Assembly (NCBI GenBank): GCA_947258695.1
Contig: CAMYJG010000017.1
Location: forward strand, 1 to 42,281
From: an uncultured Ectothiorhodospiraceae bacterium
Lineage (GTDB): Bacteria > Pseudomonadota > Gammaproteobacteria > UBA6429 > Thiohalophilaceae
Length of the DNA: 42,281 nucleotides
Direction of reading: 5' to 3'
How positions within the stretch are numbered: the first letter of the stretch is position 1; every line of letters begins with the position of its first letter. The translations under genes were made by a program, and so were the position numbers. Under the pieces are notes generated by a model. The model was not told the origin of the DNA. It ran no database searches and was given only the letters and a program-made list of their open reading frames with translations. Below are positions 1 through 42,281 of this stretch, piece after piece.

Positions 1-534
1 GGTTAAATGTGCAAAAACACCACCGCGATCAATATCAGCGACAATGACAACAGGGCAATTGACTGCTTCTGCAAATCCCATGTTGGCAATATCACGATCC
101 CGTAGATTAATTTCAGCCGGGCTACCTGCACCTTCAACAATAATCCAATCATAGTGTTGTTGTAAACGCTGGTAAGATTCAAGCACAGCCTGCATCGCGG
201 TAGGTTTGTAATGATGATAATCGACCGCTTCGAGATTGGTTACCGCATGACCATGAATGATGACTTGTGCGCCTGTATCGGTATTGGGCTTTAGCAAAAC
301 AGGATTCATATCACTATGTGGTTCGAGCCCTGCGGCTTGTGCCTGAACGGCCTGGGCCCGACCAATTTCTCCACCATCAATGGATACTGCACTATTGAGT
401 GCCATATTTTGTGGTTTGAAAGGTACGACGCTTTTGCCACGATTTTTTAATATGCGGCATAAGCCTGCCACCAGAGTGCTTTTGCCGGCATCAGAAGTAG
501 TGCCCTGAATCATAATCGTACGACTTTTTATCAT
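1..534 (-). CDS. cobQ: Cobyric acid synthase, N-terminal part (cut by window edge)
   Basis: This is the first 178 codons of a minus-strand gene that runs off the left edge. CobQ/CbiP is a cytoplasmic glutamine- and ATP-dependent enzyme that amidates four side chains of adenosylcobyrinic a,c-diamide in B12 synthesis. The translation starts [20 protein letters not shown], whose [10 protein letters not shown] is the P-loop-like nucleotide-binding segment of the dethiobiotin-synthetase-like ATPase domain. It continues with [12 protein letters not shown], the EIGRAQ motif and [11 protein letters not shown], all typical of CobQ. The C-terminal glutamine amidotransferase domain lies outside the window. 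It is divergent from btuF, with about 120 bp between them, in a B12 locus. The reading frame stays open to base 1. Identification is firm; completeness cannot be judged. Confidence 0.93.
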
Positions 535-657
535 CTATATATTTTGTCATGAAACCGGCCGAAATAATATCAGCTGGAAAGGTATTTAAAGTATTCAGGT
601 GTTTGCTTTATAGCGTGTTACACTAGGTATAGATATATTTTTACAAACTATTTTTTT

Positions 658-1548
658 ATGATTTTACGAATAACGACAATTTTATTACTCGCAGTATGTT
701 TATCATTATCAGTGAGTGCTGATTCGACTATTAGAGTGATTGATGATAAAGGACAGCTTGTAGAATTAAATAAGCCCGCTAATCGTATCGTTAGCCTTGC
801 TCCGCATATAACTGAAACATTATTTGCAGCAGGTGCGGGTGATAAAATTGTTGGCACTATAGCTCATAGTGACTATCCGGCTGCCGCAAAAAAAATTACC
901 CGGATAGGCGGTTACCCTAGCGCCGATATTGAAAAAATAATTTCATTGCAACCTGATTTGTTAATTGTTTGGCCATCCGCTAATAATCTTAAACAGATTG
1001 AACAGTTACATAAATTTGGTATATCGGTATATCGAAGTGAACCACGAGTACCGGAAGATATCATAAAAAATATTGTGAATTTCGGTATATTGTCAGGGAC
1101 AAACAATATCGCTAGAAAATCCGCAGAAAAATATACCAAGAAATTAAAATATTTAGAAAAAAATTACTCAAATAAAAGAAATATTAAATTATTCTATCAA
1201 CTCTGGAATAAACCAATTATAACAATTAATGATGATCATCTTATTTCTAAAATAATTAATTTATGTGGCGGAACAAATGTCTTTGCTACACTTCCTTCTT
1301 TAACACCTAACGTTTCTGTTGAATCGGTAATCTCCTCAAATACGGATATAATTCTTGCCGGGGCTAAAAAAGATAAGTATCAACAATGGAAAAATGAATG
1401 GCAAAGTTGGTTACCATTAGCAGCGAATAAAAAGGGTAAGAAGCTCTATTTCATAAATCCTGATCTATTAAATAGAGCTGGTCCAAGAATATTTGAAGGC
1501 GCTAATGAACTATGTCGTTTATTAGATTCAATCAGATCTAATTTATAA
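658..1548 (+). CDS. btuF: Periplasmic cobalamin-binding protein of the B12 ABC importer
   Basis: A 296-residue periplasmic substrate-binding protein that would capture cobalamin or corrinoids after BtuB and hand them to BtuCD. The N-terminus is a Sec signal peptide (about residues 1-21, cleavage near VSA-DS). The mature part has the helical-backbone binding-protein fold: NRIVSLAPHITETLFAAG near residue 42, GGYPSADIEKIISLQPDLLIVW near residues 83-105 and a C-terminal GPRIFEG segment, all typical of the BtuF/FecB family. Length fits. The ATG follows a T-rich stretch with no clear Shine-Dalgarno; no better in-frame start is visible. It is not next to btuCD, which lies 8 kb away on the other strand, but the B12 neighbourhood (cobQ, btuB, cobO) supports a corrinoid rather than a siderophore ligand. 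No riboswitch is visible upstream. Confidence 0.85.
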   Translation: MILRITTILLLAVCLSLSVSADSTIRVIDDKGQLVELNKPANRIVSLAPHITETLFAAGAGDKIVGTIAHSDYPAAAKKITRIGGYPSADIEKIISLQPDLLIVWPSANNLKQIEQLHKFGISVYRSEPRVPEDIIKNIVNFGILSGTNNIARKSAEKYTKKLKYLEKNYSNKRNIKLFYQLWNKPIITINDDHLISKIINLCGGTNVFATLPSLTPNVSVESVISSNTDIILAGAKKDKYQQWKNEWQSWLPLAANKKGKKLYFINPDLLNRAGPRIFEGANELCRLLDSIRSNL

Positions 1549-1550
1549 TA

Positions 1551-2312
1551 TTAATTGTTGATTTCTTTGAGCTTATGAACCGTTAGTCCCGCCTGGTCAG
1601 CAAGTTCTAATGCCCGTTGCAGTCTTGCCGGTGCGGATCGTCCCATACACATATGTTCATGATCGCCATCAATGCCTTTCTTGAGGCCTTTAATCAATTC
1701 ATCACGGTTCAGCTCATGGCCGACTAAAGTCGATTGAATATCCATTACTTCATTGGCAACTTCAATTGCCAGGTCATTATGGTTATCCCAGAGATCTTTG
1801 ACATTATCTTTTGTGATCAAACCTGCAATGTTAGTGGTCAATATATAAATATTTTTAATTAAAAGTTCCTGTTCCATTTCTTCAGCAGATGCTACTTCAT
1901 GCGCGGGGATGTCAAGGGTGGCTAATGCATCTACCAGCAGAGAAGCTTTAGGCCCGAAACATGGCGAAGATATCAGAACTTTCGAATCCTGACCTTTCTT
2001 CTTTTCGAACCAGACAGAAATGATGCTTGGATCGATAAAGTTATGTGGTGCCCAGTCGCGAGGTAATAACTCATTTTGCAGTAGGGTGACATTATTTTTC
2101 CATACCGCGGGTAGCTTTTGTAAACATGGTTGTAAATCAGCTTCACCAACAGCAACCAGTACCATTTCCGGCTCAGGTATTTCCTTAGCAAGTTTATTTA
2201 GATCGGTATTACGAGAGGCCGGGTAAACCGGGTATCCCAGTTTTAATATTGCACGGGCAAACACACTGCCCATTTCACCTAAACCAATAACTATTACAGT
2301 ATTCTTATTCAT
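1551..2312 (-). CDS. NAD(P)-binding Rossmann-fold protein, dehydrogenase-like
   Basis: A 253-residue cytoplasmic protein starting with a beta-strand and a GLGEMG dinucleotide-binding loop (GxGxxG, residues about 10-15), as in 6-phosphogluconate, prephenate and ketopantoate reductase-type dehydrogenases. The rest (MVLVAVGEADLQPCL, LLQNELLPRDW, a helical C-terminal part with HMCMGRSAPARL) is compatible with a beta-hydroxyacid-dehydrogenase-like two-domain protein, but I do not recognise a specific family or substrate. It ends 2 bp from the convergent btuF stop. It lies downstream of the P-type ATPase in the same direction with a 70-bp gap, so it may be the last gene of that transcript. The function should be treated as unknown. 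Confidence 0.7.
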   Translation of the reverse strand: MNKNTVIVIGLGEMGSVFARAILKLGYPVYPASRNTDLNKLAKEIPEPEMVLVAVGEADLQPCLQKLPAVWKNNVTLLQNELLPRDWAPHNFIDPSIISVWFEKKKGQDSKVLISSPCFGPKASLLVDALATLDIPAHEVASAEEMEQELLIKNIYILTTNIAGLITKDNVKDLWDNHNDLAIEVANEVMDIQSTLVGHELNRDELIKGLKKGIDGDHEHMCMGRSAPARLQRALELADQAGLTVHKLKEINN

Positions 2313-2382
2313 GAGATACCTTACAAATTACTATTTTATTGACACAGGATAATATCATAGTTAACTTACTATCGTATTTTAT

Positions 2383-5061
2383 CTAATTAACAATTGGGCG
2401 TCTATTTCGGAATAGTTTATATAACTCAGATACAACCAGTAGACTTAACGAGAGCAATAAATACTGACTCCAATCATGTAGAGAGACGGGTTGCACCTTA
2501 AGGATATTTGCCACATAGGGAATGTACATAACAAGCTGGTGTATGATTTGCGCACCGATAATACTATAAATTAATAGTTTATTGTTTAATAGGTTTTGTT
2601 GGAATATCGAGATAGTTTCTGAGCGTGAATTCATTGCGTGTATATTTTCAAATAATACCATGAGTAATAATGTTCCATTCCTGGCTTCATCTACCGTGAG
2701 CCCGCTATTTAACAGGTAATAAAAGCAGGCAAAAGCGACCACACCTATAACCATGGCAGAAAGCAGAACTCTTTCAATCATGACTCGGTTGAAAATAGGT
2801 TCATCAGGCTTACGTGGAGGTTTAGTTAGTTCATTTCCTTCGGCGGGTTCAAAAGCAAGCGCGATATCCTGTATGCCATTGGTCACCAGGTTTAACCAGA
2901 GCAATTGAATTGCTGTTAACGGGATAGGCGTTCCGAAGAATAAGGATATTAAAAATAAAACAATTTCTCCTGCGCCGGTTGAAATTAATAAGTGGATTAC
3001 CTTACGTACATTGTTATAGGCAACCCGACCTTCCTCGACACCTGCGATAAGTGAAGAAAAGTTATCATCGGTTAAAATAATATCAGCCGTTTCACGCGCT
3101 ACAGCCGATCCAGATTTACCCATCGCAACCCCAACATGAGCAGCGCGTAATGCAGGCGCATCATTTACTCCATCACCTGTCATTGCGACAAAGTGCCCGC
3201 TATCCTGCAGGTTGGTGACGATGTCCAGTTTTTGACGGGGTTCAAGTCGTGCGTAGACACGTTTATCTGTTAAAGAACTTGTTTGATTGTTATCTACAAT
3301 TTGTTGTAGCTGGCGAGAGGTAATAACTTGTTCAGGATTTTCAGCCAGCTCTAATTGATTCGCGATGGCGTAAGCTGTGTCCTGGTGATCACCGGTTAAC
3401 ATAGCAACCTGGATACCCGCTGCCTGGCAGGCTTGTATCGAGGCTTTAGATTCTTTTCTTAATGGGTCAATCATCCCGGTTAAACCGAGGAAGGTGAGTG
3501 ACTGTAAATCGCTCTCGTGTAAAGCATTCTTGTCGCCAGGTATTATTGTTGAACTGGCTGCAGCAAGCACCCGGTAACCTTGTGTCGCAAGTTGATGTGC
3601 CTGTTCAAAGATTTCATTTCTATCAATGTCAACAATTCCCTGGGCTGTGTTCATTTTTGTACACATTTCAATAATGGAATCAAATGCCCCTTTAACAAAA
3701 ACGAAGTACTCATTATTTCTCAGGTGCATTGAGGCGCTGTAACGACGTGCTGATTCAAAAGCAATTAAGGAAACCGGTTTCCATTGCTGCAAAAGTTCTG
3801 TTCGGTATAAACCAAAATTGTGGCCCAGAATTAACAGTGCGACGTCCATACTGTCACCATGATGCGACCAGCCGCCGTTTTGCCTGCCAAGGAAAGCTTC
3901 ATTGTCGAGTACCATAGCAACGCTAAGATCATCAACACGTTGCTGTTGACTGTCTGTGAAGTGTTGTCTGAATTGTTGGTGTTGTTCAGAGTTAATAATG
4001 CTGGTTTCAGGTAAACGTAGTGGTTTTTCGCCTGGTAAGGAAATAGTTTCCACACTAATTTCATTACGCGTTAATGTCCCTGTTTTGTCTGTTGCGATAT
4101 AAGTACATGAACCTAATGCTTCTACTGCAACCATGTTTCTCGCGATGACATTACGCTTTGCCATACGCCTTATAGAAATGGCAAGAGCAACCGTAATAGC
4201 GACTGGTAACCCTTCCGGGATCGCACCTACCGCTAATGCAACGGTTAATAAAAATACATCGACCCATGGCATACCCTGGTATAAAACGATTGTGGCAATG
4301 ATCGATGTGATAACTGCCATTACCCCGGCTAAGCGCCAGGTAAACTTTTCCATGCGTATTAATAAGGGTGGTTTGATTTTTTTTCGTTGCAACACATCGC
4401 TAGCGATTTTTCCAAGTTCAGTATTAATCCCCGTGGCGGTGACAACACCGAGCGCACGGCCATTGATAACCAGTGTTCCTGAAAAAGACATATTAAACTG
4501 TTCCTGAACAAGGATATCTTTTTCGAGTAAAACCGAGGCGTTTTTGTCTACCGGTAACGATTCGCCTGAGAGCAAAGATTCATCGATGCGTAATTCCTGT
4601 TGATTTATTAAGCGCAGATCTGCAGGTACCATATCGCCGGATTCAAGCAGTACCAGGTCACCCGGTACTAAGTTTTCTGCATGAATTTCATAACTATCAC
4701 CTGAACGAATAACCCTGGCGATATTGGTAACCAGGGCATCAAGTGAGGCTGTGCTGTGTTGCGCGGAATATTCCTGGGCAAAGCCAATGGTTGCGTTGAT
4801 GACTAAAACAAAAGTAATAAAACCTGCATCGGTATAATGGCCAATGATGATAGACATCAGGGCGGCAAAGAGCAGAACGTATATTAAGGGATCAAGGAAT
4901 TGCTTAAAGAATATCTGTAATATGCTTAAGTGGCTTGCTTTAGGTAAAATGTTTTTACCATGCTGTTGCAGTCGCTTTGCCGCTTCATCATTTGTCAGAC
5001 CATGTTGTGATGTTTTTAATTGCTCTAAAACATGCTCAATATCTGTTGTATAAAAAGACAT
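2383..5061 (-). CDS. P-type cation-transporting ATPase (P2 class, SERCA/PMR-like)
   Basis: An 892-residue inner-membrane ion pump. Visible in order: an N-terminal cation-ATPase domain (HGLTNDEAAKRL), two membrane helices, an actuator domain with SGES, the M4 motif PEGLP, the phosphorylation motif DKTGT with Asp325, the nucleotide-binding domain, the hinge motif TGDGVNDAPAL and a six-helix C-terminal membrane block. Length and order match P2A/P2-type ATPases. By eye against SERCA, the M4 Glu (in PEGL) and M5 Glu are kept. The M5 Asn aligns with Gly, and the M6 Asp of NLVTDG is Asn (NLVTNG), so the Ca2+ sites are not canonical and the transported ion is uncertain. It lies between the B12 uptake operon and the Rossmann protein on the same strand. 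A cobalt role would be speculation. Confidence 0.88.
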   Translation of the reverse strand: MSFYTTDIEHVLEQLKTSQHGLTNDEAAKRLQQHGKNILPKASHLSILQIFFKQFLDPLIYVLLFAALMSIIIGHYTDAGFITFVLVINATIGFAQEYSAQHSTASLDALVTNIARVIRSGDSYEIHAENLVPGDLVLLESGDMVPADLRLINQQELRIDESLLSGESLPVDKNASVLLEKDILVQEQFNMSFSGTLVINGRALGVVTATGINTELGKIASDVLQRKKIKPPLLIRMEKFTWRLAGVMAVITSIIATIVLYQGMPWVDVFLLTVALAVGAIPEGLPVAITVALAISIRRMAKRNVIARNMVAVEALGSCTYIATDKTGTLTRNEISVETISLPGEKPLRLPETSIINSEQHQQFRQHFTDSQQQRVDDLSVAMVLDNEAFLGRQNGGWSHHGDSMDVALLILGHNFGLYRTELLQQWKPVSLIAFESARRYSASMHLRNNEYFVFVKGAFDSIIEMCTKMNTAQGIVDIDRNEIFEQAHQLATQGYRVLAAASSTIIPGDKNALHESDLQSLTFLGLTGMIDPLRKESKASIQACQAAGIQVAMLTGDHQDTAYAIANQLELAENPEQVITSRQLQQIVDNNQTSSLTDKRVYARLEPRQKLDIVTNLQDSGHFVAMTGDGVNDAPALRAAHVGVAMGKSGSAVARETADIILTDDNFSSLIAGVEEGRVAYNNVRKVIHLLISTGAGEIVLFLISLFFGTPIPLTAIQLLWLNLVTNGIQDIALAFEPAEGNELTKPPRKPDEPIFNRVMIERVLLSAMVIGVVAFACFYYLLNSGLTVDEARNGTLLLMVLFENIHAMNSRSETISIFQQNLLNNKLLIYSIIGAQIIHQLVMYIPYVANILKVQPVSLHDWSQYLLLSLSLLVVSELYKLFRNRRPIVN

Positions 5062-5105
5062 TTTTACATCCTTAAGACTGACTTTGTAAGCTGGCTAATA
5101 GTATA

Positions 5106-5456
5106 TCAGTCTGTTAATAACTCAACACTGGCCTCGGCACTTTTGTTATTAATATTAAATTGTAATTCACAGTATTCAGTTTGTTCATCCGTGGGAGATG
5201 GATCATCAGAGCAATTGCACCCGGCGATAATACCAGTATAAAAAATACCGGCCTTCACTATAATAATATTATTTTCATCAGTGATTTTAAGAATAACAGC
5301 TTTAAAAGGACTCTTCCCGACATAACTACTGTAAGTTAATCCTTGTTGTAATGGAAGTAATGCAGGGTCGATATTTTCTATTGCAGTTTTAACAATATTT
5401 TTCTCATTGTCAGATCCCAGTGCCTGAATAATTTGTAGTAGTTTCATCATGTGCAA
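5106..5456 (-). CDS. Small conserved-looking protein of unknown function
   Basis: A 116-residue soluble protein with no signal peptide and no membrane helix. The start is ambiguous because it opens MHMMKLL: three ATGs lie within 10 bases, and the second or third may be used. A C-terminal segment GCNCSDDPSPTDEQTEYCEL carries three Cys and several acidic residues and looks like the conserved core, perhaps a metal or redox site. I do not recognise the family with confidence. It sits between cobO and the P-type ATPase gene on the same strand, with about 130 bp and 45 bp gaps, so cotranscription with either is possible. Compact fit, correct strand and normal residue composition argue for a real gene. 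Confidence 0.6.
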   Translation of the reverse strand: MHMMKLLQIIQALGSDNEKNIVKTAIENIDPALLPLQQGLTYSSYVGKSPFKAVILKITDENNIIIVKAGIFYTGIIAGCNCSDDPSPTDEQTEYCELQFNINNKSAEASVELLTD

Positions 5457-5587
5457 TAAATAGTTATAACATACTGAATTATAACTTATTATTTATCGAT
5501 GTAGAGTATGAAAAAGGTTAAAAATCAGTGCCTTTTAGTGATTTTCTCCTGAGCGCTAACATGCTTGGTGTCTTTCATTTAAGGAGA

Positions 5588-6142
5588 TTATTCTTTTTCC
5601 TGGTATGGCTGCCATAACACTTCACTGCCATTTTCGTGACGTGCTAATACCCGCGCTATAACAAATAATAAGTCCGATAACCGGTTTAAATAACTTATAC
5701 TAAAAGGACTGACTTTATCTTGTTTAGCTAAACTGACAACTCTGCGCTCAGCACGACGACATACCGTTCTGGCCAAATGACATGCTGAAGTCGCCTGGCC
5801 ACCGGAGGGAAGTATAAATTCTTTTAGCATGGGTAAGTCATCATTAAAATTATCTAAGGTAGATTCAAGATAAGTTATGTATGTTTCTTCAAGGGCAGTA
5901 TGGCCTGGTATGCAAAGTTCTCCACCGAGGTCAAAAAGGTGATGTTGAATTCGGTTTAAACACGCAGTTATATTTTCCGGAGTATCACAAGCGAGTATCA
6001 TGCCAATAATACTGTTAAGTTCATCAACAGTACCAAAAGCTTCAATTCGAATATTATCTTTTTCTACGCGTGAACCATCACCAAGCCCGGTATCACCTTT
6101 ATCACCGGTTCGGGTATATATTTTAGATAAACGATGTCCCAT
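5588..6142 (-). CDS. cobO: PduO-type ATP:cob(I)alamin adenosyltransferase
   Basis: A 184-residue cytoplasmic enzyme that transfers the adenosyl group of ATP to cob(I)alamin to make coenzyme B12. The N-terminus carries the family ATP-binding segment IYTRTGDKGDTGLGDGSRV. This is followed by GTVDELNS, LGGELCIPG, FILPSGG and CRRAERRVVSL near residues 128-138, all PduO-family hallmarks. It is therefore the PduO/Cob(I)yrinic type rather than the CobA P-loop type, and the symbol cobO is used loosely. Its start lies 5 bp after the tonB stop with a GAAGG Shine-Dalgarno, so it is the third gene of btuB-tonB-cobO. This places adenosylation in the same riboswitch-controlled unit as corrinoid uptake. Confidence 0.92.
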   Translation of the reverse strand: MGHRLSKIYTRTGDKGDTGLGDGSRVEKDNIRIEAFGTVDELNSIIGMILACDTPENITACLNRIQHHLFDLGGELCIPGHTALEETYITYLESTLDNFNDDLPMLKEFILPSGGQATSACHLARTVCRRAERRVVSLAKQDKVSPFSISYLNRLSDLLFVIARVLARHENGSEVLWQPYQEKE

Positions 6143-6147
6143 AGTTG

Positions 6148-6759
6148 TTAACCTTCTTTTAGTCGATATATTACTGGAATAAGGAATTCTTTAGCACTAT
6201 AAATAAATCCATCTTTTGTTTTTTCTATGTTTTTGACTTTATTTAATGCATTTAGCGCAGATTGATCAAGAACTTGATAACCAGAGCCAGATTTAATACG
6301 GGCATTTTTAATGTCCCCTTTAGAATTAACAAACAGGCTTAACATAACCTTTCCTTCCCAACCGTTTCGACGCGCAAGTCGGGGATAGGTAAAGTTATTT
6401 TTTATTTTTTGAGTTATACGGCTGATTACATAAGCTCTGCTTTGTTTGTTTCGTTTGTTTCGTTTGTTTCGTTTGTTTCGTTTGTTTCGTTTGTTTTTTA
6501 GTTCAGTGCTATTTTTATGAGGGGGCGAAGATAGTTTTTCCTTGAGTAAAGGCTGACGTTCTTTTTTTATAACGTTAGATACTGAATGATTTTTTATTAT
6601 TTTATCGGGGAGAGGTTTAGATATAGATTCTTTAGTAAGTGTAATTTGGTAAGGTATTGCTGGTGTAGATACTGGATACAAGTTAACTGTAGTGAGCCAT
6701 GGCATGAGTAAAATGCCATGGCCTAAGGTAGATAAAATAACTGCGTATCGTAACTTCAT
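6148..6759 (-). CDS. tonB: TonB-type energy transducer with an Asn-Lys-Arg repeat linker
   Basis: A 203-residue inner-membrane-anchored protein that couples ExbBD proton-motive force to outer-membrane receptors. An N-terminal signal anchor covers about residues 5-24. A periplasmic linker follows, containing a run of Asn-Lys-Arg triplets near residues 87-105. The C-terminal TonB domain contains YPRLARRNGWEGKVMLSLFV and ends with FLIPVIYRL. TonB linkers are normally Pro-rich; this one is basic and encoded by a 9-bp tandem repeat (see the repeat entry). It starts 5 bp after the btuB stop and lies 5 bp before cobO. It is therefore probably a dedicated TonB for BtuB, transcribed under the riboswitch. 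exbB and exbD are not in the window. Confidence 0.9.
   Translation of the reverse strand: MKLRYAVILSTLGHGILLMPWLTTVNLYPVSTPAIPYQITLTKESISKPLPDKIIKNHSVSNVIKKERQPLLKEKLSSPPHKNSTELKNKRNKRNKRNKRNKRNKQSRAYVISRITQKIKNNFTYPRLARRNGWEGKVMLSLFVNSKGDIKNARIKSGSGYQVLDQSALNALNKVKNIEKTKDGFIYSAKEFLIPVIYRLKEG
6441..6498. repeat. In-frame 9-bp microsatellite inside tonB
   Basis: About six near-identical 9-bp units (CGTTTGTTT on the plus strand) in tandem, encoding Asn-Lys-Arg repeats in the TonB periplasmic linker. The unit length is a multiple of three, so slippage would change linker length without breaking the frame. Confidence 0.9.
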
Positions 6760-6764
6760 TTCAT

Positions 6765-8543
6765 TTAAAAAACATATGCCAGGTTTATATAATAAGAACG
6801 CTCAGGAGAACGGTATGTCGATGCCAGCTCGTAATCTTCGTCAAATAAGTTTTCTATACGTCCTTTAAGGAATAAGTTCTTGGTAACACTATATTGAGCT
6901 CCAAGATTAACTAAAGTATAACTATCAAGGATTGTAGAATCATAAGCGCTATTGTCACGTTCATCTGTATGAAGCATATCTAAACCAACTTTGAGATCTT
7001 CACTTTTGTAATATATCGAAAAAGTGTAACTGGCTTCACTTCGTCTTGACAAAACAGCACCTGTTGCTTTGTTTTCTGGCTTTTGTAAAATAGCACTCGC
7101 TTTAATTGACCAATGATCAACTGCTAGTTGATAATTGATTTCTGTTCCCCTGATTTGAGCTTCATCAATATTCTGCATCATACTTGTAGCTAAGTCATAT
7201 TCAATTAGATTAGTTATTTCATTATTGAAATGATTTAAACGAATATTATGTTTTGTGCCAATATCGTAGTGAATACCAATTTCAGTGTTGGTTGATTCTT
7301 CTGGTTTAAGATTTGGGTTTCCTGAAGAACCAAATCGGTCAGTACTATCTGGTGAGCGAAAACCAGAGGCAATACCTGCTATGATCTTAATAGATTTATT
7401 TAATTGAAATGAGTAATCAATACTTCCTGTATTATGAGAGCCAAAAGTTTCATGGTTAGTGTGACGAACACCTGCAATGATATGATTATTACCAAACAAT
7501 ATATCATCTTGTAAATAAACAGCATTGATTATAGTGGATTCATCATAATTTGTGCCAAAAGAACTTGCTTTTGTCTTCTCGTTAGATAAATAAATACCTG
7601 CGGTCAACAGTTGAGCGTCACCTAGCTGAATATCATTTTGCCAATCGAACACATCGCGTTTAGTCGTTGCAAAATCAACACTCTGATTTTGTTCAATATT
7701 ATCTTCAGTATGTGATATTTTTACTTTAATTAACCAGTCTGCCGTAATATTGTTTGTTGCATCAAGACTAGTAGTGGAATTTTCAAAATCTTGATCTACA
7801 GGGTTTAAGAAAAAATCAAGATATTCACTTTTACCACTGGCGTTCCAGTGTGAAACTTTAAAGTCTGTCGTTCCCATTCTTTTTTTTCCGTACAAATGAA
7901 TATTCAAGTTATCATAACCGCGTTCAATTGGTGATGTTGTACGAATTGCATAACCATCAGATTCTGTAGCTTCTACAGTTATACCTGCAGCAGTATCATC
8001 TTGTTTATTATGAGATGAAAAACCCACAGTCTTCGTATTAAAAGAACCGTAGCCTGCATTTACATTATATTGGCTACCTTCTTTTCCTTTGCGTGTAATG
8101 ATATTGATAACACCACCAATAGCATCAGAACCATATAATGTTGATCTTGGTCCTTTTACGATTTCTATTTGCTCTACTAGATTAAGATTAAGATTTTGTA
8201 TTGCTGGCGTGCCAAGAGTGCCAGGGTTAATTTTAACGCCATCTATCATTACAAGAGTATGGTTACTTTCTGTACCACGCATAAAAATAGATGTTTGCTG
8301 GCCTGGACCACCGTTTCGTCCTATATCAATGCCGGCATGCATACGTAATAGATCAGATAGAGCAGCATTGGGATTACTTTCAATTTGCTCTCTTTTTATG
8401 ACTATAACCGGTGCGATTGTTTCATCTGCTGTTTGTGCAGTTCGTGTAGCGGTAACAATGATTGGGGATTGTTCAGCTGCGGTTATTGGAGCAGAAATGG
8501 TAGTAGCTAAAGCGACCAGAATTACTTGCCTGGTTTTGTTCAT
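6765..8543 (-). CDS. btuB: TonB-dependent outer-membrane vitamin B12 receptor
   Basis: An outer-membrane beta-barrel that imports cobalamin. The chosen start at 8543 (MNKTRQVILVALATT) has a GAGGA Shine-Dalgarno 9 bases upstream and begins a clean signal peptide (cleavage near TAA-EQ). The open frame extends upstream to 8627, but that part is riboswitch leader. The mature protein has a TonB box (PIIVTATR), then a plug domain with RMHAGIDIGRNGGPGQQTSI, MRGTESNHTLVMIDGVKI and VEIVKGPRSTLYGSDAIGGVINI-type segments. A 22-strand barrel follows, ending YINLAYVF with the terminal aromatic residue. These plug motifs are BtuB-like. It heads the btuB-tonB-cobO unit directly downstream of a cobalamin riboswitch. 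At about 592 residues it matches the family length. Confidence 0.95.
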   Translation of the reverse strand: MNKTRQVILVALATTISAPITAAEQSPIIVTATRTAQTADETIAPVIVIKREQIESNPNAALSDLLRMHAGIDIGRNGGPGQQTSIFMRGTESNHTLVMIDGVKINPGTLGTPAIQNLNLNLVEQIEIVKGPRSTLYGSDAIGGVINIITRKGKEGSQYNVNAGYGSFNTKTVGFSSHNKQDDTAAGITVEATESDGYAIRTTSPIERGYDNLNIHLYGKKRMGTTDFKVSHWNASGKSEYLDFFLNPVDQDFENSTTSLDATNNITADWLIKVKISHTEDNIEQNQSVDFATTKRDVFDWQNDIQLGDAQLLTAGIYLSNEKTKASSFGTNYDESTIINAVYLQDDILFGNNHIIAGVRHTNHETFGSHNTGSIDYSFQLNKSIKIIAGIASGFRSPDSTDRFGSSGNPNLKPEESTNTEIGIHYDIGTKHNIRLNHFNNEITNLIEYDLATSMMQNIDEAQIRGTEINYQLAVDHWSIKASAILQKPENKATGAVLSRRSEASYTFSIYYKSEDLKVGLDMLHTDERDNSAYDSTILDSYTLVNLGAQYSVTKNLFLKGRIENLFDEDYELASTYRSPERSYYINLAYVF

Positions 8544-8665
8544 TAAAATTTCCTCGAGTAATACGCACACCCGCGCGTTTATATTTATTATTCTCAGAGG
8601 GAAAAAAGGTTCGGAATTGAGATTCATCCGCCCGTAATCGCCCTCCGCGATACACTACGATTACA

Positions 8666-8876
8666 TCAGGCCGGTCTCCGGGCTCTCGAGTTATAATCAA
8701 TTTTACATAGTGTAAGTTGACTACAGAATGAATCGCCTTCCCATGCCTATAAGCACAGTGGCAGGAATGATTCACTTCGACTCGACTACCGTTGCGGGGG
8801 CAGCGTCGGAATTGAAAATATATTTCGCACCGACTTCTCGTTTCACGTCGCCAAATGGATTTGGCTTAGCACCTGA
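8666..8876 (-). promoter_or_regulatory. Cobalamin (AdoCbl) riboswitch upstream of btuB
   Basis: Read on the minus strand, the leader shows the consensus pieces in order. There is a P1 arm TCAGG at 8876-8872, then GCCCCCGCAACGGTAGTCG, then GCCACTG followed by TGGGAAGGCG. Next comes the B12-box-like AGCCCGGAGACCGGCC, closed by CCTGA at 8670-8666, which pairs with the P1 arm. This is a class-I cobalamin riboswitch aptamer. It lies about 120 bases ahead of the btuB start, and high adenosylcobalamin would be expected to repress btuB-tonB-cobO. Downstream, GTAATCG (8664-8658) and CGATTAC (8640-8634) form an expression-platform-like hairpin without an obvious U tract, which favours translational control or a longer-range structure. 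Confidence 0.93.
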
Positions 8877-9022
8877 AGTAGTAAAAGTGGCGCAACTTTA
8901 AAGCCAGCAGTGATGTTTGTCAATCAAAATAAAAATGAGAAAAGTAGGGTGGAACGGATAAAATAGTTTAAACACAGTAACTTAGGGATGAGTATTAAGA
9001 GAGTAGGTTATTGTGATTTAGT

Positions 9023-9784
9023 TTAACCAGGCATAAACCAACGTCGTTGATTGTGCCGTGTCTCATGCAGAGGGTATTGGTATAACTCGGTTAAATATTT
9101 TTCGGTTAAAACTTCAGTACATATGCCATGCCGGGTTGTTCCATCAGCATAGATTAGTAAAGCATGATCGCAATAGCGTGTCGCTAAATTAACATCATGC
9201 AAAACAAACACATTGGCCGTGTTTTCATTATTCGAGGTTAAAAGTTTCATTACCTCATGTTGATGATGAATATCGAGATGATTGACAGGTTCATCCAGCA
9301 AGCGAATGTTAGCTTGTTGTACTAATAAGGTTGCGAGTGCAACGCGCTGACGTTCACCACCGGATAAAGTCAGAATTGCGCGTTCGGAAAAGTTATCTAA
9401 ACCAACGGCAGTTAATGTATCTAATGCTAATTGTTTATCGCTATCCGTTTCCCATTGCCAGCTTTTAAGATGAGGATGGCGACCAATTAATACGCTTTCA
9501 AGAACAGTACCAGGGAAATGGTCTTCCTGACTCTGCAATAGTAAGCTGAGTTGTTGTGCCGTTTCTTTTCGTGTTAGTGCATGGAGTGGTTTTTCATTGA
9601 TATAAATCACGCCAGATTGAGCAAGCAATAACCCGGCTAAGTGATGTAAAAAAGTCGTTTTACCACACCCGTTCATACCCAAAATAGCCCAGTTTTCCCC
9701 GGCATTAATAGATAGTGATAAATTTTCACACACTTGCTTATTAGCAATATTAACACTCAATGCATTGCAGCTGATCAGGCTCAT
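9023..9784 (-). CDS. btuD: ABC transporter ATPase for cobalamin import
   Basis: A 253-residue cytoplasmic ATPase of the FecE/BtuD type. Walker A is GMNGCGKTT (residues about 38-46), the Q-loop lies near LLLQSQE, the signature is LSGGERQRVAL, and Walker B is IRLLDEPVNHLD followed by the H-loop VLHDVN. It overlaps the btuC stop by four bases (ATGA), indicating translational coupling. The family also includes heme and siderophore ATPases. The B12 assignment rests on the neighbouring btuB, cobO, cobQ and btuF. The gene ends about 150 bp before the riboswitch, so btuCD seems to be a separate transcript from btuB. Confidence 0.88.
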   Translation of the reverse strand: MSLISCNALSVNIANKQVCENLSLSINAGENWAILGMNGCGKTTFLHHLAGLLLAQSGVIYINEKPLHALTRKETAQQLSLLLQSQEDHFPGTVLESVLIGRHPHLKSWQWETDSDKQLALDTLTAVGLDNFSERAILTLSGGERQRVALATLLVQQANIRLLDEPVNHLDIHHQHEVMKLLTSNNENTANVFVLHDVNLATRYCDHALLIYADGTTRHGICTEVLTEKYLTELYQYPLHETRHNQRRWFMPG

Positions 9785-10755
9785 TGTCTGGCATTCCGTT
9801 GTAATAAAAATAAGAACAAAGGAATTCCAATAAGCGCAGTAATAATCCCAACCGGCAATTGTTGTGGCGCAATCACTGTTCTTGCAGCGGTGTCAGCAAT
9901 TAAAACCAAAATTCCACCACCAAGGGTGGCGGCAGGTAAAAGAAGTCGATGATCAGTGAGGCCGGTTAAGCGAATTAAGTGCGGTACGATAAAACCGACA
10001 AAACCAATAGTTCCTGCTTGTACGACCGCGGCGGCGGTAAGTAAAGATGCAAGAATATAAATCTTGATGTGTAATTGTTTGAGGTTGATGCCTAACGTTG
10101 CAGCAAGCTTATCGCCACGAATTAAAACGTTAAGTTGCGAAGAAAGTAACATACTTAACAATAATCCAATGATTAAGGCACTAAAGGCAAAGGATACTGA
10201 ATAACTGTAGCTAAGATCACCCATTAACCAGAACAACATGCCATGTAAATTTGTTGCCGGAGATATTGTTAAGATTAAACTGATTGCTGCGCCCCAGCCG
10301 GCAGCAATAACAACACCGGTCAGTAATAAACGAGTCGGCGTCCAGTTTCCATTTTGATGTGCAATGATAAAAACCAGGAACATCGCCACTAAGGCACCGA
10401 TAAATGCCAGTCCGGTTAAACCAAAGGCACTACTGAATCCCAATAGCATCCCTATAAGAACAGCCGTTGCGGCTCCGCCTGATACACCAAGAATATAAGG
10501 ATCGGCCAGGGGGTTGCGTACTAACACCTGCATTAAAGCGCCGGCCTGGGCAAGTAATGCCCCTGTTGCAAACGCTGCTAAGCTACGGGGTAAGCGGAGT
10601 TCTGTCACGATGCGCGACGCATCTGGATTTGTTGGTTCAACTAGTGAAAACCAGACAGCTTGCAATGATATTGGCACACTACCGATGAACAATGAGCCAA
10701 TCAGCAGCACGATGCTTATACTCGCTAGCAAGACAATGAAAGTGGCACTACGCAT
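9781..10755 (-). CDS. btuC: ABC transporter permease for cobalamin import
   Basis: A 324-residue polytopic inner-membrane protein of the FecCD/BtuC family. It starts with a membrane helix (about residues 5-28). Family segments include LRLPRSLAAFATGALLAQAG, RNPLADPYILGVSGGAA, GTIGFVGFIVPHLIRL (the coupling-helix region that contacts BtuD) and a C-terminal PVGIITALIGIPLFLFLL. Around ten membrane helices are predicted by eye, as in BtuC. It is translationally coupled to btuD. The upstream region is shared with the divergent Hpt gene, and I see no second cobalamin riboswitch there. Confidence 0.9.
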   Translation of the reverse strand: MRSATFIVLLASISIVLLIGSLFIGSVPISLQAVWFSLVEPTNPDASRIVTELRLPRSLAAFATGALLAQAGALMQVLVRNPLADPYILGVSGGAATAVLIGMLLGFSSAFGLTGLAFIGALVAMFLVFIIAHQNGNWTPTRLLLTGVVIAAGWGAAISLILTISPATNLHGMLFWLMGDLSYSYSVSFAFSALIIGLLLSMLLSSQLNVLIRGDKLAATLGINLKQLHIKIYILASLLTAAAVVQAGTIGFVGFIVPHLIRLTGLTDHRLLLPAATLGGGILVLIADTAARTVIAPQQLPVGIITALIGIPLFLFLLQRNARQ

Positions 10756-10910
10756 GGAAAAAGTCTGATCTAAAAATAATACCTGATTAAAACATCAAAG
10801 CACGATAAATACAAAAAGAGTCATTAGTTATATTGTGGGAATTCGAGTGTGAATTATACCCTTGTTAATCAAACCTAAATATATGGATTAAACAACCGAT
10901 AATATTAACT

Positions 10911-11654
10911 ATGACCGATGTAGCTAACTTACTCGAAGAATTACGTGAAGGTTTCCTTGACGATATGCCGGTGCGCATAGATAAAATCGAAGAAGAAGTG
11001 ATGGCTTCAAAAAATGCGGATTCTTATGATGAATTATTTCGGATGGTACATAGCTTAAAGGGCAGCGCTGGGAGTTATAATTTTCACGAGTTAACTAAAG
11101 TGGCACACAATATGGAAGATGTCATGTTGTCGCAGATGCAGAATAACCTGTTTAACCAGAGCTCAACTGTCGACATCCTGCTCAAGTTTATCGATATATT
11201 AAGAGACACTACCGAGTCATTAGTCGCGTCAAAATCAGCGCCACTTGATATCGATGAACGTATTGAATCATTACGAAACCAGGTTTTTAAACAAGCGCTT
11301 CGAGTCTTGGTAATTGAACCATCAAAACTTTATGTCAGTATGATTGAACATAGTGTACAAGGAATGTCCGTTAATTTGACTGTTCAGAATGATGGCTTAC
11401 AGGCTCTTAATGCCTTGTTACTCAATAAATACGACTTATTGATTACCTCACTTGAAACTAACAGGTTAAATGGGGATGCTTTAATTGCCGCGCTTCGTCT
11501 AAATCACAATTTTAATAAAAATATCCATGCGGTTTTGATTACCTCGCGTGATAAAGAAAAAATACTCAATAACAGCGATTTTGATGAAATTATTGATAGG
11601 AAATCGGTCAAGGATGGGGTAATTAAGTCAATAGTGGAAAAACTCATCGCCTAA
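10911..11654 (+). CDS. Hpt phosphotransfer protein with a degenerate receiver domain
   Basis: A 247-residue cytoplasmic signalling protein. Residues 1-100 are an Hpt four-helix domain with the phosphorylatable His47 in MVHSLKGSAGSY, as in CheA P1. Residues about 130-247 have the receiver fold (RVLVIEPSKL, YDLLITSLETNRLNGD, VLITS, IIDRKS). The essential residues are altered: the acidic pair after strand 1 is Glu136-Pro137, and Ser180 stands where the phosphoacceptor Asp should be. The switch Thr/Ser and the Lys (Lys231) remain. The Hpt half should be active, whereas the receiver is probably a pseudo-receiver. It is followed on the same strand by a ParA-like ATPase and an MCP. The partner kinase is unknown. 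Confidence 0.85.
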   Translation: MTDVANLLEELREGFLDDMPVRIDKIEEEVMASKNADSYDELFRMVHSLKGSAGSYNFHELTKVAHNMEDVMLSQMQNNLFNQSSTVDILLKFIDILRDTTESLVASKSAPLDIDERIESLRNQVFKQALRVLVIEPSKLYVSMIEHSVQGMSVNLTVQNDGLQALNALLLNKYDLLITSLETNRLNGDALIAALRLNHNFNKNIHAVLITSRDKEKILNNSDFDEIIDRKSVKDGVIKSIVEKLIA

Positions 11655-11902
11655 CGCAGTAAGTTTGTAAGTGCCCACTATAAGCGGATTCTAATTAACT
11701 TAACTTTTTTCTAAATTTAATTTAATAAATACAGTTAGTTATATTGCTTATTTTAACTAAGACATTAACTTTATAGTGAAACTAGTCTAAACTGTGAAAT
11801 ACGGCTCATAAAAGTTTCAGGCAGAGCTGTCGATATAAACTAGACTCTAAGTTGAAAGTAACAAGGGTTTGGTAAGTTTGACCCATGGATTAGGTTTTTG
11901 TA

Positions 11903-12589
11903 ATGCAAAAAATACTTGTGATTAATTCAAAAGGTGGTTGTGGTAAAACCACGATGGCGACTAATCTTGCCAGTTATTTTGTAACACAAGATTTATCAAC
12001 CGCATTACTGGATTTTGATCCCCAGGGTTCGAGCATTCGTTGGCTTAATCAGCGGCCAAAATCAGGCCCATCCATTTATGGTGTTCATGTCGCCAGTCGA
12101 AAAAATAATACTGGGGTGACACGATCTTTCCAGATGCGCGTTCCGCCCGAAACTGAACGAATGATTATCGATGCACCGGCCGGTGTGACTGGACATGATC
12201 TCAGAGAGCTTATCAGGCATGTCGACACCATTCTTGTTCCTGTATTACCTTCTTCAATCGATATTCACGCAGTGACTCGCTTTATTGAAGAGTTATTGGT
12301 CGTTGGTAAGGTACGTCAAATGGGGCTCAATGTTGCTGTTATCGCAAACCGGGCCAAGAAGAATACCTTAACCTACCGATCACTGGAGCGATTTTTAAAA
12401 ACGCTAAAGCTACCTTTTATTACCACGTTACGTGATACCCAAAATTATGTGCATGCTGCAGAAAGAGGTATAGGGATACATGAAATGTGGGATAAGCGTA
12501 CTGATAGTGATAAGGCACAATGGCGGCCCCTGGTGCGTTGGTTGGAAGATGTGAATCCGGTCAAAACAAAAAGCAATATAGCCCGTTAG
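11903..12589 (+). CDS. ParA/MinD-family ATPase, orphan
   Basis: A 228-residue cytoplasmic ATPase. The deviant Walker A is KGGCGKTT (residues 10-17). The A-prime motif is DFDPQGSS near residue 41, and a Walker B-like IIDAPAGV follows near residue 92. It lacks a ParB partner and an N-terminal DNA-binding domain, so it is not the chromosomal ParA. Short orphan ParA proteins near chemotaxis genes are known to position receptor arrays (ParC/PpfA type). The MCP gene 245 bp downstream and the Hpt gene upstream make that a reasonable inference. The function is not proven by sequence. Confidence 0.87.
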   Translation: MQKILVINSKGGCGKTTMATNLASYFVTQDLSTALLDFDPQGSSIRWLNQRPKSGPSIYGVHVASRKNNTGVTRSFQMRVPPETERMIIDAPAGVTGHDLRELIRHVDTILVPVLPSSIDIHAVTRFIEELLVVGKVRQMGLNVAVIANRAKKNTLTYRSLERFLKTLKLPFITTLRDTQNYVHAAERGIGIHEMWDKRTDSDKAQWRPLVRWLEDVNPVKTKSNIAR

Positions 12590-12833
12590 TCAGTACAAAT
12601 TTCTCGTTATAAATCTTTATTTTCACTCTCATATAATATGCGCAATGGGCTTTTTGTTGCCTAAAACTTATATATAAAAATATATCGCTAGTTTCAGTAG
12701 ACAGTTAAAGGTTATTGCCTGGAGGACGATAAACTTTAGTGTAACGTTAATGCTATTTGTGGGTTAGCTGTGGGAGATTATTTCTTATGGTTAGGATATA
12801 GCGACAGCTGAATAATTATAATTTATAAAAGAT

Positions 12834-14039
12834 ATGAGTGATAAGAAAAAAAGCTTTAAATTTAGTCAATTCATCATTTTGCCCATACTGGTGGGAATCT
12901 TACTTGTTGCGGTAACGGTTTTCTGGGTAGATATTGTTTGGCTCAAGGTGGTTATTATACTAGTCGTATCTGTTCTTTTAGGATTGAGGCTGGACTCGTT
13001 AGGAAAAAAACGAGATCAAGCAACAACCTTATCTTCAGACAAAAATCACGAGTTAGGGCTTGGCTCGACGAATAATGTATTGCAGAACCTGTCAGATATC
13101 ATTGACAAGGTGATAGAAGTATCAAACCGTCAAATTGAAAGTTCACGAGCGCAAACAGAAGAAGCCATCACTCAAATGTCTAGTCGCTTTACCTCGTTAG
13201 TGGTGCGCCTAAATAGTGCGCTAGACGCGGCGCAACTTTCAAATTCTGTTATGCCTGCAAAGGATGGTAGTGCCTCAACATTACTGGATAACGTTTTTAC
13301 AAATAGTAGGGAGCAATTATCCGGCGTTATCAATAATCTTGCAGAAGCATTGTCGAATCGAAAAACATCTTTTGAACAGTTAAAAGTATTGGCTGATGAC
13401 ACAGCAGTATTAAAGACCATGGCAGAAGGTGTTGAAAAAATAGCATCACAAACTAATTTACTGGCTTTAAATGCGGCGATAGAAGCCGCTCGTGCAGGAG
13501 AAGTCGGGCGGGGGTTTGCGGTTGTTGCCGATGAAGTTCGTTCATTATCTATTCAATCAGGAGAAACAGGCCGACAAATTTCAGAAAGTATTAACCACTT
13601 TACAACGTCGGTTGAAAATACCATGCATCAAGCGACCAAGGCAATGGAAAAAGATTTACTGCTTGAAGAGCAGGGTTCATCGACAATTAAAGAAGTGTTA
13701 GAAAACCTGGAATGGATGACTAAGGGAATGTCGGAGTCATCAGAAATTCTTAATGCGGAAAGTTTAGAGATCGTACAGCAAATTAATGATGTTATTGTAT
13801 CTCTGCAATTCCAGGATCGTACCAGTCAAATTTTATTGCATGTTATTGATGGCCTAAGAGAATTACCAAGAGTAATTAATGAAAAAATTGACATGGTCGC
13901 TAATGGTGATACTTCAGCTTTGAATGTTGATGAGGTTTTAAGTGCATTAAAATTTAACTACACAACAGCTGAGGAAGTATCATTACATGATGGTGAATCT
14001 GTTGAACAGAAAAGTGACGATAATATAGAACTATTTTAG
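12834..14039 (+). CDS. Methyl-accepting chemotaxis-like protein without a periplasmic sensor
   Basis: A 401-residue protein. Two closely spaced membrane helices lie at about residues 12-32 and 34-53 with almost no periplasmic loop, followed by a long coiled-coil cytoplasmic part. The conserved MCP hairpin tip is at about residues 206-236 ([20 protein letters not shown], then [10 protein letters not shown]), which binds CheA and CheW. No ligand-binding domain or HAMP is evident, so it may sense membrane state or a cytosolic cue. After the tip, [20 protein letters not shown] resembles a segment often seen in such soluble-sensor MCP-like proteins. It is the last gene of the Hpt/ParA/MCP run and ends convergently with the HAD gene. 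No cheA, cheW, cheR or cheB is in the window. Confidence 0.9.
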
Positions 14040-14046
14040 TTTATTA

Positions 14047-14706
14047 TTATTCATCTTTTAGACTTATTATATCCCACCCCTTTAATTCTGCATGATTTTG
14101 TAAAGTCTCATCTGGATCTACTGCAACGGGCTTTTTGACCATTTCCAGTAAGGGCAGGTCATTATGCGAATCACTATAAAAATAACTGTCAGCAAGATTG
14201 TCACCTGTTTTATTCAACCAGACTTTAAGTCGGTCAACTTTGCCTTCACGGAAGCAGGGGATGCCTGAAACTTTCCCTGTGTACTGGTCGTTAATTATCT
14301 CGGGTTCAGTAGCGAGAATATTTTGAATTCCCAATTCCTCAGCTATGGGGGCGGTAATAAAAAGGTTAGTTGCGGTAATAATTAATAACGTATGATTTAG
14401 ATCGGCATGGTGCTGAATTAAGGATCGGCTTTTATTCGTAATAATTGGGCGAATACATTCATTCATAAACTGGTTATGCAGTTGTTTTAGTTGAGACATG
14501 CTCATCTGGCTAAGTGGTGCCAGGCTAAATTCTAAAAATTCATAAATATCCAGACTACCCGCGACATATTCATTATAAAAACGCTGGTTTTCTTTTTCGT
14601 AAAAATCGGCATCTACATGGCCTTGTTGCGCCAGGAATTGCCCCCATAGGTAATCACTATCCCCATTTAATAATGTGTTATCTAAATCAAATATTGCGAG
14701 CGTCAC
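14047..14706 (-). CDS. HAD-IB family phosphatase (SerB-like)
   Basis: A 219-residue cytoplasmic HAD hydrolase. Motif I is FDLDNTLL with nucleophile Asp6 and acid Asp8. Motif II is LLIITATN, and motif III/IV appears as KVDRLKVWL and YFYSDSHNDLPLLE. A helical cap between motifs I and II places it in subclass IB with phosphoserine-phosphatase-like enzymes. The natural substrate is unknown. It is divergent from rppH-ptsP, and the same HAD/rppH/ptsP grouping is, from memory, found in Pseudomonas. Codon use resembles its neighbours. Confidence 0.88.
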   Translation of the reverse strand: MTLAIFDLDNTLLNGDSDYLWGQFLAQQGHVDADFYEKENQRFYNEYVAGSLDIYEFLEFSLAPLSQMSMSQLKQLHNQFMNECIRPIITNKSRSLIQHHADLNHTLLIITATNLFITAPIAEELGIQNILATEPEIINDQYTGKVSGIPCFREGKVDRLKVWLNKTGDNLADSYFYSDSHNDLPLLEMVKKPVAVDPDETLQNHAELKGWDIISLKDE

Positions 14707-14891
14707 TGTTATAACCTTCTATTTGTGTTAGGTGGGTATGTTACCGTAAAAGCAACTCTATAGGCATGTTAGGTTTTACTAATATTGTTAACTGTCTGAT
14801 ATTTAAGATTAAATAGTAAAGCCTATATAGATTTGCTGACAAGCGGCGAACATGAAACAATCTAAAGGATAAAACGAAGAGAGTTTCGCAA

Positions 14892-15362
14892 GTGATTGAT
14901 ACAGAAGGATACAGAGCAAACGTAGGGATTATCCTGGTTAATCCGGCCGGTAGCTTATTTTGGGCGAGGCGGATTGGTGAGGACGCCTGGCAGTTTCCTC
15001 AGGGCGGTATTCGGGAGTCAGAATCTGCTGAACAAGCTGTTTTTCGTGAGTTGCATGAAGAGGTCGGGGTAACACAAGATTCTGTTGAAATGGTTGGCTG
15101 CACTAAGAATTGGCTACGGTATAAAATCCCTGAGCATCTCATTCGGCGACATCAAACACCATGTTGTATTGGTCAAAAACAAAGGTGGTTTATCTTACGT
15201 TTTACTGGCAAAGAGTCTGATGTTTGTCTCGACAGCAGTGATAACCCCGAGTTTGATCAATGGCGTTGGGTAGATCAGTTAGAACCACCTCGTTCAGTCA
15301 TATCATTTAAGCGCAGCGTTTACACAGAAGCTTTAAAAGAACTGTTACCGTTAATTAATTAG
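14892..15362 (+). CDS. rppH: RNA pyrophosphohydrolase
   Basis: A 156-residue Nudix hydrolase that removes pyrophosphate from 5'-triphosphorylated mRNA and so starts RNase E-dependent decay. The start is GTG at 14892, chosen because MIDTEGYRANVGIIL aligns with the family N-terminus and no ATG precedes it. The Nudix box is GGIRESESAEQAVFRELHEEVG, with the metal-binding REUxEE residues intact. FPQGG and the C-terminal WRWVD and FKR segments are also typical. It is followed by ptsP 122 bp downstream on the same strand, the usual gammaproteobacterial arrangement. Confidence 0.95.
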   Translation: MIDTEGYRANVGIILVNPAGSLFWARRIGEDAWQFPQGGIRESESAEQAVFRELHEEVGVTQDSVEMVGCTKNWLRYKIPEHLIRRHQTPCCIGQKQRWFILRFTGKESDVCLDSSDNPEFDQWRWVDQLEPPRSVISFKRSVYTEALKELLPLIN

Positions 15363-15484
15363 TAGTTATATTTTGGGAGATTACTTCAATGTGTCTCCTC
15401 GTAATTCGATGTCATTATGAAACCTGATGTTAAGGTGAAGTTATTATTATATTGAATTTAACATTTGAGACTTGTTGATATTTT

Positions 15485-17764
15485 ATGCTTGATATACTGC
15501 GACGTATTGTTCAGGAAGTAAACCTTGCTAATAATTTAGAGCAAGCTTTGAACATTATTGTCCGCAGAGTAAAAAATGTTATGGATGTGGATGTTTGTTC
15601 TGTATTCATAACATATGAAACAGAAGCAGACAAAGAATATGTCTTAATGGCAACAGATGGTTTAAATCCCGATGCGATTGGTAAGATTCGTATGGGGGAA
15701 AAGAGCGGACTGGTCAGCTTAGTCGGTAAACGTGCTGAAGCTATTAATTTAGCCGATGCAGCAAAAAATCCTCACTACCTGCATTTTCCAGTAGCCAGTG
15801 AAGAAGATTTTCATGGTTTTTTAGGTGTGCCAATTATCCATCACCGTAAAGTACTGGGTATCCTGGTTGTACAAAGCAGTAAAATTCAGAAATTTAACGA
15901 AGATGATGAAACCTTTTTAATTACAGTTGCGGCTCAATTAGCCGCTGCGATTGTTCATGCAGAAGCTAGTGGCGGCATTATTGGTCTCAAGCAGAATGAG
16001 AATGAAAAGGAACTTGAGACTAAACCTATTCATGGCTTACCCGGTGCGCCCGCTGTTGCAATGGGGACGGCACTGGTTATGTATCCTCCTGCGGATATTG
16101 ATGCGATTCCTGATCGACACATCGTTAACGTTGAAAAAGAAATTGATCACTTTAATCAGGCCGTTGAGGCTGTGGTCAAAGATATAAAAGAATTATCTGC
16201 TCGTTTAAAAGATGTATTACCTGAAGAGGATCGCGCATTATTTGATGTTTATTTATTAATGCTGAACAGCCAGGCGATATCGGGTATTACACAGGAACGA
16301 ATCCGAGATGGGAACTGGGCGCCAGGTGCATTGCGCCAGACCATCCAGGAACACGAACAGGTCTTCCTGGAAATGGAAGATAACTACTTGCGAGAGCGCG
16401 CAGATGATGTGCGTGATTTAGGTCGTCGTATCTTAAAACATTTACAGGAAGATACGCCGGAACAAATAGAATTTCCTGATAACACGGTGTTAATTGGAGA
16501 AGACATATCTGCTTCCATGTTGGCCGAAGTGCCAAGAGAAAAACTGAGTGGTGTGATTTCAGTTCGTGGTTCACGTACATCACATGTTGCTATTCTTGCA
16601 CGTGCCATGGGTATCTCTGCCGTAATGGGGGTCACCGACTTACCTGTTGGCAGAATTGATGGTCGAACAGTAATAGCTGACGGTTATAGTGGTCGGGTTT
16701 TTATTTCTCCCTCTAAAAAAGTCATTGATGAATTTCAACGACTAATTGATGAAGAAGCGGCACTATCTGATGAGTTGATGGAGTTACGCGACCTTCCTGC
16801 AAAAACAGAAGATGGCATTGAAATTTCATTATTAGTTAACTCAGGTTTGTTATCTGACATTACCCCAAGCTTACAGAGTGGAGCAGAAGGAATAGGTCTT
16901 TACCGCACTGAATTTCCTTTTATGGAACGACAAAAATTTCCCAGTGAAGAAGAACAACGTAATATCTATCGACAAGTTTTAGAAAGTTTTCATCCACGAC
17001 CAGTAACATTACGTACACTTGATGTTGGTGGAGATAAGGCATTACCGTATTTCCCGATTGATGAAGATAATCCATTCCTGGGTTGGCGGGGTATTCGGAT
17101 TACTTTAGATCATCCTGAAATTTTTCTTGTACAGATAAGGGCGATGGTACGGGCAAGTATTGGCCTGAATAATTTAAAAATATTATTGCCAATGATCAGT
17201 GATATCGCAGAGCTCAATGAAGCACTGGGGCTGATTCATCAGGTTTATGGTGAATTGCTCGAGGAAGGAGATGAAGTTGTTATGCCGCAAATTGGTGTCA
17301 TGATCGAAGTACCATCTGCGGTCTACCAGGCAGGTAATCTTGCACGTCGCGTTGATTTTCTTTCAATTGGTACAAATGACTTAACGCAGTACCTGCTAGC
17401 AGTGGATCGAAATAATGCCCGTGTTGCTTCTCTCTATGATTCGCTCCATCCAGCAGTTATTCGAGCTATCTTACAAGTGGTTGAAAGTGCCCGGGCACAT
17501 GATATTCCTGTTAGTGTGTGTGGCGAAATGGCTGGTGATCCGATAGCGGCATTGTTGTTACTTGCTATGGGGATAGACAGTTTAAGCATGAGTGTCTCAA
17601 GTTTATCAAGAGTGAAATGGGTAGTGAGAAATGTGACTCGTGAGCGAGCTCGTCAAGTATTAAGTGAAGTTCTGATTCTGGAAGATGCCACAGCTATTCG
17701 AAAATATCTAAATGAAACTTTTGAAAATGCAGGTATGGGTGGTTTAGTAAGAGCTGGAAATTAA
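15485..17764 (+). CDS. ptsP: Phosphoenolpyruvate phosphotransferase EI-Ntr
   Basis: A 759-residue cytoplasmic enzyme that starts the nitrogen-related PTS by transferring phosphate from PEP to NPr. The N-terminal GAF domain (about residues 1-155, starting MLDILRRIVQEVNLANNLEQ) is the mark of PtsP as opposed to sugar EI and in relatives binds glutamine. The EI part has the phospho-His domain with His367 in GSRTSHVAILARA. The PEP-utilising TIM barrel has GLYRTEFPFM, LPMIS, SIGTNDLTQY and the catalytic Cys679 in VCGEMAGDP. Length is as expected. It lies downstream of rppH. The partners ptsO and ptsN are not in the window. Confidence 0.96.
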   Translation: MLDILRRIVQEVNLANNLEQALNIIVRRVKNVMDVDVCSVFITYETEADKEYVLMATDGLNPDAIGKIRMGEKSGLVSLVGKRAEAINLADAAKNPHYLHFPVASEEDFHGFLGVPIIHHRKVLGILVVQSSKIQKFNEDDETFLITVAAQLAAAIVHAEASGGIIGLKQNENEKELETKPIHGLPGAPAVAMGTALVMYPPADIDAIPDRHIVNVEKEIDHFNQAVEAVVKDIKELSARLKDVLPEEDRALFDVYLLMLNSQAISGITQERIRDGNWAPGALRQTIQEHEQVFLEMEDNYLRERADDVRDLGRRILKHLQEDTPEQIEFPDNTVLIGEDISASMLAEVPREKLSGVISVRGSRTSHVAILARAMGISAVMGVTDLPVGRIDGRTVIADGYSGRVFISPSKKVIDEFQRLIDEEAALSDELMELRDLPAKTEDGIEISLLVNSGLLSDITPSLQSGAEGIGLYRTEFPFMERQKFPSEEEQRNIYRQVLESFHPRPVTLRTLDVGGDKALPYFPIDEDNPFLGWRGIRITLDHPEIFLVQIRAMVRASIGLNNLKILLPMISDIAELNEALGLIHQVYGELLEEGDEVVMPQIGVMIEVPSAVYQAGNLARRVDFLSIGTNDLTQYLLAVDRNNARVASLYDSLHPAVIRAILQVVESARAHDIPVSVCGEMAGDPIAALLLLAMGIDSLSMSVSSLSRVKWVVRNVTRERARQVLSEVLILEDATAIRKYLNETFENAGMGGLVRAGN

Positions 17765-17867
17765 TGATTATTTAGCTACTGAGTACAGTGTTATTCATAT
17801 AAAACTATAATAGACGTGAGTATGCTAATATGAATGACATACATAATGAGCAATATTTATAAGGAAA

Positions 17868-18192
17868 ACGAAAGGCATATATCCTGGCAATCGATGATAA
17901 CTCAGTAATACGTGATGTAATACTGTTTACTTTACAAGATCGTCATTCTGTTCCCCTTGCCAGTATGCAGAGGAAGGGTTTATATAACTTGAAACTTCTC
18001 AATTTTATCTAATCGTCACGGACATGAAGATACCCGAAATGAACGGAATAGACATTGTGAAGAAAATAAGAATAAATTCATCATACGCTTCTACACCAAT
18101 ATTTATCTTGACCGCGAATCTGACGGATTATAAACAAGCAATAAAAGATCCCGGAGCAGCTGTTAGAGACTATTAGCGAAGTATTAAAATAG
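17868..18192 (+). pseudogene. Decayed CheY-like response regulator
   Basis: Conceptual translation across three frames restores a single-domain receiver. Frame from 17875: AYILAIDDNSVIRDVILFTLQ, with the acidic pair Asp-Asp, ending at a TAA at 18010. A -1 shift gives YLIVTDMKIPEMNGIDIVKK, with the phosphoacceptor Asp, then TPIFILTAN, ending at a TAG at 18174. A further shift gives LETISEVLK and a stop at 18190. The segment that should carry the conserved Lys-Pro is missing, consistent with a deletion between the second and third pieces. An AAGGA Shine-Dalgarno-like site is followed by ACG, which may be a lost ATG. At least one frameshift and one deletion make it non-functional. It sits between ptsP and dam. 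Confidence 0.85.
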
Positions 18193-18222
18193 TATTTTAA
18201 CACGTAAATAGAAATCAGCTTA

Positions 18223-19071
18223 TTAATCAAATAAAGCTAACAATTCTCCAGCTTTACCACGTTTACTACCATTACAACTTATAAAGCGTTGCACATGAAA
18301 CTTGGTGATTTTTTTTGCATTGTTATATGCTTTACGGGTGAACGCGGTATTGTGATTTGATATTAAAATCGGAATTCCTTTGTTGGATGTTTCATGTGCC
18401 AAGTCGGCAAGTTGTTGTTGTTTATCTTTATTAAAACTACCAGTACTGTAACTGGTAAAGTTAGCTGAAGATGACAGGGGCACGTAAGGTGGATCGCAAT
18501 ATATAACATCACCTGATTTTGCAGATTGAATAATATCTTCAAAGCTTGATAAAACAAATTCAGCATTTGTTGATTTTTTATGAAAAATCAACATTTCTTT
18601 TTCAGGGAAATAAGGTGATTTATACCGGCCAAACGGGACGTTATATCCGCCTTTAAGATTATAGCGGCATAAACCGTTATAACCATGTCGGTTTAAATAA
18701 ACAAATAAAATGGCACGTTTATAAATATCTTTGCTGTCATTAAATTTTTTTCTTAACCTGTAATATTGTTCTTCGTTGTTATAGCGTGGGCTAAAGTAGT
18801 AGCGGCATTTCTTAATAAATTCAGCACCATCTTTTTTTAAAATATTATATAAGTTAATTAAATCTGGATTATTATCATTAATAATATATTGTTCATAATC
18901 TGTATTGAGAAAGACAGCAGCCGAGCCAGCAAATGGTTCAATTAATCGTTTGCCTTTAGGAAGTGCTTTTCTGACATGGTCGATGATACGGTATTTATTT
19001 CCTGCCCATTTGAGAAAGGGGCGGGTGTTTTGGATTGGTTTTTTATTATTAGCTTTAGAAGTAACAGACAT
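18223..19071 (-). CDS. dam: DNA adenine methyltransferase (GATC)
   Basis: A 282-residue D12-class N6-adenine methyltransferase. FLKWAGNKYR is the SAM-binding motif near residue 19, with EPFAGSAAVFLNTDY after it, YLNRHGYNGLCRYN and FGRYKSPYFPE in the target-recognition region. The catalytic DPPY lies in VIYCDPPYVPLSSSANFTSY, and ILISNHNT and LLALFD close the protein. It resembles Escherichia coli Dam along its length, so GATC specificity and roles in mismatch repair and replication control are likely. It begins 3 bp after the argA stop and so is probably cotranscribed with argA, an unusual partner. No restriction endonuclease is adjacent, which argues against an R-M system. Confidence 0.93.
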   Translation of the reverse strand: MSVTSKANNKKPIQNTRPFLKWAGNKYRIIDHVRKALPKGKRLIEPFAGSAAVFLNTDYEQYIINDNNPDLINLYNILKKDGAEFIKKCRYYFSPRYNNEEQYYRLRKKFNDSKDIYKRAILFVYLNRHGYNGLCRYNLKGGYNVPFGRYKSPYFPEKEMLIFHKKSTNAEFVLSSFEDIIQSAKSGDVIYCDPPYVPLSSSANFTSYSTGSFNKDKQQQLADLAHETSNKGIPILISNHNTAFTRKAYNNAKKITKFHVQRFISCNGSKRGKAGELLALFD

Positions 19072-19074
19072 ATG

Positions 19075-20409
19075 TTAAGCCTGTATAGTTTTCGCAAACA
19101 TTTTTGACTGGCGTTGATAATTGTAAAGTGACTTACGTTTTACTGGCAGCTTTTTAATATCAGTTGCAGAGAAACCTCGTTCACGAAACCAGTGCGCGGT
19201 ACGTGTTGTCAGGACAAACAATTGTTTAATACCTAGTTGCTTTGTTTTTCTTTCAATGTATTTAAGCAACTGGTCACCCCGGCTTTTGCCCTGGTAATCC
19301 GGATGCACTGCAAGACATGCCAGTTCTGCAACTTTTTCATTTAAATAAGGATACAGCGCAGCACAGGCGATAATCATACCGTCACGCTCAACAACGGTAA
19401 AATGCTCAATTTCCATTTCAAGTTTTTCACGTGAACGCCTGACTAATATGTCTTCATCTTCTAATGGTGTTATTAACTCGATTAAGCCGGCAAGGTCATC
19501 AATAGTAGCAGTACGGATATCTTCAAAACTCTCAGGGGTGATTAAGGTGCCGCAACCATCACGGGTAAATAACTCAAGTAATAAAGCACCTTCAATATGG
19601 CGGTTTAATATATGTGTCCGTTCTATATCGTGTTGACATGCTTTAATTGCGCTGGACAAACAACGTTGAATTGTCGTGTCTAACTTTTTGTTGTTTTGCA
19701 ACAGAACTTTTGCATCATCGAGCGTTAATTCCCGAATTAAAGAGTTTCTTTTATCTGTTACCCCTTTTGCATCAACCATGTAAATAAGTTTGTTTGCATT
19801 TAATTCAATTGCTGCAGAAGTTGCAACATCTTCTACACTAAGATTAAATATTTCTCCGGTCGATGAATATCCTATGGGCGATAATAATACGATGGAGTTA
19901 TTATCTAGTGCCTGGTTAATTGCGTTAGCATCTATTTTTCTTACTTCACCGGTATGCATATAATCAATACCGTCCCGCACACCATAAGGTTGCGCAGTCA
20001 GAAAATTACCGGAAATTATCCGTATACGTGAACTGCTAACAGGGCTGTTAGTTAATCCAATTGATAGTAAGGCTTCAATATCTGCACGTACACTGCTACT
20101 GGCTTCTTTAACACAAGTGAGTGCTTCATCATTAGTGACACGAATATCGTTAATCACTTCACTGCTTGATTTTTTTTCTTTTAAACGTGATTCAATTTGT
20201 GGACGAGCACCATGCACCAGGACAAGCTTTATACCGAGACTATTTAAGAGGGCAATATCATGAACCAGTGGAGCAAATTGCTCATCTGTTAGCATCTCTC
20301 CACCAAAAGCAACCACAAACGTCCGACCGCGAAAGGCATTGATATAGCCCGCCGAGTTACGAAATGAGTGTACAAACTCAATATTTTTACTGTTTTTATC
20401 CTTGCTCAT
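19075..20409 (-). CDS. argA: Amino-acid N-acetyltransferase (N-acetylglutamate synthase)
   Basis: A 444-residue cytoplasmic enzyme making N-acetylglutamate from glutamate and acetyl-CoA, the first step of arginine synthesis. The N-terminal amino-acid-kinase-like domain (about residues 20-290; VVAFGGEMLTD, LVLVHGARPQIESRL, LLSPIGYSSTGE) binds the arginine inhibitor in relatives. The C-terminal GNAT domain (about 300-440; ELACLAVHPDYQGKSRGDQL, LFVLTTRTAHWFRERGF) carries catalysis. This two-domain form is the classical gammaproteobacterial ArgA. It is followed by dam with a 3-bp gap. A perfect 18-bp palindrome with a central GATC lies about 25 bp upstream of the ATG. Confidence 0.95.
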   Translation of the reverse strand: MSKDKNSKNIEFVHSFRNSAGYINAFRGRTFVVAFGGEMLTDEQFAPLVHDIALLNSLGIKLVLVHGARPQIESRLKEKKSSSEVINDIRVTNDEALTCVKEASSSVRADIEALLSIGLTNSPVSSSRIRIISGNFLTAQPYGVRDGIDYMHTGEVRKIDANAINQALDNNSIVLLSPIGYSSTGEIFNLSVEDVATSAAIELNANKLIYMVDAKGVTDKRNSLIRELTLDDAKVLLQNNKKLDTTIQRCLSSAIKACQHDIERTHILNRHIEGALLLELFTRDGCGTLITPESFEDIRTATIDDLAGLIELITPLEDEDILVRRSREKLEMEIEHFTVVERDGMIIACAALYPYLNEKVAELACLAVHPDYQGKSRGDQLLKYIERKTKQLGIKQLFVLTTRTAHWFRERGFSATDIKKLPVKRKSLYNYQRQSKMFAKTIQA

Positions 20410-20433
20410 GCTGAAATTAAACTTTGCTCAGTA

Positions 20434-20451
20434 TGTTATTGATCAATAACA
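20434..20451. promoter_or_regulatory. Perfect 18-bp palindrome centred on GATC upstream of argA-dam
   Basis: TGTTATTGATCAATAACA reads the same on both strands and lies 25 bp before the argA start. A second GATC occurs at 20456-20459 and a short inverted repeat (CATGC-AAAA-GCATG) at 20461-20474. The shape suggests a dimeric repressor site. It does not match the ARG box. Confidence 0.6.
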
Positions 20452-20557
20452 GTATGATCCCATGCAAAAGCATGTGCAAGCAAGTTTTATAGCGAAATTT
20501 TGCTACAAGGAGTAGTGATTGTAAAAAGGATAAGTAGCGAAGGAAAAGAGTTAAATA

Positions 20558-20584
20558 GCCCCCTTTGTATGTAACAAAGAGGGC
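20558..20584 (-). terminator. Probable intrinsic terminator of the SH3-domain gene
   Basis: On the minus strand, GCCCTCTTTG and CAAAGGGGGC form a 10-bp stem around a 7-base loop, 30 bp after the stop codon of the SH3 gene. The following TATTTAA is only moderately T-rich. Confidence 0.6.
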
Positions 20585-20613
20585 AGATTGATTTAGTTAA
20601 AAATGGATCTTAT

Positions 20614-21285
20614 TTACCAACTGCTACGCTTACGGCCACGCAGTTTGGGAATGATCAAGCCCAGGATCATGCCGCCAAATAAGACCAGCGCACCGGCGAT
20701 AAACCACTCACGTTGAGATCGATCTTTTAATGATTGATTTTCCTGGTTAAGGCGCTGTAGATCTTTTTCCAGGGTTACATTTTTTTGCTGTAACTCTCGG
20801 TTTTGCTTATCAAGGATAATCGGTTTTTTAGCTATTTCATTTAAACGGGCTAATTCAGTATCGAGTTTCTGTTTATCGGTCGATAAGGTAGCCTGGTTTT
20901 GTGATACTGTTTTGTGTTCTTTGCTTAAGGTCGCATATTTCTCTTTCAGGCTTTTTAGTGCGGCTCTTGTTTTTGCCAACCTTGATTCTGCTCGTTCCAG
21001 CTTTTCTTTGGCTACCGGTTCTTTAGCCAGATATTGTGATCGTACCCAGCCTTCTGTTCCATCTGCTGTTTCGATTCGGGTATAACCCGTATCGGTAGTT
21101 TCAAGAACTTCGACATGCTCACCACTTTCCAGGGTTTTAATAATCTGGAATTGTGCACCTTGTCCCGTGCGTACTGTAATGACAAGGTGATCACTGACAT
21201 ACTGAGTCTCGGCTTGTGCAGAAAAAGAGAATACCAAGGTCAAAAAGTAAGAAATAATGAGAACCGATTTTTTTGCAAATTTCAC
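20614..21285 (-). CDS. SH3-domain and coiled-coil membrane-anchored protein (TIGR04211/YgiM-like)
   Basis: A 223-residue envelope protein. A signal peptide covers about residues 1-25 (cleavage near AQA-ET). A bacterial SH3 domain covers about 28-90 (TVRTGQGAQFQIIKTLESGE, GWVRSQYL). A long coiled coil covers about 95-195, and a C-terminal membrane helix (WFIAGALVLFGGMILGLIIP) is followed by a basic tail RGRKRSSW. This is the layout of the TIGR04211 'SH3 domain protein' family related to YgiM, whose function is poorly defined but envelope-linked. It stands alone between argA and the ABC ATPase. Confidence 0.88.
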   Translation of the reverse strand: MKFAKKSVLIISYFLTLVFSFSAQAETQYVSDHLVITVRTGQGAQFQIIKTLESGEHVEVLETTDTGYTRIETADGTEGWVRSQYLAKEPVAKEKLERAESRLAKTRAALKSLKEKYATLSKEHKTVSQNQATLSTDKQKLDTELARLNEIAKKPIILDKQNRELQQKNVTLEKDLQRLNQENQSLKDRSQREWFIAGALVLFGGMILGLIIPKLRGRKRSSW

Positions 21286-21360
21286 CGAGAAATACCTGTT
21301 ATTTGTTATTAGTTTTATTAAGCTTTATTTATACACTTTTTTGGCAAATGCTCAAGTGCC

Positions 21361-22407
21361 TTAGGCCTGACGGAAGGCAACCATGTGATCAAGTTCAAGA
21401 CGGAGCTTCACTTTTTCTCCAATTTCATGATTATGATGGCTAGGAAAAAGTGATAAAACTTCTATATTGCTTTCTAATTGAAGAGTGTAAAGAATTTCGG
21501 CACCTTTAAAGGCTTTTTGAATAACCGTGGCTTCGAGGTTGCCTTTGCTGTCTGCGATAATATCATCCGGACGCAGCAGTAATTCAACTTCAGTCCCTGA
21601 ATCCCATTCATAGGCACGGTCTCCCATAATCATACCCAAAGAGGTTTCTACTGTATCGTGTGAAGACAAGATACCCGGGATTAATACGCCCTGGCCAATA
21701 AAATCAGCAACAAAACGGTTTGCTGGAGAATGATATAAATTGTATGCACTGTCACGTTGCAAGATTTGCCCCTTATTCATTACAGCTATCATGTCGCCAA
21801 AGGAAAAGGCTTCATGCTGATCGTGTGTAACTAATACACCCGTGGCGCCACGTGCTTTTAAGATGTCACGAACATCCCTGCTAAGACGTTCACGCATCTC
21901 AATATCGAGATTGGAAAAGGGTTCATCAAGTAAGATTAATTTCGGTTCTGGCGCAAGTGCACGAGCCAGTGCCACGCGTTGTTGTTGCCCACCTGAGAGC
22001 TCGTGGATATAACGATCGCCGTAGCCAGACAAATCGACGATTTCGAGCATTTGATCAACAATCTGCTGTTTTTCTTTGTCCGTTTTATTGCGCAAACCAA
22101 AGCTGATGTTTTGATTAACATCCATATGCGGGAATAAAGCGTAATCCTGAAAAACCATACCAATCTGACGTTTTTCGGGCGCCTTGGTATAGCCAGGATA
22201 CGAGATACGTTCGCTGTTTAGTAATATTTCACCACGGTGCAATGTCTGAAACCCGGCAATAGCACGTAAAACAGTGGTTTTTCCGCAACCACTAGGACCG
22301 AGTAAGCAATGCAGGTCACCTTCATTAATATGACACGACATGTCATGAACGACAGTGTGTCCACGATGCTGGCAATCAATATTTTTTACTTCGAGAATGG
22401 GTTTCAT
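21361..22407 (-). CDS. ABC transporter ATPase, Fe3+/polyamine (FbpC/PotA) type
   Basis: A 348-residue cytoplasmic ATPase. Walker A is GPSGCGKTT near residue 38, the Q-loop lies in VFQDYALFPHMDV, the signature is LSGGQQQRVALARAL, Walker B is LILLDEPFSNLD and the H-loop is VLVTHDQHEA. A C-terminal regulatory TOBE-like domain follows (about 240-348). Best fit is the ferric-iron FbpC group, because of the Fe-type sequence style and a Fur-like site 29 bp upstream. No binding protein or permease is adjacent, so the partner genes must be elsewhere. From memory, a similar lone ATPase sits near argF in Pseudomonas, which matches the argF neighbour here. Confidence 0.85.
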   Translation of the reverse strand: MKPILEVKNIDCQHRGHTVVHDMSCHINEGDLHCLLGPSGCGKTTVLRAIAGFQTLHRGEILLNSERISYPGYTKAPEKRQIGMVFQDYALFPHMDVNQNISFGLRNKTDKEKQQIVDQMLEIVDLSGYGDRYIHELSGGQQQRVALARALAPEPKLILLDEPFSNLDIEMRERLSRDVRDILKARGATGVLVTHDQHEAFSFGDMIAVMNKGQILQRDSAYNLYHSPANRFVADFIGQGVLIPGILSSHDTVETSLGMIMGDRAYEWDSGTEVELLLRPDDIIADSKGNLEATVIQKAFKGAEILYTLQLESNIEVLSLFPSHHNHEIGEKVKLRLELDHMVAFRQA

Positions 22408-22435
22408 AGAAGGAATGATACAGCTTTTGCAGCCA

Positions 22436-22454
22436 AATGAGAACCAGACTCATT
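22436..22454. promoter_or_regulatory. Fur-box-like inverted repeat upstream of the ABC ATPase
   Basis: A 19-bp inverted repeat (arms AATGAG and CTCATT) lies 29 bp upstream of the ATPase start. By hand it matches 13 of the 18 non-central positions of the palindromic Fur form AATGATAATnATTATCATT. It is also within 100 bp of the porin promoter region. Confidence 0.5.
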
Positions 22455-22512
22455 TACAAAACTAATATCAAAAGTATTTTCATGCATTTTAAGCAGGTTA
22501 TTTTAACCATTT

Positions 22513-22545
22513 TGTCATAAATCTGTTATCCGGTTGTCATACTCG
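22513..22545 (+). promoter_or_regulatory. Pho-box-like triple direct repeat upstream of the porin
   Basis: Three half sites, TGTCAT at 22513, TGTTAT at 22524 and TGTCAT at 22535, are spaced exactly 11 bp apart with AT-rich spacers, as in PhoB binding sites (consensus CTGTCATAwAwCTGTCAy). The block ends about 73 bp before the porin ATG. A possible -10, CAATAT at 22551-22556, lies at the spacing seen when a Pho box replaces the -35. Confidence 0.72.
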
Positions 22546-22618
22546 ATCTTCAATATGGGCTCCGTTTAAAGACACACAGATAAAGTCTAATTTTTACAAT
22601 ATAACCTGGGGATAACTC

Positions 22619-23614
22619 ATGAATAAAAAACTAATTGCCGTTGCTGTTGCAGCAGGTCTGTCATTACCAATGGTTTCTGCTCAAGCAGTTGAAGTAGTCG
22701 GTAAAAAACTTGAAATTTACGGTAAATTACATTTGAACTATGGTTCATATGAAAAAGGTACTGGAACGACTGTTACTTCAGATAACTGGCTTTTAACCAG
22801 CAATGCTTCACGTCTAGGATTTAAAGGCGAAGTACCTTTGGATGGTGGCTTAAAGGGTACATATAAATATGAAAGCGAAATCGCTGTAGAAGATGGCACG
22901 ACTACATTTGCAGGTCGTAACACTTATGTAGGTTTAAAAGGTGGTTTCGGTGAAGTACGCATTGGTCGTCATGACTCTCCATTAAAAATGGCTCAAGGTA
23001 AATTTGACCAGTTTGGTGACACAGAAGGTGATTTAAAAAACGCCGGTGATGAAGACGGTGAAAATCGTAATAAAAACTCAATTACTTACCTGGGTAAGTC
23101 AGGTGACGTTAAGTTTAATCTTCAAATCGTTCCGGGTGAAGGTGATGGCGTGGCAGCAGGTGACGGCCCAGCTGATACTATCTCTGCGGCTGTTTCTTAC
23201 AAAAGTGGTCCACTCTATGTTGCTTTAGCACAAGATTCATATGACAGCACGGGTGGTGCTGCTGAAGATTCTTTAACTCGTGCAGTTGCAACTTATAAAA
23301 TGAGTGGCATGCAGTTTGGTGTTTTATACCAAACAGGTGTTGAAGCACCTGATACAGCAGCAGCAAGCGAAGATTGGTTAGGCCTGAGTTTCAATATGAA
23401 AATGGGTAAAAACAATAAGTTTAAAGCTCAATACATCATGGTTGAAGACAGTAATAACCCTGCTCGTGAAGGTACACACCTTTCTATCGGTATTGATCAT
23501 AAGTTAGGTAAAAAAGGTACGTTGTATGCAATGTACAACATGCTTGAAGAAGAAACTACAGCTACTGTTGTAGACAACAGCTCAATTTCAGTCGGTTACG
23601 TTCTGAAATTCTAA
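22619..23614 (+). CDS. Outer-membrane general porin (OmpC/PhoE-like family)
   Basis: A 331-residue trimeric porin candidate. The signal peptide is about residues 1-23 (VSAQA-VE). The mature part begins with KLEIYGKLHLNYGS and has porin-4 family features: SRLGFKGEVPLDGGLKGTY, GRNTYVGLKGGFGEVRIGRHDSP, a constriction-loop region with DQFGDTEGD, and many alternating beta-strands. The C-terminus is SISVGYVLKF with the terminal Phe needed for Bam-dependent assembly. It forms a passive channel for small hydrophilic solutes. The Pho-box-like triple repeat upstream suggests induction by phosphate starvation, as for PhoE; anion selectivity cannot be read from sequence alone. It is monocistronic, with two hairpin terminators behind it. 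Confidence 0.93.
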   Translation: MNKKLIAVAVAAGLSLPMVSAQAVEVVGKKLEIYGKLHLNYGSYEKGTGTTVTSDNWLLTSNASRLGFKGEVPLDGGLKGTYKYESEIAVEDGTTTFAGRNTYVGLKGGFGEVRIGRHDSPLKMAQGKFDQFGDTEGDLKNAGDEDGENRNKNSITYLGKSGDVKFNLQIVPGEGDGVAAGDGPADTISAAVSYKSGPLYVALAQDSYDSTGGAAEDSLTRAVATYKMSGMQFGVLYQTGVEAPDTAAASEDWLGLSFNMKMGKNNKFKAQYIMVEDSNNPAREGTHLSIGIDHKLGKKGTLYAMYNMLEEETTATVVDNSSISVGYVLKF

Positions 23615-23645
23615 TTGTTGATGTAAAGAGTACACGGAAGAAAAA

Positions 23646-23672
23646 GGTAACAGGGAAGTTACCGATTTTTTT
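23646..23672 (+). terminator. First terminator after the porin gene
   Basis: GGTAAC and GTTACC form a 6-bp stem around a 6-base loop, followed by GATTTTTTT, about 30 bp after the porin stop. Confidence 0.65.
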
Positions 23673-23684
23673 AACTTCCTTTAT

Positions 23685-23719
23685 AAGTCCTGTATGCGAA
23701 AGTATACGGGACTTTTTTT
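23685..23719 (+). terminator. Second, stronger terminator after the porin gene
   Basis: A long stem (AAGTCC...GGGACTT with TGTAT/GTATAC inside) and a GCGAAAG loop are followed by a run of T. It reaches the stop codon of the convergent Sel1-repeat gene. Confidence 0.85.
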
Positions 23720-24284
23720 ATTTCCAGCGCTTAGCTTCTTTTAGATCCTTTGCTATGCCAAATAAGCCTTCTGAATAAACTCTGTAGAGTGCTGCACGTG
23801 AATCTTTGTGACCTTGCCTGGCAGATTTTTTCCATAAGCTAATGGCTAGTTCGACGTTTTTTTTCAGAGTGCGGCCATAAGCATATTCAACCGCAAGATT
23901 AAATTGTGCATCGGCATTGCCTAGTTCGGCTGCTTTTTTCCACCACTTGGCGGCATCCTTCGGACTACGATAAACAACCCGTCCCTGGTTATACAGAATG
24001 CCCAGGTTATACATGGCATCGGTGTTGCCATTTGCTGCCGCGAGTTTGTACCATTTAAAAGCGATTTTTATATTTTTTTCCACTCCCAGGCCTTTCATAT
24101 ATAAAATACCCAGGTTGTATTGCGCCTCGTGGTTATCTTTTTCAGCTAAAGGCAACCACAAGCGTAAAGCTTGCTCATATTTACCTGCCGTGAATGCTTT
24201 GAAGCCCTCTTCAAGTTCAGCGGCCTGTATCGAAGAGAATGAAATAACAGTTATTAAAAAAGGAACAGTAAAACGTCTTAGCAT
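23718..24284 (-). CDS. Exported Sel1-repeat (TPR-like) protein
   Basis: A 188-residue protein with a signal peptide (about residues 1-21, SIQA-AELEE). Four to five Sel1-like repeats follow, each about 36 residues with the pattern A-x-YNLG-x-LY-x-G-x-G (DNHEAQYNLGILYMKGLGV, NTDAMYNLGILYNQGRVV, NADAQFNLAVEYAYGRTL). Such solenoids mediate protein-protein contacts in the periplasm; no enzymatic role is implied. It lies downstream of argF on the same strand but separated by about 50 bp, and is convergent with the porin. Partner unknown. Confidence 0.88.
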   Translation of the reverse strand: MLRRFTVPFLITVISFSSIQAAELEEGFKAFTAGKYEQALRLWLPLAEKDNHEAQYNLGILYMKGLGVEKNIKIAFKWYKLAAANGNTDAMYNLGILYNQGRVVYRSPKDAAKWWKKAAELGNADAQFNLAVEYAYGRTLKKNVELAISLWKKSARQGHKDSRAALYRVYSEGLFGIAKDLKEAKRWK

Positions 24285-24332
24285 AATGAATTTAGCCGGT
24301 GATAGTTGTATAGGTAATTATAGACGAGCTTA

Positions 24333-25244
24333 TTATTTTGTCATTAATAGCTCGAGTAATGCTTTTTGAGCATGCAGGCGATTTTCTGCCTGATCCCAAA
24401 CCACACTTTGTGGGCCATCAATAACACTTGCGCTGACTTCTTCCTCACGATGTGCAGGCAGGCAGTGCATGAAAATGGCATCTTTATTCGTCAGTTCCAT
24501 TACACTGTCATTAACCTGGAAGTCTGCAAATGCTTTTTCACGTATTTTTTGTTCTTCTTCTTGCCCCATACTTGCCCAGACATCCGTGGTGATCATATCT
24601 GCGTCTTTTGCTGCATCATGTGGATTACGATAAATATTCACATAATCTTTTGTTTGCTCTAACAACGTGGCGTCAGGATCATAGCCTTCAGGTGCAGCTA
24701 TATTTAAAGTGAAACCATACTGACGTGCGGCATTCATGTAGGAATGGCACATGTTATTGCCATCTCCAATATAAGTAACCGTTTTTCCTGTTATGTCACC
24801 ACGATGTTCAAAATAGGTTTGCATATCAGCAAGCAACTGGCAAGGATGATACATATCTGTCAATGCATTAATCACAGGTACCTTGGAATATTCAGCAAAT
24901 GTTTCTAACATCTCGTGATCAAAAGTTCTGACCATAATGCAATCAACCATACGAGATAATACTCGTGCACTATCTTCAACAGGTTCACCACGTCCAAACT
25001 GGGTATCACGTGGTGACAGGAAAATTGCATGTCCGCCAAATTGCACCATACCAGTTTCAAAGGAAACCCGGGTCCGGGTAGAAGACTTATCAAAAATCAT
25101 TCCCAATACCTGGTTTTTTAGCGGCTCATAAATTTCACCGGATTTTTGAATTTTTTTAAGCTCTACAGCACGGCTGACAAGCTGGGTTAAAGTCGCTTTG
25201 TCTAAATCCATTAGAGTCAGAAAGTGTTGAGTCATAATACTCAT
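24333..25244 (-). CDS. argF: Ornithine carbamoyltransferase
   Basis: A 303-residue cytoplasmic enzyme that makes citrulline from ornithine and carbamoyl phosphate. The carbamoyl-phosphate loop is [10 protein letters not shown] (residues about 54-63), and HPCQ lies near residue 132. The ornithine-side motifs are DVWASMGQE and [11 protein letters not shown]. Length and motif order are those of a standard anabolic OTC. It is 26 bp downstream of argD, forming argD-argF, both probably controlled from the argD promoter and leader. Confidence 0.96.
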
Positions 25245-25270
25245 CCTGCTAAAAGTTTATAAAAGTATAA

Positions 25271-26443
25271 TTAAGAAATGAATGTGCGAATTAAACCGCT
25301 GACCTTGTCGACAATTTGATCAGCTTGTTCATCAGTAATAATAAGTGGTGGCAATAAACGCACAACATCGCCGGCAGTGACATTAATTAAAATGCCAGCA
25401 TCAAGCCCAGCTTTTACTAGCTCAGCACAAGGACGATCGAGTTGAATACCAATCATTAAGCCTTTATTACGTATTTCGACGACGGCGTCGATATCTTGCA
25501 AGCTCTCTTTGAAAGCAGCTGAAAGTTTTTCACCCAGCTGTGTTGCTCTTTGCGCCAGTTTATCTTTTTCACATGTTTCAATCACGGCGAGAGCAGCAGA
25601 TGTGACTAATGGGTTACCACCGTATGTTGAGCCATGGTGTCCGGGTTGAAACAGTTTCGCGGCTTCACCTTTTGCTAAACACGCACCAATCGGTACACCG
25701 TTACCTAAAGCTTTCGCTAATGTCATAACATCAGGGGTTATATTATTATGTTGGTGCGCAAACCATTTTCCGGTTCGACAGATACCGGTCTGGATTTCAT
25801 CCAGCATCATTAACCAGTTTTGCTCATCACAAATATCACGCAGCTGATTAAGGTAATCGTCAGCCGGAATATTAATTCCACCTTCGCCTGTTATGGGTTC
25901 AACCAGGACAGCAACGACGTTTGGGTTATTTTTCGCAATGTTTTTTACGGCTTCAATATCATTATAAGGGGCACGTACGAAACCCTGAACCAGCGGTTCA
26001 AAGCCAGCGTGAATTTTCCGGTTACCGGTTGCAGTTAAAGTCGCCATGGTTCGGCCATGAAAGCTTCCTTCCATAACAATAATGGCGGGTTGATCGATGT
26101 TTTTGCTGTGACCATAAAGCCGTGCAAGTTTTATTGCTGCTTCATTTGCTTCAGCACCTGAGTTACTGAAAAAGACATTGTCCATTGCGGATAACGAGGT
26201 GAGTTTATCCGCGAGTTCTTGTTGTTTTGTAATACCATACAGATTTGATGTATGTACGAGTTTATCTGCCTGTTCACAGATGGCTTTTGTTACGGCAGGG
26301 TGTGCATGACCAAGACCACAAACAGCAATACCCGCTAAGGCATCAAGGTATGTTCTGCCTTCAGTATCCCACAGTACCGCACCTTCACCTTTTTCAAAGC
26401 TAACGGGCAGAGGTGCATAGTTGTGCATCAAGGTATCGGTCAT
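25271..26443 (-). CDS. argD: Acetylornithine aminotransferase
   Basis: A 390-residue PLP-dependent class-III transaminase that converts N-acetylglutamate semialdehyde to N-acetylornithine (and may serve lysine synthesis). NSGAEANEAAIKLARLYG binds the PLP phosphate. EPITGEGGI, LDEIQTGICRTGKWFA and the PLP lysine in LAKALGNGVPIGA follow, then HGSTYGGNPL. It is first of the argD-argF pair. Its 5' leader contains a strong hairpin plus T-run only 27 bp before the start codon (separate entry), suggesting control by premature termination. Confidence 0.95.
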   Translation of the reverse strand: MTDTLMHNYAPLPVSFEKGEGAVLWDTEGRTYLDALAGIAVCGLGHAHPAVTKAICEQADKLVHTSNLYGITKQQELADKLTSLSAMDNVFFSNSGAEANEAAIKLARLYGHSKNIDQPAIIVMEGSFHGRTMATLTATGNRKIHAGFEPLVQGFVRAPYNDIEAVKNIAKNNPNVVAVLVEPITGEGGINIPADDYLNQLRDICDEQNWLMMLDEIQTGICRTGKWFAHQHNNITPDVMTLAKALGNGVPIGACLAKGEAAKLFQPGHHGSTYGGNPLVTSAALAVIETCEKDKLAQRATQLGEKLSAAFKESLQDIDAVVEIRNKGLMIGIQLDRPCAELVKAGLDAGILINVTAGDVVRLLPPLIITDEQADQIVDKVSGLIRTFIS

Positions 26444-26460
26444 CTTGTTCCAAGTCCATA

Positions 26461-26499
26461 AAAATAAAAAGGCAGCCCGTTGTTGAAGACGGACCGCCT
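26461..26499 (-). terminator. Intrinsic terminator in the argD leader (candidate attenuator)
   Basis: On the minus strand an 11-bp stem (AGGCGGTCCGT with ACGGGCTGCCT, two G-T wobbles) and an 8-base loop are followed by TTTTTATTTTT. It lies between the likely argD promoter and the argD start, so it would end most transcripts unless relieved. Confidence 0.75.
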
Positions 26500-26512
26500 A
26501 CGAAAGATGTTA

Positions 26513-26541
26513 ATTCTAGACCTAGATTAACGTTTCAGCAA
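26513..26541 (-). promoter_or_regulatory. Putative argD promoter with overlapping inverted repeat
   Basis: On the minus strand, TTGCTG (26541-26536), a 17-bp spacer and TAGAAT (26518-26513) resemble a sigma-70 promoter. An inverted repeat, TCTAG-AC-CTAGA (with outer TAAT/ATTA), overlaps the -10 and could be an operator. It does not match the standard ARG box. Confidence 0.5.
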
Positions 26542-26553
26542 ATAAAAGGAATA

Positions 26554-26581
26554 AAAAAACCCGACAAATGTCGGGTTTTTT
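26554..26581. terminator. Bidirectional intrinsic terminator
   Basis: CCCGACA-AA-TGTCGGG, a perfect 7-bp stem, is flanked by A-runs on one side and T-runs on the other. It ends the minus-strand membrane-protein gene just upstream and insulates argD. Confidence 0.9.
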
Positions 26582-26601
26582 GGACTATTGTTTCTAACTT
26601 G

Positions 26602-27195
26602 TTAGAAAGTTAATCCGTGTCCGAAACCAATCATGCAAAGTAGCATTGGAATAGATAATACAGTGTTAGTACGTGATGCCATTAAAGCAACAACTTTTGC
26701 TTTAGCGATGTCTTCAGCTGCGTGTTCTTTGCCATCTAGTCCAAGAATTTTCTTCTGGTTTGGCCAAATTAGAACCCAAACGTTAAACAACATGATAGTA
26801 CCTAACCATGCGCCAAGACCAATAACTTGCGAGCCTTCTTGCATAGTGAAAGCAGCCATAGTACTTGTAGATGGGTGGCTTTCTAATGCAGCTATACCTG
26901 TTAACCAGGTAACTGCCGCTGCCATGCGGAACCAAAGTAATGCTTTGGGAGCAACATATTTGTTGATTGCAGCAGGGCCAGGGCCATCTGAATCAGCTAA
27001 TGCTGTTCCCACAGCAGGAACTTGTACGAAATTGAAATAGTAAAGTAAACCAATCCAAACTACACCAGCTAATACATGAAGCCAAACTTTAGCATTCATT
27101 GCGTCAAAGCCAGACATGCCAGCACCAAAAATGATGATTGCGGTTAAGATAAAACCAGTGATGATTGTGCCCTTAACGGACGTTAATGGATTCAT
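26602..27195 (-). CDS. Membrane protein of the urate oxidase N-terminal (PuuD-like) family
   Basis: A 197-residue polytopic inner-membrane protein with about five helices: residues 9-27, 36-56 (WLHVLAGVVWIGLLYYFNFV), 85-105, 125-145 (GLGAWLGTIMLFNVWVLIWP) and 175-193. The WLHVLAGVVWIGL helix with a conserved His and the WPNQKKILG segment match the Urate_ox_N membrane domain. Here the C-terminal cytochrome c of full PuuD urate dehydrogenases is absent, so it may be a shortened relative with a different role, possibly heme-binding electron transport. It is monocistronic, ends at a strong terminator, and is divergent from a hydantoinase-B gene. Confidence 0.75.
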   Translation of the reverse strand: MNPLTSVKGTIITGFILTAIIIFGAGMSGFDAMNAKVWLHVLAGVVWIGLLYYFNFVQVPAVGTALADSDGPGPAAINKYVAPKALLWFRMAAAVTWLTGIAALESHPSTSTMAAFTMQEGSQVIGLGAWLGTIMLFNVWVLIWPNQKKILGLDGKEHAAEDIAKAKVVALMASRTNTVLSIPMLLCMIGFGHGLTF

Positions 27196-27364
27196 AAAAA
27201 TGCTCCCCTAATTATTTTTGTTAAGGTTTGTGTACGAAATATATTTCGACTAGTTTACTACAGTATTAATTTTTCAAACACCCCTTATTCATATATCTTA
27301 TGAAGCAAAATGCTAGAATGTAGATTAATCTCCTTAAAAAAACATAGACTTTAGTGGCCATATT

Positions 27365-28912
27365 TTGAACAGTATTGAATTGAGCTTATTTACCAGCCGA
27401 CTTGATGCCGTCTGTGACGAAATGGGGGCTGTATTACAGCGCGCTGCTTTTTCCCCTAATATTCGCGACCGGCTTGATTTTTCATGCGCCGTGTTTAATG
27501 CAGAAGGTGAGCTTTGTGCCCAGGCAGCGCATATCCCGGTGCACTTAGGCAGCATGGCTTATGCCATGCAAAGCATTGTTAGCCAGTTAAACTGGCACGA
27601 AGGTGACATGGTTATTGTCAATGATCCTTTTTTAGGGGGGACACATTTACCGGATATCACTTTGATTGCACCGGTATTTCATGATGGCCAATTATTAGCG
27701 TTTATTGCTAATCGTGCTCACCATGCAGATATTGGCGCGGGCTCTCCAGGCTCGATGCCATTATCGAAAAGCTTAGAAGAAGAAGGCTTAATCATTCCGC
27801 CTAGTTATATTATTGAGAAAGGTCAGCTAAATGAGCCTTTTATGGCAGAGATCCTGGGCTCGATACGTAGTGGTGATGCCGGTCTGGGAGATTTTGCGGC
27901 ACAAATTAGTGCTAACAATGCCGGTACGGAACGGTTACAAGCTCTAATATCATCTTTAGGTGGAACAATATTTTTAACTGCACTATCAGAGCTTAATGAT
28001 TATGGCGAACGTTTAGCCAGGAGTGTTATTAATGGTATTCCTGATGGAGAGTATACCTTTAGCGATAAGATGGATGATGATGGTTTGGGTAATTTTGATT
28101 TGAAAATAAACGCCTCCATTGTTGTTAAAGAACATAATGTTAGTGTTAACTTTGATGGAACTCACCTGCAAACAGAAGGTAATATTAATTGCCCTTTATC
28201 TGTCGCGGCAGCGGCCGTGTATTATGTTTTTCGTTGTTTAATGCCATCACAAACACCGGCCTGTGCGGGTAGTTTTAGACCTATTTCGATTAGTGCGCCG
28301 CAAGGCTGTTTATTAAATGCTAAACGACCAGCAGCAGTGGCAGCCGGTAACGTTGAAACCAGCACACGCATTGTTGATGTTGTGATGGGGGCCTTAGCGC
28401 AGGCAATACCCGATAAAATTCCTGCTGCAAGCCATGGCAGTATGAATAATTTAGCCATGGGCCATGCCGGTGATTCCGATGTAGATAGTTGGGACTATTA
28501 TGAAACCATGGGGGGTGGCATGGGCGCCAGTTCAGAAGGTGACGGCCTCGATGCAGTACAAACTCATATGACAAATACCAGGAATACGCCTATTGAAGTA
28601 ATGGAAACGAATTATCCTGTGCGCATAAATCAATATGCAATTCGTAAAGATTCAGGTGGTGTTGGCATGCATAATGGTGGTGATGGTTTGGTTCGTGAGT
28701 TTGAGTTTTTAAAACCTGCCAATGTTACCTTGTTAACTGAAAGACGTTTGAATCCACCCTGGAGTTTAAATAATGGAATAGACGGAGGTTGTGGACAAAA
28801 CTTATTAAATGGAAAACCGTTAACCCCTAAAGTTTGTTTTGACGTGAATAAAGGTGATTGCCTAACAATTAAAACCCCCGGTGGTGGTGGTTGGGGATCA
28901 AGTCATTCTTAA
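27365..28912 (+). CDS. Hydantoinase B / oxoprolinase beta-subunit family protein, without its A subunit
   Basis: A 515-residue cytoplasmic protein of the HyuB family, which acts in ATP-dependent opening of hydantoins, 5-oxoproline or related lactams, or as acetone/acetophenone carboxylase-type subunits. The N-terminus has the family core [73 protein letters not shown] and a C-terminal [16 protein letters not shown]. The start is taken as TTG at 27365 because no ATG or GTG lies between it and the upstream in-frame stop near 27326; no clear Shine-Dalgarno is visible. The usual partner HyuA is absent on either side. Substrate unknown. Confidence 0.85.
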
Positions 28913-28925
28913 ATCAGGAAGGTTT

Positions 28926-29078
28926 GTCATAGCGAGCGTAGCGCGGCAATCTCTAGTTTAGTGATTATTACCATGAGATTGCCACAGTCACTTCGTTCCT
29001 TCGATGCCAGAACGTATAGTATACGTTAGGGTAATACTGAACGAAACGCGTAGCGGTTCATTAAGTGCAATGACATGA
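28926..29078. repeat. Palindromic intergenic repeat, TGTCAT-GCGAG family
   Basis: Outer ends TGTCATAGCGAG and GCAATGACA and inner arms GGCAATCTC/GAGATTGCC form a foldback element with an extra central stretch. A related element is at 33357-33435, so this is a dispersed family. Confidence 0.65.
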
Positions 29079-29115
29079 TATTTTTTAACAAACGGCAAAA
29101 ATTGAGAAATTATAT

Positions 29116-30906
29116 ATGTGCGGAATTTGCGGTGAATTGAATTTTAAATCAACAGCTTCAATTGAAGTTGTTAAAGCGATGTTACCTAAGTTAGAAAAGC
29201 GTGGTCCTGACTTTGGTGATAGCTGGTATCATGATCGTGTTGCATTTGGACATCGCCGCCTCGCGATTATTGATTTAAGTGAACATTCGAATCAACCGAT
29301 GATTGATCGCGAGTTGGGTTTAACCATCGTTTTTAATGGTGCGATTTATAATTACCCTGAGTTGCGTCAACAATTTATTAGCGAAGGTTATAACTTACAA
29401 AGTGAAGGTGATACAGAAGTTATTATCAAGGCTTACCATAAATGGGGTATAGACTGCGCAAAGCATTTGCATGGGATGTTTGCTTTCGCTATCTGGGACG
29501 AGAAAAAGAAACATGTTTTTGTTGCCCGTGACCGCATGGGGATCAAACCTTTTTATTATTCTTTAACAAATGCTCACTTTCGTTTTGCATCTAATACGCA
29601 AGCTTTATTGACCACAGGTGAGATTGATAAATCAATTGATGCTTTTGCATTACATAATCAATTTTCATTACACGCGGTTGTGCCGGCACCGCGTACCATC
29701 GTAAATGGTATTCGTAAATTAGAGCCGGGAACATCAATGACGATTGATGTTAAAGGTAATGAGAAAACACAACGTTATTGGTTCCTGGATGCAACACGCC
29801 CTGAAAAAGAAATGTCTGAACAGGAGTGGACGGATGCGATTCATGATTCTTTACGTGAGGCTGTACGTAAACGGATTGATGTCGCCGATGTGCCGGTCGG
29901 TGTATTGTTATCGGGAGGCTTAGATTCGAGTTTACTGGTTGCCTTATTGGCTGAAGCCGGGGTGAAAGATTTACTAACGTTCTCGATTGGTTTTGAAGAT
30001 CAACCCGAGGAAAAGGGTAGTGAGTTTGAGTTTTCTGACCAGGTTGTTGAGCGTTATCAAACAAATCATCATAAATATCATATTTCTAATAGCGAGGTGT
30101 TGCCGCATATTCCAGATGCCGTGACCGCGATGTCTGAACCGATGGTGGGGCAAGATGCAGTGGCTTTTTATTTATTATCAGAAAAGGTTTCTGAAAAAGT
30201 CAAAGTTGTACAAAGTGGGCAGGGAGCCGATGAAGTATTCGCCGGTTATTTTTGGTTTCCACAAATGCACCAGGATATCAACGGCTCGGATGTCGCCCGG
30301 TTTGCCCGCTATTATTTTGATCGTTCGCATGATGAATTTTTAGAAATGGTGACAGCGGATTACCGTGGTGAGGATTTCACATCACAAAAGGTCGCTGAGT
30401 TACTTGGACAGCCCAATGCGGATGAGTTTATTGATCGTGTCTTGCGCATGGATACCACTACCCTGATTGTTGATGACCCGGTAAAGCGGGTAGATAACAT
30501 GACCATGGCATGGGGCCTGGAAGCACGTGTACCGTTTTTAGATCATAAGCTGGTTGAGTTGGCGGCGAAAATGCCACCTGAAATGAAGCTCGGGCTTAAG
30601 AGTGGTCTTGGTGGAAAGGATGTGCTTAAGCGTATTTCCCGGGGCCTTATTCCAGATGCAGTGATTGATCGTCCAAAGGGTTATTTTCCCATGCCGGCTT
30701 TAAAATATGTGCGTGGCGAGTTTCTCGATTTTATGCAAGATATCTTGAATTCACAGGCCTGTAGAAATAGAGGGATTTTTGCCCGCTCTTATGTAGATAA
30801 GCTACTTTCTGAGCCGGATCAACACTTTACCGCCTTGCGTGGGAGTAAGTTATGGCATTTAGCCTTACTAGAACTCTGGTTTCAAACACATTTGGACACG
30901 GCTTGA
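29116..30906 (+). CDS. asnO: Asparagine-synthetase-like amidotransferase, probably N-acetylglutaminylglutamine amide synthesis
   Basis: A 596-residue cytoplasmic enzyme with an N-terminal glutamine amidotransferase class-II domain (catalytic Cys2 in MCGICGE, residues about 1-210). Its C-terminal ATP-pyrophosphatase synthetase domain has the PP-loop SGGLDSS near residue 267. Segments HAVVPAPRT, TFSIGFED, AMSEPMV, VVQSGQGADEVFAGY, DDPVKRVDNMTMAWGLEA and VIDRPKGYFP look, from memory, more like the N-acetylglutaminylglutamine (NAGGN) amidotransferase group (TIGR03104) than ordinary AsnB. That enzyme makes the osmolyte NAGGN amide together with a GNAT/ATP-grasp synthase and a peptidase-like partner, neither of which is adjacent here. 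Plain AsnB remains the alternative. Confidence 0.72.
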   Translation: MCGICGELNFKSTASIEVVKAMLPKLEKRGPDFGDSWYHDRVAFGHRRLAIIDLSEHSNQPMIDRELGLTIVFNGAIYNYPELRQQFISEGYNLQSEGDTEVIIKAYHKWGIDCAKHLHGMFAFAIWDEKKKHVFVARDRMGIKPFYYSLTNAHFRFASNTQALLTTGEIDKSIDAFALHNQFSLHAVVPAPRTIVNGIRKLEPGTSMTIDVKGNEKTQRYWFLDATRPEKEMSEQEWTDAIHDSLREAVRKRIDVADVPVGVLLSGGLDSSLLVALLAEAGVKDLLTFSIGFEDQPEEKGSEFEFSDQVVERYQTNHHKYHISNSEVLPHIPDAVTAMSEPMVGQDAVAFYLLSEKVSEKVKVVQSGQGADEVFAGYFWFPQMHQDINGSDVARFARYYFDRSHDEFLEMVTADYRGEDFTSQKVAELLGQPNADEFIDRVLRMDTTTLIVDDPVKRVDNMTMAWGLEARVPFLDHKLVELAAKMPPEMKLGLKSGLGGKDVLKRISRGLIPDAVIDRPKGYFPMPALKYVRGEFLDFMQDILNSQACRNRGIFARSYVDKLLSEPDQHFTALRGSKLWHLALLELWFQTHLDTA

Positions 30907-31094
30907 TTGAGTTGAAATATGAAATAATGGCCTTATATCTAGGGCAAATATACTGAATCTGGCAGGTTTATCATTAACCAACTAAAACACTATGGTATTT
31001 GCCGGGCATAACTGATATATTAGCTAATACTAATTTATTGTTGTTTGGATAATATCGAGATAACACACAAATTTGAATAATTGAGGAAGCAAAG

Positions 31095-31409
31095 ATGGAT
31101 GTTTTAGAACGTATTGATCAAATAGTTAAAAGCAACCCGGTAGTTGTTTTTATGAAGGGTACACCGCAAATGCCACAATGTGGTTTTTCTAGTCGTACCG
31201 CTCAGGCGCTACAGGCATGTGGTCAGGAATTTGCGCATGTTAATGTATTAATGGATCCGGATATTTTTGAAAATTTACCACGTTACCAGGACTGGCCAAC
31301 TTTCCCGCAAGTCTACATTAATGGTGAATTAGTGGGTGGTTGTGATATCACGCTTGAAATGTATCAAAAGGGTGAGTTGAAAAAAGCGATTGATGAAGCG
31401 GTTGCTTAA
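31095..31409 (+). CDS. grxD: Monothiol glutaredoxin (CGFS type)
   Basis: A 104-residue cytoplasmic Grx4-type protein that carries [2Fe-2S] clusters. The active site is CGFS in PQMPQCGFSSRTAQAL (Cys at residue about 29), with FMKGTPQMP before it and WPTFPQVYINGELVGGCDI as the glutathione-binding part. A GAGGA Shine-Dalgarno precedes the ATG. It is monocistronic, ended by a large hairpin element. From memory, its closeness to rnt and pyrC repeats the order seen in Pseudomonas. Confidence 0.97.
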   Translation: MDVLERIDQIVKSNPVVVFMKGTPQMPQCGFSSRTAQALQACGQEFAHVNVLMDPDIFENLPRYQDWPTFPQVYINGELVGGCDITLEMYQKGELKKAIDEAVA

Positions 31410-31414
31410 AAAGA

Positions 31415-31625
31415 GTTAGCCACGAAGGACACAAACGACTGCATGGACGCAGGAGGTAGAGCAACGCAGGAGCAGTTGCCGAGAACACCAAGAAGAACTA
31501 TTAAAAAACCACGGGGAACTCCGGGTTCACAGGGTAAGAAAATTTTAACCCCGTGTTCCCTGTGTCCCCCGTGGTTTTTTATTGTTTATGTTTTCTTCAT
31601 GACCTTGGTGTTCTTAGTGGCCAAC
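31415..31625. repeat. Foldback (MITE-like) element acting as a bidirectional terminator
   Basis: Imperfect outer arms (GTTAGCCACGAAGGAC on the left; GTTGGCCACTAAGAAC when the right end is read in reverse) enclose a strong inner hairpin, in which AAAAAACCACGGGG at 31503 pairs with CCCCCGTGGTTTTTT at 31566. It fills the gap between convergent grxD and rnt. No transposase is inside. Confidence 0.7.
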
Positions 31626-31631
31626 GTGTTT

Positions 31632-32255
31632 TTATTTTGAAAACCGATCCCAGGAATTAACAATAATACAAAATAGTTCTGCAGTACGTTCAGCATCATA
31701 AGCAGCTGAATGAGCAGCCTCGTGATCCCATTGTATGCCGGCGGCTTGTGCGGCACGAGCTAATACCGTTTGTCCGTATGCTAAACCACCTAATGTCGCG
31801 GTATCAAAGGTGCTGAACTTATGAAACGGATTACGTTTTATTTCACAACGTTCAACCGCGGCTTTTACAAATCCAAGATCAAAAATAGGATTGTGACCGA
31901 CTAAAATTGCACGGCTGCAACCGGTTTTTTTTACCAGTTTACGGACCGGCTTAAATATTTCTTCCATTGCTTCACGTTCAGGCTTGGCCATGCGAAATGG
32001 ATGATAAGGATCAATGCCGGTAAATTCGAGTGCTTTTGGATCCAGCTCAGAACCCATAAACGGTTCAACATGGGCCGCGTAGGTTTTATCGGGCTCAATC
32101 TGGCCTTTGTTGTTGATTTTTAATGTCACTGCAGCTATTTCTAGCAGGGCATGGCGATCTGCTTCAAAGCCGGCAGTTTCAACATCAACGACCACGGGTA
32201 AAAAACCACGAAAGCGATTAGCAATAGGATCTTTGTGTTCGATTAATTCTTCCAT
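31632..32255 (-). CDS. rnt: Ribonuclease T
   Basis: A 207-residue DEDDh 3'-5' exonuclease that trims tRNA and other stable RNA 3' ends. Exo I is VVDVETAGF, with [10 protein letters not shown] after it. Exo II is in [19 protein letters not shown], and Exo III is [13 protein letters not shown] with the catalytic His and Asp. [20 protein letters not shown] and an N-terminal [15 protein letters not shown] are RNase T signatures. It lies 52 bp downstream of pyrC on the same strand, so a pyrC-rnt unit is likely. Confidence 0.95.
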
Positions 32256-32307
32256 ACTCTCAAGGATACAGTAAGACAGTCATAAATTCTTTAATATATA
32301 GGGGCGG

Positions 32308-33336
32308 TCAGACTCGTTTCCAATGTACCATTTCACCTGCACGAAGCGGAATAAGTTTTTGCTTGGCAAAAGAGTAAGAGTCAGGTACTTGCCAGTCTGT
32401 TTTCTCTAAAGTGATGGTATCTGTATTCCGTGACAGACCATAAAAATCCGCACCATAGAAACTGGCAAATCCTTCAAGCTTGTCGAGTGCATTTGCCTTA
32501 TCAAAAGCTTCAGCATATAACTCAATAGCCGCATGGGCAGAATAGATGCCGGCACAACCACATGAGGTTTCTTTGTTATCTTGTGCGTGTGGCGCACTAT
32601 CTGTACCGAGGAAGAACTTTTTATTGCCACTCGTTGCCGCGTTGATAAGTGCTTCACGATGAATTTCACGTTTTAAAATCGGTAAACAATAATAATGTGG
32701 ATTCATTCCACCTTTAAACATCGCGTTACGATTAAATAATAAGTGATGCGCAGTAATGGTGGCAGCAATATTGTCATTTGCTTGTGCAACAAATTCAGCG
32801 GCATGCTTTGTTGTAATGTGTTCCAATACAACTTTGAGTTTAGGAAAGTCTTTGACTAAAGGTTGTAGCACGGTATCAATGAAAACCTGTTCACGATCAA
32901 ACACATCCACGCTTTGGTCAGTTACTTCACCATGAATAAGCAGCGGTAAGCCCAGCTCCTGCATTTTTTTTAAAGTCGGGTAGGTATTTTTAATGTCTGT
33001 GACACCGGCATCCGAGTTTGTTGTTGCCCCAGCAGGATAATACTTAACTGCATAGACATGTTCAGAATTAACCGCTTTTTCTATTTCATCAGCAGAAGTA
33101 TTGTTGGTTAAATATAAAACCATCAGGGGTTTAAAAGAATCACTTTTTGCTACGGCTAAAATACGATCACGGTATGCCAGTGCCTTGTCAACCGTTGTCA
33201 CGGGTGGCTTGAGGTTCGGCATTATAATTGCGCGCGAAAAAACGGCGGAGGTATGCGGAACAACATCCGCTAAATATTCATTGTCGCGAACATGTAAGTG
33301 CCAGTCATCTGGGCGTGTAATAGTTATGCTTTGCAT
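32308..33336 (-). CDS. pyrC: Dihydroorotase, class II
   Basis: A 342-residue cytoplasmic zinc amidohydrolase that cyclises carbamoyl-aspartate in pyrimidine synthesis. The first metal site is [16 protein letters not shown] follows, and the carboxylated Lys is in [16 protein letters not shown]. The HGEVTD and LEHITTK histidines and the catalytic Asp in FLGTDSAPH complete the site. Length fits the E. coli type. It is followed by rnt; a palindromic repeat lies between it and fumC upstream. Confidence 0.96.
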
Positions 33337-33356
33337 TGATTTAAAACTCTTATGTT

Positions 33357-33435
33357 TGTGTCATTGTGAGCTATAGCGAAGCAATCGGATTGTTGTTTTA
33401 TGAGATTGCTGCGTCGTTTCACTCCTCGCAATGAC
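33357..33435. repeat. Palindromic intergenic repeat, TGTCATTG-GAG family
   Basis: TGTCATTGTGAG and CTCGCAATGACA form the outer arms and CGAAGCAATC/GATTGCTGCG inner arms of a 79-bp foldback. It lies between fumC and pyrC. It is related to the element at 28926-29078. Confidence 0.75.
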
Positions 33436-33441
33436 AGATAG

Positions 33442-34830
33442 TTATTCGCTTATTCCACCTTGGGTTAGTTTAGCTGGGTCAAGCAATTGCTTTAATTCAT
33501 CCACCGATAAATCAGTCATCTCAGTGGCAACATCAATGACTGAACGGCCTTCAGCATAGGCTTTTTTAGCAATCGCTGCGCCTTTTTCATAACCTATAAC
33601 TCGGTTGAGAGCGGTGACAAGTATGGGATTACGATCGAGTGCTTCACGAATGCGTTCATCATTGACATGAAAACCGGCCATTGCTTTATCAGCCAATTGA
33701 CGGGAAGCATTAGCTAATAATTCAATGCTCTGTAACAGATTATAACCAATCACGGGTAGCATGACATTGAGTTGAAAATTTCCAGATTGTCCGGCAATGG
33801 TAATGGTTGTGTCGTTACCAATAACCTGGGCAGCAACCATAGCAACAGCTTCAGGTATCACAGGATTTACTTTACCCGGCATAATTGAACTACCCGGTTG
33901 TAATGCTGGTAAGGCTATTTCACCAAGACCTGCAAGAGGACCGCTATTCATCCAGCGCAGGTCATTCGATATTTTCATCAATGTGACAGCCAATGTTTTT
34001 AACTGACCACTGATTTCTACCGCAGAGTCCTGGCTGGCTAATCCAACAAACAGGTTTTTCATTGGTTTAAAAGCAAAAGCAGATTTCTCAGTCAGCGCTT
34101 TTGTAAATTGTATTGCAAACTCCGGGTGCGCATTGATACCTGTACCTACCGCCGTACCACCTTGTGGTAATGCGCTAAGCCGGGTGAGACTTTGTTCAAT
34201 GCGGTCAAGGTTATCACTCAGTTGATCCTTCCAGGTTTGTAGTTCCTGTCCCAGTGTTATCGGCATAGCATCCATTAAGTGAGTACGCCCGGTCTTAACC
34301 GTTTTATCGAGTTCTTTAATACGAATTTCTAATGTAGTAATTAGATGCTGAACAGCAGGTTGCAACTGCTCAGAGATTTCTAAACAGGCACTGACATGGA
34401 TGGTTGTAGGAATAACATCATTTGAACTCTGGCTCATGTTGATGTGATCATTTGGGTGGACCGTATCACCTAAAAGTTCAGTGGCGAGGTTTGCGATGAC
34501 CTCGTTTGCATTCATATTGGTACTTGTACCTGAACCGGTTTGAAATACATCGATTGGAAAATGCTGATCATGTTTTCCTTCAACAACATCATTTGCTGCA
34601 GTGCAGATGACATCGGCAATGTTTTTTTCCAGTAGGCCGAGTTTTTCATTTGCTGTTGCACAGGCAATTTTTACCAGGCCTAGAGAGCGTATAAACCCGC
34701 GTGGCATTACCAGGCCACTAATAGGAAAATTATTTACCGCACGTTGAGTTTGAGCAGCATAAAGTGCATCAGCGGGTACCTGAAGTTCACCCATGCTATC
34801 GCGTTCACTACGGAATTGTTTTTTAGCCAT
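33442..34830 (-). CDS. fumC: Fumarate hydratase, class II
   Basis: A 462-residue cytoplasmic homotetrameric, iron-independent fumarase of the TCA cycle. The superfamily signature GSSIMPGKVNPV lies near residue 317, with TGSGTSTNMNANEV, the GRTHLMDAMP region and the active-site His in HPNDHINMSQSSND. Length and motifs are standard. It follows an NTF2-like gene by 10 bp and is probably cotranscribed with it. Confidence 0.96.
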   Translation of the reverse strand: MAKKQFRSERDSMGELQVPADALYAAQTQRAVNNFPISGLVMPRGFIRSLGLVKIACATANEKLGLLEKNIADVICTAANDVVEGKHDQHFPIDVFQTGSGTSTNMNANEVIANLATELLGDTVHPNDHINMSQSSNDVIPTTIHVSACLEISEQLQPAVQHLITTLEIRIKELDKTVKTGRTHLMDAMPITLGQELQTWKDQLSDNLDRIEQSLTRLSALPQGGTAVGTGINAHPEFAIQFTKALTEKSAFAFKPMKNLFVGLASQDSAVEISGQLKTLAVTLMKISNDLRWMNSGPLAGLGEIALPALQPGSSIMPGKVNPVIPEAVAMVAAQVIGNDTTITIAGQSGNFQLNVMLPVIGYNLLQSIELLANASRQLADKAMAGFHVNDERIREALDRNPILVTALNRVIGYEKGAAIAKKAYAEGRSVIDVATEMTDLSVDELKQLLDPAKLTQGGISE

Positions 34831-34840
34831 GAGATGTTCC

Positions 34841-35236
34841 TTAGTTAGTTTTACGGCCTTTTAAAAATTTCCAGTTATGAATGGTTTCTTCAACGACGCG
34901 CCATTTTTCATCTTGCCCTTGTTCGAGAATAACTTGCTTGTTAATAATTACCATATCACCATTTGTTCCATCCATGATTTCTTCAACATCAAAAATCAGG
35001 CGGCGTAAGCCAAAGGTTTTGACTTTCAGTTTATGAAAACTGATATTTTTTAAAATATTTCGCTGAAATTCACTTTTACGCCGTGTATACCAGTCCTGGT
35101 AATTCAGCGTATTGCCATTTGGCATACCATAAATAACAACATTTTCTGAGACAAGGTCCATATGTCTATCCAGATCTTTTGTTTTAATTGTTTCAGTGAT
35201 ATCGGTTAACCACTTTTTAATATCGATTTCAGACAT
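34841..35236 (-). CDS. NTF2/SnoaL-like fold protein of unknown function
   Basis: A 131-residue soluble protein with the cone-shaped NTF2-like pattern. It has an N-terminal helix region (DIKKWLTDITETIKTKDLDR), YGMPNGNTLNYQDWYTRRKS, and long C-terminal beta-strands (GDMVIINKQVILEQGQDEKW then RVVEETIHNWKFLKG). Such proteins are often small-molecule binding or accessory subunits; no catalytic residue can be assigned. It lies 10 bp upstream of fumC and is likely the first gene of that unit. Its 5' side is the 760-bp gap before the divergent aceE. Confidence 0.72.
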   Translation of the reverse strand: MSEIDIKKWLTDITETIKTKDLDRHMDLVSENVVIYGMPNGNTLNYQDWYTRRKSEFQRNILKNISFHKLKVKTFGLRRLIFDVEEIMDGTNGDMVIINKQVILEQGQDEKWRVVEETIHNWKFLKGRKTN

Positions 35237-35542
35237 ATTAACTTTTTATTATTTTATATGAATTTATCCGTTTAACTATTTCTTCCCTGTAATTACAGTG
35301 CGTAATAATACGCATAATTTATTGATTTAGCGCGATTATTTGAAAAATTATGCTTTTTTTAATGAAAAATGCGCCTCATTTCCTGGAATATTCAGTGGCT
35401 AATTCGAACTTAGTATTTGTTTTATAAGAATTTTTTTGGTAACAGAAATGTTTTTACCGCTCATTATGACTGTGTTTTGAAGACTAAGTTATGCTGTATT
35501 CATGCTTAGTGACTGGCCGCTATTTAAGGCTCTTCAACTTGC

Positions 35543-35870
35543 CTATACAAGCTGTCTAGGTCTGTACATTTGCTGGTTTTGAGCTATATTTAATCAACAA
35601 AATATTATTTCGTGCCTATAACCTGTTGAAATATAACAATATATTTTTTATAGCGTAAAAATTGCTTAGTTATTTATGGTGATTAATTAAAGTTGTAACT
35701 AGTTACCTGCCCAAACAAGCTATTTTTTGCTCTCTGGTATGGATTTTTGGCGTTGTTTAGTTGTTATAAAATTATTTCATGCTTTTAACTTATTGATAAA
35801 TAAGCTTATTATTTTGAGCTTGTAAAAATAGCTTGCTTTTATGTGGCAAAGTATTAAAGTAACAACCCAT
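35543..35870. repeat. Degenerate tandem duplication (about 168-bp period) upstream of aceE
   Basis: The stretch 35543-35700 aligns colinearly with 35711-35866 at an offset of 168-169 bp: ACAAGCT recurs at 35547/35715 and AAAAT-n-ATTATTTC at 35599/35768, and GTAAAAAT...ATTAAAGT recurs near both unit ends. Identity is roughly two thirds by eye, in AT-rich DNA, so significance needs testing. Confidence 0.5.
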
Positions 35871-35878
35871 TATTTAAT

Positions 35879-35906
35879 GTATTAGATGAAGTTGTTCATC
35901 TAATAC
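35879..35906. promoter_or_regulatory. Perfect 12-bp inverted repeat in the aceE leader
   Basis: GTATTAGATGAA and TTCATCTAATAC surround a GTTG loop, about 90 bp upstream of the aceE start. No T-run follows, so an operator or leader-RNA hairpin is more likely than a terminator. It does not resemble the E. coli PdhR site. Confidence 0.65.
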
Positions 35907-35995
35907 CCTGCACTGCAACAGAAAGTGCGTGGTTTCAGATATAAGTAAAGCCACCTATATGACAAACAGTATGTAGGGAACAGCTGGAGAAGAGT

Positions 35996-38659
35996 ATGTC
36001 TACACCGATTCATGATCAGGATGTTGATCAGCAGGAAACCCTTGAATGGCTAGAAGCCATCGAAGGTGTTCTGCAAGCAGATGGCGCAGACCGTGCGCAT
36101 TTTTTATTAGAGCAAATGATCGACAAGCTACGCCGATCGGGGGCAAACCTGCCTCATAGTTCGAACACCGCTTATGTAAATACTATCCCGACACACCTAC
36201 AAGCAAATATGCCGGGTGATGTTGGTGTTGAGCGCCGTATTCGTGCACTGATTCGCTGGAACGCAGCCGCTATGGTGGTGAAAGCAAATCGTAAAGCGTC
36301 TGAATTAGGTGGCCATATTGCCAGTTTTGCATCAGCCGCGACTTTGTATGATGTGGGCATGAATCATTTTTGGCGCGCTCCAAGTCATGAGCATGGTGGC
36401 GATCTTGTTTTCTTCCAGGGTCACTCTGCTCCAGGTATGTATTCGCGTGCTTTTTTAGAGGGCCGTTTAACTGAAGAACAACTCGACAACTTCCGCCAGG
36501 AAGTGGATGGCAAAGGTTTATCTTCTTATCCGCATCCGTGGTTAATGCCAGATTTCTGGCAGTTCCCAACGGTATCGATGGGACTGGGTCCGATTTCGGC
36601 GATCTACCAGGCGCGCTTTATGAAGTACCTGCAGGATCGGGGTTTAGCCGATACCCGTGCTCGCGATGTATGGTGCTTTATGGGTGATGGTGAAACCGAT
36701 GAGCCTGAGTCATTAGGTGCTATTTCATTAGCGACACGTGAAAAACTGGATAACCTGACTTTCGTTATTAACTGTAACTTACAGCGTTTAGATGGACCGG
36801 TACGGGGTAACGGAAAAATCGTTCAGGAACTCGAAGCGGTATTCCGCGGTGCAGGTTGGAAAGTGATTAAAGTCCTTTGGGGTAGCTACTGGGATCCACT
36901 CTTAGCTAAAGATACCAATGGCCTATTGCAAAAGCGCATGATGGAAGTGGTTGACGGTGAATTTATGAATTACAAAGCCAAAGACGGTGCTTACGTACGT
37001 GAACACTTCTTCGGTAAATACCCAGAATTAAAAGCCATGGTTGCAGATATGTCGGATGATGATATCTGGCGTTTAAACCGTGGTGGCCATGATCCGTTTA
37101 AAGTGTATGCCGCTTATGCAGAAGCCGCGAAGCGCGATGGTCAACCAACAGTCATCCTGGCACACAGTGTTAAGGGGTACGGGATGGGCGCAGCAGGTGA
37201 GGGGCAAATGCGTACTCACTCGCAGAAGAAATTGGATGAAGATGAAATGATTGCCTACAAGCATCGCTTCAATATTCCTATTTCTGATGAGCAAGCGGCG
37301 AAGTGCGAATATTATCGCCCGGATGAAAGCTCAGAAGAAATGAAATACTTAAAAGCTTGTCGTGAAAAATTGGGTGGACCAATGCCAACCCGTACACGTT
37401 TAGCGGCACCGTTAGAAGTTCCAGACTTGTCCGTGTTTGAACCCATCACTAAAGGTTCAGGCGATCGTGAAATGTCGACCACCATGGCATTTGTTCGATT
37501 ATTAACACTCATTACTCGTGATAAGAAAATGGGTAAGTATGTTGTGCCTATCGTTCCTGATGAAGCGCGTACTTTCGGTATGGAAGGTATGTTCCGTCAG
37601 TTAGGTATTTACTCATCTGTGGGGCAGTTATATACGCCACAAGATAAAGAACAGGTCATGTTCTACAAAGAAGATAAGTCAGGTCAGATTTTAGAAGAAG
37701 GCATTAACGAAGCCGGTGCAATGTCATCCTGGGTTGCTGCTGCTACTGCTTACAGTACTCACGGTGTGAACATGGTGCCTTTCTATATTTATTATTCTAT
37801 GTTTGGTTTCCAGCGAGTTGGTGACCTGGCATGGATGGCAGGTGACATGCAAGCACGTGGTTTCTTATTGGGTGGTACTGCAGGTCGAACAACATTAGCC
37901 GGTGAAGGTTTACAACATCAAGATGGTCACAGCTTTATGGTGTCAGACACTATTCCAAACTGTGTCTCTTACGATCCAACCTTTGCATATGAATTAGCGG
38001 TAATCATTCAAGACGGTATGCGTCGCATGTACCAGGACCAGGAAAACGTGTTCTATTACATTGCGGTAATGAACGAAAACTACCAGCAACCTGCAATGCC
38101 AAAAGGTGTTGAAGAAGACATCATTAAAGGCATGTACTTATTACAGGGCGGTGGTAAGCGTCGTAAGAAAGTACAGTTAATGGGCTCGGGTACCATTTTG
38201 CGTGAAGTGATTGCAGCCGCTGAATTACTCGACCAAGACTGGTCCATTGATGCAGACATTTGGAGTGTCACCAGCTTTACTGAACTTAAACGTGAAGCCG
38301 TTGATGTTGATCGCTGGAATATGTTGCATCCATTAAAAGAAAAACGTGTGAGTTATATTGAAAAATGTCTGAAAGACAAACGTGGCCCTGTCATCGCTGC
38401 GACAGATTATATCCGTAACTACTCAGATCAAATTCGTAAGTGGGTACCTGCAAGCTACACCACCTTAGGTACAGATGGTTTTGGTCGTTCGGATACACGT
38501 GCGCAATTACGTAAACATTTTGAAGTGAATGCAAAATATGTTGCAGTCGCTGCGTTAATGGCACTGGCAGATGATGGTCAGTTCCCGGCGGGTAAAGTTC
38601 AGGAAGCGATAGAAAAATATGGCATTAATCCTGAGAAGCCAAACCCTTTAATAGCGTAA
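35996..38659 (+). CDS. aceE: Pyruvate dehydrogenase E1 component (homodimeric type)
   Basis: An 887-residue thiamine-diphosphate enzyme that decarboxylates pyruvate and reductively acetylates the E2 lipoyl group. The ThDP motif GDGETDEPESLGAISLATRE ends with NCNLQRLDGPVRGN. The N-terminal part has HFWRAPS and FQGHSAPGMYSRAF; the C-terminal part has EGLQHQDGHS and SDTIPNCVSYDP. Length and sequence style match the fused alpha-beta E1 of gamma- and betaproteobacteria. It is first of aceE-aceF-lpd, but 275 bp of hairpin-rich repeats separate it from aceF. Confidence 0.97.
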   Translation: MSTPIHDQDVDQQETLEWLEAIEGVLQADGADRAHFLLEQMIDKLRRSGANLPHSSNTAYVNTIPTHLQANMPGDVGVERRIRALIRWNAAAMVVKANRKASELGGHIASFASAATLYDVGMNHFWRAPSHEHGGDLVFFQGHSAPGMYSRAFLEGRLTEEQLDNFRQEVDGKGLSSYPHPWLMPDFWQFPTVSMGLGPISAIYQARFMKYLQDRGLADTRARDVWCFMGDGETDEPESLGAISLATREKLDNLTFVINCNLQRLDGPVRGNGKIVQELEAVFRGAGWKVIKVLWGSYWDPLLAKDTNGLLQKRMMEVVDGEFMNYKAKDGAYVREHFFGKYPELKAMVADMSDDDIWRLNRGGHDPFKVYAAYAEAAKRDGQPTVILAHSVKGYGMGAAGEGQMRTHSQKKLDEDEMIAYKHRFNIPISDEQAAKCEYYRPDESSEEMKYLKACREKLGGPMPTRTRLAAPLEVPDLSVFEPITKGSGDREMSTTMAFVRLLTLITRDKKMGKYVVPIVPDEARTFGMEGMFRQLGIYSSVGQLYTPQDKEQVMFYKEDKSGQILEEGINEAGAMSSWVAAATAYSTHGVNMVPFYIYYSMFGFQRVGDLAWMAGDMQARGFLLGGTAGRTTLAGEGLQHQDGHSFMVSDTIPNCVSYDPTFAYELAVIIQDGMRRMYQDQENVFYYIAVMNENYQQPAMPKGVEEDIIKGMYLLQGGGKRRKKVQLMGSGTILREVIAAAELLDQDWSIDADIWSVTSFTELKREAVDVDRWNMLHPLKEKRVSYIEKCLKDKRGPVIAATDYIRNYSDQIRKWVPASYTTLGTDGFGRSDTRAQLRKHFEVNAKYVAVAALMALADDGQFPAGKVQEAIEKYGINPEKPNPLIA

Positions 38660-38695
38660 AAATTAGAGTAATTAAGTTCCCCCTCCCTTTACGGG

Positions 38696-38810
38696 ATAAC
38701 CAGCGACTTAGTGCAGCGCACTTAGTCGATGGCTAGGAGTTACATCAGGGGGTTAGGGGGATAACCAGCGACTTAGCTGTAGTTTTATCACAGCTTAGTC
38801 GATTGGCTAG
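38696..38810 (+). repeat. Two copies of a hairpin element between aceE and aceF
   Basis: Copy 1 (38696-38736) and copy 2 (38761-38810) share the ends ATAACCAGCGACTTAG and CTTAGTCGAT(T)GGCTAG but differ in the apical loop. Each folds into a stem, with paired ends kept and loop sequence diverged. Copy 2 is followed by TTTTTTT, so it has the form of an intrinsic terminator. Confidence 0.75.
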
Positions 38811-38835
38811 TTTTTTTACTAGGGTGAAAAATACT

Positions 38836-38912
38836 TCCCCCACCCTAACCCTCCCCCGAAAATGGGGGAGGGAATAAAAAATCTGATCTCTTCCCCGAAA
38901 TGGGGGAGGGAG
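38836..38912. repeat. C/G-rich hairpins (CCCTCCCCC/GGGGGAGGG) before aceF
   Basis: A perfect 9-bp stem CCCTCCCCC-GAAAAT-GGGGGAGGG at 38850-38873 is followed by a second TTCCCC-GAAAT-GGGGGAGGGA copy near 38891-38911, about 25 bp before the aceF start. This looks like a dispersed intergenic repeat; it could also affect mRNA decay or termination. Confidence 0.65.
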
Positions 38913-38934
38913 CCTAATAAGTTGGAGTAGAACC

Positions 38935-40248
38935 ATGAGTGAAATGGTCCAAGTAAAAGTTCCTGACATTGGTGATTTTGATGAAGTCGAAATCATTGAG
39001 GTCCTTGTAGCCGTTGGTGATCAAGTTGCTGAAGAAGATTCGTTAATTACGGTTGAATCAGATAAAGCGACCATGGAAATTCCAAGTAGTCATTCGGGTA
39101 CGGTCAAAGAAGTCAAAGTTAACGTCGGTGATAAAATTGCAGAAGGTGGCCTGGTTGTCATACTTGAGTCATCCGGTGCGGCAGCAGCTGCATCTTCTGA
39201 AACAGCTAAAGAAGAAGCCCCGGCAGCTGAGCCAGCACCAACTCCAGCAGTTGAAGTAGCACCTAAACCTGCTCCGGCTCCTTCGCCAGTACCACAAGTT
39301 GAACATAAGCCTTCACCAACCGCCAACATTAATCCTGTTAGCTTTAAGAATGCACATGCCTCACCAGCAGTACGTAAGTTTGCCCGTGAACTCGGTGTTG
39401 ATTTATCTAAAGTGAGCGGCACGGGCCGTAGCTCTCGAATTGTAAAAGAAGATGTTCAGTCTTTTGTTAAACAAGTGATGACATCCGGTGGCAGTTCTGG
39501 TGGTGCGGCACTCGGTGTTGAACCCATGCCAGACATTGATTTTAGCCAGTGGGGTGAAGTTGAAACTCAACCGCTGAGTAAGATTAACAAACTTACCGGT
39601 AAATTCTTACACCGTAACTGGGTAACCATTCCACATGTTACACAGTTTGATGAAGCGGACATTACATCGCTCGAAGCATTCCGTAAGCAATCAAACAAAG
39701 ACTACGAAAAAGAAGGCGTTAAGTTTACCTTGCTTTCTTTTATGATGAAGGCAGTGGCAGCCGGTCTTAAAAAATATCCTCGCTTTAATTCCTCACTGGA
39801 TGCGTCTGGTGAAAACCTGGTGATGAAAAACTATTTCAATATTGGTATCGCGGTTGATACACCCGATGGATTAGTCGTACCCGTTGTTCGTGATGTCGAT
39901 AAAAAATCAATCGTCGATATTTCAATTGAGCTACGTGAAATTTCTATTAAAGCACGTGAGAAGAAATTGAAGCCATCAGATATGCAAGGTGGTTGTATGT
40001 CGATCTCAAGCTTAGGTGGTATCGGTGGAACAAGTTTCACACCCATCGTAAACGCACCAGAGGTGGCTATCTTAGGTGTATCTAAAGCAGATATGAAACC
40101 GGTATGGAATGGCTCAGAGTTTGAACCAAAACTCATGTGCCCACTGTCTCTATCCTATGACCATCGAGTCATTGATGGTGCAGATGGTGCCCGCTTTGCC
40201 GCCTACATGTGTCACCTGTTAGCCGACGCGCGCCGTTTACTACTGTAA
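38935..40248 (+). CDS. aceF: Dihydrolipoamide acetyltransferase, E2 of pyruvate dehydrogenase
   Basis: A 437-residue E2 core protein. There is one N-terminal lipoyl domain (residues about 1-80) with lipoyl Lys44 in ESDKATMEIPS, then an Ala/Pro/Glu-rich linker (about 82-125). The E1/E3-binding domain (ASPAVRKFARELGVDLSKVS, about 141-175) is followed by the acetyltransferase core (about 200-437), ending with the catalytic SYDHRVIDGADGARF. E. coli E2 has three lipoyl domains; a single one is a common variant. The neighbouring Lpd carries a further lipoyl domain. The start has a GGAG-type Shine-Dalgarno (GTTGGAGTAGAACC). Confidence 0.96.
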   Translation: MSEMVQVKVPDIGDFDEVEIIEVLVAVGDQVAEEDSLITVESDKATMEIPSSHSGTVKEVKVNVGDKIAEGGLVVILESSGAAAAASSETAKEEAPAAEPAPTPAVEVAPKPAPAPSPVPQVEHKPSPTANINPVSFKNAHASPAVRKFARELGVDLSKVSGTGRSSRIVKEDVQSFVKQVMTSGGSSGGAALGVEPMPDIDFSQWGEVETQPLSKINKLTGKFLHRNWVTIPHVTQFDEADITSLEAFRKQSNKDYEKEGVKFTLLSFMMKAVAAGLKKYPRFNSSLDASGENLVMKNYFNIGIAVDTPDGLVVPVVRDVDKKSIVDISIELREISIKAREKKLKPSDMQGGCMSISSLGGIGGTSFTPIVNAPEVAILGVSKADMKPVWNGSEFEPKLMCPLSLSYDHRVIDGADGARFAAYMCHLLADARRLLL

Positions 40249-40305
40249 TGTATTAAATTGCAGTGTAAAAAATTTTAGTATTAAGAATTAATAAAAGGCT
40301 TAGTT

Positions 40306-42084
40306 ATGAGCACAATAGAAATTCACGTTCCTGATATTGGTGATTTTGATTCCGTCGAAGTTATCGAAGTACTGGTTGCAGCAGGCGACACAATAGCTGA
40401 AGAAGATTCACTGATTACAGTTGAGTCAGACAAAGCAACAATGGAAATTCCATCACCGGTAAGCGGTATTGTTCAGTCATTCACTGTTGCAGTTGGCGAT
40501 ACCGTTTCACAAGGCACCTTATTGGGTACCGTTGTTATTGAAGGTGAAGCAGCAGCGCCAGCACCAGCTGCAGAAGCACCAAAAGCAGAAGAAGCTAAAA
40601 CGGAAGCACCTGCTCCAGCACCAGAATCACAGCCAGCGCCTAAAGCTGCAGCTTACTCAGGTGATGTCGATGTCGAAGCCGAGATCGTTGTTTTAGGTTC
40701 AGGCCCCGGTGGTTACACCGCCGCTTTTCGTGCCGCGGATCTGGGTAAAGAAGTTGTTTTAATTGAAAAAGAAGACGTGCTCGGTGGTGTTTGTTTAAAC
40801 GTCGGCTGTATTCCTTCTAAAGCGTTATTACACATTGCAGAAGTGGTGAGTGAAGCGCCCGAGCTTGAAGAAGCCGGTATTACATTTATTAAGCCAAAGA
40901 TCGATACAGATAAGTTGCGTGCGCATAAAGATGGCGTCATTGGAAAGTTAACCGGTGGTCTTAAACAAATGGCCAAGCAGCGCAAAGTAACCGTTGTTAA
41001 TGGTTACGGTAAATTCACTTCAGCAAATACCATTGAAGTAGAAGCCGCAGATGGTTCAAAGCAAACAGTGGGTTTTGAAAACTGTATTATTGCTGCTGGT
41101 TCATCGGTGACGAAACTTCCCTTTATTCCTTGGGACGATGAGCGCGTGTGGGATTCAACCGATGCCTTAGAACTGCATAACATTCCAAAACGTTTACTCG
41201 TAGTGGGTGGCGGAATTATCGGTCTTGAAATGGCAACGGTTTACTCAGCACTCGGTGCACAAGTGACGGTTGTTGAATTAAGCCCGGGTTTAATTCCAGG
41301 TGCCGACAAAGACTTGATTCGTCCATTTGAAAAAGTATTGAAGACGCGCTACGAAAATATTTTCACCAATACCAAAGTCACAGAGCTAACACCCACCAAG
41401 AAAGGCATTACCTGTAAGTTCGAAGGTAAGAATGCACCAGAAGAAGATACCTTTGATAACGTATTAGTCGCAATTGGTCGTTCACCCAATGGTAAATTGA
41501 TCGATGCAGATAAAGCCGGTGTGATGGTCAATGATCATGGCTTTATTGAAGTTGATAACCAGATGAAGACCAACGTTGATAATATCTTTGCCATTGGTGA
41601 TGTAGTCGGCCAGCCCATGCTGGCTCACAAAGCAACGCATGAAGCTAAAGTCGCAGCAGAAGTTATCTCTGGCATGAAGAGCTACTTTGATGTCCGTGTG
41701 ATTCCATCAGTCGCATATACCGATCCAGAAGTTGCATGGGTCGGTAAAACAGAAGATGAATTAAAAGCAGAAGGTGTGGCATACGAGAAGGGTGCCTTCC
41801 CATGGGCCGCAAGTGGTCGTGCGCTTTCTGTAGGTGCAACAACCGGTATGACCAAGGTACTTTATGACGCAGAAACCCATCGTATGATTGGTACAAGCAT
41901 TTTAAATAAAAATGCAGGTGAGTTAATTGCCGAAGCAGCCTTAGCCATTGAAATGGGGGCTGAAATGGATGATGTCGGTAAGACTATTCATCCACATCCA
42001 ACCTTGTCAGAAACAGTTAACTTTGCGACTGAGGTTGCGGAAGGGACTTGTACTGATATCTATATGAATAAAAAGAAAAAATGA
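40306..42084 (+). CDS. lpd: Dihydrolipoamide dehydrogenase, E3, with N-terminal lipoyl domain
   Basis: A 592-residue flavoprotein that reoxidises dihydrolipoamide with NAD+. The N-terminal lipoyl domain (about 1-80, lipoyl Lys43 in ESDKATMEIPS) and an Ala/Pro-rich linker (about 82-118) precede the E3 body. The body has the FAD loop GSGPGGYTAAF, the redox disulfide GGVCLNVGCIPSK, the NAD loop GGGIIGLEMA, FAIGDVVG and the active-site HPHPTLSE. The lipoyl-E3 architecture is known from Neisseria and some other Proteobacteria. It lies 57 bp after aceF and ends at a strong terminator. Confidence 0.97.
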   Translation: MSTIEIHVPDIGDFDSVEVIEVLVAAGDTIAEEDSLITVESDKATMEIPSPVSGIVQSFTVAVGDTVSQGTLLGTVVIEGEAAAPAPAAEAPKAEEAKTEAPAPAPESQPAPKAAAYSGDVDVEAEIVVLGSGPGGYTAAFRAADLGKEVVLIEKEDVLGGVCLNVGCIPSKALLHIAEVVSEAPELEEAGITFIKPKIDTDKLRAHKDGVIGKLTGGLKQMAKQRKVTVVNGYGKFTSANTIEVEAADGSKQTVGFENCIIAAGSSVTKLPFIPWDDERVWDSTDALELHNIPKRLLVVGGGIIGLEMATVYSALGAQVTVVELSPGLIPGADKDLIRPFEKVLKTRYENIFTNTKVTELTPTKKGITCKFEGKNAPEEDTFDNVLVAIGRSPNGKLIDADKAGVMVNDHGFIEVDNQMKTNVDNIFAIGDVVGQPMLAHKATHEAKVAAEVISGMKSYFDVRVIPSVAYTDPEVAWVGKTEDELKAEGVAYEKGAFPWAASGRALSVGATTGMTKVLYDAETHRMIGTSILNKNAGELIAEAALAIEMGAEMDDVGKTIHPHPTLSETVNFATEVAEGTCTDIYMNKKKK

Positions 42085-42089
42085 TCGTC

Positions 42090-42122
42090 ATTCCGGAAAG
42101 CATCGTATGCTTATCCGGAATC
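42090..42122. repeat. Short palindromic repeat after lpd
   Basis: ATTCCGGA and TCCGGAAT flank AAGCAT/ATGCTT inner arms, giving a nearly full-length hairpin just after the lpd stop. This type of GTCATTCCGGA palindrome is commonly dispersed in proteobacterial genomes. Confidence 0.6.
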
Positions 42123-42125
42123 TAT

Positions 42126-42153
42126 AAAAAAGGGGCTTAGAGCCCCTTTTTTA
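42126..42153 (+). terminator. Intrinsic terminator of the pdh operon
   Basis: AAGGGGCT-TAG-AGCCCCTT is a stem of about 8 bp followed by TTTTATT, about 45 bp after the lpd stop codon. The A-run before the stem may make it work in both directions. Confidence 0.92.
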
Positions 42154-42184
42154 TTGTCTTAAATTTTATAAAATTAAATGTTTC

Positions 42185-42281
42185 TGGACCTCCCCTAGTT
42201 TAACGGACACTCCAAATCGGGGACAATAGCCCCAGGAGTGAACAATGACAAAAAGACAAACTTTTACAAAAGAATTTAAAT
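42185..42281 (+). mobile_element. Left end of an IS3-type insertion sequence (cut by window edge)
   Basis: TGGACCTCCCC at 42185 resembles the terminal inverted repeat of IS3-family elements with TGG/TGA ends, and a transposase reading frame starts 60 bp inside. The right end, target duplication and second frame lie outside the window. Confidence 0.6.
42245..42281 (+). CDS. Transposase orfA-like start (truncated by window edge)
   Basis: Only 12 codons are visible: MTKRQTFTKEFK. The style (basic start, then F-T-x-E-F-K) is that of the helix-turn-helix OrfA of IS3-family elements. An AGGAG Shine-Dalgarno lies 6 bases upstream of the ATG. The fragment is too short for a family call beyond this. 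Confidence 0.6.
   Translation, partial: MTKRQTFTKEFK

Follow-up and report, generated by a model that had tools for sequence, protein, structure and literature searches.

Several porins are known to be controlled by the Pho regulon. One is PhoE of Escherichia coli, an OmpF/OmpC-like porin; another is OprP of Pseudomonas, OprP/OprO of Pseudomonas aeruginosa being an outer-membrane channel for phosphate starvation. In Vibrio cholerae, the porin VCA1008 (PhoE) is described as being made under phosphate limitation, and the title of a cited paper presents it as anion-selective (PMC13157583; PMC3511308). KpnO of Klebsiella pneumoniae is reported to be a PhoB-regulated porin with a putative PhoB site (PMC3405095). 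The Pho box itself is described as at least two tandem CTGTCAT-like repeats with an 11-bp period (PMC3511308). Searches of the open-access literature gave no report of a Pho-controlled porin in Thiohalophilus or its relatives. The whole stretch of DNA analysed here (42,281 nucleotides), hereafter the window, comes from a gammaproteobacterium related to Thiohalophilus, in whose genome (3.2 Mb, 95% complete) it forms contig 17, and encodes a porin preceded by repeats of the Pho type (Table 1).

Predicted Pho box and promoter of the porin gene

The porin gene and the divergent ATPase gene are separated by a 211-bp gap, in which the sequence TGTCAT-N5-TGTTAT-N5-TGTCAT is present at 22513-22540 with an exact 11-bp period. 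The tandem CTGTCAT-like repeats expected of a Pho regulon promoter (at least two, with an 11-bp period) are thus found upstream of the porin. The first-pass annotation had described a Pho box of three repeats; the repeats and their period stand, but the box has four units, the upstream TTTAAC having been overlooked. In every one of the six genus orthologs whose promoter could be read, this weaker unit is either TTTCAT or TTTCAC, and the porin Pho box was set at 22502-22540 because the four 11-bp repeats are kept in the window and in six genus orthologs.

Table 1. Positions of the features discussed (window numbering unless another locus is named)
Feature	Position	Strand	Basis or remark
Divergent ABC-transporter ATPase	21361..22407	-	best families PhnT2, PotA, ferric type
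Pho half-site 1, TTTAAC, weak	22502..22507	+	one period upstream of the 22513 unit
Pho half-site 2, TGTCAT	22513..22518	+	sequence, pattern and matrix scans
Pho half-site 3, TGTTAT	22524..22529	+	sequence, pattern and matrix scans
Pho half-site 4, TGTCAT, downstream unit adjoining the promoter	22535..22540	+	sequence, pattern and matrix scans
Putative -10, CAATAT, exactly 10 bp past the last half-site	22551..22556	+	spacing compared with orthologs and E. coli
Conserved 5' leader with Shine-Dalgarno GGGGA	22557..22618	+	ortholog leader comparison
Porin, 331 aa, Porin_4 (Omp32/PorB type)	22619..23614	+	Pfam, sequence and fold comparison
Likely intrinsic terminator, 13-pair stem and T-run, after the porin	23685..23714	+	
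Pho boxes before the PhoU-like/Pit pair and polyphosphate kinase 1	L084:6904-6931 and 9074-9101, contig C7		

With up to three mismatches allowed, the triple pattern occurs at a single place in the window, there with one mismatch, for 0.05 matches expected; 5 of 100 shuffled windows contained at least one such match. A hexamer matrix trained solely on eight E. coli K-12 Pho sites (phoE, phoA, phoB, two at pstS, phoH, ugpB and phnC) attributes 25.3 bits to the porin site when three units are counted and 27.0 bits with all four, versus 13.4 bits over three units for the next separate place in the window. Among 40 windows simulated with a first-order Markov model, the highest score was 20.3 bits.

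The proposal that a -10-like CAATAT lies at the proper distance from the box also holds, the 10-bp gap being that of E. coli phoA and phoB, where TATAGT and CATAAT stand at this distance; TAAAAA, TATTTT and TACAAA are found there at E. coli phoE, pstS and ugpB. A CA(N3)T hexamer follows the last unit by 10 bp in the window, in all six readable genus orthologs and at the pstS gene of the same genome, whose phoB gene has TCTAAT, and no CA(N3)T, at that place. A consensus sigma-70 scan listed no -35/-10 pair involving CAATAT, as expected of an activator-dependent promoter. The box lies in the place of the -35 element, with the putative -10 at the distance usual in Pho promoters.

The leader is conserved, and a CCCC close to its start can base-pair with the GGGGA of the Shine-Dalgarno sequence, enclosing a small hairpin. 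The consensus fold of eight leaders (that of the window and those of L040, L041, L042, L043, L044, L049 and L136) includes three pairs with a compensated change, one change each. The leader of the window folds no better than its shuffles (z +0.62; the other seven, -0.54 to -1.72), and an Rfam scan of 20000-24500 gave six matches up to E 5, all far under their gathering scores. The pairing is weak in the window itself, and a structured leader RNA was kept as a side observation.

Conservation of the box and divergent ATPase gene

The six orthologs from the genus of the window share 73-83% identity with the porin, or 67-70% where they are fragments. Four in-register units are present in the window and in all six of these orthologs with a readable promoter (22.2-32.2 bits), and each of the seven promoters outscores all 500 dinucleotide shuffles of itself. 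In the promoter alignment, the site is kept across the genus while the flanking bases vary. The sole match in an eighth genus genome (G005) is a porin of a second lineage (see below), also with a box. Furthermore, a pattern scan of 24 genomes gave 104 matches versus 26 in reversed controls, and 55 versus 7 in the eight genomes of the genus, a porin promoter being among the matches in seven of the eight. To gauge the background, porin neighbourhoods were cut into 2,680 blocks of 220 bp, of which 15 reached at least 15 bits over four units, 13 of them porin promoters; some DNA enters this count twice because a few loci are one record present in two collections.

PhoB could also bind these repeats with the ATPase gene as its main target, or with both genes as targets, a reading that we consider unlikely. 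The ATPase scores under the curated cut-off of all 25 families listed. In favour of this reading, its gene adjoins the porin gene in 8 of the 15 lineage loci that were searched; the genus of the window and Thiohalophilus are represented among these eight. The half-sites, however, have a direction, and the conserved -10 is oriented toward the porin; the best score toward the ATPase is 11.4 bits over three units; L043 keeps the porin site although its gap is some 70 bp longer and its sequence upstream of the box is different; and L045, L047 and L140 retain the box with no ATPase neighbour in the DNA searched. Co-control of the ATPase gene with the porin is possible. The ATPase is a neighbour kept in part of the lineage, and the reading of the site as a PhoB site of the porin is independent of it.

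Pho genes and likely Pho sites elsewhere in the genome

The genome encodes PhoB (351.1 bits; cut-off 296.2), PhoR (412.5 bits; cut-off 334.2) and PstS (271.5 bits; cut-off 206.6) according to profile searches, and boxes are present at its pst genes, as in a genome with a Pho regulon. Genome-wide, eight places match the triple pattern when three mismatches are tolerated, and the reversed control gives none. The porin site is the only one of the eight with a single mismatch and is therefore the closest triple Pho box in the genome. Five of the seven other matches are at phosphate genes: (i) two overlapping registers of the pattern lie upstream of pstS, (ii) a minus-strand match overlaps the start of phoB, which has two strong plus-strand half-sites only (14.5 bits over three units), (iii) one match lies upstream of a pair formed by a PhoU-like (PhoU_div) gene and, after it, a gene for a Pit-type phosphate transporter, and (iv) one lies upstream of polyphosphate kinase 1 (ppk1). 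Low-affinity phosphate uptake and polyphosphate storage thus seem to belong to the predicted Pho regulon here.

The two remaining matches are off phosphate genes, one upstream of msrA and one inside a DUF411 gene. Over three units, the msrA match (21.0 bits) outscores those at pstS (20.2 bits) and ppk (18.7 bits); therefore, a matrix score alone is no proof of a PhoB site. The msrA match (L086, about 2794-2821) was seen by eye to lie in an apparent inverted repeat, GTCATTGCGAG ... CTCGCAATGAC, and is perhaps a dispersed repeat rather than a PhoB site.

Another OmpR-family regulator, of the OmpR, PhoP, PmrA or CpxR type, could bind the porin repeats and make the porin part of an envelope-stress or osmotic switch. 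Such regulators bind direct repeats with a period of 10-11 bp, porins are classical OmpR targets, and the PhoB model is matched over almost its whole length by five further proteins of this genome, whose scores (150.7-218.3 bits) are under its cut-off. This explanation is nonetheless rather improbable: the identical hexamer and period recur at pstS, phoB, the PhoU-like/Pit pair and ppk, so that the hexamer is here a mark of phosphate genes and speaks against a different OmpR-type regulator, and a matrix made from E. coli PhoB sites alone singles out the porin site. The PhoB profile has 92 matches in the genome (G000), mostly to the receiver part alone; two-component and hybrid signalling proteins are thus abundant.

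It is very improbable that the repeats resemble a Pho box by chance or are a functionless relic: some lineage members lack the site, their porin working without a box, and the msrA match shows that Pho-like strings arise without phosphate genes, but the porin site is the best in the genome, exceeds the expectation per window given above, and recurs in all six readable genus orthologs among variable flanks.

The first-pass annotation had also stated that the segment contains no other pho genes. Indeed, none was recognised by Pfam among 34 of the 42 listed open reading frames, scanned at E 0.001 or E 1e-10 (three had no match at E 1e-10); the other eight, of 100-182 aa, overlap larger reading frames and were outside the scan. 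At 658-12589, the window encodes a periplasmic binding protein, a TonB-dependent receptor, TonB, a FecCD permease, an ABC ATPase, a cobalamin adenosyltransferase and a CbiA-like protein, a cluster possibly devoted to vitamin B12 uptake and handling. The porin is flanked (18223-26443) by arginine genes, namely those of N-acetylglutamate synthase, ornithine carbamoyltransferase and acetylornithine aminotransferase, and by a Dam-family methylase gene.

Features of the porin

The gene downstream of the box had been called a porin, which was confirmed: its product matches Porin_4 with 137.9 bits (cut-off 27) versus 35.6 bits for Porin_1, and the AlphaFold model, computed with 15 aligned sequences, is a porin barrel with 17 strand segments (mean pLDDT 82.5), whose structural matches are 16-stranded porins. 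The seven PDB sequence matches at E 0.1 are all Omp32 and PorB (E 6.6e-11 to 1.1e-7). The best fold matches are PorB and Omp32 (Z 28.6-29.4), with a Burkholderia porin tied at 28.7. Family profile and predicted barrel fold both place the protein in the Porin_4, or Omp32/PorB, group. Orthology with PhoE was rejected on the basis of the family, of the nearest relatives and of a Foldseek search, in which Omp32 came first and PhoE (1pho) ranked 48; 1pho is absent among the 50 VIA-align matches listed, which was not counted as evidence.

Residues R65, R100, R150 and E85, invariant among 15 porins, align with R38, R75, R133 and E58 of Omp32, which presumably line its anion path. A basic cluster with a glutamate is given as a feature of porin anion paths in PMC3723809. 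R65, R100 and R150 would be compatible with an anion-conducting pore like that of Omp32. Among 42 porins, R100 and K123 are present in 42, R65 in 40 and R150 in 31; in the 11 others an aromatic residue takes the place of R150, and no box precedes any of these 11; ten R150-bearing porins outside both lineages are also without a box. These residues do not, therefore, mark Pho-linked porins. This applies to the loop-3 lysines to which the first-pass annotation had pointed: K123 does lie within loop 3, but it is common to all the porins compared, whether or not they carry a Pho box, and thus does not prove that the pore is a phosphate channel. With a pI of 5.0 the porin is acidic, and the net charge over its loop-3 stretch is -3, features that do not suggest a phosphate-selective pore.

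Distribution of the box among porin lineages

In the porin search of 40 genomes, 27 contributed to the 50 matches listed. A first survey scored 42 of them and three further loci, leaving out eight matches (fragments, second pieces of counted genes, and L138); six porins were added from later genomes, with one match without a locus left unscored. In total, 51 porins were scored, over 220 bp upstream of each.

The lineage of the window comprises 18 of these porins, assigned by the tree or, for four outside it, by 55-70% identity. Ten score at least 13 bits, two score 7.0 bits, and six are without a site within 220 bp, one of which (G022) has a candidate site about 400 bp upstream. The 7.0-bit sites belong to Thiohalophilus and a sister of the same genus, and their units and -10 are still in register; that of the cultivated species Thiohalophilus thiocyanatoxydans is degenerate (7.0 bits over four units). 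In the second lineage (33-38% identity; 11 porins, four of them placed by identity alone), nine score at least 13 bits, one scores 10.0 bits and one is without a site; G021 is loosely attached to it, three box-less porins branching between. Strong four-unit boxes of this lineage were observed at L015, L018, L022, L143 and L144 (17.9-25.9 bits). Among the 22 other porins, 21 score at most 3.3 bits; the exception is G033b (23.1 bits), whose gene is broken across two frames. The four other Porin_4 matches of the genome of the window, three of them over the cut-off, have no box within 220 bp.

On a tree of 42 proteins, which excludes the short proteins G002, G007 and G033b and the six later porins, and on which the weak-scoring G008 and G011 were treated as Pho-labelled, the Pho label requires six changes, at least five of them forced by well-supported branches, versus 12.0 for shuffled labels. 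Pho control would therefore track the porin lineage, with several gains or losses. A tentative extension of this, which we hold as a possibility, is that two distant Porin_4 lineages, that of the window and the one at 33-38% identity (about 350-360 aa), were each placed under PhoB while other porins of the same genomes were not, that control was thus gained and lost repeatedly, and that in the lineage of the window a leader RNA masking the ribosome site may bring in regulation at a second level.

Predicted control and function of the porin

Very probably, the porin is preceded by a PhoB operator of four half-sites that replaces the -35 element, and phosphate limitation would lead to the production of the porin and to a higher permeability to phosphate. 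PhoB control, as first proposed from the repeats, is well supported as a prediction: the hexamer, period, orientation and gap to the -10 fit, like sites are present at pstS, phoB, the PhoU-like/Pit pair and ppk, and orthologs keep the site. The porin would most likely be made when phosphate is scarce.

In brief, phosphate limitation would cause PhoR to phosphorylate PhoB; PhoB dimers on the tandem repeats would hold the sigma-70 RNA polymerase at the -10; the Omp32/PorB-type porin would then be produced; and the added pores could raise the permeability of the outer membrane to phosphate and other small anions, feeding PstS. PhoB binding, induction and activation, the trimeric state of the porin and its permeability to phosphate are expected here from what is known of PhoB/PhoR systems and of porins. 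A role of the porin in phosphate uptake appears likely because of its regulation, not its structure. The comparison with PhoE made in the first-pass annotation holds as an analogy of role, and the porin probably functions like PhoE, but it is of the Omp32/PorB (Porin_4) type and not PhoE by descent. The initial finding thus stands in the main, the number of units in the box and the kind of porin being the two details corrected.

Comparison with known systems

The locus resembles E. coli phoE in that a porin stands behind a Pho box in the -35 place (the E. coli box being recovered here), in its general porin fold, and in that the other porins of the genome are without a box. Unlike PhoE, the porin of the window is best matched by Porin_4 and not Porin_1, and its box has four clear units. 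VCA1008 of V. cholerae can be likened to it by description, as an anion-selective porin of phosphate limitation. KpnO, likewise by description, is a PhoB-linked porin, but one reported in connection with antibiotic and disinfectant resistance (PMC3405095). OprP/OprO differ in belonging to the Porin_O_P family (PF07396), to which the porin of the window has no match at E 0.001. By sequence and fold, its nearest relatives are Omp32 of Delftia/Comamonas acidovorans and PorB of Neisseria, with which it shares about 20-24% identity.

The comparison also provides a handful of likely Pho sites in a genus that is represented here by assembled genomes alone, and a clean comparative case in which box-bearing and box-less porins occur within the same genomes. 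Pho-controlled porins, known from enterics and Vibrio, would thereby be extended to the gammaproteobacterial Thiohalophilus family and to porins of the Omp32/PorB type.
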